Virus record (IMG/VR): IMGVR_UViG_3300042463_000838
Coordinates: 1-34,327 of that record
Source of the DNA: a virus
Reading direction: 5' to 3' (one strand)
Length of the DNA: 34,327 nt
Part shown: in pieces, positions 1 through 34,327 of the stretch
Layout: each line of letters starts with the position of its first letter
Position numbering within the stretch: position 1 is the first letter of the stretch
Made by a program: the position numbers and the translations under genes
Notes under the pieces: model-generated
Databases searched by the model: none
Told to the model about the DNA's origin: nothing
Seen by the model: the letters and a program-made list of their open reading frames with translations, nothing else

Positions 1-1290
1 GAAGGCGGAAATTTTATAGGCTCTGACAGCCTCCCGCCTGCATCTGTAACCAGTCTCACGGGCGGTGCTTGGGTATCGGCACAATTCGCCACTCCGGGGG
101 GCGTGTTTCTGCGCCTTGTCAATGGTCAGGACACGTCGCTTGTTTATGATGGCTCAACCTTCAATACGGCCCCTGCCATTACAGGCGTTTCTAGCAATAC
201 ATTGTCGTATGTGTGGGCTTTCAAAAACAGGCTGTGGTTTGTCCAGAAGGATACGCTGAACGCTGCATATCTAAACGCTGTTGACGCGATTAGCGGTGCC
301 GCTTCTCTGTTTCCTCTTGGTGGCGTGTTCCAGCTTGGCGGCTCGCTTTTGTTCGGGGCGTCGTGGTCGCTGGACGAAAATAGCGGCCTTTCGGCGTCCA
401 ATGTTTTCGTCACGACTGAAGGCGAGGTCGCTGTCTATCAGGGGAGCAACCCGGCAAGCGCATCAGATTTTACCCTTCGCGGCGTTTATCGCATCGGTCG
501 CCCTCTTGGGCCGAACGCCTTTATCCGTGCGGGTGGTGATCTGATCATTGCAACAGAAATTGGGTTTGTCCCTCTTTCGCAAGCTATTCAGCGCGACGTG
601 GCGGCTCTTGCCCCGGCTGCGGTATCCTACCCCATTGAGACGGTATGGAACAACGCCGTTGCAACATCGCAAGGGGCCTGGACGGCGGTTCTTTGGCCCT
701 CTGAGCAGATGACGATTGTTTGTCCACCAGCCGGGTATTCCCGGCGCGGAGAGTTGTTTGTCGCCAATTCCCGAACAGGGGCTTGGTGCTTGTTTACGGG
801 CCAAAAAATCAACTGCCTGCATGTTTATGATGGGCGGTGCTTCTATGGCTCAACCGATGGCCGTATTGTTGAAATGGAAACAACGGGCTCGGATGAGGGA
901 AGTGTTTACACTGGAACAGTAATTCCGTTGTTTGATGATCTTCGCTCTCCCGCTCAAGCAAAAATTCCATTGCTAGGGCGTGCTACACTGATCGCGCCTA
1001 GCGATCCGCCCGTTACGCTGTCATGCCAGTTTGACTACAACATCAACCTTCTTGCCGCGCCTGATGCTTCGCCAACGATTGCTGGCTCGGTGTGGGGTGG
1101 CGGCGTTTGGGGATCGTCAACATGGGGCGCGCAGACAACGCGCTCGACGTTCCAGCGTTGGAACAGTGTTGGTGGCTATGGCTACGCTGTCGCGCCCTCG
1201 CTTCAGATTTCAAGCGGTGGGCTCACTCCTCCTAACATTGATCTTGTCAGCATTGATCTGACTTATGAAACGGCAGATATCGTTTCGTGA
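1..1290 (+). CDS. Tail nozzle/hub-like beta-rich protein, 5' truncated by window
   Basis: The frame is open from the first base, so the gene continues upstream of the window; a GTG at 103 is internal. At least 429 residues are visible. The protein is rich in short beta strands, Gly, Ser and aromatic residues, with recurring blade-like segments and a Gly/Trp-rich stretch (WGGGVWGSSTWG) near residue 365, as in beta-propeller nozzle proteins of short-tailed phages (P22 gp10, T7 gp12). Its place just before internal virion proteins fits a tail-tube or nozzle role. The stop overlaps the GTG of the next gene. Assignment rests on position and composition, not on a diagnostic motif; another tail or head-completion protein is possible. 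Confidence 0.6.
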   Translation, partial: EGGNFIGSDSLPPASVTSLTGGAWVSAQFATPGGVFLRLVNGQDTSLVYDGSTFNTAPAITGVSSNTLSYVWAFKNRLWFVQKDTLNAAYLNAVDAISGAASLFPLGGVFQLGGSLLFGASWSLDENSGLSASNVFVTTEGEVAVYQGSNPASASDFTLRGVYRIGRPLGPNAFIRAGGDLIIATEIGFVPLSQAIQRDVAALAPAAVSYPIETVWNNAVATSQGAWTAVLWPSEQMTIVCPPAGYSRRGELFVANSRTGAWCLFTGQKINCLHVYDGRCFYGSTDGRIVEMETTGSDEGSVYTGTVIPLFDDLRSPAQAKIPLLGRATLIAPSDPPVTLSCQFDYNINLLAAPDASPTIAGSVWGGGVWGSSTWGAQTTRSTFQRWNSVGGYGYAVAPSLQISSGGLTPPNIDLVSIDLTYETADIVS

Positions 1291-1670
1291 TCATCACAGG
1301 CGGGAGGGTGATTGAATATGTCTCATCCAAGATTGGCAGAGATATCATCCCGCCATGCACTGCCATCGGTCGCGAAAAAGACGGGTTAATCGTCGCGGGC
1401 GTTGTGTTCAACATCTACACCGGCCCCGATATCGAAGTGACTGTAGCCGCTGAGCAAGGTGGAGTAACACGCGGGCTTGTTGCGGCATGCGGTCGTTACG
1501 TTTTTAGCCAACTTGGCTGTTTGCGAGCGTCTATCACAACAGAGCAATCTCACGTCATTGATCTTGCAACTCGCCTTGGCGCTCAGACCGAAGGGCGGAA
1601 ACGCAACGCCTTCGGCCTTGGCCGTGACGCTATTCTTCTCGGCATCCTCAAAGAGGATTGGAAATTATAA
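1287..1670 (+). CDS. GNAT acetyltransferase-fold phage protein
   Basis: 127 residues starting at a GTG that overlaps the upstream TGA; an in-frame GTG at 1308 is an alternative start. The order is a beta strand with a PPCTAIGREKDG turn, the central strands IVAGVVFNIY and IEVTVAA, then an arginine-containing helix (RGLVAACGRYVF) and the strand LRASITTEQ. This matches the compact GNAT-like proteins often found between tail genes of podoviruses. In other GNAT enzymes this fold transfers an acetyl group from acetyl-CoA, but substrate and activity here are unknown. It may have a structural or assembly role, since it sits inside the virion operon. It is coupled to the next gene through TAATG. Confidence 0.6.
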   Translation: MIITGGRVIEYVSSKIGRDIIPPCTAIGREKDGLIVAGVVFNIYTGPDIEVTVAAEQGGVTRGLVAACGRYVFSQLGCLRASITTEQSHVIDLATRLGAQTEGRKRNAFGLGRDAILLGILKEDWKL

Positions 1671-2671
1671 TGCAAGCACCGAAAGCTCCGGCTGCACCCG
1701 ATCCAAAGGTGACAGCGCAAACGCAGTCGGCGGGTAATGTAGCGACTGCGACCGCTCAAAACACTATGGGCATGGTTGATAAGTTCGGCCCTACCGGATC
1801 CGAAACCTACAAGGTAACGGAATATCTGGATCAGCCAGACGGCTTTGGCGGGACCATGCGTGTTCCGCGTTATGCGCAGACCACGACTCTGACGCCGGAA
1901 CAGCAGGCCATTTTCAACACCGGCCAGCAGACCGAGCAGAATATCGCCACGATTGGCCGCGACCAGTCGCAGCGCATTGGCGACCTTCTTGGTAAGCCCA
2001 TTCAAATGGGGAATGAGGCGACGGAAGCGCGCCTGATGGAGCTTGGTTCAAGCCGGCTTAACCCGGTCTTCCAGCGCGACGAGGAAAGCCTTCGCACGCG
2101 TCTTGCCAATTCTGGCATTCGCGCCGGCACGGCGGCGTTTGATGCCGAAATGGGGCAATTCAACCAGCGTCGCAATGACGCCTATAATCAGCTTCTTTTG
2201 TCGGGCCGGGCGCAGGCAAATCAGGAATTGCTTACCGAGCGTAATCAGCCTATCAACGAAATTACGGCTCTTCTGTCTGGCTCTCAGGTCAGCATGCCGC
2301 AGTTTAATAACCCGCAGACTGCGGGCCTTGCAGGCGTGGATTATAGCGGGCTTGTTCGGGATAAATACAATGCGGATATGGCGGCTTACAACGCAAAAGT
2401 GAATGGCCAGAATGCTATGATGGGCGGGCTGTTCAGTCTCGCTGGCACTCTCGGCAGCGCTGGCATGCGCTTTTCTGATACCCGGCTGAAATCCAACATT
2501 CGCCGCGTTGGCAAACATCGCTCCGGGCTGACGCTTTACGCCTATGACATCCTTGGGCGGCGCGAAATTGGCGTGATGGCTCAAGAGGCCCTTGCCGCGT
2601 TCCCGCATGCCGTTTCTCAGGACAACGTGACCGGCTGGCTTATGGTCGATTATGAAAGGCTTGCGGCATGA
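1670..2671 (+). CDS. Virion protein with C-terminal S74-like (intramolecular chaperone) motif
   Basis: 333 residues. The ATG at 1670 overlaps the upstream TAA and is preferred over a TTG four codons earlier. The N-terminal two thirds is Gln/Asn/Ala-rich and largely helical, like internal virion or tail-needle-type proteins. The last about 65 residues begin with SDTRLK and continue through GLTLYAYDILG, GVMAQEAL, PHAV and WLMVDYERL. That is the signature order of the Peptidase_S74 domain, in which a Ser and a Lys five residues later form the self-cleavage dyad (here S269 and K274). In tail fibres this domain helps trimerise the protein and then cuts itself off. The domain is shorter than the usual roughly 100 residues, so cleavage is uncertain. 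Confidence 0.65.
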   Translation: MQAPKAPAAPDPKVTAQTQSAGNVATATAQNTMGMVDKFGPTGSETYKVTEYLDQPDGFGGTMRVPRYAQTTTLTPEQQAIFNTGQQTEQNIATIGRDQSQRIGDLLGKPIQMGNEATEARLMELGSSRLNPVFQRDEESLRTRLANSGIRAGTAAFDAEMGQFNQRRNDAYNQLLLSGRAQANQELLTERNQPINEITALLSGSQVSMPQFNNPQTAGLAGVDYSGLVRDKYNADMAAYNAKVNGQNAMMGGLFSLAGTLGSAGMRFSDTRLKSNIRRVGKHRSGLTLYAYDILGRREIGVMAQEALAAFPHAVSQDNVTGWLMVDYERLAA

Positions 2672-4515
2672 TCGGCAATTTTGTTTGGGGTGACGGCGGG
2701 AAGGCAATCACGCCGGATGAGGCCAAGCGGCGGCGTGAAATCGCTATGGCCATGATCCAGCAGGGCACGGCGAACAGGCCTATTCAGCATTGGGCGCAAG
2801 GCGCTGCGAACGTCGCTCAGGCGCTCATGGGCGCTTATGACATGCGGCAGACGGACAAGCAGGAAGCGGCGGCCCGCGAGGCTTCCAAGGCTCAAGACGC
2901 GGCCTTGCTGTCGGCAATGGGTGGTGGCGCTACGGCTGCCGCGCCTGCAATGGCCCCGCAAGGTGGCGGTCAAGCCGCTCCTGTGCCGCCTCCCCAAGAC
3001 GGGGTTCGCGCCTCTCCTGACATGTTCAGGATGATCGAAGAGCAAAACGCGCAAGCCGGGTTGCCGCCCGGATATCTGACGCGAACAGCCCAGATTGAAA
3101 GCGGCATGAATCCATCCGCGAAAAACCCTAATTCAAGCGCGACGGGGCTTTTCCAGTTTATCGACTCGACGCGGAAGCAATATGGCGGGTTCGATCCGAT
3201 GGACCCTGCTGCTAGCACGCAGGCCGCTGCACGGCTGGCGAGTGACAACAGGGCCGCTTTGGTTAAGGCTCTTGGTCGCGAGCCGAACGCGGGAGAGCTT
3301 TACCTTGCGCACCAGCAGGGCGCGGGCGGGGCGTCCAAGCTTCTCGCCAACCCAAATGCGAGAGCGGTTGATCTGCTCGGCGCGAATGCGGTTCGCCTGA
3401 ACGGCGGCGATGAAAACATGACGGCGGGGCAGTTCGCCAGCAAGTGGACGGGCAAGTTTGGTGATGGGGCATCGCCAGCCGCTCCGCAAGCTGCACCAGT
3501 CACGCCAGTTCAACAGGTTGCGCAGGCTAACCCGCAGCTTTTGCAAGCGGCCATGGCGCGCATGAATGATCCATATGCGCCTCCTGGATCGCGTGCGGTT
3601 GCTCAGGCCCTTGTGCAGCGCCTTGTGACGCAGGAAACAAAAGACCCCCGCGACAGCAGGCTGAAAGACTTGAGCATCGCAGAAAAAGAGGCTGCGCTTA
3701 CAAACCAATCTCAGATGACGCCATTGCAGCGTCGTCAGGCCGAATTGGCGGTTCAGAAGAGCGAACGCGAATTGGCGGGAGAGGGCGCGTCCCCACTAAC
3801 GCCAGAAGAGCGTAAATCAATCGGCATCCCTGAAGGCCAGCCTGCATACAAAACTCGTTCTGGCGAAATTAAATTCGGTCCGGCAGGAACGCGCGTCAAT
3901 GTGGACGCGAGCCAGAAAACAGAAAGCGAGTTCGGCAAAGAAACCGGCAAGGCGCTGGCCAAGCGGTTTGATCAATTGGCGTCAGATGGTGACGAGGCCG
4001 CACAAAATCTTGAATTGGTTGGGGAGATGCGCCGACTGGGAGGCCGCATTGACACGGGCGCGGGGGCAGCTGTCAAATCTTATCTTGGCAAGATCGGCGT
4101 GAAGACTGAAGGCGTGTCAGATATCGAGGCTTTCAATACGCTGATTAACCGCCTCACGCCTCAGCAGCGCGTGCCGGGTTCTGGCGCCACATCCGATTTT
4201 GACGCCAAAATGTTCAGGGAAAGTTTGCCGAGCCTCATGAACACACCAGAGGGCAACGCTAAAATTCTTGAGACCATTGAGCGCATCAGCACGAACAAAA
4301 TCGCGCGCGGAGAAGTCGCGATGCGCGTTCAAATGGGCGAGTTGACGCCGAAACAGGGGCTTGATGAAATTCGCAAGCTTCAAGCCGAGGCGCGATCGAT
4401 TTCCGATCAATTCAAACCCGCTCAAAAGCAGCAGTCGCCCGGCAATCTAGCCCCATCCACATCAGAACCCGGCAAAGTTCTCCGTTACAACCCTCAAACG
4501 GGAGAGTTTGAATGA
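2668..4515 (+). CDS. Internal virion/ejection protein with lytic transglycosylase domain
   Basis: 615 residues, ATGA overlap with the upstream gene. After an Ala/Pro/Gln-rich linker (about 60-115), residues 136-260 carry an SLT lytic transglycosylase domain: AQIESGMNP with catalytic E144, ATGLFQF at 158-164 and LYLAHQQGAGGA near 211-222. Such domains cleave peptidoglycan so that the ejection proteins can build a DNA channel across the cell wall. The rest is helical with a proline-rich tail. Size, order and the following large Ala/Gly-rich gene fit the ejection-protein module of T7/P22-like phages. The domain call is firm; the ejection role is inferred from context. Confidence 0.8.
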   Translation: MIGNFVWGDGGKAITPDEAKRRREIAMAMIQQGTANRPIQHWAQGAANVAQALMGAYDMRQTDKQEAAAREASKAQDAALLSAMGGGATAAAPAMAPQGGGQAAPVPPPQDGVRASPDMFRMIEEQNAQAGLPPGYLTRTAQIESGMNPSAKNPNSSATGLFQFIDSTRKQYGGFDPMDPAASTQAAARLASDNRAALVKALGREPNAGELYLAHQQGAGGASKLLANPNARAVDLLGANAVRLNGGDENMTAGQFASKWTGKFGDGASPAAPQAAPVTPVQQVAQANPQLLQAAMARMNDPYAPPGSRAVAQALVQRLVTQETKDPRDSRLKDLSIAEKEAALTNQSQMTPLQRRQAELAVQKSERELAGEGASPLTPEERKSIGIPEGQPAYKTRSGEIKFGPAGTRVNVDASQKTESEFGKETGKALAKRFDQLASDGDEAAQNLELVGEMRRLGGRIDTGAGAAVKSYLGKIGVKTEGVSDIEAFNTLINRLTPQQRVPGSGATSDFDAKMFRESLPSLMNTPEGNAKILETIERISTNKIARGEVAMRVQMGELTPKQGLDEIRKLQAEARSISDQFKPAQKQQSPGNLAPSTSEPGKVLRYNPQTGEFE

Positions 4516-6125
4516 ACATCCGCGTTCAGGGGCCTGACGGCGTAATTCTGGAATTTCCAGCTGGGACCGATCCGGGTGTCATGAAGAGCGCGATGCAAAA
4601 GCGCTATGGTGGGCCGCAGCAAAAGTCCATTGCGCAGACCCAGGCGATGCCGGATACGGGCTCGGCGTCAACAATGGATGGATTCCTACCCGTTGACACG
4701 CAGGGCGCTATAGCCCCGCCTCAAGGCACGGGTATTGGCGAGGAGTTGCGCCGCCTTGGTCGTAGCGCAGATGACGCGGTGCGCGTCGGCGCGAACGCCA
4801 TGACATTCGGCCTTGCGGATCGTTTTGCGGGCGCGATGACGGGCAAAGGAACCGAGGGTGAGCGCGCCGTCACAAAGGGCTCCCGTGAGCGTCTCGGCCC
4901 GGTTGCCTCGACGGCCATTGATATTGCGGGCGGCGTCTTGCCCGGGGTGGGGCTCGCCAAGGCGGGCATCACGGCGGCGCGTGCCATCCCGCAAGCGGGA
5001 CTTCTCGGCAGGCTTGGGGCTGGCGCAGTGGATGGCGCGGCACTCGGCGCGGCAAACGCGCTCGGTTATGGCGAGGATGTCCAGCAGGGCGCGCTTATGG
5101 GCGGCGCCGGCGGCGGTGCGGGCGCTCTTGCAGGTGAGGTGCTTTCCGCTGGCATGCGTGGGCTTGGCCGCGTCACGCGCCCAGCTGCCCCGGCCGCGCC
5201 GTCGCTTGATGACCTCAAGATGCAGCAAAAGGCGGCTTACCAAGCATTTGACGACATCAACCCGATTTACGATGCGAAAGAGCTTGCCGCCGCGCAAGCA
5301 AGGCTTCAAGGGCGATTTGCTGAAATGGGCGCTGACCCAGCCTTGCAGCCCAAAGCCTTTGTCACCTTAAACAGAGTTGCTCAAGACGTTGAATCCGGCT
5401 TGCCTGTTACGGGTAAGGGTCTTGAGACAATCCGCAAGGTTGCGGGCAATGCTTACGACCCCATGAACCCGTCAAGCAATTTGCTCGTGAAGGCGGTGCA
5501 GGGCGAAATTGAGGGGATTATGGGCAATCCCGGCGCGGCCATCTCTGGGGACGCCAAGGCGGCGGCTGATGCTGTTGCCCAAGGGCGTGAATTGACAAAG
5601 CGCATCAAAAAACAAGAGATTGTCGATCAGCTTCTTGAAAAGGCAAACATCCGCGCTGATCGAGCCGGATCGGGCGGCAACATCGATAACGCGACGCGCC
5701 AAGAACTTTCCAAGCTTCTCGACCCCAAAAGCAAACAAGGGAAGATGTTCACCGAAGACGAGCGCGGGGCCGTTCGTGAGCTGGTAAAAGGCACGCTTGC
5801 GGGCAACATTATGCGGGGCGTCGGAAAGCTCTCCCCCCAGGGATCGGGCCTCATGTCAGCGCTTGGCATCGGCGGCGCTGTAGCCAATCCCTTAGCAGCC
5901 ATCCCCTTTGCGCTCGGTGCGGCCGCCAAACCCATCGGCGATAAAATGACGGAAAACAGCGCGCGGCGACTCGGTGAACTCATTCGCGCGGGCGGGAGCA
6001 AAGAGGCAGCATTCGGCACACCAAACATGCTTGAACGCATGGGCACTGACAACCGTGACGCTATTGTTCGAGCCCTCATGATGTCAGGCGCTATCGCTGC
6101 CCCCGGAATCGTATCCAACCGCTAA
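4512..6125 (+). CDS. Large internal virion (ejection) protein candidate
   Basis: 537 residues, ATGA overlap with the upstream transglycosylase gene. It opens with NIRVQGPDGVILEFPAGTDP, a short beta motif often seen at the N-terminus of podovirus internal proteins. Residues about 140-220 form a Gly/Ala zipper-like stretch (GLLGRLGAGAVDGAALG, ALMGGAGGGAGALAGEVL), with another hydrophobic Ala/Gly segment near 430-470. Both could enter a membrane. The remainder is helical and charged. These traits and the position suggest a channel-forming ejection protein working with the preceding protein. No catalytic motif is visible, and the family cannot be named. Confidence 0.6.
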   Translation: MNIRVQGPDGVILEFPAGTDPGVMKSAMQKRYGGPQQKSIAQTQAMPDTGSASTMDGFLPVDTQGAIAPPQGTGIGEELRRLGRSADDAVRVGANAMTFGLADRFAGAMTGKGTEGERAVTKGSRERLGPVASTAIDIAGGVLPGVGLAKAGITAARAIPQAGLLGRLGAGAVDGAALGAANALGYGEDVQQGALMGGAGGGAGALAGEVLSAGMRGLGRVTRPAAPAAPSLDDLKMQQKAAYQAFDDINPIYDAKELAAAQARLQGRFAEMGADPALQPKAFVTLNRVAQDVESGLPVTGKGLETIRKVAGNAYDPMNPSSNLLVKAVQGEIEGIMGNPGAAISGDAKAAADAVAQGRELTKRIKKQEIVDQLLEKANIRADRAGSGGNIDNATRQELSKLLDPKSKQGKMFTEDERGAVRELVKGTLAGNIMRGVGKLSPQGSGLMSALGIGGAVANPLAAIPFALGAAAKPIGDKMTENSARRLGELIRAGGSKEAAFGTPNMLERMGTDNRDAIVRALMMSGAIAAPGIVSNR

Positions 6126-6233
6126 GATGATGAACAAGACCAGCGCTGCCCCAAGCACGGTTTCAACCGTGATGCCTTGGCGCGCCAGAACGACGGCTGT
6201 CGTCGCGCCGTAAACAACCAAAATTGTCTGCAT
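6084..6233 (-). CDS. Possible small membrane protein (49 aa), opposite strand
   Basis: A 49-residue frame beginning MQTILVVYGATTAVV with two hydrophobic stretches (about 2-16 and 24-39, ending VLGAALVLFIILAV) and a short polar tail. It starts next to the terminator hairpin and overlaps the end of the internal virion gene. The GGGGTG-like sequence upstream is a weak ribosome site. The sequence looks like a small membrane protein, but it is antisense to the late operon and could be chance in GC-rich DNA. Confidence 0.25.
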   Translation of the reverse strand: MQTILVVYGATTAVVLARQGITVETVLGAALVLFIILAVGYDSGGSDSA

Positions 6234-6244
6234 CTCACACCCCG

Positions 6245-6266
6245 CCCCGCAAAGGCGGGGTTTTTT
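6245..6266 (+). terminator. Rho-independent terminator after internal virion genes
   Basis: A perfect 6-bp GC stem (CCCCGC/GCGGGG) with an AAAG loop is followed directly by TTTTTT. It lies between the internal virion gene and the tail fibre gene, so it would separate or attenuate transcription of the fibre/lysis part of the late operon. Confidence 0.85.
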
Positions 6267-6283
6267 GTTAAGAAAGGCCCATC

Positions 6284-7057
6284 ATGCCTGATGATCCGAA
6301 TGGAGTCCATTCCCTACCGGCTGGTTATCGCGCCGTTGATGGGGAAACCATTCTCTCAAGCAATCACAATCCGGCGCTTGAAGATATTTCTGCGGGGCTA
6401 ACTTCGCGCCTGCCTCGCAACGGCTCAGCGCCGATGTTGGCGAATCTCGCGATGGGTGGAAATCGCATCACGGGCCTTGCCAATGGCGTAGCACTGACTG
6501 ACGGCGTTACGCTTGCGCAAGTTCAAGCCCTTATTGCTGGACTAGGAACGCCAGCGGGAATTGTCGATATGTATGCCGGCGCAAGCGCGCCTGTCGGCTG
6601 GCTTTTGTGCCATGGGCAAGCGGTTTCTCGCACGACATACGCAGCGTTGTTTGCGGCTATTTCCACGACCTTCGGCGCTGGCGACGGCTCGACCACATTC
6701 AACCTTCCTGACGTTCGCGGCGAATTTATTCGCGGACTTGATAGCGGGCGCGGCGTGGACGCTGGCCGCACGCTCGGAAGCGCTCAACCTGCGGGTATCG
6801 CGGCGCATGGGCATACCGCGTCGGCAGTTGTGACCGATCCGGGTCATCTCCACATCACGCCAGCAGCGGGAAATATCGTGTTTGGCGGCTCGCCGGGTCA
6901 ACTAACCGCCTTTGATGCGGCTGGGCTTGGCACCCCTACGACGCGAAGCAGCAACAGCGCAATCACGGGCATTTCGGTCGAGGTCACTGTCAACGACTCG
7001 ACCGGGGCGGAAACACGCCCGCGCAACGTCGCTTTCAATCTCATCATCAAGACGTAA
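6284..7057 (+). CDS. Tail fibre protein with phage tail collar domain
   Basis: 257 residues, with AAGAAAGG about 5 bases before the ATG. Residues 1-85 are a fibre-type N-terminus ending in ANLAMGGNRITGLANG, a repeat typical of fibre shafts. Residues about 92-160 are a classic tail collar domain: GTPAGIVDMYAG, PVGWLLCHGQAVSRTTYAALF, GDGSTTFNLPDVRGEFIRG. The end (TRPRNVAFNLIIKT) matches the usual collar-protein terminus. It probably forms a receptor-binding fibre together with the tailspike encoded 13 bases downstream. It is the first gene after the terminator, so it may have its own promoter; none is obvious. Confidence 0.85.
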   Translation: MPDDPNGVHSLPAGYRAVDGETILSSNHNPALEDISAGLTSRLPRNGSAPMLANLAMGGNRITGLANGVALTDGVTLAQVQALIAGLGTPAGIVDMYAGASAPVGWLLCHGQAVSRTTYAALFAAISTTFGAGDGSTTFNLPDVRGEFIRGLDSGRGVDAGRTLGSAQPAGIAAHGHTASAVVTDPGHLHITPAAGNIVFGGSPGQLTAFDAAGLGTPTTRSSNSAITGISVEVTVNDSTGAETRPRNVAFNLIIKT

Positions 7058-7069
7058 GGACCGCTCACG

Positions 7070-9001
7070 ATGGCGACAAAGCGCATTTATGACCTGACCA
7101 ATGCAACGACGCTAAACGGTGCGGACAAGTTGCCCGTTGACCGGAGCGGGGGCACGTCTCGGTCTATTCTCGCAACTGATTTTGCTAATGCTGTTCGGCC
7201 CTATGCAAGCACGCTTGAAGCCACAACCGGGACGGCGATTGACAAAGTTATGAACCCGGCCAACACGGCGGCGGCATGGGATTCGAAGTGGGCAGCAAAT
7301 ACTACCGCATTCGGGCGCTCTCTAGTCGATGATGCCAACGCGGCGGCGGCGCGAACGACGCTCAGCGTGATGTCTGCCACGGAAACGACCGATGCATTGG
7401 CTAGGCTCCTCCCGGTGTTCGACACGCGCAGTGCGCTGAAAGCGGCAACCGCCACCGGGGTTGCCTTCCTGTCCGAGCCTGGACGGGAGGGGCTTTTCGA
7501 GTGGACGCCCGGCGACGCCACCGCCCTCATTTCTGCCGACACGCAGGAGGGGATTTGGATCAAGGCTACCGCCGTCGCCGCCAGTGTCGGAGCGTGGGTC
7601 CGTGTTTTCTCCGGCCCAGCCGACGCCCGCTGGTTTGGGGCTTCAGCATCGGGCACTGCGGCTGCAAACACCACGGCGCTCAACGCAGCGATCTCCACGC
7701 TCAAGTCCGCCTTCGGCGGGGGCACCGTTCAGTTCCCGCCCGGCACATTTGCGCTAAACGCCCTCGCCACAATCGACGGCGTGAACGACCTAATCCTTCA
7801 AGGGCACCGTGCCAGCGATCCGGGCTTCACGGGCGGCACCATCTTCGCGTGGCAAAACGCGAGCGGCGATTGCATCGTTTTCACGAATGCGCAGCATTCA
7901 GGAACGCGCGGGATCTACCACCGCCATGATGTCCGCCGCACGGGCGGGTGGACGTGCCGTCTCGCACAAGGGTGCTTCCATAGTTTTTTCGAAGGGCGCA
8001 TTGACTACGCCTGGAATGGCGTGGAGGTTTTCGGCAGTTCCGAGTGCAAGGTCGATCTGGTCGCCCGATACACTTATGGCTCACACAACCTTTTCATCAA
8101 CGGTTCGAGCAGTTTCCCACTCTACGGCGCCACGGCGCGGGTCGCGTCGGACAACCCCTATCCGACGAATGGCGACGGGCCGCGCCGGGTGTGGTCGAAC
8201 GGGCTCGCCGTCAGCAGCGGAGACATCCTGTTCTCACCGACCGCCGGCTTTTTGTATCAAGTTGTCGCTTCGGGGAACTTGGGGACGACCGAGCCGAACA
8301 CGATCCCCGGCAGCACGGGACCGGATGGATTTACGGCCACGCTGGCGAGTGGAACCGCGACGCTGCGTTTTGTCTCGCGCTCGCTCAACCACATCGAGGT
8401 CGGCAATTGGGCATACTCCATCCGGTTCGTGGCAGGCACCCACATCCTGAACGGCTTTCGAAGCCTCCTCGTTAGCGACGCGGCCAATTCGGCGCCATCC
8501 CGGCCCAAGTGGATCTATCTTGAACAATTCGAGAGCGATCATGCCTACTTCAACGGCGTCGAGCTGTTCCGAGGCGAGAGCGTGTATTTCATCGGAGCTT
8601 GGGTTGGCTCGTCGCTGGCCGCGAGGGGCGTCTTCATCGACGCGGGCTTTACTGGCGACGTGTCGTTTGATCCTGCGTGCCGGATCTCCGGCAATTGGTT
8701 CGATGGGATTTATTGCGGGGCGGGGAACAAGAACGTTCGTATCCTCGGCTCAACGATCAGCGACAATTCCCAAGCGGCAGTTGGCACCTACCACGGCGTC
8801 ATCATGGATGGAACGACGCGCTTTCAGGTGTCGGGGATTACCTCAATCGGGTCGCGCCAAGGCTACGGCATCTTCATCAACACAGGTGCGGATTACTACG
8901 CCGTCATTGGCAACAATGTCGGCGGCAACGCAACGGGCGGCATCAACAACGCTCCTGGCGCGTCTGCCGGGCGGCGCGAACTCTCCGGCAACATTACGTG
9001 A
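7070..9001 (+). CDS. Tailspike with beta-helix (pectate-lyase-like) depolymerase domain
   Basis: 643 residues, with AAGGA upstream of the ATG. The N-terminal about 130 residues (ATKRIYDLTNA, LPVDRSGGTSRSI) resemble a virion-attachment region. A small domain (about 130-180, GLFEWTPGD, EGIWIKA) leads into DARWFGASASGTAANTTALN, the typical entry to a right-handed parallel beta-helix, with GGTVQFPPGTF and repeated Gly/Asn-rich coils to about residue 600. Tailspikes of this type bind and often cleave surface polysaccharide. The catalytic residues cannot be located by eye. It is the most GC-rich part of the structural region and is likely a swapped host-range module. Confidence 0.8.
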   Translation: MATKRIYDLTNATTLNGADKLPVDRSGGTSRSILATDFANAVRPYASTLEATTGTAIDKVMNPANTAAAWDSKWAANTTAFGRSLVDDANAAAARTTLSVMSATETTDALARLLPVFDTRSALKAATATGVAFLSEPGREGLFEWTPGDATALISADTQEGIWIKATAVAASVGAWVRVFSGPADARWFGASASGTAAANTTALNAAISTLKSAFGGGTVQFPPGTFALNALATIDGVNDLILQGHRASDPGFTGGTIFAWQNASGDCIVFTNAQHSGTRGIYHRHDVRRTGGWTCRLAQGCFHSFFEGRIDYAWNGVEVFGSSECKVDLVARYTYGSHNLFINGSSSFPLYGATARVASDNPYPTNGDGPRRVWSNGLAVSSGDILFSPTAGFLYQVVASGNLGTTEPNTIPGSTGPDGFTATLASGTATLRFVSRSLNHIEVGNWAYSIRFVAGTHILNGFRSLLVSDAANSAPSRPKWIYLEQFESDHAYFNGVELFRGESVYFIGAWVGSSLAARGVFIDAGFTGDVSFDPACRISGNWFDGIYCGAGNKNVRILGSTISDNSQAAVGTYHGVIMDGTTRFQVSGITSIGSRQGYGIFINTGADYYAVIGNNVGGNATGGINNAPGASAGRRELSGNIT

Positions 9002-9010
9002 GGTTTGACC

Positions 9011-9754
9011 ATGCGCGAAACTTTCTCGGCCTACATGCCGCAACTCTTCAAGCATGAAGGTGGTTATGTCGATCACCCGCGCGACCCGGGCGGGGCAACC
9101 AATCTCGGGATCACGCTGGCAACCTTGCGCGAATGGCGCGGCAGGCCGGTGACGAAGCAGGACGTGATGGGTCTTACCCGCAACGAGGCGGAGCCCATCT
9201 ACAAGGATCTCTACTGGAACCGGATCGGCGGAGACGGGCTTCTCGCCGGGCCGGATGCCATGCTGTTCGATGTCGCGGTCAATTCCGGCGTTGGTCGCGC
9301 CCGCCAGTGGATGCCTCTCATTCAGGGCAAGAATGCGGTGGATGGCGCGAAGGCCATCGGCGCGCGCCGCCGCGCCTTCTTCCGCTCGCTTCGCACCTTC
9401 GATGTTTTCGGCAAGGGATGGATGCGGCGGGTGAATGAGGTCGAGGCGTGGTCCTTGGCATGGGCCCTGCGCTGGCAGGGCGGGGCCGTGAAGCCCGTTC
9501 TCGAAAAAGAGGCTCAACAGTCGCGGCGCAATTCGCAGGCCGCTAGCGGCGGCGCTGTGGCGACGGGCGGCGGCGCGATTGCAGCACCGCAGGCCGAGGC
9601 CGCAGCCGGGATCGACTGGATTGCGCTCGCCGCCGTGGGCGTGCCCCTCGCGCTCCTGTTCGCGTTCCTCATCTACCAAGCCCTGATGCAGGGCGCTCGC
9701 GCCAAGGCCATGAAGGAAGCCGCCAAGGCCATGAAGGAGGCCATCAATGTCTGA
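9011..9754 (+). CDS. GH108 endolysin with C-terminal membrane anchor
   Basis: 247 residues. The ATG at 9011 is chosen over an in-frame TTG two codons upstream because GAGG sits 7 bases before it. Residues 11-36 read LFKHEGGYVDHPRDPGG followed by ATNLGIT, the GH108 N-acetylmuramidase signature with catalytic E16. DVAVNSGVGRARQW near 90-100 also fits the family, which cuts the glycan chain of peptidoglycan. After a Gly/Ala linker a single membrane span (about 204-223, IALAAVGVPLALLFAFLIY) and a basic Lys/Ala helix close the protein. A C-terminal anchor is common in alphaproteobacterial versions and would hold the enzyme at the membrane. It heads the lysis cassette. Confidence 0.85.
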   Translation: MRETFSAYMPQLFKHEGGYVDHPRDPGGATNLGITLATLREWRGRPVTKQDVMGLTRNEAEPIYKDLYWNRIGGDGLLAGPDAMLFDVAVNSGVGRARQWMPLIQGKNAVDGAKAIGARRRAFFRSLRTFDVFGKGWMRRVNEVEAWSLAWALRWQGGAVKPVLEKEAQQSRRNSQAASGGAVATGGGAIAAPQAEAAAGIDWIALAAVGVPLALLFAFLIYQALMQGARAKAMKEAAKAMKEAINV

Positions 9755-10292
9755 CATCTTCACCACGATTGCGACCACGCTCGCAAAGCAGGGCGCGCCG
9801 GTTCTCGGCGGCTTGATCGGAACCGCCATCGGAGGCCCTGCCGGCGCGGCTGTCGGCGGCTTGGCCGGGAAGGCGATCGAGGCCGTGGCGGAGGCGCTTG
9901 GGGTTGCGGCGAAGCCGGAAGCTGTGGCGGAGGCGCTGGCCAAGCCGGGGGCTGCCGACGCAGTGGTTTCCCTTGAGCAACAAGCCTCAATTCTGCTCCC
10001 GCTCTGGCAGGCCCAATTGGCTATGGCCGCGCAAGCGCAGACGGCTGAGATCGAAAAGGGCTTTAACTCATGGAACTGGCGGCGAAACTTCGCGCATTAC
10101 ACCGCGTGGTTTCTGCCTCTTCTGACGGGGTGCTCCGCGACTTATGCCTTCCTCAAGGGACTGCCAAGCGCTCCCGCCATCGCTGGCCTGTTCGCCTCCA
10201 CAACCGCGCTCGCAATCGCATGGACTGCCGCCAATAGCGGCGGCAAGGCGGTGACGGATGCTGTTTCGGCTTGGCGGGGAGGGCAGAAATGA
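9747..10292 (+). CDS. Holin, GTA 3TM-holin-like
   Basis: 181 residues, overlapping the endolysin by 8 bases. The Gly/Ala-rich N-terminus (GGLIGTAIGGPAGAAVGGLAG, about 20-40) may insert in the membrane. A charged helix (about 75-105, EQQASILLPLWQAQL and QAQTAEIEKG) precedes NWRRNFAHYTAW and two clear membrane spans (about 117-135 and 143-161). The Gln-rich helix plus W-R-x-F then paired spans resembles holins of the GTA_holin_3TM type. Holins permeabilise the inner membrane at a set time and release or activate the endolysin. The neighbouring GH108 gene supports the role. Confidence 0.7.
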   Translation: MSDIFTTIATTLAKQGAPVLGGLIGTAIGGPAGAAVGGLAGKAIEAVAEALGVAAKPEAVAEALAKPGAADAVVSLEQQASILLPLWQAQLAMAAQAQTAEIEKGFNSWNWRRNFAHYTAWFLPLLTGCSATYAFLKGLPSAPAIAGLFASTTALAIAWTAANSGGKAVTDAVSAWRGGQK

Positions 10293-10627
10293 GCGATCCT
10301 TTCATGAAGTTCACAGGCGTTTCGCTTGACGTGCTGGTTACCGCCTTCTTCGGCGGGATCGCGTCGATGATTATTGTCCCTGGCGGGATCATCCCGCGCC
10401 TCGCCTCGTTTGCCATGGGCATCCTTTCTGCCATCTTCCTTTCGCCCTACGCGATCTTCATGGCGAAGATGTTCAGTTCTGGAGGTGGTGACAGCCTGGA
10501 GCGCGCCGTCGTCTTCATGACGGGGTTTCTCGGTATGTCCGTTCTGGCGGGGGTTTACGCCGTTGCCGAGCGCTTTCGCCATCGTGCGACAAAAATCGTC
10601 GATAAGACGATCGACAAAATCGGGTGA
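10289..10627 (+). CDS. Three-span membrane protein, second holin or antiholin candidate
   Basis: 112 residues. The ATG at 10289 overlaps the holin stop (ATGA) and has a strong GGGGAGGG site 5 bases upstream. Hydrophobic spans lie at about 12-30, 40-58 and 74-92, with a basic C-terminal tail (ERFRHRATKIVDKTIDKIG). Size, topology and position between a holin and a lipoprotein gene fit a second holin, an antiholin or an inner-membrane spanin-like partner. No family-specific motif is seen. Confidence 0.65.
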   Translation: MSDPFMKFTGVSLDVLVTAFFGGIASMIIVPGGIIPRLASFAMGILSAIFLSPYAIFMAKMFSSGGGDSLERAVVFMTGFLGMSVLAGVYAVAERFRHRATKIVDKTIDKIG

Positions 10628-10631
10628 TCGC

Positions 10632-11105
10632 GTGGCCCGGTCAAGAAAGATTCTGATCGCAGCCGGACTTCTGGCGCTGCTGACGGCCTGCGAAAGCTTG
10701 CCCGATGAAAAAGCTTTGGCGGTGAATGATCCGGCCTTTGATCCAGCGAGAAGCTGGAAGCCCCGCGCTGCGTTGCCGCCTTCGCCTTGGATTCAAGATC
10801 GTCTAGGTCAAGCTTGGTCATGCGCGGACCTCCTTCAACAGTCTGGCGTAGGTTTCAGGGCCAACGATCAGCGTGTCGCCATGCATGAACGCATCGACCT
10901 CACGCTTCACGTATTTAATGCGCTGGGGATGACCCATTTTCAGGCGACGTGCATTTCGTCCGGTCAAGCGGTCGAAGACCATTTTCCGCACATGCGGAAA
11001 ATGGTCTTCGACCATGCGCGTCATATTCGGGCTGACAATAACCTTCATGCCAAGGATGCTCATGTTTCACCTTTCAGAAGGGAGGCGGAGAGCATGGCGC
11101 GATAG
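10632..11105 (+). CDS. Lysis-cassette lipoprotein (o-spanin-like), 3' part chimeric
   Basis: A GTG start 4 bases after the previous stop gives MARSRKILIAAGLLALLTAC, a lipoprotein signal peptide with the lipobox LTAC (Cys at residue 20). The next about 40 residues are polar and Pro-rich (PRAALPPSPW), as in outer-membrane spanin components. The frame then runs on for nearly 100 residues across the oppositely transcribed genes below 11063, including the palindrome at 10970-11013. That tail looks like antisense of real genes, not native protein. Expected length would be about 60-80 residues, so the natural stop seems to have been lost at a module junction near 10770-10820. The signal peptide is clear; the 3' end is doubtful. 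Confidence 0.5.
   Translation: MARSRKILIAAGLLALLTACESLPDEKALAVNDPAFDPARSWKPRAALPPSPWIQDRLGQAWSCADLLQQSGVGFRANDQRVAMHERIDLTLHVFNALGMTHFQATCISSGQAVEDHFPHMRKMVFDHARHIRADNNLHAKDAHVSPFRREAESMAR
10768..10821 (-). pseudogene. 5' remnant of a leftward early gene
   Basis: The ATG overlaps the stop of the leftward gene at 10818 (ATGA). The first 17 or so codons read MTKLDLDDLESKAKAAT, which resembles the N-terminus of common phage proteins of the form LDLDxLExLAKAATPGPW. The expected PGPW does not follow. Instead the frame continues as low-complexity antisense of the lipoprotein and membrane genes to 10555. I read it as the last leftward gene cut by fusion to the lysis cassette. The family resemblance is from memory. 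Confidence 0.4.
10818..11063 (-). CDS. Hypothetical small basic protein
   Basis: 81 residues, last intact gene of the leftward operon. It is coupled to the previous gene through ATGA, with AAGGTG upstream. It has no recognised domain; it is Lys/Arg-rich and probably mixed alpha/beta (MKVIVSPNMTRMVEDHF, DTLIVGPETYARLLKEV). Residues 17-29 are encoded by the palindrome at 10970-11013, so the opposite strand encodes nearly the same peptide. It might be a small nucleic-acid-binding protein, but nothing shows this. Confidence 0.6.
   Translation of the reverse strand: MSILGMKVIVSPNMTRMVEDHFPHVRKMVFDRLTGRNARRLKMGHPQRIKYVKREVDAFMHGDTLIVGPETYARLLKEVRA
10970..11013. repeat. 44-base perfect inverted repeat inside a gene
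   Basis: Two perfect 21-base arms (GGTCGAAGACCATTTTCCGCA-type sequence, 10970-10990 and 10993-11013) are separated by only CA. No T tract follows on either strand, so it is not a standard terminator. It lies near the point where lysis and leftward operons converge. Confidence 0.95.
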
Positions 11106-11353
11106 GCGGCGTATTCTCTGGCGTGTTCAGCGGCGAACTGCGCATCAATTGTCATGCCGGAAACTCCGGGGCGCTGAGTTGTTCTCCATGCCATCCGTAT
11201 CGCATCAATCATTTCCCACGTCGGCTCCTGCAAAGCCTCACGGATAGCGGCAAGGGCGCGGCGCTGCGCTTCTTTCGCCAGTTCCCATGCTGGCCCATGT
11301 GCGGCGGGCTCAGCAGCCCTCGCCATGCGTTCGATCAGTTCGGCCTCAGTCAT
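11060..11353 (-). CDS. Hypothetical helical protein
   Basis: 97 residues with AGGAGA about 7 bases before the ATG; the start overlaps the upstream gene by 8 bases. It opens MTEAELIERMARAAEPAAH, then ALAAIREALQEPTWEMIDAIRMAW, and is mostly alpha-helical. This pattern (a short amphipathic helix, then a paired EPTxxMIxA segment) is common in accessory phage proteins of unknown function. There are no catalytic residues or membrane spans. Confidence 0.7.
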   Translation of the reverse strand: MTEAELIERMARAAEPAAHGPAWELAKEAQRRALAAIREALQEPTWEMIDAIRMAWRTTQRPGVSGMTIDAQFAAEHAREYAAYRAMLSASLLKGET

Positions 11354-11939
11354 GGCTGCTCTCCTGATTGGAGGATAGGGCGAGGAGGTCGGGATCGCCT
11401 GATCCTAAAAGGCCGATTTCACCATTCGGCCACCACCAGCGGCCCCAGTCATCACTGTCATGATACGTGCTACCGTAGGCCCCGGAACTGCGCCGCATCG
11501 GCCCCACTCTCTCCCCGCTCGCCGTCACATAGAACTTCCCGGCTTCAAGGCGGAAATCAGCGGGCTTGTGGATACGGTAGGCGATGATGTCGCCGGATAA
11601 TCCAATACGGCTCCACCGCATGTTGATGGCATCGATCGGGGAGTTGATCACACCATTAACCAGCATGCACTCCACCACGGTTCCGCTCGCCACCGGACAC
11701 TCCCCCCCGCGCCAAGGAATCGCGAGCCAAGGAATGAAGTCTTCGGGGATGGTTGAAGTAGGAATTTGCACTTTTTGCAAATTGCTCTCAGCCTTCACCC
11801 GCACCGCCTCTGCGGCTTCAAGGGCGGAGCGCATGTCAGCGCGAAGGCTGAACCAATCAACAAAGAGCAAGACTTCATCCCATTGCCCAACAAATGCCTC
11901 GCACGCGGCCTCAACCATTTCATCCGTTACCGTGCTCAT
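11346..11939 (-). CDS. Hypothetical phage accessory protein
   Basis: 197 residues. The ATG at 11939 overlaps the upstream stop (ATGA) and has GGAGGA 4 bases before it, so the much longer open frame to 12140 is not used. The N-terminus (MSTVTDEMVEAACEAFVG) again carries the EMVxAA helix of its neighbour. The middle (PWRGGECPVASGTVVECMLVNG, DIIAYRIHKPADF) and the segment EAGKFYVTASGERVGPM form beta-rich modules frequently found in small phage proteins. The C-terminus is Trp/Gly/Asp-rich. Function unknown; a mosaic of small domains is likely. Confidence 0.7.
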   Translation of the reverse strand: MSTVTDEMVEAACEAFVGQWDEVLLFVDWFSLRADMRSALEAAEAVRVKAESNLQKVQIPTSTIPEDFIPWLAIPWRGGECPVASGTVVECMLVNGVINSPIDAINMRWSRIGLSGDIIAYRIHKPADFRLEAGKFYVTASGERVGPMRRSSGAYGSTYHDSDDWGRWWWPNGEIGLLGSGDPDLLALSSNQESSHD

Positions 11940-12151
11940 GTCTCCTCCATTGGCTGGGGCTGGTGTTCGCGGCAGGATAGCGAGGCATACGTAAGCGGCC
12001 TTCCGACTCTCAGGTCCCCCTTGTCGCCTCCATAGGTAAACCATCCCCCAACGGGAGGGTTCAGCATACACTGCCCCGCCCCGGGAAAATCGCGATGAAT
12101 CCCCTCTGGGAGATCCGCAAACCATCGGCACGTCTTGCATGTGTCAGACAT
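11936..12151 (-). CDS. Small Cys-rich protein, zinc-ribbon-like
   Basis: 71 residues. The ATG at 12151 forms TGATG with the upstream stop, and GAGGTG lies 5 bases ahead. CKTCRWF, GQCMLNPP and LSCREHQP supply four spaced cysteines, a pattern that could bind one zinc ion. Such short CxxC...C...C proteins are common in phage early operons without a known role. The first codons (MSDTCK) lie within a repeated DNA border that recurs at 13381-13422. Confidence 0.65.
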   Translation of the reverse strand: MSDTCKTCRWFADLPEGIHRDFPGAGQCMLNPPVGGWFTYGGDKGDLRVGRPLTYASLSCREHQPQPMEET

Positions 12152-12180
12152 CACATCACCTCACGTTCCGGCTGGGGGTA
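12141..12180 (-). repeat. Gene-border repeat, copy A
   Basis: Shared core reads (leftward) CCCCCAGCCGGAACGTGAGG then TGATGTGATGTCTG. It spans the end of the 12151-12396 gene (ending PEREVM) and the start of the 11936-12151 gene (MSDTCK), and supplies the GAGGTG ribosome site. Confidence 0.8.
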
Positions 12181-12396
12181 AGCCTCAAGCGCCTCTCTGC
12201 CATTCGCGGTGATCCTGAAGACGCGCCCGCTCTGAGTGCGCGTTGAGACAATCATCTCTTTCTTCCAAAGAGACGCCTCTGCCGCTCGGTGGTAGCCCTT
12301 GAACCGCGACATAAGGGTGTGACCCCATTCCGTGATCCGCTGAGGCGCATCTTCAATTGCGCGCAGAAACTCGATTTCTCGCTTGCTGAGTTTCAT
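12151..12396 (-). CDS. Small winged-helix-like protein
   Basis: 81 residues, coupled to the upstream gene by TGATG. The sequence KLSKREIEFLRAIEDAPQRIT, then AAEASLWKKEMIVSTRTQSGRVFRITANGREALEAY, follows the helix-turn-helix plus beta-wing order of small winged-helix (MarR/DUF-type) proteins, with the typical ITxxGREAL ending. It could bind DNA as a minor regulator. The last five residues are encoded by border repeat copy A. Confidence 0.65.
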   Translation of the reverse strand: MKLSKREIEFLRAIEDAPQRITEWGHTLMSRFKGYHRAAEASLWKKEMIVSTRTQSGRVFRITANGREALEAYPQPEREVM

Positions 12397-12650
12397 CACA
12401 GCACCCGTTCCGAAAGGATGGGGTTTTCAGCACGCTTCCAATGCGTCGGCCCGCCATGCTCAGCCGTGCCGTTCCACGTCACGGAGCCGTCAGGCGCAAC
12501 CCACATGCCTGTCTTGTCGGGGAAGAAGCCATTCCGTTGAATGTGGCCCCATTGCATCGGCCATATTTCTTGCGGCTCACCGTCTTCCATCCATGTAAGG
12601 AAAACAACGCTGCCGTCCTTCGGCGCGGTTTCAATCGGTTGCCATTCCAT
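12396..12650 (-). CDS. DUF551-like protein
   Basis: 84 residues, starting at the ATG that overlaps the upstream TGA. It opens MEWQPIETAPKDGSVVFLTW, the hallmark of DUF551, a small beta-rich phage/prophage family of unknown function, and continues with Trp-rich strands (IWPMQWGHIQRNGFF, HGGPTHWKRAENPILSERVL). A second, longer DUF551 gene lies at 14236-14712, and the two share DNA-level borders. Confidence 0.8.
   Translation of the reverse strand: MEWQPIETAPKDGSVVFLTWMEDGEPQEIWPMQWGHIQRNGFFPDKTGMWVAPDGSVTWNGTAEHGGPTHWKRAENPILSERVL
12402..12430 (-). repeat. DUF551 3' border repeat, copy 1
   Basis: A 29-base segment covering the codons for PILSERV matches 14242-14270 with one difference. Each copy ends a DUF551 gene. 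Confidence 0.8.
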
Positions 12651-12676
12651 CACATCACCTCATGTTCCGGCTGGAG
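12650..12676 (-). repeat. Gene-border repeat, copy B
   Basis: Core identical to copy A apart from one base (CAT for CGT). It ends the 12650-13075 gene (PEHEVM) and precedes the DUF551 gene start. Confidence 0.75.
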
Positions 12677-13075
12677 GGGGCGCAACTGCTGTGCGGCCTT
12701 CACAAGATCATCAAGCGCCCAACCAATGTTTGCGGGCCGCGAATTTTCGCCCCATGTTTCATCGGCGTTGCCCGGTGTATTCAGCAAGAGACCCCATGCT
12801 GTTTCACCAGTCCTTTGGTCAACAATAGTCTTCTCAAGGGCCACCATCATATTAATGCGTGAGCACAGGCGTTTGATGTGCCCAAGCGGGTCGCCCGCCC
12901 CGCCTGAAATTGCAGAGACAAGGAAATCAGCCTGGAATGGGTGCAAACCTAAGCCTTGATTGAAGGCTCCACTGGCGTCTTTCATGCCGGTTGTCAGCAT
13001 GGCCCGAACGCCATCCGCCTTGATCTTATCGAGCTTGTCAATTTCGCGAAGCACTTGAAGGCGAACATCAGACAT
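12650..13075 (-). CDS. Hypothetical phage protein
   Basis: 141 residues, starting at the ATG preceded by GAGGTGATGTG. The N-terminal half is helical (VRLQVLREIDKLDKIKADGVRAML). The middle has GAFNQGLGLHPFQADFLVSAIS and the C-terminus is acidic to polar (WGENSRPANIGWALDDLVKAAQQL). No known domain was recognised. It lies between two border repeats (copies B and C), so it looks like an exchangeable unit of the operon. Confidence 0.65.
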   Translation of the reverse strand: MSDVRLQVLREIDKLDKIKADGVRAMLTTGMKDASGAFNQGLGLHPFQADFLVSAISGGAGDPLGHIKRLCSRINMMVALEKTIVDQRTGETAWGLLLNTPGNADETWGENSRPANIGWALDDLVKAAQQLRPLQPEHEVM

Positions 13076-13101
13076 CACATCACCTCACGTTCGGGTTGGG
13101 G
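13069..13101 (-). repeat. Gene-border repeat, copy C
   Basis: Core CCCAACCCGAACGTGAGGTG with TGATGTGATGTCTG. The upstream gene (13085-13360) ends inside it in a different frame (RPPTRT) from copies A and B. Confidence 0.75.
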
Positions 13102-13360
13102 GGCGTCGCTTTGGCTTGCCCCCGCGCTGCTTACGCAAATGCACTAGCACGAATTCCAGAATGACGATTGGGTCATCAGGAACTTCCTTATCAGTGAAGC
13201 CAGACAGAATGCCAGAAACGCGCCCCGCCATGTTTGTCATCAGCAAAAGGCTGAATTCGATTTTGTCCGCCTCTGTTTCCAGCAGAAACAAACTATCGAA
13301 AATGGCGCGCTGAATCTTCGCATCAGCGTGCGTAACAAGATCTTTGACCAATGTCTGCAT
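13085..13360 (-). CDS. Hypothetical helical protein
   Basis: 91 residues. The ATG at 13360 (TAATG with a mini-frame stop, GGAG 7 bases upstream) is preferred to the ATG at 13384. It is helical with a hydrophobic core (FDSLFLLETEADKIEFSLLLMTNMAG), an acidic PDDP turn and a strongly basic tail (RKQRGGKPKRRPPTRT). The basic tail may contact nucleic acid; function is unknown. Confidence 0.65.
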   Translation of the reverse strand: MQTLVKDLVTHADAKIQRAIFDSLFLLETEADKIEFSLLLMTNMAGRVSGILSGFTDKEVPDDPIVILEFVLVHLRKQRGGKPKRRPPTRT

Positions 13361-13395
13361 TACACCACTCCATAAGATTTGCATGTGTCAGACAT
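13360..13395 (-). pseudogene. 11-codon remnant MSDTCK... of a Cys-rich gene
   Basis: The mini-frame MSDTCKSYGVV followed by TAA starts exactly where the 11936-12151 gene starts relative to the border repeat, and shares MSDTCK with it. It appears to be the cut-off beginning of a second copy of that gene. It may now serve only as a leader for the next gene. Confidence 0.5.
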
Positions 13396-13422
13396 CACCC
13401 CACCTCACGTTCCGGGTGGGGA
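13381..13422 (-). repeat. Gene-border repeat, copy D
   Basis: Longest match to copy A, including the TCTGACACATGCA bases beyond the junction. The upstream DUF5131 gene ends inside it in a third reading frame (TRNVRWGDV). Confidence 0.8.
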
Positions 13423-14236
13423 ATTCGTTGTGCTCGACGCCATCGAGCAGGCGACCGGCGCGAGCCTTGCCGACAGCGTGCAGCGGCAGTTGTTCGATGT
13501 GCCAAATCCCCTTTGATGTTGGCAGTGCCAAATAAGGGTTATGCTCCCACTGACACTCCGGGAACCACTCACCCCATTGCTTGAAGAAGAACGACATGCC
13601 ATGAGCGGCGCATTGGTCGCGCAACGAGCGCGCCCAATCCGGGTGCATGGGCCGCGCGCCGGGGCCGCTCTCCCCGCCCGTGATGATCCATGACGGCATG
13701 ATGTCGGCGGGGATAGGCCCGAGGTCTTCAAGCAGCGGCTCTGCCGACCAAAAGTGAACGACTGCGGGGATCGCTTTCAGCGCCTTGCCGCGCCGAAGCA
13801 TCTCCTCGCGGTTCTCCGTGCTCACACCAAGCCAGACATTGTGCCAGCCATTGCCCCAGTCAGGCGGCAGCATCTTCGCGATGTTCGGCGGGCGCTTCGT
13901 GAGGAGAAGCCAGTCGAGGTGTGGCGTCGCGCGGATCAAGCGGAAAAGGTCTTCCCGCCATTCGCTTGGCACCTGATTGTCAAAGACGTCCGCAAGTGAT
14001 GAGCAGAAGACGCGGTAGCGGATGCCATTCTCCCCCGCCTCGCGGTTCCAGATCAGCGGCTTCCGCCGATTGGCCTCGGTCGTGAGCCGCCTCTGACCTT
14101 CCCAGAGCGCCCCGTTCCCCGTCCGCTTCGCCCAGCCCTCCGCATAGCAATGGTCGCATGCAGGGCTGATCTTCGTGCAGCCGGTCCAGTGGTTGTGCGT
14201 GTGGTCGGTCCACTCGATCTTAGAGTTCTCAGCCAT
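13388..14236 (-). CDS. Phage Gp37/Gp68 family protein (DUF5131)
   Basis: 282 residues. MAENSKIEWTDHTHNHWTGC starts the family signature, with C20, C27 and C30 (GCTKISPACDHCYAE) arranged as a CX6CX2C metal or iron-sulfur-type site. FCSSLADVFD, LDWLLLTKRP, NVWLGVSTEN and WIITGGESGPGARPMH complete the expected blocks in order, with KQWGEW near 230. In some family members the fold resembles radical-SAM TIM barrels, but a function is not established. The C-terminus (LLDGVEHNEFPTRN) is intact, ending in border repeat D. It lies next to the attP-like tRNA fragment and looks like cargo. Confidence 0.85.
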   Translation of the reverse strand: MAENSKIEWTDHTHNHWTGCTKISPACDHCYAEGWAKRTGNGALWEGQRRLTTEANRRKPLIWNREAGENGIRYRVFCSSLADVFDNQVPSEWREDLFRLIRATPHLDWLLLTKRPPNIAKMLPPDWGNGWHNVWLGVSTENREEMLRRGKALKAIPAVVHFWSAEPLLEDLGPIPADIMPSWIITGGESGPGARPMHPDWARSLRDQCAAHGMSFFFKQWGEWFPECQWEHNPYLALPTSKGIWHIEQLPLHAVGKARAGRLLDGVEHNEFPTRNVRWGDV

Positions 14237-14712
14237 TACATCACCCGTTCCGAAAGGATGGGGGTTTCAGGAGGGCTCGGCAGGGGCATCCAGTGGGTAG
14301 GTCGGAACTCATAAAGGCTGGCCCACAGCGTCCAATCGGATCGCCATTCTTCCTTTGTTGCGGCGTCATCACGGACCCATCCCCATTCACCATTTGCAAG
14401 CAGGGCTTTTACATGTTGCGTGCTTTCATAGCGGCCATTCAGCCGAAAACAGATGCGGCCTTCGCCGGCGTATTTTGCAGGCCAGACTTCCCGATCATGG
14501 TTCAGCGCAATGAATGGGCGGCCATCCTTGGGAGCGGTTTCAATCGGTTGCCACTCCGCGTAAAGTGGGCGTTCCGAAACCGTGTAGGATTCAGGAGCCT
14601 TGTTTTCGGAACAGGGCGTTGATACGACAAGCGGGCCTTCCGGCCTGTCACGCCGGAGGTCGCGGGTTCGAGCCCCGTCTCCCGCGCCATTCTTTTCAAT
14701 AGGTTGCGTCAT
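14236..14712 (-). CDS. Chimeric DUF551-like protein with attP-encoded segment
   Basis: 158 residues. The ATG at 14712 has AAGGAAGG about 6 bases upstream and is preferred to the ATG at 14748. Three parts can be seen. Residues 1-30 (MTQPIEKNGAGDGARTRDL) are largely antisense translation of the tRNA-Asp fragment at 14640-14689. Residues about 38-52 (PESYTVSERPL) resemble the C-terminal border of a DUF551 gene. From EWQPIETAPKDG onward it is a DUF551 domain with Trp-rich strands, ending PILSERVM. Integration at the tRNA-like core would cut the gene. The true protein may be only the DUF551 part, but no standard start codon precedes it. Confidence 0.6.
   Translation of the reverse strand: MTQPIEKNGAGDGARTRDLRRDRPEGPLVVSTPCSENKAPESYTVSERPLYAEWQPIETAPKDGRPFIALNHDREVWPAKYAGEGRICFRLNGRYESTQHVKALLANGEWGWVRDDAATKEEWRSDWTLWASLYEFRPTHWMPLPSPPETPILSERVM
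14242..14270 (-). repeat. DUF551 3' border repeat, copy 2
   Basis: Matches 12402-12430 with one difference and encodes the last residues of the DUF551 domain. A weaker third version lies near 14571-14595 inside the same gene. Confidence 0.8.
14640..14689 (+). other. attP: tRNA-Asp 3' half, probable attP core
   Basis: The plus strand holds a complete anticodon arm (CCGGC, loop CTGTCAC with anticodon GTC, GCCGG), the variable loop AGGTC, a T arm (GCGGG TTCGAGC CCCGT), the acceptor 3' strand CTCCCGC, discriminator G and CCA. No D arm or 5' acceptor precedes it. A tRNA 3' half in a phage is the usual signature of an attachment core for a tyrosine integrase that targets that tRNA gene. No integrase gene is recognisable in this window. 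Confidence 0.75.
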
Positions 14713-14723
14713 TGCAGCCTTCC

Positions 14724-14921
14724 TTATTTTTTCAGGTTTTCGGAACACGTTCCGACTTTTGTTCGGGATACGTGCGATTTGCCGATGATTTCCCGCGCGG
14801 CTTCAATCGAAACCATGCGCATGAAAGTCGAGATCGGCACGGCCTTATCCTTAGCTGCTTCCCGAATGAGATCGGCGTCAGCCTTGGAGATCCGCACTCG
14901 AATTGTCTCAATCGCGCCCAT
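14724..14921 (-). CDS. Small ribbon-helix-helix-like protein
   Basis: 65 residues. GAIETIRVRISKADADLIREAA gives a short beta strand followed by a helix, and VPISTFMRMVSIEAAREIIG a second helix. This is the order of ribbon-helix-helix (Arc/CopG/DUF1778-like) DNA-binding proteins, which act as dimers. It could regulate its own operon. No toxin gene is apparent next to it. It overlaps the ribosome site of the DUF551 chimera downstream. Confidence 0.6.
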   Translation of the reverse strand: MGAIETIRVRISKADADLIREAAKDKAVPISTFMRMVSIEAAREIIGKSHVSRTKVGTCSENLKK

Positions 14922-14927
14922 GGGAAA

Positions 14928-15134
14928 TCACTCCCAGTCTTCGGCATCGGCAAGCCTTTGAGCGTTGCGCGCAATTGCCAATTTCTGAACCGGCGTAAAT
15001 GTTGACCAGATGGCCTCCAATTCGCCTCCGACGTAATTGCGCCAATCATGAATTTGGCCAGCGCTTTGAAAGCCGGGGCAATCAATGTTGCCAAACTCCG
15101 CCATAAACAAAGCCCACGCCCTTTCGTCAGTCAC
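14928..15134 (-). CDS. Hypothetical small protein, first gene after a leftward promoter
   Basis: 68 residues starting at GTG, chosen because AGGAGG lies 6 bases upstream. It is mostly helical (TDERAWALFMAEFGNIDCPGF, PVQKLAIARNAQRLADAEDWE) and acidic. No domain was recognised. It is the first gene downstream of the promoter at 15158-15186. Confidence 0.65.
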   Translation of the reverse strand: MTDERAWALFMAEFGNIDCPGFQSAGQIHDWRNYVGGELEAIWSTFTPVQKLAIARNAQRLADAEDWE

Positions 15135-15157
15135 AATCAGCCTCCTATTTGCCCCGC

Positions 15158-15186
15158 ATCATGCCCACAATCTGCCTATGTGTCAA
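15158..15186 (-). promoter_or_regulatory. Sigma-70-type promoter, leftward
   Basis: Perfect -35 TTGACA (15186-15181), 17-base spacer and a -10 of CATGAT (15163-15158), about 24 bases before the GTG of the 14928 gene. It would drive the distal leftward genes independently of the control region at 22 kb. The rest of the gap to 15266 shows no gene. Confidence 0.55.
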
Positions 15187-15266
15187 GCCTAGCGTGTGGG
15201 CTTTTTCGACTTATCCCGCCTTGCCGACTTCCGCGCATCCAGCATCATCGCGGGCGCGGGGCATGG

Positions 15267-15698
15267 TTAGTCGCGTTCCGCCATGGCTCGGCAAAAGACC
15301 GCACAAAGGGCAAGGGCAGGCGTTTCAGCATCGGCATAAATAGCAGTTCTTACCTGCCTCAAGGTGAGTGACGCCGCGATCTTGTCCTTTGCTGGGGTCG
15401 GGTCTAGCATGGCTTTTGTCCCGATTTCACGCCGCAAAACCGCCCACTTGCTATCCGGAAACTCCCTCTCGATCAGCGCCGTGATGTCGTCGAGGGAGGC
15501 GGTATAGCGCGGAGCATCCCATGTATCCCCCGACTTGTTTGAAAAACGGGACTCAAACCCGCGTGTCTTGCCAGCGGTGAAGCCTTTTGGAACATCGCCA
15601 AGTGCTATAGAAATTGCAGCATCAATTCGGTAATCCGGCCGCGTAGCCTTTTTTATTCGCTCAGCAAGAGAGAGCCATTCTTCGCGCGTCGTGCGCAT
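15267..15698 (-). CDS. Hypothetical phage protein
   Basis: 143 residues. A perfect AGGAGG 6 bases before the ATG at 15698 marks the start; the earlier ATG at 15722 overlaps the previous stop but would put this ribosome site inside the gene. It contains EEWLSLAERIKKATRPDYRIDAAIS, APRYTASLDDITALIEREFPDSKWAVLRRE and a C-terminal TPALALCAVFCRAMAE. This is a recognisable layout of a widespread phage family of unknown function in alphaproteobacteria. Confidence 0.75.
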   Translation of the reverse strand: MRTTREEWLSLAERIKKATRPDYRIDAAISIALGDVPKGFTAGKTRGFESRFSNKSGDTWDAPRYTASLDDITALIEREFPDSKWAVLRREIGTKAMLDPTPAKDKIAASLTLRQVRTAIYADAETPALALCAVFCRAMAERD

Positions 15699-15718
15699 CG
15701 CATTACCTCCTATGTTTG

Positions 15719-15952
15719 TCATTTATAGATCGCATACGGGTCGATCACATAGTTGGCCGGGAGGCGACTGATATCGAGCTTCCTCCCCACCCTCTCAAAG
15801 AACTCCTCAACGTCCTCCAAAGTGGCCATGAAAGCGCTGAAAGCCCCAAGGCCCTCGTCGGAAGCCACCCACCAGAAGACCCCATTATCGCCGATCTCGA
15901 TGGCATCCCATGAGCCATCTTCAAAATCCCGGTTTGTTGCCAGGCGCTTCAT
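15719..15952 (-). CDS. Hypothetical small acidic protein
   Basis: 77 residues, ATGA overlap with the upstream gene. It is beta-rich at the start (DAIEIGDNGVFWWVASDEGLG), then has an acidic helix (FMATLEDVEEFFERVGRKL) and a Pro/Tyr-containing tail. No family was recognised. Confidence 0.65.
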   Translation of the reverse strand: MKRLATNRDFEDGSWDAIEIGDNGVFWWVASDEGLGAFSAFMATLEDVEEFFERVGRKLDISRLPANYVIDPYAIYK

Positions 15953-16098
15953 TTCCCCGCCCTCACTTCCTCAGCGGCCTTTTTTAAGTCAGCCGCGATC
16001 TGTTCATAAATCTCTTTCATCTTCTGACACGTAGCCTTTGCTGCTTTGTCAGACGCAAAATCGGAAAGGCTAATAAACATTTCGGAAAATTCATTCAT
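15949..16098 (-). CDS. Small helical protein (49 aa)
   Basis: 49 residues. GGAGGG 7 bases before the ATG at 16098 selects this start over the longer open frame. It is almost entirely helical with heptad-like spacing (ATCQKMKEIYEQIAADLKKAAEEV), so it could form a coiled coil. It overlaps the genes on both sides. Confidence 0.6.
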   Translation of the reverse strand: MNEFSEMFISLSDFASDKAAKATCQKMKEIYEQIAADLKKAAEEVRAGK

Positions 16099-16360
16099 CG
16101 CCACGCCCTCCAAACAAAAACCGCCAGGCGCGAACAAAGATTCCACTGCGGTATGGGGGCGTTGGCTTATATTCATATAACTGCGCCTCGGGGCCGCAAA
16201 GTCCACGATGCGGCAAACGCTCTGTGCTAACGTAGTCGCCTCGAATTGCGCAGTTCCAAAAACGAGGCTCTTGGTTTCGATTAAGCAAAAGCCTACAATC
16301 AGCGCAGGCGCGCGTTTTTGGCTTGTCTTGCGCGGTTGCTATGCGAATAACATCACTCAT
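16091..16360 (-). CDS. Small Cys-rich protein
   Basis: 89 residues. The ATG at 16360 lies 5 bases after the previous stop, with AAAGG upstream. CADCRLLL, FWNCAIRGDYV and GLCGPEAQLYEY give four cysteines likely to bind one metal ion, followed by a Trp/Arg-rich C-terminus. It belongs to a common phage type without a known role. Confidence 0.65.
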   Translation of the reverse strand: MSDVIRIATAQDKPKTRACADCRLLLNRNQEPRFWNCAIRGDYVSTERLPHRGLCGPEAQLYEYKPTPPYRSGIFVRAWRFLFGGRGDE

Positions 16361-16364
16361 TGCA

Positions 16365-16706
16365 TCACCTTTCCACAATTGTTCCGTTCAGCTTCCGCTT
16401 CAGACGGCTGTTGCGCCCGAAGGGAAGGGGACTTCTGGATTCCGGCATCGCCCCGATATGCCGGTCACGCTGGCGCTCGGCCTTGCGCATCCGGCGGATA
16501 TCGTCAGCCGTCTTGGACTTATGGCATGGCGTGCAAAGCCATTGGCCGTTTTCGATCACGCTTTCCCCGCCAAGTTCGACCGGAAGAATATGATCCGCGT
16601 CGCCTTCACCAACTTTGAGCTTGGCACCGCATTTCTCGCAACGTCCATTGGCACGGAGGGCGATCTTAGCGCGATCCTTGCGTTTGAAATTGTGGGCGCG
16701 GCTCAT
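16365..16706 (-). CDS. HNH endonuclease
   Basis: 113 residues, ATGA overlap with the upstream gene. CEKCGAKL (C23, C26), DADHILPVELGG with the catalytic D38-H39, ENGQWLCTPCHKSKT (N53, C58, C61, H62) form a complete HNH nuclease with a structural zinc site. Such stand-alone enzymes nick or cut double-stranded DNA; in phages they take part in recombination, packaging or homing. Between a small gene and NinB it may process recombination intermediates. Confidence 0.85.
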   Translation of the reverse strand: MSRAHNFKRKDRAKIALRANGRCEKCGAKLKVGEGDADHILPVELGGESVIENGQWLCTPCHKSKTADDIRRMRKAERQRDRHIGAMPESRSPLPFGRNSRLKRKLNGTIVER

Positions 16707-16990
16707 GGCTGTCCCGCTCGGTAGTGCTGCATTTCTGCGCTATCGTCTGGGAGGACGGTCACAATTATCTTGCGGTTTTTGTCATACAAAACAGCCATTT
16801 CTGGCAAATCTTCGATCTGCACGACATGACAGCGGATAGCCAAGCTTCTGTTAGCATCCGGGAGCGGAATGCTTTTGCCTGACACGATCTTTTCGACCAT
16901 TTTCGCTAGCTTTGCATTGCCAATGAAAACCCCGTATCGCTCAAATGCACGCTGGCAAGCGTGACGTTGACGCCATTTTTTAACGCTCAT
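16703..16990 (-). CDS. Hypothetical basic protein
   Basis: 95 residues. The ATG at 16990 has GGAGG upstream and lies beside the NinB stop. An N-terminal basic helix region (SVKKWRQRHACQRAFERYG) is followed by a beta-rich half (LAIRCHVVQIEDLPEMAVLYDKNRKIIVTVLP), a layout like small RelE/DUF4258-type folds. No catalytic set can be confirmed, and no antitoxin is adjacent. Confidence 0.6.
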   Translation of the reverse strand: MSVKKWRQRHACQRAFERYGVFIGNAKLAKMVEKIVSGKSIPLPDANRSLAIRCHVVQIEDLPEMAVLYDKNRKIIVTVLPDDSAEMQHYRAGQP

Positions 16991-17376
16991 GCATCCTCCC
17001 AATGGAATTGAATGCCGCGCTTTGCCGCAAAGGCATGGATAAGCTCGATCAGATTGATCATTTCCTCCACGCTCAAATCAGATGAGCGCGTGCCGAGGTT
17101 CACAAAGCCCGAGCCGTCAAGGTTCGGAACGATGCGCATTTCGGCTTTCAGACCAGAGAGAAAGAGAAGCTTCCAGTTATCAGGCGATAGCTTGACGCCA
17201 TGCCAATCCGTTTGCAGGGCGATATCGGTCAGCATGGCCCAAAGGCGGGAGTTCTGAGGTAACGTGCGCTTCTGTGCCTTGATCTCGACACGCGAGAATT
17301 GAGGCGCGGCACGGACTACGCGCAAGGCTTCCTCGCGCTTTCGCTCGCTGGTGATTTGGACCATGTAGCGGGTCAT
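16987..17376 (-). CDS. ninB: Recombination protein NinB
   Basis: 129 residues. QKRTLPQNSRLWAMLTDIALQTDWHG, LSPDNWKLLFLSGL, VPNLDGSGFVNLGTRSSDLSVEEMINLIELIHAFAAKRG match the NinB (Orf of lambda) family along its whole length. These proteins bind single-stranded DNA and SSB and help load a recombinase in place of RecFOR. Its neighbours (SSB, annealing protein, Gp157) support this role. Length is typical for the family. Confidence 0.85.
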   Translation of the reverse strand: MTRYMVQITSERKREEALRVVRAAPQFSRVEIKAQKRTLPQNSRLWAMLTDIALQTDWHGVKLSPDNWKLLFLSGLKAEMRIVPNLDGSGFVNLGTRSSDLSVEEMINLIELIHAFAAKRGIQFHWEDA

Positions 17377-17382
17377 GACATT

Positions 17383-17892
17383 TCAAGCCTTTGCTGAAGC
17401 GCAAGTCACTGTAGGTTCCGGCGATGGCGGCGGGCTTTGTGATGATAAGTCCATTTTTTCGTTGGCTACTGCTATTTTTGCCGCTTGCCCTTTAGCGAAT
17501 GGAGAATTTTTGCCCGTTCTAGATTTGCAGTATTCAATAAATTTCGGCATGTTGAGGTTTTCTTTTTGCGTCCCCCAACGAAGATTTTTCGGCGCGTTGT
17601 TCAGGGAATTTTCGTCCAGATGCAAAACAACGGCCCTTGGGAATGACGGCGGCCCATGAAACGCCTCGCAAACAAGCCTATGGACTTTATAATTTTTACC
17701 TCTGTAAACAATCCCAAAATAATAATGTTTGGCGTTTTTTGACGCACGCCGCTTCCCCCCGCTCACCCATTTTGTTTGGTATTTTCGCGCACCTCCATAA
17801 GGCATCTGTGCTGATGCCTCTGGAAGCTTGATTTCGCCAAAAGAGTTTGCAAACGCTCCGGGGATCGACGGGATTGGTAAAATTTCAATCAT
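17383..17892 (-). CDS. HNH homing-type endonuclease
   Basis: 169 residues. KVHRLVCEAFHG (H71), VVLHLDENSLNNAPKNLRWGT (H91, N98/N99) and QKENL form the HNH_3-type nuclease core typical of free-standing homing endonucleases. The N-terminus (SFGEIK, HYYFGIVYRGKNYKVHR) is the usual preceding strand region. Codon use is visibly more AT-rich than the flanking ssb and ninB genes, and a hairpin marks its border with ssb. It is likely a selfish insertion between recombination genes. Confidence 0.85.
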   Translation of the reverse strand: MIEILPIPSIPGAFANSFGEIKLPEASAQMPYGGARKYQTKWVSGGKRRASKNAKHYYFGIVYRGKNYKVHRLVCEAFHGPPSFPRAVVLHLDENSLNNAPKNLRWGTQKENLNMPKFIEYCKSRTGKNSPFAKGQAAKIAVANEKMDLSSQSPPPSPEPTVTCASAKA

Positions 17893-17905
17893 GCCTCACC
17901 GTGCC

Positions 17906-17932
17906 TTAGAATTGATACGGTGTCAATTCTAA
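17906..17932. repeat. Inverted repeat at the ssb/HNH border
   Basis: Perfect 10-base arms (TTAGAATTGA and TCAATTCTAA) with a 7-base loop overlap the ssb stop codon, 14 bases before the HNH start. No T tract follows. It may limit translation of the HNH gene or mark its insertion point. Confidence 0.85.
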
Positions 17933-18411
17933 AATGGAATTTCGTCTGACAGATCGTCACGCATGTTTGTCGCCTGCTTCCTGCCGGCCTTCGCATCGGC
18001 ATAGCCGTTGCGCGGCGGGGTGGAATCGCCCTCGGGCCGCGCGTCGTCGTCGCGGTCCCCCTTGCTGTCGAGCAGGGTGATTTCACCGCGATAGCGCTGC
18101 AAAACAACTTCGGTGGAATAGCGCTTCTGGTTGTCCTTGTCGGTCCATTCGCGGGTTTGAAGCTGGCCTTCGATATAGACCTTCGAACCCTTGCGCAGAT
18201 ATTGCTCGGCGACCTTGGCGAGGTTCTCGTTGAAGATCACCACCGAATGCCATTCGGTCTTCTCGCGGCGCTCGCCGGTCTGCTTGTCGCGCCAGTTCTC
18301 CGAGGTTGCAATGCGCAGGCTAACAACTGGCTCGCCATTGCCCAGGCGGCGCACTTCAGGATCGCGGCCAAGATGGCCGATGATGATAACCTTGTTGACA
18401 GAACCGGACAT
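17929..18411 (-). CDS. ssb: Single-stranded DNA-binding protein
   Basis: 160 residues; the ATG at 18411 forms TAATG with the upstream stop, and the longer open frame to 18510 is not used. [43 protein letters not shown] and [19 protein letters not shown] form a complete OB fold. A flexible Asp/Arg/Pro-rich linker leads to the acidic tip DDLSDEIPF that recruits partner proteins. It coats single-stranded DNA during phage replication and recombination. Confidence 0.95.
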
Positions 18412-19061
18412 TATGCGGCGGCTTTCTGCTTGCTCGTGGCAAGCGCTTTGAGGGATTCGTGATGGGGAAGAAGAAGCGCGCGCTCGTCGGCGGTTGTGTC
18501 GTGCTGCCAAAAGTTACGGTAGGCATCCATGCCGCCGCGCGCCCGATTGACTGCGGTTTCCCACAAATCGACGGGAACACCCTCGGGCGGTTCTTCATTT
18601 GCGATGGCAAGCGCGGGCGGGGCGCTAACGGGGGTGACAGCTTCCCCGCCCGGCTTCCGCGCGGGTGGCGCAGAAGGCTGTTTGAAATCGTCGGCCTCGT
18701 CTTCCGAGTAGAGGCCATGCAGGCCGCACAACTTAAGGATCACGCGGTCCTTGGCGCGCTTCTCGGCCATGGCAAACGGGTAGGCCGCTTGCTTCCCGCT
18801 GACGCGGTAATTCACATTGATCAGCGCTTCCCCGATGGACCATTCGGTGCGCTTGTCGAGTTCGCCGGTCACGAGGATCACGGCTTCCTCGCGCTCACTG
18901 CGGAGAACCTGAGGCGCATGCCAGACGATGCCAGCGGCGGCTGCAAGGCGCTCTAGGGCCTTGTGCTTGATGACGGTGGCGCTCTGCACGCTCCAAACGT
19001 CATCGCGCTCCAGCGGCGCCCCAAACTTGTTGAACAGGGTCTTGATATCGTTGTTCGTCAT
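18411..19061 (-). CDS. Probable single-strand annealing protein (ERF/Rad52-like)
   Basis: 216 residues, TGATG start with the Gp157-like gene and TAATG with ssb. The core runs [70 protein letters not shown]. The last block resembles the AMAExRAKxR helix of ERF/Rad52-type annealing proteins. A Pro/Ala-rich linker and helical C-terminus follow. Its place between Gp157 and ssb is the normal one for a phage recombinase. Related proteins are often left as hypothetical, so the role is likely but not certain. Confidence 0.6.
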
Positions 19062-19570
19062 CAGCGCACACTCACAATGGGGTTGCCGGTCACAAGGTCA
19101 GCACCAGGAAGCTCAGCGCCATTGCGCAATGCCTCCTCGATGGCTTCCTTGTCAGGTTCATAGGAGCGGACTTCGCGCATGTATCCTTGCGCATTGAAGC
19201 CGGGTTCAATCACAAGCCGCTCGTTACCGGGGCGAACCGATACGGAGCCCTCTGGCAGGCGAACGGAGGTTTGCTTGGAGTCGGCCATCAGCGCGGTAAT
19301 GATGCGCTCAGCGGCCCGTTTCTCGCGTTCTGCAATGACTATGCGTCCATCGTAATGCGCGGCAACTTCGGCCTTGGCGTGCTTGGCTCCGGCCATGTCA
19401 GCCTTTGCCCGCTCCCGCATGCGAACGGCACGGGATAGAACGCGGTGAAAGTCCGTGGAGCCTTCAAGCATGTCGGAAATAAGCTCCGACAACACCTGTC
19501 CATCTTGCGAGCAAAGCTCAATAATGGTTGCGATCTCAGCACGGACAGCGGCAAGGGTGGCGGGGTTCAT
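19061..19570 (-). CDS. Gp157-like recombination-associated protein
   Basis: 169 residues with GGAGGA before the ATG. A long helical first half (DMLEGSTDFHRVLSRAVRMRERAKADMAGAKHAKAEVAAHYDGRI) is followed by a small beta-rich domain (TSVRLPEGSVSVRPGNERLVI) and SYEPDKEAIEEALRNGAELPGADLVTGNP. This matches the Sipho_Gp157 layout, including the PDKxxIxxALxxGxxxxGAxL end. The family occurs next to phage annealing proteins; its biochemical role is not established. Confidence 0.75.
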   Translation of the reverse strand: MNPATLAAVRAEIATIIELCSQDGQVLSELISDMLEGSTDFHRVLSRAVRMRERAKADMAGAKHAKAEVAAHYDGRIVIAEREKRAAERIITALMADSKQTSVRLPEGSVSVRPGNERLVIEPGFNAQGYMREVRSYEPDKEAIEEALRNGAELPGADLVTGNPIVSVR

Positions 19571-19896
19571 GGCGCGTCCTCCGGGCCTCCGGCAGGGATA
19601 AGAGCGGCGAGGAAATCGGCTTCAACTTGAGCTGCTTTGCGAAAAGCCTTTAACGTGTCCCCGTGATAGGCATCGCACGCAGCAAACCATGGACTGCCGA
19701 TGCAATTTGGGTATCCAGTTGCCTGCATCACCGGGCAGCGTTCGCAGTCTGGTTCGTCGCCTGCCTTCTCCGTTAGAAGCACACATAAGGGGCAATCTTC
19801 CGCGTAAATGCGCGCATTTAATTTGTTCAGAACGTTTGCATTCCGACGCCATTTCTCCACGCTTGCAACAAGCGCATCGTATGTCTCGCGATTCAT
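19567..19896 (-). CDS. Small Cys-rich protein
   Basis: 109 residues, ATGA overlaps on both sides. CPLCVLL, CERCPVM and YPNCIGSPWFAAC hold several cysteines suited to a zinc site, and the ends are helical. Proteins of this type are common in phage early operons next to recombination genes; function unknown. Confidence 0.65.
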   Translation of the reverse strand: MNRETYDALVASVEKWRRNANVLNKLNARIYAEDCPLCVLLTEKAGDEPDCERCPVMQATGYPNCIGSPWFAACDAYHGDTLKAFRKAAQVEADFLAALIPAGGPEDAP

Positions 19897-20132
19897 GGCG
19901 ACACCCCAATTTCACGCAGGCGACGCGCGACCGCTTCAAACTCCGGGAGGAATTCGCCGAGCCGCTTGCGAAGATCAGCATTCGAGAAGCGCCGGACCTC
20001 GTTTAGGCATTCGACAAGCTTCTGGGTGGTGTGGTCGTCGGTAATCGTGGTATCGGCCTGATCGACAAGGCGACCAAGGATAGGCCCATTCCTGCGGGCA
20101 TAGGCGCGGAGTTCTGCGTTACTGTGTCCCAT
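19893..20132 (-). CDS. Hypothetical helical protein
   Basis: 79 residues. AAGGAG 7 bases upstream fixes the ATG at 20132. It is Arg-rich and helical (GHSNAELRAYARRNGPILGRLVDQADTTI, LRKRLGEFLPEFEAVARRLREIG). No domain was recognised. Confidence 0.65.
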   Translation of the reverse strand: MGHSNAELRAYARRNGPILGRLVDQADTTITDDHTTQKLVECLNEVRRFSNADLRKRLGEFLPEFEAVARRLREIGVSP

Positions 20133-20388
20133 TGGTGGACTCCTTTGCGGCGCGGTTCTTTTCGCGGGCGGCAAGGCGCTTGGCAGTAGCCTCGGCAATC
20201 CGGGCTTTCCGCTCAGGCGTATCAAGGTTGCGGTTTGCCCAATCGACGGCGCGGGCCGTCGCCGCGCTGGCAGAGTCGCCAGAAAAGATCAGGCGGGTTG
20301 TGCCGTTCTCAATGACTGCGCACTGGAAAGCCGGGCCATCTTCATCGCCAATCTTGGCATAGACAGGGAAGGCAAGATCAAGTTCCAT
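20119..20388 (-). CDS. Hypothetical protein
   Basis: 89 residues with GGAGG 7 bases before the ATG. The first half is beta-rich (ELDLAFPVYAKIGDEDGPAFQCAVIENG, TRLIFSGDSASAATARAVDWA), the second a basic helix (RKARIAEATAKRLAAREKNRAAKE) that might bind nucleic acid. No family was recognised. Confidence 0.65.
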   Translation of the reverse strand: MELDLAFPVYAKIGDEDGPAFQCAVIENGTTRLIFSGDSASAATARAVDWANRNLDTPERKARIAEATAKRLAAREKNRAAKESTNGTQ

Positions 20389-20507
20389 TAGTGGCCTCCA
20401 AGGCTTTGAGCCGTTCCAGAATGGCGAGAAGGGTCTTGCCGTCGATTTCCACCGTGCCGAGAATGGCCTTGGCGGATAATTCGCATGTCAGCGTGGCTGT
20501 AGCTCAT
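20378..20507 (-). pseudogene. Small gene with apparent +1 frameshift
   Basis: An ATG at 20507 overlaps the previous stop (ATGA). Its own frame soon becomes Arg/His/Gly-rich and unconvincing (39 residues). Dropping one T after the second codon joins it to TATLTCELSAKAILG and GKTLLAILERLKALEATNGT, a coherent small protein of 42 residues that overlaps the next gene start. I infer a one-base insertion, a sequencing error, or an unusual start in the second frame. Confidence 0.4.
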
Positions 20508-20731
20508 TTGAGCACCCCGAAAATCCAGAGAAGACCAATAACCGGAAGCGTTAGAACGAACAGATTAACCGCGACAATCGCCAAAAACGCGACGAAGACA
20601 GACGTGTTTTCAAGAAAGATTTTCATTTCCGCTTCTCCTGCGGCCAGTATGGAAAGAGCGACAACAATCGTCGCGGCGAGCGTAAAAACGGCGTTGATTG
20701 CCAGAACGGTTTCAGGGTGCAGAGGGGTCAT
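20504..20731 (-). CDS. Two-span membrane protein
   Basis: 75 residues, ATGA overlap with the hexapeptide-repeat gene. Hydrophobic spans lie at about 8-29 (VLAINAVFTLAATIVVALSIL) and 45-72 (VFVAFLAIVAVNLFV, LPVIGLLWIFGV), joined by a short acidic loop (AGEAEMK). It probably sits in the inner membrane. Possible roles such as superinfection exclusion are speculative. Confidence 0.65.
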   Translation of the reverse strand: MTPLHPETVLAINAVFTLAATIVVALSILAAGEAEMKIFLENTSVFVAFLAIVAVNLFVLTLPVIGLLWIFGVLK

Positions 20732-21441
20732 GAGCGGCCCTCCGCTTTGGCAATCGCAAGAAGCGTGTCACGGTGCGCTTTCCAAAAATGACGCGAGGCT
20801 ACGCCATCCATGCGCGCAATGCGCGCATCATCGAAGACAGCCCACTCAGCCAGCGTGTGAAACTCGCAGCCAATTCGCATGTGCGCGTCGGTGATGGTGA
20901 TTGGGTATTTTAGGCCAGTGATAAAAATCGGAGTTTTTTGCGCATCGCCGGAGACCCACGCATTGCCGGAGACCCGCGCATCGCCGTAGACCCGCGCATT
21001 GCCGAAGACATGCGCATCGCCGACGACATGCGCATTGCCGTAGACCCGCGCATCGCCGGAGACCCACGCATCGCCGAAGACATGCGCATCGCCGACGACA
21101 TGCGCATTGCCGAAGACCTGCGCATTGCCGTAGACCCGCGCATTGCCGTAGACATGCGCATCGCCGAAGACATGCGCATCGCCGACGACATGCGCATTGC
21201 CGAAGACCTGCGCATCGCCGTAGACCTGCGCATTGCCGTAGACATGCGCATCGCCGAAGACATGCGCATCGCCGAAGACCCACGCATCGCCGGAGACCTG
21301 CGAAAGGTTTTCTTCCTTTTCGACCCAGCCGCCCTTGTCGCCAGCCTTGACACCCCATCGCGGGATATCAATCAAAGCCTCAATGCGGAAAAGCTTGATG
21401 CCGTAGAATTCTTTGCACTCAGCCGTAAGCTTGAATTTCAT
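20728..21441 (-). CDS. Left-handed beta-helix hexapeptide-repeat protein (YdcK-like)
   Basis: 237 residues. The ATG at 21441 overlaps the stop of a 25-aa gene (ATGA); the long open frame to 21582 is not used. The N-terminal domain (MKFKLTAECKEFYGIKLFRI, KAGDKGGWVEKEENLSQ) leads into 19 complete hexads of the form G-D/N-A-x-V-x (residues 51-164) plus one degenerate unit. This would build about six turns of a left-handed beta-helix. The tail (PITITDAHMRIGCEFHTLAEW, FWKAHRDTLLAIAK) is a separate helical domain. The layout resembles E. coli YdcK and prophage repeat proteins; partner and function unknown. Confidence 0.75.
   Translation of the reverse strand: MKFKLTAECKEFYGIKLFRIEALIDIPRWGVKAGDKGGWVEKEENLSQVSGDAWVFGDAHVFGDAHVYGNAQVYGDAQVFGNAHVVGDAHVFGDAHVYGNARVYGNAQVFGNAHVVGDAHVFGDAWVSGDARVYGNAHVVGDAHVFGNARVYGDARVSGNAWVSGDAQKTPIFITGLKYPITITDAHMRIGCEFHTLAEWAVFDDARIARMDGVASRHFWKAHRDTLLAIAKAEGRS
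20932..21291 (-). repeat. 18-base tandem repeats coding hexads
   Basis: About 20 tandem 18-base units encode GDAHVF-type hexads. A larger unit starting GNAHVVGDAHVF occurs three times, which points to expansion by duplication. Other frames, including the opposite strand, also stay open because the unit length is a multiple of three. Confidence 0.9.
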
Positions 21442-21515
21442 GCCAGCACACTCGCTGCCCAAGCCGCGCCCCAAAGAAAAACGGTGAAGGTGAGGAATTC
21501 GAAAAGGGAGGGCAT
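21438..21515 (-). CDS. 25-aa hydrophobic micropeptide
   Basis: MPSLFEFLTFTVFLWGAAWA then ASVLA. The start forms TGATG with the upstream stop and its stop forms ATGA with the next start, so translation would be coupled on both sides. AAGGGAGG-type purines do not precede it, so expression would rely on reinitiation. The sequence could make one membrane span. It fills an otherwise unexplained 74-base gap in a tightly packed operon, which supports it. Confidence 0.5.
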   Translation of the reverse strand: MPSLFEFLTFTVFLWGAAWAASVLA

Positions 21516-22021
21516 CACGCGGCCTCCATTTCCGGGTTAAGGCGGGGGACGCATCCAACGGGAAGCGGCAGGATTGCGCCAATCAGGCGACGGGCGTTGA
21601 ACTGCCCAAGAAGCTGCTCGTTGAAAGCCTCGCGCAGGACTCGCGCGAGCTTTCCATTTACCGGGGCAGGGTTGAGCCGATCAAAATCGTCGCGAATCCA
21701 GAAGCGTTCGGGACTTGGCAGGAATTCCCAGCCGATAAACGTGCAATCAACCCGTTTCGTCTCAACAGGCGGGCAGGGACCGCGATCCAGAGTGCAGTAG
21801 CCCTTGATCCGATAGCCGTCCCGGTCGCATAGCGATTTCAGGAGGCACAAGTCGCCGAGCAACTCATCGTTTTCATTCGTCCCCGGAATAGCGAGATATT
21901 CCATGAAGGAAAGATCGTAAACGCGGCCCGCCTTCACGGCCTTCACGAATTCGATTTTCTCAGCCGTGATGTCTAGGATTGGTGCCTGGTTTGGGCGCAT
22001 CTCGGAAAGAGCGGTAAGCAT
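21515..22021 (-). CDS. Hypothetical protein, first leftward early gene
   Basis: 168 residues, nearest to the divergent control region, with only a weak GGGG site before the ATG. It is mixed alpha/beta: ILDITAEKIEFVKAVKAGRVYDLSF, then two Cys-containing loops (LCLLKSLCDRDGYRIKGYC, GPCPPVETKRVDC) and a helical end (LARVLREAFNEQLLGQF). As the first product of the leftward operon it might be regulatory, but no DNA-binding motif is visible. Confidence 0.65.
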   Translation of the reverse strand: MLTALSEMRPNQAPILDITAEKIEFVKAVKAGRVYDLSFMEYLAIPGTNENDELLGDLCLLKSLCDRDGYRIKGYCTLDRGPCPPVETKRVDCTFIGWEFLPSPERFWIRDDFDRLNPAPVNGKLARVLREAFNEQLLGQFNARRLIGAILPLPVGCVPRLNPEMEAA

Positions 22022-22070
22022 CTGTCATCCCCGTGTTGATGGGGGTAACGTGAAGCATGCCGCGCCTTCC

Positions 22071-22113
22071 GTCAATCATTATTTTTCGGATTGACCGAAT
22101 TAATTTAGTTGAC
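22071..22113. promoter_or_regulatory. Divergent control region with operator candidate
   Basis: GTCAATC (22071-22077) and GATTGAC (22089-22095) form a perfect inverted repeat with an 11-base AT-rich centre, and a third related half-site GTTGAC lies at 22108-22113. A -35-like TTGACA (22109-22114) faces right and TTGACG (22075-22070) faces left; no convincing -10 is seen. It sits between the first leftward gene and the Cro-like gene, so it is the likely early switch operator. Confidence 0.5.
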
Positions 22114-22144
22114 AGGCGACGCGCGCTTTGAAATGGTCGCTGCC

Positions 22145-22426
22145 ATGAAACACGCATTGCACACATACCGCAAGGCCAATAATCTGACATTGGCCGATCT
22201 TTCCGCCGCAACCGGGTTGAGCAAATCGACCTTGTGCGAAATCGAAAAAGGCCGTCACTTTGCGGGCCGTCGCGCAATCATTGCGATATGCGCCGCAACT
22301 GGCCTTTCGCCGAATGAGTTCCTCGCCGCGCCGGTAAACTCTCCCACATCCGGCGCTGCCTCCCCCTCGGTTGCTGTCTCTCCCGATAGTGCCGAGGGGG
22401 CTTTTTTTCAACAAGGTGACGCATGA
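22145..22426 (+). CDS. Cro/XRE-type regulator
   Basis: 93 residues from the ATG at 22145 (the TTG at 22109 and ATG at 22133 are alternatives; none has a good ribosome site, so the message could be leaderless). LHTYRKANNLTLADLSAATGLSKSTLCEIEKGRHFAGRRAIIAICAATGL is a complete XRE helix-turn-helix domain. A Ser/Pro/Ala-rich tail follows, overlapping a terminator hairpin. As the first rightward early gene it is likely a Cro-like repressor acting at the operator region just upstream. Confidence 0.8.
   Translation: MKHALHTYRKANNLTLADLSAATGLSKSTLCEIEKGRHFAGRRAIIAICAATGLSPNEFLAAPVNSPTSGAASPSVAVSPDSAEGAFFQQGDA
22362..22408 (+). terminator. Intrinsic terminator inside the 3' end of the regulator gene
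   Basis: CCCCCTCGG (22362-22370) pairs with CCGAGGGGG (22392-22400) over a 21-base loop, and CTTTTTTT follows. It lies within the last codons of the Cro-like gene, before all other rightward early genes. It may act as an attenuator or an antitermination control point. Confidence 0.75.
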
Positions 22427-22635
22427 CTGCGCCCTCAAACGCTGAAATCCTTGACTACATCGATTGCGGGTTTGACACGCTGGACATCGCCCGCATGTGT
22501 GGCGTTCCCGAGCATGTCATTTACAACCGCCTTGCCAGGCTGACAAATGGCCATGACGCCCCAGCGTATCGTGCAAGCGCAAAAACCGTTCGGCGCGAAA
22601 ACAGGAACGCGCGGAAAGTGATGGAGGAAGCGTGA
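22423..22635 (+). CDS. Small helix-turn-helix protein
   Basis: 70 residues, ATGA overlap with the regulator and AAGGTG upstream. NAEILDYIDCGFDTLDIARMCGVPEHVIYNRLARL is a compact helix-turn-helix of the Trp-repressor/homeodomain-like type, followed by a basic tail (KTVRRENRNARKVMEEA). It could bind DNA as an accessory early regulator or play a part in replication control. Confidence 0.65.
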   Translation: MTAPSNAEILDYIDCGFDTLDIARMCGVPEHVIYNRLARLTNGHDAPAYRASAKTVRRENRNARKVMEEA

Positions 22636-22853
22636 TGGCTGATCGGTTTACTATCATTGAGGCTTACGACAAGCACCATAATTTGCCTGCGCTTGTGGTT
22701 CGCCATGAAAGCGAAATCAAGATTGTCTGGCCAAGCTACGACCGATTTTGGAAGGCGGGCATGGCAATTGGCGCGGGGTGCTGTGTTGGAGTCTCGGTGG
22801 TCTTGGGCGGTGCCGCGCTAGTTCAGCAGTTCATTCGCGCGGTTCTGCCATGA
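22635..22853 (+). CDS. Single-span membrane protein
   Basis: 72 residues, TGATG start. A polar N-terminal half (ADRFTIIEAYDKHHNLPALVV) precedes one span at about 43-66 (GMAIGAGCCVGVSVVLGGAAL). It probably sits in the inner membrane with the N-terminus in the cytoplasm. Function unknown. Confidence 0.6.
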   Translation: MADRFTIIEAYDKHHNLPALVVRHESEIKIVWPSYDRFWKAGMAIGAGCCVGVSVVLGGAALVQQFIRAVLP

Positions 22854-23068
22854 CTCTCCGATTCAAAGGCGTGATGGGTGAGCCCGATGCGGTGCGCGGT
22901 GTATGGCTCAACGGCAAAGTTTGCGAATATTCGGGATATGGCGAGCAGACGCTGACCAAGTTGCGCGCTGGCAATGACGTTTGCCGAGCCGATGGCAATG
23001 AGGCGGTTGTTATCCCCTACCGCATCCGCATTTACATCAAGCCGAACCAGCCAAAGCGGGGGGAGTGA
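22850..23068 (+). CDS. Hypothetical small protein
   Basis: 72 residues, ATGA overlap on the left and TGATG on the right, so it is coupled between its neighbours. It is beta-rich (TLRFKGVMGEPDAVRGVWLNGKVCEYSG, EAVVIPYRIRIYIKPNQPKRGE). No family was recognised. Confidence 0.6.
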   Translation: MTLRFKGVMGEPDAVRGVWLNGKVCEYSGYGEQTLTKLRAGNDVCRADGNEAVVIPYRIRIYIKPNQPKRGE

Positions 23069-23829
23069 TGGAAAAGCTTCGGCTTCTTTCTCTTTTTGCG
23101 GGCATTGGCGGCTTCGAACTTGGTTTGGAGCGTTCGGGTGCATTTGAAACCGTTGCCCAATGCGAGATTGACCCATTCTGCCGCCGCGTGCTGGCGAAAC
23201 ACTGGCCCCAGGTGAAGCGCTATGAAGATGTCCGCGAGCTTACAGCAGCAAGACTTACTGCCGATGGAATTGCCGTTGACGCCATCTGTGGCGGCTTCCC
23301 ATGCCAAGACCTTTCCGTTGCTGGAAAGCGCGCTGGAATTGAAGGCGCGCGCAGCGGACTATGGTCAGAGTTCGCCCGCCTTATTGGCGAGATTCGACCG
23401 CGCGTCGTATTCGTGGAGAACGTCACAGGGCTGCTTAGTGGCCCAAGTGAACAGCCAGGCGGATGGTTTGGCCGCGTTTTCGGAGACTTGGCCTCGATCG
23501 GGTATGATGCGGAATGGCATTGCATACCGGCTGGGAACATCGGCGCGCCCCACGAGCGAGACCGTTCGTGGATTATTGCCTACACTTACCAAGCGCGACT
23601 TCAAAAGCGACCGATCTTCGCCAGAATGGCGGGAATGGAAACTGGCGCAGCCTGGCGGCAAGACGCTTCCGTTTGTTCTGGGTGGCCTGCTGAACCCAAC
23701 GTTCTGCGAGTGGCTGATGGGGTTCCCAATCGGGTGGACCGAATTGGAGCACTCGGAAACGCCGTAGTTCCTCAAATCCCCGAACTGCTTGGCCGCGCCT
23801 ATGCTCAGGCAATGGGGATGCGCCCATGA
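23068..23829 (+). CDS. dcm: C5-cytosine DNA methyltransferase
   Basis: 253 residues, with a GGGGGGAG site before the TGATG start. The motifs are in order: LLSLFAGIGGFELG (SAM binding, 6-19), GGFPCQDLS with catalytic C79, VFVENV (E117), GAPHERDRSW (motif VIII) and GNAVVPQI (motif X, 230-237). It is shorter than host enzymes because the target recognition region (about 172-212) is small. It methylates cytosine in DNA, most likely protecting the phage from host restriction. The same DNA also carries a long gene-like frame from 23228. Confidence 0.9.
   Translation: MEKLRLLSLFAGIGGFELGLERSGAFETVAQCEIDPFCRRVLAKHWPQVKRYEDVRELTAARLTADGIAVDAICGGFPCQDLSVAGKRAGIEGARSGLWSEFARLIGEIRPRVVFVENVTGLLSGPSEQPGGWFGRVFGDLASIGYDAEWHCIPAGNIGAPHERDRSWIIAYTYQARLQKRPIFARMAGMETGAAWRQDASVCSGWPAEPNVLRVADGVPNRVDRIGALGNAVVPQIPELLGRAYAQAMGMRP
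23228..23767 (+). CDS. Nested gene-like frame inside dcm
   Basis: 179 residues in the +1 frame relative to dcm, starting ATG at 23228 (or 23222). It reads MSASLQQQDLLPME, ASHAKTFPLLESALELKARA, YGQSSPALLARFDRASYSW, GLAAFSETWPRSGMMRNGIA, GLLNPTFCEWLMGFPIGW, ending TELEHSETP. These blocks look like a phage protein type that I recall as separate hypothetical proteins found near dcm genes. The same bases give LASIGYDAEWHCIPAG and VADGVPNRVDR in dcm, so both frames look selected. No strong ribosome site precedes it. It may be an overprinted gene, or homologues may be misframed dcm genes. Confidence 0.45.
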   Translation: MSASLQQQDLLPMELPLTPSVAASHAKTFPLLESALELKARAADYGQSSPALLARFDRASYSWRTSQGCLVAQVNSQADGLAAFSETWPRSGMMRNGIAYRLGTSARPTSETVRGLLPTLTKRDFKSDRSSPEWREWKLAQPGGKTLPFVLGGLLNPTFCEWLMGFPIGWTELEHSETP

Positions 23830-24179
23830 TGCGCCTAGAGGTGACGCTTCCTCTCCCGCCATCTGCCAACGCATGCTTTCGGAATGCGCCCGGCATTGGC
23901 CGCGTGAAGACCGAGGCTTACCGCGCATGGGCAAAGGGCGCGATGCCCGAATGCTTGCGCGTGCGTCGTGGCGTGGTCGGCAAAGGCTACCGGCTGCATC
24001 TGGTCTTGCCCGCCAACATGCGCGGCGACCTCGATAACCGCATCAAGCCCACGCAAGACCTCTTGGTCAAGGGTGGCGTGCTGCCTGATGACCGCCACGC
24101 GGCTTCTATCATGGCAGAGCGCGGCACTCACACAGAACCCTTTGTCATTTGCATTATCGAATGGAGTGAATCCCCATGA
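23826..24179 (+). CDS. rusA: RusA-type Holliday junction resolvase
   Basis: 117 residues, ATGA overlap with dcm; an ATG one codon later is equally possible. LEVTLPLPPSANACFRN is the family N-terminus and NMRGDLDNRIKPTQDLLVKGGVLPDD carries the acidic residues D68, D70, D78, D88 and D89 and the conserved Lys, as in RusA. The enzyme cuts four-way junctions formed during recombination and replication and prepares DNA for packaging. It complements the annealing protein and NinB of the leftward operon. Confidence 0.9.
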   Translation: MMRLEVTLPLPPSANACFRNAPGIGRVKTEAYRAWAKGAMPECLRVRRGVVGKGYRLHLVLPANMRGDLDNRIKPTQDLLVKGGVLPDDRHAASIMAERGTHTEPFVICIIEWSESP

Positions 24180-24835
24180 TCCCTGTAGCAGAGCCGCGCA
24201 CGGCAGAGGAAGTCATCGCGAATGCGAAGGCTGCCCGCGCTCGCCTGAATGGTAAACCGGACATGACGCCTGTTGTGTTGCCGGAGATAGCCCTTGCAGC
24301 CAAGAGGCGCAGAGAACAGGAGGCGCGAGAGGAAGAAGCTAGGCGACAAGCTGAACTAAAGGCCGCTCGCGAAGAGCGTGAGCGTCTTCAGCGCGAGGCT
24401 GACAAAGAAGCGCTCCGTCGTGGCATGGAAGAAAGTTTGGCAAAGACGCGGGAGGGGGCCGACATTGAGGCCCTTGGTTTGCAGGAGGCCCGCGAGGCGA
24501 GGCTTTTTCGCATTAGTCCGAGGCGATACCTGGAGCAGCTTTGCCGGGAACAGGGATTCACTGTTTGGGCCATTATTGGGCTCAGCAAGCGGGCCAATAT
24601 TGTCCGCGCCCGGCACGCGATGATTTTGAGTGTTGCGCGCAAGTTTCCTAATTTGTCTCTTGGTCAGCTTGGGATGCTTTTTGAGCGGGACCATACCACG
24701 ATCATCCACGCCTTGAGAAGGGCGAAGCAGGCCGAGGCAATAGCGGCTTCTCGCGAGCCTTGTGAAGCCGTCATCGACTTTAATGAAATGCGCGCGGTTG
24801 CAGCTGACCATCGCTCTTTTGGGGGGCTGCCATGA
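24176..24835 (+). CDS. DnaA domain-IV (HTH) protein
   Basis: 219 residues, ATGA overlap on both sides. Residues about 40-95 are a charged Arg/Glu/Ala coiled coil. Residues about 117-186 resemble DnaA domain IV: VRARHAMILSVARKFPNLSLGQLGMLFERDHTTIIHALRR, including the DHTT (172-175) signature that reads the DnaA box. The AAA+ and oligomerisation domains of DnaA are absent. It may recruit host replication factors to the phage origin or compete with host DnaA. No cluster of DnaA boxes was found in the window. Confidence 0.8.
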   Translation: MIPVAEPRTAEEVIANAKAARARLNGKPDMTPVVLPEIALAAKRRREQEAREEEARRQAELKAAREERERLQREADKEALRRGMEESLAKTREGADIEALGLQEAREARLFRISPRRYLEQLCREQGFTVWAIIGLSKRANIVRARHAMILSVARKFPNLSLGQLGMLFERDHTTIIHALRRAKQAEAIAASREPCEAVIDFNEMRAVAADHRSFGGLP

Positions 24836-25425
24836 GGCAGGGCGCATCACGACATGCGCTGTCTGAGCGCGGCAACGACCTTTACGAGACGCCTGAAATT
24901 TGCACGCTTGCGGCCATCCGTGAAGGCGTGTTGTCGGGTATCAAAACGGCATGGGAGCCAAGTGCCGGGCGCGGCGCGATGTCTCGCGTTCTTCGCGCGC
25001 ATGGCATTGCGGTGATCGCTCATGATCTGGCGCACTATGAGGGCGCTGATTCCGATATTGTTCCAGGGCGGGATTTCCTCCTAGAGTTCAACCCGCCTGA
25101 GGGCGTGGACGCGATTGTTACAAATCCGCCCTTCAAGGTGGCTGATGATTTCATTCGTCACGGCTTGGGGCTTAGATTCCGCGTTATCGTTCTGCTTCGC
25201 GCGATGGCAATCGAAGGGGCTTGCAGGGCCGATTTGATTGACCGCCATTTGCGGCGGTTCTGGATTGGCATTGACCGTCCACCCGCGATGCATCGCGAAG
25301 GCTGGGAAGGGAACAAGCTTTCGAACAGCGGAGCACCTTTTGCGTGGTTTGATTTCCACCCGAAACCCCGGCCTGATGATGAGCCGATAGAGCTTCGCCG
25401 GTTCTGGTGGAGGGCGCGGCCATGA
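24832..25425 (+). CDS. N6-adenine-type DNA methyltransferase
   Basis: 197 residues, ATGA overlap. NDLYETPEICTLAAI, WEPSAGRGAMSRVLRAHG (SAM-binding motif I, 41-58) and VDAIVTNPPFKVADDFI (motif IV NPPF, 98-101) show a class I SAM-dependent methyltransferase of the adenine-amino type. IDRPPAMHREGWEGNKL near 150 fits the family. It most likely modifies phage DNA against restriction. No matching restriction enzyme is nearby. Confidence 0.8.
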   Translation: MRQGASRHALSERGNDLYETPEICTLAAIREGVLSGIKTAWEPSAGRGAMSRVLRAHGIAVIAHDLAHYEGADSDIVPGRDFLLEFNPPEGVDAIVTNPPFKVADDFIRHGLGLRFRVIVLLRAMAIEGACRADLIDRHLRRFWIGIDRPPAMHREGWEGNKLSNSGAPFAWFDFHPKPRPDDEPIELRRFWWRARP

Positions 25426-26258
25426 GCGCCCCGTGGATGCCCCTTTATGTCGCTGATTACATCGCAGACACGGCGCATCTGTCTGCCGCTGAGCATGGCG
25501 CTTACCTGCTTCTCATCATGCACTATTGGCGCGTCGGAAAGCTGCCAACCGACGAGCGGCAATTGCAGCGCATCGCCCGCATGAGCGCGCGCGAGTGGGC
25601 TAATTCTCGCGACACGATTGCGGCCTTCTTTGATGCCGACTGGACGCACAACCGCATCGAAAGCGAGCTTGCCAAGTCCAATTCGAAGTCAACCGCCAGA
25701 GCCGAAGCAGGTTCGCGTGGTGGGCATGCTAAAGCATTGAAAAATAACGAAGCGGGCTTGGCAAATGCTACAATTTTGCCAGAGCAAAAAGATGCGGTTG
25801 CTCTAGCATCTTCTTCATTATCACAATCAAACACATCTTCACTTCGTTCAGATGTGGAGCGCAAGGCGCGAAAATCCCCCCCAGATTGCAGCGAAAGCCT
25901 GATTGTTCTCGGTTGCCCGGAAAGCCTTGTTTCTGACTGGAAAGCCGTTCGCAAAGCCAAGAATGCCGGCCCGATATCGCAGCCGGTTGTTGACCGATTG
26001 AAGCGGGAAGCTGTGAAAGCAGGAATTTCGGTTGTGCGGGCTGTCACGATTTGCGTTGAGCGGGGCTGGCAGGGGTTTGACGCTGACTGGATTGCGAAGC
26101 CGGGCGCTCGCGCTGGCCCATCGCACGATCCGCCGCGCCGTGGCTCAGCAGGCATGTTTGACGCATTGCAGGAAATCCGAAGGGAAATGGAAGATGGTGC
26201 GAGGCCCAACGATTTTGGACAGTTTGGAAGCCCTGTTCTCCGCATTTCCAGCGGGTGA
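25422..26258 (+). CDS. DUF1376 (YdaU-like) replication protein
   Basis: 278 residues, ATGA overlap. Residues 5-75 are a DUF1376 domain: PWMPLYVADYIADTAHLSAAEHGAYLLLI, RVGKLPTDERQLQRIARMS. A Ser/Ala-rich linker is followed by CPESLVSDWKAVRKAKNAGPIS and a helical region containing WQGFDADWI, which resemble the C-terminal part of phage replication initiators. It probably helps assemble the replication complex with the DnaA-like protein. The linker is AT-rich compared with both domains. Confidence 0.8.
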   Translation: MSAPWMPLYVADYIADTAHLSAAEHGAYLLLIMHYWRVGKLPTDERQLQRIARMSAREWANSRDTIAAFFDADWTHNRIESELAKSNSKSTARAEAGSRGGHAKALKNNEAGLANATILPEQKDAVALASSSLSQSNTSSLRSDVERKARKSPPDCSESLIVLGCPESLVSDWKAVRKAKNAGPISQPVVDRLKREAVKAGISVVRAVTICVERGWQGFDADWIAKPGARAGPSHDPPRRGSAGMFDALQEIRREMEDGARPNDFGQFGSPVLRISSG

Positions 26259-26718
26259 GCGTGGCGAAATGAAGATGGCCATTCGGGCCTATCTGATGGC
26301 CTTGGAAGGCATCGAAAGCGAGTTTGTGGCTCAGGCCGTCAAGCGGTTCATCCAAGGCAATGTTGATCGCCCCAGGTATGGGTTTTTGCCATCGACAGAT
26401 GAGCTTGCCAGAGAGGCGCGCCGGCTGAGCGATGATGAGCGGCGTAGGCGGACCTATGCACTGCCGCCGCCCCCGAAGGAACAGCCGATTGTGTCGGCAG
26501 AGGAGCGCGCCAAGGTATCCGCCTTGATGGATATGCTTGCCGAGAGGATGGCACAGAAATTCTCAAAGGCGGGGCGCTACACGCTGCCATCGGCTTCTGG
26601 CCTGACGCCTGACGAAGAACTGGACCTAGCCTTGAAGCGGCTAGCCGACACTGCCCCATCTGCCGAGGCCTTGGCCCGGCTTGGACTGCAACTCAACAAC
26701 GAAAGGAATCCAGCATGA
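26194..26718 (+). CDS. Helical protein, possible helicase-loader-like
   Basis: 174 residues from the ATG at 26194, overlapping DUF1376 by 65 bases; the longer open frame to 26032 is a shadow. LDSLEALFSAFPAGERGEMKMAIRAYL, IESEFVAQAVKRFIQGNVDRPRYGFLPSTDELAREARR resembles the helical N-terminal fold of phage helicase loaders of the G39P type. Position after an initiator gene fits. The rest is helical with a Pro-rich linker. The role is an inference with limited support. Confidence 0.55.
   Translation: MVRGPTILDSLEALFSAFPAGERGEMKMAIRAYLMALEGIESEFVAQAVKRFIQGNVDRPRYGFLPSTDELAREARRLSDDERRRRTYALPPPPKEQPIVSAEERAKVSALMDMLAERMAQKFSKAGRYTLPSASGLTPDEELDLALKRLADTAPSAEALARLGLQLNNERNPA
26691..26718 (+). repeat. 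Rightward gene-border repeat, copy 1
   Basis: ACTCAACAACGAAAGGAATC then CAGCATGA; 26 of 28 bases match copy 2. It encodes LNNERNPA at the gene end and gives an AAAGGAA ribosome site to the next ATG. Confidence 0.85.
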
Positions 26719-27146
26719 AAAATCCTCACTCAGTAATCGCTCTCAACAACGATGGTTCACAAGCAATGTCGGAATCTGACTTTATAGAAAGTGTTATTGC
26801 TCGCTTTGTGTCGATGGTTCATGCGGATGCGCCAAAAGAGTTTTCCGATACACTTGGAACAAAGCCTATGCTTTGCGAGTGGAAAAAAAGGGATGTTGGA
26901 ATTAAAGACCGTGTGAACGCAATTTGGTCAGCGACACTGTGCGCTGTGATTGCTCAAACGGCGGTTCCAGAGGATGAAGAATCGGCAATGTATATTCAAA
27001 AAGTTATCAACGTGTGGGGGCCGATATTCGCAAAAGCATATGTCGAAATGGGTTACAATCTTGATGAGGAATGTGAACCAATTTCGGTAGCAATGCGCGC
27101 ACTGTTTGGCCCGTCGATGAAATCTTCAATTAAGCTTTCAAGCTGA
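26715..27146 (+). CDS. Hypothetical protein
   Basis: 143 residues, started from the AAAGGAA site in the border repeat with ATGA overlap. It is helical, with FIESVIARFVSMVHADAPKEF, RVNAIWSATLCAVIAQTAVPEDEES and GPIFAKAYVEMGYNLDEEC. Codon use is more AT-rich than that of flanking genes, which suggests separate acquisition. No domain was recognised. Confidence 0.65.
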   Translation: MKNPHSVIALNNDGSQAMSESDFIESVIARFVSMVHADAPKEFSDTLGTKPMLCEWKKRDVGIKDRVNAIWSATLCAVIAQTAVPEDEESAMYIQKVINVWGPIFAKAYVEMGYNLDEECEPISVAMRALFGPSMKSSIKLSS

Positions 27147-27155
27147 GAGGCGACC

Positions 27156-27326
27156 ATGACCCGCAAGTTTTGCGACCTCACCGCCAAAGGCCGCAAATAC
27201 GAAAAAGACGGTCAGAAGAAAGATTGGGCCTCAATAGTTTCTGAGGAAATTTGTGAGCGCTACACAGGCCTTGAAGCTTCGGAAGATTTGAAGGCGAAAC
27301 TCAACAACGAAAGGAACGCAGCATGA
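27156..27326 (+). CDS. Small basic protein (56 aa)
   Basis: 56 residues with GAGAGG 5 bases before the ATG and an ATGA overlap with the XRE gene. It is charged (TRKFCDLTAKGRKYEKDGQK, KDWASIVSEEICERYTG) and ends LNNERNAA, encoded by border repeat copy 2. No family was recognised. The clear ribosome site and coupling make it a likely real gene. Confidence 0.65.
   Translation: MTRKFCDLTAKGRKYEKDGQKKDWASIVSEEICERYTGLEASEDLKAKLNNERNAA
27299..27326 (+). repeat. Rightward gene-border repeat, copy 2
   Basis: 26 of 28 bases match copy 1 (26691-26718). A shorter 14-base match (GGAATCCAGCATGA) recurs at 27770-27783 before the 25-aa gene. Confidence 0.85.
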
Positions 27327-27769
27327 GCAAATGGGAAGCCAGCATGTCAGGGGAGAAGTTCGGCGCGTTCATCCGGGCGCGGCGCGAGGCGAAGGAGATC
27401 GGCTTGCGTGAGATGGCAAAAATGATCGGCGTAAGCCCGACCTATGTTTCGAAGGTCGAGCGCAACGAGTTTCCGCCGCCCGCCGAGGACAAGGTTCGGC
27501 TGATTGCCAGGATGATCGGCTGCGACGTTGATGAGCTTCTGGCACGGGCGGGCAAGGTCGCCACTGATCTTTCGGACATCATTAAGCGCAACCCGGTCGA
27601 AGTCGCGGCGCTGTTGCGGACGATAAAGGGCCTGACGGCGGATGAACTCACGCAGCTGGTTCGCGAGGCGCAGAAGACGAAGGATCGGAAATATTGGGCC
27701 GTGCCGCGTGATGAAATGTGGCACACGTTCCTTGAGACGGGCGAAACCAAAGTTAACAACATTGAATGA
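27323..27769 (+). CDS. XRE-family transcriptional regulator
   Basis: 148 residues, ATGA start after AAAGGAA. FGAFIRARREAKEIGLREMAKMIGVSPTYVSKVERNEFPPPAEDKVRLIARMIG is a full XRE helix-turn-helix domain (about 10-68). A helical tail follows (LSDIIKRNPVEVAALLRTIKGLTADELTQLVREAQ), likely for dimerisation. It has no S24 cleavage domain, so it is not a LexA/CI-type self-cleaving repressor. Its place late in the rightward operon suggests a regulator of later genes or a lysogeny factor. Confidence 0.8.
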   Translation: MSKWEASMSGEKFGAFIRARREAKEIGLREMAKMIGVSPTYVSKVERNEFPPPAEDKVRLIARMIGCDVDELLARAGKVATDLSDIIKRNPVEVAALLRTIKGLTADELTQLVREAQKTKDRKYWAVPRDEMWHTFLETGETKVNNIE

Positions 27770-27779
27770 GGAATCCAGC

Positions 27780-27857
27780 ATGACCGGCATGGACGCTGAA
27801 GAAAGCGCTCGCGTTGAAATGGCGCATGAATGGTATCAAGCAAGGAAGCGCGCATGA
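27780..27857 (+). CDS. 25-aa acidic/basic mini-protein
   Basis: MTGMDAEESARVEMAHEWYQ then ARKRA. It has GAGG about 8 bases upstream in a border-type sequence, and its stop overlaps the next start (ATGA). It is probably one helix. It may be a true small protein or a coupling leader for the following gene. Confidence 0.45.
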   Translation: MTGMDAEESARVEMAHEWYQARKRA

Positions 27858-28417
27858 AAGCAGGTCGCAAGCCCCGTAAAGACGTTGACCGTTACCCATC
27901 TGGCGAGATCGTCAAAGAGCAGCAAGGCGAGCGGCCTGAACAGGTTCGCTCCGTTGTCGTCATGCAGCGCCAGAAGTTTCATGGCGCCGGCAACGACGAT
28001 GACGCAAAAGACCCATGGTATGGATTCCCTCTTGGCCGGATGCGCAAATGGGCCGTGAACGCTGCCTCGGACAGCGAGGGCCTATCTGATCTCCAATATC
28101 GGGCCATTATGGAATACATCACGGCTCGCCATCGCTATTGCTTGGTTTATGGCATTCCTAGCCCACATCCGAAGGCTTTGGAGATTGGCGGCGTGCGCGG
28201 GGCTTCCACGGCAGGGGGGCCGGGCGATGACGAGGTTATCGAGGCGAGGCGTCGTTATAACGGCGCGCGCTCGGCGATTCTCGAATATAGCGTAGAATGG
28301 ATGCGCCTGATTGATCGTTGCGCCATGGATGATGAATCGCTAGGCCGGAAAGACCTTGGTGGCATTCGATGCGGGGCGAATATCCTGGTGCGTCACTTTG
28401 GACTGACGAGGCTGTGA
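27854..28417 (+). CDS. Hypothetical phage protein upstream of packaging region
   Basis: 187 residues from the ATG at 27854 (ATGA). A basic, disordered start (MKAGRKPRKDVDRYPSGEI) is followed by VRSVVVMQRQKFHG, LSDLQYRAIMEYITARHRYC and ARRRYNGARSAILEYSVEWMRLIDRCAM. A similar layout is found in alphaproteobacterial phages before terminase genes; function unknown. A late-gene activator (Q-like) is possible by position only. Confidence 0.6.
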   Translation: MKAGRKPRKDVDRYPSGEIVKEQQGERPEQVRSVVVMQRQKFHGAGNDDDAKDPWYGFPLGRMRKWAVNAASDSEGLSDLQYRAIMEYITARHRYCLVYGIPSPHPKALEIGGVRGASTAGGPGDDEVIEARRRYNGARSAILEYSVEWMRLIDRCAMDDESLGRKDLGGIRCGANILVRHFGLTRL

Positions 28418-29230
28418 ATAACTTGTTGCGCCCCGATAAAGGCTCTTGCATCACGCGCGGTGATTCGATATTCGTGAAATTGATGCTAGGCGCAATGTGT
28501 AGGCGGTGTGCTTGGCGTTTTGCATATGCTACTGCTCCCCAAGGGGGTTGCGAGGCGCGGGGCGATTGCGCAGACCCTAAGCCAATCCAAGGGACGGAAA
28601 CGCCCCTTTCGAGATTTTCGCCCGAATGGGCAACGATACACCAGAAAGTCGTGCGCGGACGCGCGCAAGGGCGCTGGCGGGGGAGGGGCAATATCCCGAA
28701 GGGAAATGGCTCTAGCCCCGTAAAATTCGCCCGAATGGGCAACGAGTTTGGTGCGGTTCCAGTGGAGTGGGATTGCCCGCTCGCGAGGCAACGTTGCAAC
28801 CCCGCACCAAAACAGTTCAACGCGTGCGCCACGGTGACGTGTGCAGCTTAAGCCCGGTAAGCCAGTATTCCGGTGCGACTAGGTTCGGTGACTTCTGGAT
28901 TGACCGGACCCGCGTTGAGGCAGTTCTAGGCGGCAGCACGGATAGGACGTGCGCGGTTTTACGGATGGCCCCAAGACACACAGGGCGCATCGTCTGGCAT
29001 GGGATGGTCCATGCCCCGTTGGGCAAGGTGTCCTCGTTAGCCCAAGCCGGGTATCAAGCCCTGGCCCGCCTAGTCCGTCTTCCCTGCCATGTGTAGGGTT
29101 AGCATTCGGCCCCGGAAACGAGGCCAGCAAGTTTGGTGTGGTTTCTGTTTAGGAATTGAGATCCGCAGAGTTGAAGGACGCAGGGGTATCCTGCGCTGAC
29201 TGCACCAAAACAGTTCTAGGCGGGGTTAAA
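28418..29230 (+). other. Non-coding, repeat- and hairpin-rich region
   Basis: About 810 bases with no convincing gene; a 160-codon open frame here lacks coding character. Seen in it: a 20-base direct repeat (28617-28636 and 28726-28745), each copy holding a GCCC-GAAT-GGGC hairpin; a 10-bp long-range stem (TTTGGTGCGG at 28747-28756 with CCGCACCAAA at 28802-28811); a related weaker pair (29131-29137 with 29203-29209); a 13-base repeat CAGTTCTAGGCGG (28921-28933 and 29211-29223); and a 7-bp hairpin (GGCATGG/CCATGCC, 28996-29015). It could hold structured RNAs, a late promoter or a packaging site. Confidence 0.6.
28747..28811 (+). repeat. 65-base hairpin element with 10-bp closing stem
   Basis: Arms 28747-28756 and 28802-28811 pair perfectly. 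The right arm is followed by AACAGTTC, a sequence that also follows the second, weaker element at 29131-29209. The two elements look related. Confidence 0.7.
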
Positions 29231-29428
29231 ATGCCAGACGACGATGACACCCTCTGGAAAATAGCCCGAGAGATTTATACGGCAGTCGAGGCCGCTGGTG
29301 GGTGCGTTGACCTTCTTTGCATCCTCGGCAGCTTTCGAGACACATTAGGCGATGACGAAATCCTTGACCTTCTGGTGGAGTTTAACAAGGGCGCTCCCAT
29401 TATGTCAGAGGGAGTCGTTGTCCAGTAA
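29231..29428 (+). CDS. Hypothetical small acidic protein
   Basis: 65 residues with GGCGGGG before the ATG. It is acidic and helical (PDDDDTLWKIAREIYTAVEAAGG, CVDLLCILGSFRDTLGDDEIL). It stands alone between structured non-coding DNA and the tRNA. Possible roles such as an anti-defence or tRNA-linked factor are speculation. Confidence 0.55.
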   Translation: MPDDDDTLWKIAREIYTAVEAAGGCVDLLCILGSFRDTLGDDEILDLLVEFNKGAPIMSEGVVVQ

Positions 29429-29513
29429 CCGTTAGGCGGGGCGCGCCAAATACACCCTGCGTGCAGGGGTAAAGCTGCCCGGAGGGATGCTTCTGCCCCG
29501 TCTAGTCCAGATT

Positions 29514-29589
29514 GCCTGTGTAGCTCAGTTGGTAGAGCAGCCGCCTTGTAAGCGGAAGGTCCGGGGTTCAAATCCTCGCTAAGGCACCA
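29514..29589 (+). tRNA. tRNA-Thr (TGT), degenerate acceptor stem
   Basis: 76 bases: acceptor GCCTGTG, D arm GCTC/GAGC with AGTTGGTA loop, anticodon loop CTTGTAA (anticodon TGT), T arm CGGGG-TTCAAAT-CCTCG, 3' acceptor CTAAGGC, A73 and encoded CCA. The cloverleaf is clear, but the acceptor has two mismatches (5-68 and 6-67) and the anticodon stem one (27-43). It may be a weakly active phage tRNA or one in decay. Confidence 0.75.
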
Positions 29590-29953
29590 AGTTGGTGGCA
29601 GACGCTAGAGAGGCTTCCGGGGCTTCTTTCCGCGTGTCGGCAAGGGGCAATGCGCAAGCAATATCCTGCCAGCCGCCAAGCCTGTAGGCAGGCTCAAGCC
29701 GCAAGGCTTGCTTATGACTGTCGCCTCTTTCCGATCAGCCAAGCGCTTGGCCCGGATACGCGACAGTCTTCATTCCGGAGGCCATCATGTGAAAGACCAT
29801 CGGCGGAATTGCAAGAGCCTCAAGGCACCGCACCCGCAAAGACTTATCCGCCAAGCATGGTCGCGAGGCAAGAACATTTCGGCTCGCCATGAAAGACCCG
29901 AAACGGAAGACAAGAAACCCTCCTATTTGGCGGGTTTCTTCATGGAGGAATGC
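29590..29953 (+). other. Non-coding stretch with tight hairpins
   Basis: About 360 bases between the tRNA and the next gene without a convincing coding frame. It contains AGCCTG-TAGG-CAGGCT (29679-29694), CAAGCC-GCAA-GGCTTG with a GNRA loop (29695-29710), a 9-bp stem (29716-29724 with 29760-29768) enclosing a 14-base palindrome (29738-29751), and the hairpin at 29912-29940. This could be a small structured RNA. Confidence 0.5.
29912..29940 (+). terminator. Terminator-like hairpin before a gene start
   Basis: AAGAAACCC (29912-29920) pairs with GGGTTTCTT (29932-29940) around CC/GG and a TATTT loop. There is no pure T tract, though TTTCTTC ends it. It would stop or process transcripts from the tRNA region, just before the ribosome site of the 29954 gene. 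Confidence 0.5.
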
Positions 29954-30424
29954 ATGAGCCAAAGCGCTAATGACCTGCAGCGGGGTTTCTCGAAATGGCC
30001 GGTAGGCTCTCAAGAACTTCAAGCAGTGGCGTATCTACCCCCAGTGGGTCCAAATTTTCCAGAAGGGTTTCTGGTATTGGCACCTGTTGGAAAAGATCCA
30101 GAACTTGACTGCTTGGCAAAGGCGTCGAGCCCGGAGCAAATTTTGGAGCAAAAAGCCGAATTGGCCGCATCCATTTCCCGTCATGTGAAAGAAGCCAGAG
30201 CGGCGCTAACCAAGCTCGGATGGCTGAATCGTGGAGATTGTGAAATGAGCGTCTATCAGGTCAGGACGCTGAAAGCGGAGATGGAGGCCAATTCGCCGGA
30301 AGCCGTTGCATACGGTAAAGCGCACGAGCCAGCCGTCGAGCATTGGTCAGACTGCTCAGTTCACAATGAGCCGGCCTTTCCGGCTGGCTCGTGTGACTGT
30401 GTTGGATTCAAATCTGGCAAATAA
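29954..30424 (+). CDS. Hypothetical protein
   Basis: 156 residues. GGAGGA 4 bases before the ATG at 29954 decides the start; the open frame continues upstream without coding character. It has ELQAVAYLPPVGPNFPEGFLVLAPVG, a helical middle (PEQILEQKAELAASISRHVKEARAALTKLG) and NEPAFPAGSCDCVGFKSG at the end, with Cys residues possibly binding metal. No domain was recognised. Confidence 0.6.
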   Translation: MSQSANDLQRGFSKWPVGSQELQAVAYLPPVGPNFPEGFLVLAPVGKDPELDCLAKASSPEQILEQKAELAASISRHVKEARAALTKLGWLNRGDCEMSVYQVRTLKAEMEANSPEAVAYGKAHEPAVEHWSDCSVHNEPAFPAGSCDCVGFKSGK

Positions 30425-30432
30425 TAGCGGCA

Positions 30433-30624
30433 TTATTTTGCGCTACCGTCTGCATGGATCAGCGCCATGATCTTAGCGAGTAACGCGGCGGTAGTTGGCG
30501 CAACGGCTCTGCCTTGCTCCCAGCCTTCATAAGTGCGCCTGGATATTCCGAGCGTCTTGGCCGCAATAGGTGCGGGAATAGCCCCGCGCCAGTCGCGCAG
30601 GGCTTGGGAGGTAGGGGTTATCAT
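30433..30624 (-). CDS. Small helix-turn-helix regulator
   Basis: 63 residues from the ATG at 30624 (an ATG at 30657 is a possible longer start). TSQALRDWRGAIPAPIAAKTLGISRRTYEGWEQGRAVAPTTAALLAKIM is a helix-turn-helix of the RTYxxWExGR type seen in small prophage regulators. It is transcribed left and its start codon overlaps that of the rightward gene at 30623, so it may control both. Confidence 0.65.
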   Translation of the reverse strand: MITPTSQALRDWRGAIPAPIAAKTLGISRRTYEGWEQGRAVAPTTAALLAKIMALIHADGSAK

Positions 30625-30817
30625 GTGGGTGCGCCCAAAATTGAATCCGAAGAACATCTACGATGACCGCCACCCGCTGCACCATCTTGTTTGCAATCAA
30701 ACAGTGATGATTGGTGAGGCAGAGTTTTGGGAGTGGGAAGTGGAAGATCTGGTTAGCCAGATCAACCTTCGCGTTGCTCCTGAATGCGGCCAGACAAAAG
30801 GCCAAAGTGAAGCATAG
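30623..30817 (+). CDS. Hypothetical small protein
   Basis: 64 residues, with GGGAGG and AGGGG before the ATG. WVRPKLNPKNIYDDRHPLHHLV then TVMIGEAEFWEWEVEDLV looks like a small mixed alpha/beta protein. Its start codon shares CATG with the leftward regulator, and its 3' end overlaps the leftward 30762 gene by 56 bases. Confidence 0.5.
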   Translation: MWVRPKLNPKNIYDDRHPLHHLVCNQTVMIGEAEFWEWEVEDLVSQINLRVAPECGQTKGQSEA

Positions 30818-30935
30818 CAAAAAGGGCCGAAGTGTCGCCGGTCTTTTTGGCTGCGGCAACGATGCCCCGAAGGATGCCGATGGTTTCTGAGTCCGTAACG
30901 TAGTGAGCGCCGTTCAGTTCAAATGCGTTTGTCAT
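30762..30935 (-). CDS. Small hypothetical protein under a strong promoter
   Basis: 57 residues. GGAG 8 bases before the ATG at 30935 selects this start. It is helical (SETIGILRGIVAAAKKTGDTSALFAMLHFGLLSGRIQEQ). It is the first gene after the promoter at 30963-30991 and could be made in the lysogen. Similar small phage proteins have no known role. Confidence 0.6.
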   Translation of the reverse strand: MTNAFELNGAHYVTDSETIGILRGIVAAAKKTGDTSALFAMLHFGLLSGRIQEQREG

Positions 30936-30962
30936 GTCCGTAACTCCGTTGTTGATGAAACT

Positions 30963-30991
30963 GTTATACGCATATGTGCGTAATGCGTCAA
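30963..30991 (-). promoter_or_regulatory. Strong leftward promoter with operator
   Basis: -35 TTGACG (30991-30986), 17-base spacer, -10 TATAAC (30968-30963). A perfect inverted repeat TACGCA-TATG-TGCGTA (30967-30982) lies between the boxes, the usual place for repression. It drives the 30762 gene and probably the leftward regulator at 30433. Confidence 0.7.
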
Positions 30992-31002
30992 CAGGAAATA
31001 TG

Positions 31003-31017
31003 CGCAACAAAATTGCG
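31003..31017. promoter_or_regulatory. Second operator candidate
   Basis: CGCAA-CAAAA-TTGCG is a perfect inverted repeat in the divergent gap before the 31044 gene. It shares the TGCG half-site with the operator at 30967-30982, so one protein could bind both. Confidence 0.45.
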
Positions 31018-31031
31018 TTTTCATTTTAACG

Positions 31032-31049
31032 AGAGGTGATCTCATGGCC
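31032..31049 (+). repeat. Start-site repeat, copy 1
   Basis: AGAGGTGATCTCATGGCC holds the ribosome site and start codon of the 31044 gene; the identical 18 bases recur at 31301-31318. Confidence 0.9.
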
Positions 31050-31301
31050 ATATTAAAAACTGGCGATAAAATCAGGTCGATAAAAGACGGCACGGTTTTA
31101 TGCGTTGTCAGCCGAGACATTGAAGAAGGTTTCCTCCTTTCGCGGGATGATTTCGATTGGCGCATAAACCGTCCGATTGACGGCGAAACCCTATTCGATG
31201 TCTGGCGAGACGCGATTGCGGAATTTGTGTCCATCGGACGAACCAATTCATTCCTCGTCAGGGTCAATGATGATTACCAGAAAATCGTTTTTGGAACCTA
31301 A
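31044..31301 (+). CDS. Hypothetical small protein
   Basis: 85 residues. AGAGG upstream of the ATG. TGDKIRSIKDGTVLCVVSRDIEEGFLLSRDDFDWRIN then FVSIGRTNSFLVRVNDDYQKIVF is beta-rich and resembles a small SH3-like barrel. It is the first gene rightward of the divergent promoter gap. Function unknown. Confidence 0.6.
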   Translation: MAILKTGDKIRSIKDGTVLCVVSRDIEEGFLLSRDDFDWRINRPIDGETLFDVWRDAIAEFVSIGRTNSFLVRVNDDYQKIVFGT

Positions 31302-31318
31302 GAGGTGATCTCATGGCC
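31301..31318 (+). repeat. Start-site repeat, copy 2
   Basis: Identical to 31032-31049 and provides the same ribosome site and ATG for the 31313 gene. Confidence 0.9.
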
Positions 31319-31570
31319 GCAACAAAGGTGGCTAAGCAAGATGAGCGCGAGCGTGACGCGGCGGAAGAGTGGAGGCGCTTCTGGGCTTCCCGTGATAAGT
31401 TTGAGGACAAGCAGGACTGGCTAGACTCAAGGCCCGCGCCCGCTTCGGATAGCTATACCCGCTACATGGCGCTGTGGGACGACCTTCTTGAATGCGAGGA
31501 TGTCGTTTCGCATTTCAGGCGCTATTGCGTTTTCATGGACCAGAAAGAAAAGCAGGACAGAGAAACGTGA
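31313..31570 (+). CDS. Hypothetical small charged protein
   Basis: 85 residues, using the repeated ribosome site. It is rich in Asp, Glu, Arg and Trp (DERERDAAEEWRRFWASRDKF, YTRYMALWDDLLECEDVVSHF) and mostly helical. It precedes the terminase genes; no family was recognised. Confidence 0.6.
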   Translation: MAATKVAKQDERERDAAEEWRRFWASRDKFEDKQDWLDSRPAPASDSYTRYMALWDDLLECEDVVSHFRRYCVFMDQKEKQDRET

Positions 31571-31603
31571 GGCGCGGCCGCTCAGACCGGTCGCGATGAT
31601 GGG

Positions 31604-31885
31604 ATGACAAATTTAATAGGGGACGAAAAACACAAGGCGACACCCGGTAGGCCAAAGGGCACGCCGAACAAGACAACGGCCTTGCTCAAGGACGCCATCA
31701 TCAAAGCGGCTGAAGCCCAAGGCGACGGCGGCAATGGCGGGCTGATTGGCTATTGCACATTCCTTGCACGGGATGAGCCTAAAGCGTTTGCGCAATTGCT
31801 CGGCAAGGTTCTGCCCATGCAGGTCACTGGCGAGAACGGCGGGCCTGTCAAGCTGACGGTTGAATGGTCGAAGAGCGCAGAATAA
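31604..31885 (+). CDS. terS: Putative terminase small subunit
   Basis: 93 residues, overlapping the large terminase gene by 22 bases; the ribosome site is weak. The start KATPGRPKGTPNKTTALLKDAI is the basic GRPKGxPNK motif common in phage DNA-binding proteins beside terminases. GLIGYCTFLARDEPKAFAQLLGKVLPMQV forms the helical core. Small terminases recognise the packaging site and feed DNA to TerL. The call rests on position and the motif; it is shorter than many small terminases. Confidence 0.6.
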   Translation: MTNLIGDEKHKATPGRPKGTPNKTTALLKDAIIKAAEAQGDGGNGGLIGYCTFLARDEPKAFAQLLGKVLPMQVTGENGGPVKLTVEWSKSAE

Positions 31886-33183
31886 CGCTGCCCTATGCGC
31901 CGCGTGGTGTGTTCCTCCCATTTCATGAACGTAAGCAGCGATGGGCTGTGCTTGTGGCTCACAGACGCGCTGGCAAGACGGTCTCGACGATCAACGACAA
32001 GATCAGGCGCGCGATAACGACGGATAAGGCGAATTACAGGGCGGCCTATGTCGCGCCGTTCTTCGTTCAGGCTAAAGACATCGCGTGGGACTACCTGAAG
32101 CGATATGCAGCACCGATCATTGCCGACAAGAACGAAAGCGACTTGTGGGTTGAGTTGATCAACGGCGCAAGGATCAGGCTCTACGGTGCCGACAATGCGG
32201 ACAGGTTGCGCGGCGGCTATCTGGATGACGTGACGATTGACGAGCCAGCGGATATGCGGCTGGCGACTGTATGGGGTGAGATCATCCGCCCCATGCTTGC
32301 TGACAGGCAGGGGACGGCAACGTTTATCGGGACGCCGAAAGGACGAAACGAGTTTTACAGCCTTCACGAGCGGGCGAAGGCTGACCCTGAAAACTGGTTT
32401 TGCTCTGTCCTGAAGGCGAGCCAAACGGGGCTTTTGGCCGACAGCGAGCTTGATGCTGCCCGCGCAGAAATGACGCCTGAGCAATATGCCCAGGAGTTCG
32501 AATGTTCGTTCGATGCTGCGATTCTCGGAGCCTACTACGGTTCAGACATTGCCCGCGCCGAGCGCGAGGGGCGCGTTGGCATGTTCCCGCTTGATCCCCT
32601 TTTGCCTGTGCATACGGCATGGGACTTGGGCATTGGGGACAGCACGGCCATCTGGCTATGGCAGGCGGCTCCTGATGGGCTTCGCGTCATTGGACATATC
32701 GAGGACCACGGCAAGGCTCTGCCGCATTATGTGGGCGAACTGTCCGCCCTTGGCTATCGCTACGGGCTGGACTTCGTTCCGCACGATGCAAAGGCGCGAG
32801 AGCTTGGAACCGGGCGCACTCGCGTTGAGACGCTGATCGGCCTTGGTCGAAAGCCTCAGCTTGTGCCTGCTCACACGGTTGAGGATGGGATTAACGCACT
32901 TCGCGTGATGTTCCCGCGTATTCGGTTTGATGCTGAAGCGACCAGGCACGGGCTGGAGGCGCTTCGCCAATACCGCACGGACTTTGACGAAAAGACCAAG
33001 GCGTTCAAGAACACGCCGCGGCACGATTGGACAAGCCACAGCGCCGATGCCGCTCGCTATATGGCGATTGCGTATCGCGACATGGTTGCCCCGCCAAAGC
33101 CCGTCAAGAAGCCCCAGCCCTTGGGCTCAGTTATTCTGCACGGCCCGCCTGAAGCACCACGAGGCGTAAGGATCAAGATATGA
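31864..33183 (+). CDS. terL: Terminase large subunit
   Basis: 439 residues. LVAHRRAGKT (30-39, a Walker A variant), GGYLDDVTIDEPAD with E127 (Walker B) and TATFIGTPKG (151-160, coupling motif) form the packaging ATPase. TAWDLGIGDSTAIW (D254), PHDAK (D308) and HSADAARYMA (D395) supply the RNase-H-like nuclease acids. The enzyme cuts concatemeric DNA and pumps it into the capsid through the portal. Length is typical. The stop overlaps the portal start (ATGA). Confidence 0.95.
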   Translation: MVEERRITLPYAPRGVFLPFHERKQRWAVLVAHRRAGKTVSTINDKIRRAITTDKANYRAAYVAPFFVQAKDIAWDYLKRYAAPIIADKNESDLWVELINGARIRLYGADNADRLRGGYLDDVTIDEPADMRLATVWGEIIRPMLADRQGTATFIGTPKGRNEFYSLHERAKADPENWFCSVLKASQTGLLADSELDAARAEMTPEQYAQEFECSFDAAILGAYYGSDIARAEREGRVGMFPLDPLLPVHTAWDLGIGDSTAIWLWQAAPDGLRVIGHIEDHGKALPHYVGELSALGYRYGLDFVPHDAKARELGTGRTRVETLIGLGRKPQLVPAHTVEDGINALRVMFPRIRFDAEATRHGLEALRQYRTDFDEKTKAFKNTPRHDWTSHSADAARYMAIAYRDMVAPPKPVKKPQPLGSVILHGPPEAPRGVRIKI

Positions 33184-34327
33184 CCGAATACAGCAACGCG
33201 ACGGAGGCTGCTCCGGGCGCAGCCAAAAGCGCGTCTGTATGGCTGGATCGACTGACCGCATACAAAAGCCGCTTTGAAAAGTGGTATAAGGCTTGCGAGA
33301 ATGTCGATAAGCACTATTCCCGCAAGGATCGCGCTGACGAGGTAGAGCGTGAATATGCGATCTTCTGGGCGAATCTCGAGGTCTTGCGGCCTGCCACCTA
33401 TGCGCGCCCCCCGGCTCCGGTGGTTGCTCCTCGCTTCAAGGACAGCAACCCGATTGCTCGCGAGGCTTCCGAGGCTTTGGAGCGCACGCTTGTCACGACA
33501 TTCGAGCAGGCTGATATTGACGACCTTTTGAGACAGGTGCGCGACGAATATCTCCGCTATGGCCGGGGCACCGCATGGGTGCGCATGGTCAATGGCAACG
33601 CGATTGAATATGATTTTGTCGGGCACAAGGACTTCGCCCATGAACTAAAGCCGGTATGGCGTGAGGTGACATGGGTTGCCCGTCGCGCGTGGCTGAATCG
33701 AGAAGCGGGCACCAGGCGGTTTGGCGAGGCGTTCAAGAAAGTCGCGCTGAAAAAGCAGGATGAAAACAGCGCGATTGAAAAGAAAGACGATTGCGCGCCA
33801 GTTTGGGAGATTTGGTGCAAGACCTCTCGCAAGGTCTATTGGGTTGCCGAGGATTTTGAACAAATCCTTGATGAGCAAGACCCGATGTTCGACCTTGTGG
33901 GCTTCTGGCCGTGCCCCAAGCCGGCCCTTGCCACGCTTGAGCCTAAATCGCTTGTCCCAGTCCCCGAGATCAAACAATACAAAGATCAGATCGAGGAAAT
34001 CAACGAATACACAGCGCGCATCGCGGCGGTATCGGAAAGCCTGAAGCTTCGTGGCTTCTACGCGGCTGGCACGGGTGATGTGGCGACGGCGATTGAAGTC
34101 GCCATGAAGTCCCAGGATGACAGGGCGCTTCTTGTCCCTATCAGCAGCTTCGCGGCCTTGGGTGGCGGCTCATTCAAGGACAGCATCGTTTGGGTGCCGA
34201 TTGCAGAAGCGGTGGCGCTCGTGCGCGAGTTGGTTGCCCTTCGCCGCGTCGTGATCGAGGACGTGTATCAGATCACGGGCATCAGCGACATTGTTCGCGG
34301 GCAAAGCGACCCGAATGAAACAATGGG
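33180..34327 (+). CDS. Portal protein (P22-like), 3' truncated by window
   Basis: 382 full codons are visible before the window ends, with no stop. SVWLDRLTAYKSRFEKWYKACENVDKHY, EREYAIFWANLEVLRPATYARPP, RYGRGTAWVRM and VYQITGISDIVRGQSDPNET are typical of P22-type portals, including the conserved region near the channel. The portal ring is the door for DNA entry and the seat of the terminase and tail. Start overlaps the terL stop. The remaining portion should lie with the capsid genes outside the window. Confidence 0.85.
   Translation, partial: MTEYSNATEAAPGAAKSASVWLDRLTAYKSRFEKWYKACENVDKHYSRKDRADEVEREYAIFWANLEVLRPATYARPPAPVVAPRFKDSNPIAREASEALERTLVTTFEQADIDDLLRQVRDEYLRYGRGTAWVRMVNGNAIEYDFVGHKDFAHELKPVWREVTWVARRAWLNREAGTRRFGEAFKKVALKKQDENSAIEKKDDCAPVWEIWCKTSRKVYWVAEDFEQILDEQDPMFDLVGFWPCPKPALATLEPKSLVPVPEIKQYKDQIEEINEYTARIAAVSESLKLRGFYAAGTGDVATAIEVAMKSQDDRALLVPISSFAALGGGSFKDSIVWVPIAEAVALVRELVALRRVVIEDVYQITGISDIVRGQSDPNETM

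Follow-up and report, generated by a model that had tools for sequence, protein, structure and literature searches.

The route by which individual accessory genes come into phage genomes has long been in question. Integron gene cassettes are small genes in one orientation with a common border, attC being an imperfect inverted repeat that folds as a hairpin. The ninR region of phage lambda is reportedly a chain of interlinked genes, as Kroger and Hobom are said to have described it in 1982. For lambdoid phages, short conserved boundary sequences have been proposed at mosaic joints (Susskind and Botstein 1978; Clark et al. 2001; both as cited in PMC3029335), and at most joints, according to PMC3029335, none can be found. 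The SAS/ESAS repeats (i.e. Start-Associated Sequences) of Cluster K mycobacteriophages, suggested by their authors as possible recombination targets, mostly accompany genes that follow gaps of >50 bp (PMC3203893), and similar repeats are reported from Microbacterium phages (PMC7302621). Morons are described as having their own promoter and terminator, and the same account finds no common recombinase target in the flanks of accessory genes and calls the mechanism mysterious (PMC4378225). Mosaicism is reported to leave gene order mostly unchanged (PMC2327257).

The locus described here lies in a virus record of IMG/VR that is 34,327 bp long, the full length of which is called the window. As in lambda ninR, small overlapping genes form a chain, and the window also has a NinB/Orf gene, a likeness of arrangement and gene naming. 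The lambdoid boundary sequences are, like the borders of the window, short homologous sequences at module ends, and were proposed as homologous recombination sites; as we understand them, they join alternative modules at a fixed place, whereas border A is repeated within one genome, and therefore gene order and number change. Short homology at the ends of exchangeable modules was found for border A, and joints lay inside the border sequence at six of eight synteny block ends and at loci D and E but not in five further events (i.e. F-J). The likeness to SAS consists of conserved repeats at the ribosome site and start of unrelated phage genes, mostly in one orientation; border A likewise occupies the ribosome-site position just upstream of start codons and has one orientation. 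The differences are that stop and start at border A junctions overlap or nearly so, with no gaps of >50 bp, that the sequence is another one (the 13-bp SAS consensus GGGATAGGAGCCC gave 0 matches in the window with ≤2 mismatches allowed) and that breakpoints were located at the repeats in the present comparison. As with morons, individual genes are found in some genomes and lacking in others between neighbours that stay in place, but the filled sites D and E of the window's group differ from the morons of PMC4378225, as described there, in having a duplicated joint. In the literature searched, most subscription journals being outside its scope, no account was found of phage genes whose order is permuted with the breakpoints lying in repeated stop/start joints. 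In this one phage group, repeated joints are found along with permuted order and with both filled and empty sites, a concrete case of mosaic genome formation that opens the old idea of boundary sequences to direct testing on natural sequences.

Border A in the leftward gene array

Between 14236 and 11936 the window contains a minus-strand chain of small genes that overlap end to start, in the transcriptional order Gp37 - QILW - MSDVR - MEWQ - KLSK - MSDTCK (Table 1). A minus-strand DNA repeat of ~26-43 nt, border A, was found at four junctions of this chain. The original prediction had claimed a 25-40-base repeat at four gene junctions in 12141-13422; all four copies were present on the minus strand, with none in shuffled sequences. 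The 22-nt core CGGAACGTGAGGTGATGTGATG occurred on this strand at 12149-12170, 12648-12669, 13073-13094 and 13393-13414 with 0-2 mismatches, as compared to an expectation of 0 matches (100 dinucleotide shuffles). In minus-strand reading the best form of the border is CCCCAGCCGGAACGTGAGGTGATGTGATG; its ungapped length was 43 nt and copies were 67-93% identical to the reference copy. Three TGA triplets, 5 nt apart, close all frames inside the core, and three-frame stops were present in just 67 of the 34,305 minus-strand 22-mers of the window. The border also contains the Shine-Dalgarno sequence GAGGTG and a start codon, with GAGGTG ahead of the ATG in all four copies, exactly as predicted. Stop and start either overlap or lie between a few and a few tens of nt apart. 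Pairwise comparison of the window's 52 junctions gave 8 matches at ≥22/26 positions among 1326 pairs (null mean 0.25, maximum 2 in 100 replicates).

The genes upstream of border A end in three frames (i.e. EREVM/EHEVM, PTRT and TRNVRWGDV), the last of these with one border A stop removed by two base changes. At unrelated junctions of the window and of a related contig, L087, the 28-nt border was identical at 21-27 of 28 positions, whereas the flanks matched at 4-14 of 40 positions upstream and 8-20 of 60 downstream. Protein homology was rejected as the cause of the border A repeats, since the upstream genes read the border in three frames and the flanks are unrelated; the earlier assertions of three-frame endings and of a match at the DNA level were both borne out.

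A Shine-Dalgarno sequence with a start codon is part of every border. Start-associated repeats of actinobacteriophages are described as unusually conserved and thought to act in translation initiation (PMC3203893, PMC7302621). The repeat could likewise be a selected translation or regulatory element, with rearrangement as a by-product or coincidence. We consider this unlikely. The border A copies remain alike for ~13 nt or more ahead of the Shine-Dalgarno sequence, in coding sequence that is translated in different frames; moreover, the border sequence is specific to each locus, and gene order changes at the border.

Table 1. Borders, genes and L087-matching blocks, with positions in the window
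Feature	Position	Strand	Remarks
MSDTCK cassette gene	11936..12151	-	71 aa, Cys-rich
KLSK cassette gene	12151..12396	-	81 aa; missing from L087
MEWQ cassette gene	12396..12650	-	84 aa; missing from L087
MSDVR cassette gene	12650..13075	-	~140 aa; moved in L087
QILW/MQTLV cassette gene	13085..13360	-	91 aa from ATG 13360, probably the start of the 99-aa frame (to 13384); moved in L087
Gp37/Gp68-like gene, DUF5131 (PF07505)	13388..14236	-	99.4% DNA identity to L087
Border A copy 1	12149..12180	-	KLSK gene / MSDTCK gene junction
Border A copy 2	12648..12679	-	MSDVR gene / MEWQ gene junction
Border A copy 3	13073..13104	-	QILW gene / MSDVR gene junction
Border A copy 4	13393..13424	-	Gp37/DUF5131 gene / QILW gene junction
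Border B copy 1	12394..12430	-	SERVL* / MKLSK
Border B copy 2	14234..14270	-	SERVM* / MAENS; border A at this place in L087
Block matching L087 215-455	11935..12178		95.5%, BLASTN
Block matching L087 749-1206	12648..13101		95.4%, BLASTN
Block matching L087 421-777	13068..13421		96.4%, BLASTN
Block matching L087 1173-2030	13388..14245		99.4%, BLASTN
NinB/Orf recombination mediator (PF05772)	16987..17376	-	leftward operon
Single-strand DNA-binding protein SSB (PF00436)	17929..18420	-	searched as 17929-18510
Candidate Rad52-superfamily annealing protein	18411..19061	-	low-confidence model; between SSB and Gp157
Gp157 / Mu Gam-like protein (PF05565, phrog_253)	19061..19570	-	leftward operon
Border C copy 1	26690..26718	+	LNNERNPA* / MKNPHS; identical 29-nt match in L007
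Border C copy 2	27298..27326	+	LNNERNAA* / MSKWEA
Border D copy 1	31032..31049	+	exact 18-nt repeat
MAILKTGDK cassette gene	31044..31301	+	85 aa; missing from L007, L008, L009
Border D copy 2	31301..31318	+	exact 18-nt repeat
Border E	33165..33183	+	single, between terminase and next gene, no cassette; duplicated round cassettes in relatives

Border A copy 4 continues for ~20 nt into the start of an MSDTCK gene and then breaks off, leaving a vestigial 11-codon ORF (13361-13395). This relic is ahead of QILW in the window and L087 alike, travelling with that gene, and suggests an earlier crossover inside the MSDTCK gene, of which it would be the scar. The MEWQ gene has N- and C-terminal sequence in common with a DUF551 gene.

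The N-terminal half of the MSDVR protein resembles an internal part of HisRS (44% over ~70 aa, E 3e-12, with L104, a relative named by TIGR00442), a HisRS fragment being an odd cassette gene for a phage. The DUF5131/Gp37-Gp68 gene matches the PADLOC candidate models PDC-M41B (E 1.5e-55) and PDC-M30B (3.9e-54). Near the shuffled genes, a 68-aa protein (14928-15134) matches phrog_9546 'RecX-like filament modulator' (E 4.1e-15).

Gene order and gene content in related contigs

An exact border A core was found in one contig only of the genome_contigs set (i.e. L087, 3,250 bp, from a Hyphomonadaceae MAG). The four genes common to L087 and the window exhibited 95.4-99.4% DNA identity (BLASTN), but the L087 order in the direction of transcription is x - Gp37 - MSDVR - QILW - MSDTCK. 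None of the gene adjacencies (five in the window versus four in L087) was held in common; MEWQ-KLSK, one of the window's five, permits no comparison as both genes are missing in L087. Neither outcome that the original prediction had named as contrary to it was seen, border A being repeated in both the window and L087. In the latter it stands beside the genes already known from the window, in another order, and synteny blocks break inside it. Block ends fell within the border ±6 nt in six of eight cases, although the border occupies 7.6% of the region (P ~5e-6 under a uniform null), and the other two were at the MSDTCK 3' junction and border B. With block ends forced to gene junctions the preference for borders was weak (P ~0.03; 4/7 junctions), and weight was therefore placed on the sequence identity of the joints and not on counts. 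The end of the MSDVR gene changes frame, from EHEVM in the window to PAGT in L087, and the joint upstream of Gp37 is border B in the former and border A in the latter.

No terminase relative was found in G049, the genome of L087, and apart from contig C242 this genome contained a single 71% match to the 15000-20000 region of the window; L087 is therefore a lone fragment, of either phage or chromosome. Border A was present among 60 family genomes in G049 only, with a weak 2-mismatch match in G072.

Three pattern scans of viral sequences for border A yielded 0, 1 and 1 genuine records, the sole one being L096/L097. In a relaxed border scan, eight contigs besides L096 were judged by inspection of the joints to contain unrelated stop/ribosome-site/start sequences. 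L097 (IMG/VR, 6,729 bp, with an integrase) has border A ahead of an MSDTCK allele of 42% protein identity, of which the first ~34 nt and last ~30 nt match the window almost perfectly whilst the middle is hardly alignable. It also has an extra SerRS-like gene between two AGGAGAAyAGCCATGA joints, where the window has a single joint. This gene (4893-5672) encodes a phage-borne SerRS-like catalytic core of 259 aa (PF00587, E 2.5e-30); its serS score was under the curated cut-off and the match covers profile positions 152-404 only.

Neither the MSDVR nor the QILW protein had a relative in scans of viral sequences, and searches of the phage collection with MEWQ and MSDTCK gave no match. By tblastn of loci >2000 nt other than the window-derived L001-L004, the cassette genes were absent from six larger terminase relatives (i.e. 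G009, G010, G012, G014, G025 and G038).

Other border families and right-arm loci

Four further border families (i.e. B, C, D and E) with sequences unlike border A are present in the window. The two border B copies match at 25/26 positions. Protein homology is only partly excluded as the cause of this repeat, given that 'EWQPIETAPKDG' and 'PILSERV' ends are common to the two upstream genes. The border C copies match at 24/26 positions. Adjacent to border C, the window gene at 27323-27769 and its counterpart at ~363-671 of contig L007 both start with MSKWEA and end with RKYWAVPRDEMW..NNIE, whilst the middles are unrelated; the ends are kept and the body is exchanged.

The right arm was compared with contigs L007-L013, which share long blocks of 84-99.6% identity with the window and which, as related contigs, are not independent counts. 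Locus D was empty (one repeat, no gene) in L007, L008 and L009 and filled (gene and two repeats) in the window, L010, L012 and L013, the second repeat having one mismatch in those contigs; L011 does not reach the locus. Locus E, single-bordered in the window, contained two borders and one 68-aa cassette gene in L010, L011 and L013. In L007 and L008 the 68-aa gene was joined by a second cassette, the last joint being of unrelated sequence. Genes of locus E were read in L010 and L007 and assigned by border spacing in the other contigs. The count leaves out L009, which ends there, and L012, where part of the terminase end is duplicated in an odd way that may reflect a chimeric assembly. Five other right-arm differences in gene content (i.e. 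events F-J) exhibited no border repeat at the joints read and therefore count against a universal rule. Borders of different loci have little in common beyond a stop, a Shine-Dalgarno sequence and an ATG.

As all contigs are metagenomic, and the L012 duplication is a possible chimera, the permuted orders could be misassemblies at the 26-43-nt repeats. This is highly improbable. The L087 record name contains 'k141', which by MEGAHIT convention is presumed to denote joins spanning 141 nt, longer than the repeats. The cassettes of the window and L087 differ by 0.6-5%, so one read set did not make both orders, and locus D was empty in three contigs and filled in the window and three others.

Probable recombination at duplicated gene joints

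The best explanation, with a probability of roughly three in four, is homologous (annealase-type) recombination at duplicated stop/ribosome-site/start joints, with no dedicated site-specific system. The border is the joint between tightly packed genes, closing the upstream gene in any frame and offering a ribosome site and a start. With direct repeats of this joint at several junctions, homologous exchange between copies, whether in a single genome or between phages infecting the same cell, could delete, insert, duplicate or permute a gene plus one joint as a unit. Each crossover would rebuild the joint, and neighbouring genes would therefore stay translatable. The change from QILW-MSDVR to MSDVR-QILW could come about by unequal crossing-over (duplication) and then deletion. 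The sequences themselves show the repeats, the permuted order with block ends inside them, and filled and empty sites at two other loci; we infer this path and the direction of each event, all genomes compared in detail being metagenomic contigs. Counting against the reading are the small number of genomes with border A, events F-J, the unrelated last joint of L007 and L008, and the weak preference for borders once block ends are forced to gene junctions.

Such recombination would most likely be carried out by SSB and Orf of the phage together with a Rad52-like annealase, or by host RecA. The presence of SSB, NinB/Orf, the Gp157/Gam-like protein and a possible Rad52-fold annealase makes this plausible and does not prove it. 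The low-confidence model of the candidate annealase (mean pLDDT 50.5) gave structural matches to RAD52 (Z 7.3), Sak of phage 80a (6.5), Mgm101 (6.5) and Redbeta (6.0), with a dsRBD-type row at 6.7 and unrelated folds scoring as high; a Foldseek search with this model gave no match at E ≤ 0.001. Annealases are reported to recombine short homologies in lambdoid phages (PMC3945230), and lambda Red to recombine genes that are 22% diverged (PMC2327257).

The same leftward operon contains two HNH endonuclease genes (16365-16706 and 17383-17892), whose products might cut near the borders with repair driving the shuffling. This appears very unlikely given how little beyond stop, Shine-Dalgarno sequence and ATG the different loci's borders share, and searches of the permuted part revealed no HNH gene. 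Single small genes in one orientation with a common border are also what an integron-like system recognising the border would produce. Such a system is extremely improbable: in difference from integron cassettes no attC-like fold was seen at border A, the single-stranded folding of its copies being not clearly better than that of shuffles (z 1.66, 0.81, 0.88 and -1.10), no inverted-repeat pair was present at border A among the repeats listed, and border sequences are unlike one another across loci A-E. As each locus has its own border sequence, any dedicated site-specific system is unlikely. The original prediction of a cassette system at a shared border is supported, small genes being reordered at border A in L087. 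One qualification applies: the term 'cassette system' implies a single site served by its own machinery, whereas joints differ at other loci and general homologous recombination at duplicated junctions fits better.

More tentatively, the joint might act as a self-copying universal adaptor. Short-homology annealing would insert any gene with its neighbours unharmed, and each insertion would add a second joint copy, a magnet for the next gene. If so, accessory-gene ('moron') arrays could grow, shrink and reorder wherever two phage genes meet, with no need for a dedicated recombinase. The suggested search rule is to screen genomes for stop/ribosome-site/start joints that recur within them.

Three further features of the window were observed. 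Near the meeting point of rightward and leftward genes, a perfect 21-nt inverted repeat with a 2-nt loop (10970-11013) lies at the start of the gene at 10818-11063. An 18-nt tandem repeat array of ~28 units (20867-21370) lies inside the gene at 20728-21582, and a tRNA-Thr (TGT) gene (29514-29589) is present in a variable stretch from ~28500 to 31000.

Follow-up and report, generated by a model that had tools for sequence, protein, structure and literature searches.

The question raised by this locus is whether a long open reading frame, which lies shifted by one base within a C5-cytosine DNA methyltransferase gene of a phage, is a by-product of that gene or a gene in its own right, and what its product would have to do with the methyltransferase. 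The window, that is, the whole stretch of DNA that was analysed, is a complete IMG/VR virus record of 34,327 bases. Its methyltransferase gene, referred to as alpha in the following, occupies positions 23068–23829 of the plus strand and encodes 253 amino acids; the second frame, beta, lies wholly within alpha, and about 550 bases are common to both. A preliminary description of this DNA had reported a +1 frame open for about 180 codons, with blocks that read as a plausible protein; we count 181 codons and find the quoted blocks in place. The start had been placed at 23228, which is indeed an in-frame ATG, but only the second one, as the ORF begins at 23222. The features of the locus are as follows:

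23068–23829, plus strand: alpha, C5-cytosine methyltransferase large subunit with motifs I–VIII and X (PF00145, phrog_363, AF2 model); ATG at 23068, stop codon at 23827–23829
23095–23112, plus strand: alpha motif I, FAGIGG (sequence and alignment A4)
23210–23215, plus strand: AGGTGA, Shine-Dalgarno-like, 6 nt upstream of the beta ATG at 23222 (direct sequence reading)
23222–23767, plus strand: beta, from ATG to stop, the putative subunit with the recognition region and motif IX; 181 aa, +1 frame relative to alpha
23290–23307, plus strand: alpha motif IV with the catalytic Pro-Cys, GGFPCQ, in the upstream part of the overlap (alignment A4)
23416–23424, plus strand: alpha motif VI, ENV; the beta reading of these bases falls near SWRTSQ (alignment A4 and frame comparison)
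23502–23566, plus strand: alpha motif VII–VIII region, YDAEWHCIPAGNIGAPHERDR, which reads SGMMRNGIAYRL in the beta frame
23593–23683, plus strand: presumed target-recognition region, under constraint in the beta frame alone; in alpha a disordered neutral linker (NN/SN, NN/NS and alpha model)
23690–23746, plus strand: motif IX in the beta frame, LNPTFCEWLMGFPIGWTEL; the alpha frame gives EPNVLRVADGVPNRVDR
23746–23793, plus strand: alpha motif X, GALGNAVVPQIPELLG, at the 3' end of the overlap, with the beta stop inside it (alignment A4)
23826–24179, plus strand: RusA-like Holliday junction resolvase, the downstream neighbour (phrog_34, E 7e-13; PF05866)

The start of the RusA-like gene and the alpha stop overlap by 4 nt. 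The protein encoded at 24176–24835 has a long charged region followed by a C-terminal DnaA-type helix-turn-helix (PF08299, E 1e-9), and its gene lies near a primosomal-protein homologue at 25407–26258. Two genes past the RusA-like gene, at 24832–25425, there is a second methyltransferase-like gene with an NPPF motif (phrog_799, E 5e-37), so that the phage may modify its own DNA in two ways. No restriction enzyme was recognized among the neighbours examined.

Evidence for a second gene in the +1 frame

Alpha has the hallmarks of a C5-methyltransferase. It matches PF00145 (E 8e-43) and PHROG 363 (E 3e-76), and motifs I, IV (Pro-Cys), VI (ENV), VIII and X are all present. Residues F10, G12, P78, C79, E117, N118, R164, R166 and N231 are invariant in alignment A4, as is the entire stretch G76 F77 P78 C79. 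The PF00145 match, however, extends only over positions 2–167 of the 324 in the profile, and motif IX and a target-recognition domain do not complete the chain; motif IX is found in the +1 frame instead.

The nested translation, whose search against databases the preliminary description had called for, matches PHROG 1008, annotated as ‘DNA methyltransferase’ (E 5e-21), and has no match in Pfam, NCBIfam or PDB sequence searches. With tblastn, it retrieves 91 phage records, among them phages of Mycobacterium, Gordonia, Vibrio, Stenotrophomonas, Bacteroides and cyanobacteria, and at every matching locus that was checked, an alpha ORF lies in register on the same DNA. The nested frame thus belongs to a conserved phage protein family, as had been supposed, but not to one of separate hypotheticals near dcm genes: as annotators chose one frame or the other, these apparent hypotheticals are simply one locus read in its other frame. 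PHROG 363 and PHROG 1008 are listed as two families, without a statement that they form a two-frame gene pair.

Such matches need to be read with caution. The good conservation of alpha by itself makes its +1 translation look conserved: even after synonymous shuffling, the window gene reaches 96 bits against a beta HMM built in this study. Likewise, the +1 frame of the window gene stays open in 3.5% of its shuffles, which makes the open frame of this gene weak evidence by itself. The nested frame could therefore be seen as a by-product of a GC-rich, conserved dcm gene with few stops, its similarity to other nested frames being induced by the conservation of alpha. For this reason, raw tblastn and HMM E-values of the +1 frame were dropped as evidence; taken alone, they are poor evidence, and the case rests on shuffle and substitution tests. 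We also note the canonical single-chain enzyme of Lactobacillus phage SA-C12 (L305:1501–2625), in which the beta HMM finds a match in the +1 frame (E 7.5e-12) that scores slightly above shuffles (z 3.2) in a frame with 15 stops over the gene. This match is mostly induced by the codons of alpha motifs VI and VII and illustrates the danger of frame-induced homology.

The shuffle tests draw on 80 viral loci, which were gathered by the alpha protein alone, so that beta had no role in their choice; 62 non-redundant ones (<90% amino acid identity) were kept. In 60 of these 62 homologues, the +1 frame stays open across the overlap, as opposed to 0.68 expected from synonymous shuffling of each gene. 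It contains 4 stops where 270 are expected, while the +2 frame contains 573; the frequent stops in homologues that would have spoken against a second gene are thus not seen. Against the beta HMM, the real window gene reaches 240 bits (z 9.9 relative to its shuffles), and the C-terminal block with motif IX alone scores 47 bits versus −0.5 in shuffles (z 16.5), a score that is not induced by alpha. The PHROG 1008 match of beta exceeds the induced similarity as well.

Substitution patterns tell the same story. The third-codon-position diversity of alpha falls from 0.63 upstream of the overlap to successive values of 0.56, 0.37 and 0.49 within it and returns to 0.64 downstream, and the ratio of position 3 to position 1 diversity runs from 2.7 over 2.2, 1.3 and 0.9 to 2.9 along the gene. 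In 18 independent close pairs, changes that are silent in alpha and nonsynonymous in beta amount to 0.195 per site outside the overlap and to 0.047 within it, whereas changes silent in both frames stay at 0.2–0.3. This synonymous constraint on the first frame goes along with purifying selection on the second, which we followed by region in 40 independent pairs, using NN/SN for alpha and NN/NS for beta. Before the overlap, the values of 0.14 (alpha) and 0.83 (beta) indicate no second gene. Beta residues 1–48 are weakly constrained, and over motifs VI–VIII both frames are under constraint (alpha 0.28, beta 0.45). Between motifs VIII and IX, where the sequence is variable, alpha is neutral (0.98, 95% interval 0.89–1.09) and beta constrained (0.53, 0.42–0.64), and in the motif IX segment the values are 0.49 for alpha and 0.32 for beta. 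By these regional ratios, it is beta that holds the recognition region and motif IX, and alpha does no more than read across them.

Taken together, the shuffle and NN/NS tests refute the notion of a by-product, to which we assign practically no probability. We regard the nested frame as genuine and functional, and the suggestion that both products are still encoded together at this locus is borne out.

Motif IX and the recognition region

The C-terminus of beta, LNPTFCEWLMGFPIGWTEL, is methyltransferase motif IX. In relatives from Rickettsiales/Midichloriaceae (L242, L248, L251 and L270) and in three viral ones (L148, L153 and L155), RLNPDWVEWLMGFP.SWT is found in the alpha frame, directly before motif X. 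L251 and L270 are single-chain enzymes that PF00145 covers at near full length (2–323 and 3–322 of 324), and they read LNPDWVEWLMG.P in the alpha frame just before motif X. A further relative is the 410-residue protein WP_071960656.1 from an Alteromonas mediterranea plasmid (L267:1237–2466; NZ_CP018025.1), a permuted fusion of alpha and beta in which motifs I–VIII and X are followed by a recognition region and motif IX. After alpha, the same chain carries LHPHFCEAFMGYPLDHTAL (motif IX HMM, E 3e-8), and the +1 frame of its alpha part is interrupted and devoid of the beta signal (z 0.9). With motif IX in the chain and the +1 frame closed, this protein serves as a negative control as well as being a fusion found in nature.

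The same comparison clarifies a stretch of alpha. Read one base earlier, the codons of motif IX in beta give EPxVxRVADGVPxRVDR, which is conserved in alpha. The alpha segment VADGVPNRVDR, previously taken for a canonical Dcm segment, is therefore a frame-shifted shadow of motif IX, and the region surrounding it is the least constrained one in alpha.

For the N-terminal part of beta, no homologue was found outside this overlap. This would suit a separate protein, such as a regulator or an anti-restriction factor, that was overprinted on dcm and is unrelated to methylation. We consider this very unlikely, as beta has motif IX and alpha is without it, as the fusion and the single-chain relatives place this motif in the methyltransferase chain, and as beta was never found without alpha; a standalone beta is absent from 264 viral, phage and bacterial loci and from 33 genome loci, in scans that are biased towards the conserved SGMMRNG block and that rare forms could escape. 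Rather, the ancestral enzyme is divided between the two frames, each of which has a part of it. The idea that the nested family arose by overprinting of dcm consequently needs to be divided: the N-terminal part of beta does overprint alpha motifs, but its C-terminal part represents the ancestral motif IX and the recognition region preceding it.

Two observations concern variants of the beta frame. In the Rickettsiales/Midichloriaceae and viral relatives with motifs IX and X in the alpha frame, a +1 ORF of about 150–180 codons, which contains the N-terminal block of beta as well as WPTPTASD repeats, persists nonetheless and scores above shuffles (z 5–7). This ORF represents either a relic or a third layout, in which only the recognition region would reside in beta. 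In longer homologues (e.g. L115, L106 and L112), repeated (L/W)WPTPxAxD.. blocks enlarge the recognition region of beta, which corresponds to positions 23546–23683 of the window, as if recognition modules had been duplicated in the beta frame while alpha remained open.

Start signal, predicted structures and proposed mechanism

At the position in alpha where beta begins, a Shine-Dalgarno-like tetramer and an ATG occur in 76 of 155 non-redundant homologues, compared to 20.3 in synonymous shuffles; a strong Shine-Dalgarno sequence thus precedes the beta start in only about half of them. The AF2 model of alpha (overall pLDDT 82, pTM 0.81) is in line with the neutral linker, as residues 191–207 and 213–219 fall below a pLDDT of 50. 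Its best match is M.HhaI (Z 25.6), to which 227 residues align over chain residues 10–325; alpha accordingly has both ends of the enzyme and lacks about 100 residues in the middle. The beta model is of low confidence (pLDDT 60, pTM 0.23) and was set aside as too poor for a fold search.

We favour, with a probability of roughly 0.85, the reading that a single C5-cytosine DNA methyltransferase is encoded here in two overlapping frames, as two polypeptides in the manner of M.EcoHK31I; the single-chain and fused relatives support this. Alpha would provide the catalytic Rossmann domain (motifs I–VIII) and motif X, and thereby AdoMet binding and catalysis. Beta would be initiated inside alpha from its own Shine-Dalgarno sequence and ATG and would supply the target-recognition region and motif IX. 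Its N-terminal extension, which is overprinted on the codons of alpha motifs V–VIII and has the conserved residues SETWPRSGMMRNGIAYQL, probably docks to alpha. The two chains probably then assemble to the equivalent of a single-chain C5-methyltransferase that modifies the phage DNA. Orphan methyltransferases of phages generally protect the phage DNA from host restriction, which is probably their role here too. The arrangement probably goes back to a single-chain enzyme that was frameshifted; each frame would then have kept the part it encoded and overprinted the rest.

As the two frames hold the N- and C-terminal parts of the enzyme in the right order, programmed ribosomal frameshifting might instead join alpha motifs I–VIII to the recognition region and motif IX of the beta frame, with beta being mainly a C-terminal half. 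This appears unlikely, though a little less so than an unrelated beta protein: the beta codons over motifs V–VIII, which precede every useful shift point, are under constraint in the beta frame (NN/NS 0.45), the internal Shine-Dalgarno sequence and ATG are enriched, and a single shift would drop alpha motif X, which is nevertheless retained.

Distribution, known systems and significance

The layout with motif IX in the +1 frame and motif X in alpha is found in 224 of 264 loci, and both motifs lie in the alpha frame in 6 of this set. Plasmids of Trichormus, Lacticaseibacillus paracasei and the archaeon Methanomethylovorans have motif IX in a nested +1 frame too, as does a prophage-like locus of E. 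coli PT62. The beta profile matches in 25 of 398 genomes from a single bacterial phylum, the one to which L228 (Thalassospira) belongs and which we take to be Pseudomonadota, and in all 33 genome loci that were fetched (L272–L304), the beta ORF occupies the +1 frame of an alpha ORF that overlaps it. In an architecture tree, the Rickettsiales/Midichloriaceae loci with motif IX in alpha cluster together (86/54, not starred), and the deep forks are without resolution.

Public records usually give one frame: alpha only, as in the RefSeq copies in E. coli and plasmids, or beta only, as ‘hypothetical protein’ or ‘DNA-cytosine methyltransferase’. Curated actinophage records give both genes where the overlap is partial, a form that is also present in Mycobacterium phage Camperdownii. 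In E. coli PCP07014 (L307:1001–1762), RefSeq calls alpha a pseudogene with an internal stop; the beta-frame ORF at 1371–1778 is open there and includes motif IX.

A two-polypeptide C5-methyltransferase, M.EcoHK31I (YGGCCR), was reportedly described by Lee, Kam and Shaw in 1995, and its smaller ORF is reported to be nested in the larger one in another frame. In the window, the small ORF is nested in the large one in another frame. In that enzyme, the larger chain has motifs I–VIII and X, as alpha does, and motif IX resides on a separate, smaller polypeptide, as in beta (PMC3404938). By contrast, the recognition domain of M.EcoHK31I is predicted in the larger chain, with only motif IX on the smaller one (PMC3404938), whereas the window has it in beta, given that this region is neutral in alpha (0.98) and constrained in beta (0.53). 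The window locus further differs in being a phage gene with no restriction enzyme recognized among the neighbours examined.

M.AquI (CYCGRG) likewise has motifs I–VIII on one chain and motif IX on the other; its second chain carries motif X as well (PMC3404938), unlike the window, where motif X is on alpha. A split of this type, with the recognition region and motifs IX and X on a partly overlapping beta, is realized in a few relatives, including the actinophages L002, L003 and L257 and locus L135, which have motif IX and an X-like stretch on beta. For the window, it is exceedingly improbable, as motif X lies in alpha and beta stops before completing it; the M.AquI-like relatives are better seen as a sister arrangement. 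Single-chain enzymes such as M.HhaI and M.HaeIII (PF00145) resemble alpha in motifs and, for M.HhaI, in fold, but in the window the recognition region and motif IX have moved to the other frame.

The two-chain kind has been known since 1995; its breadth across phages, bacterial and archaeal plasmids and chromosomes, and its reciprocal layout, look new. In the literature searched, we found no description of the nested phage methyltransferase family or its breadth, although absence there does not prove novelty. We lean towards the broader view that an ancestral methyltransferase was split by frame, with each frame retaining one part and inventing the rest, and that such reciprocal overprinting is a widespread, old and largely unannotated coding mode in phages, plasmids (one of them archaeal) and bacterial genomes.

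In phage, plasmid and bacterial records, the annotation of many ‘orphan dcm’ genes omits the recognition subunit or gives that subunit alone. Expression tests based on such one-frame annotations would fail or give misleading results, and the automatic prediction of specificity would search the wrong frame. Moreover, a same-strand overlap of about 180 codons, with strong statistics and hundreds of natural replicates, makes this family a good system for the study of two proteins that share the same DNA.
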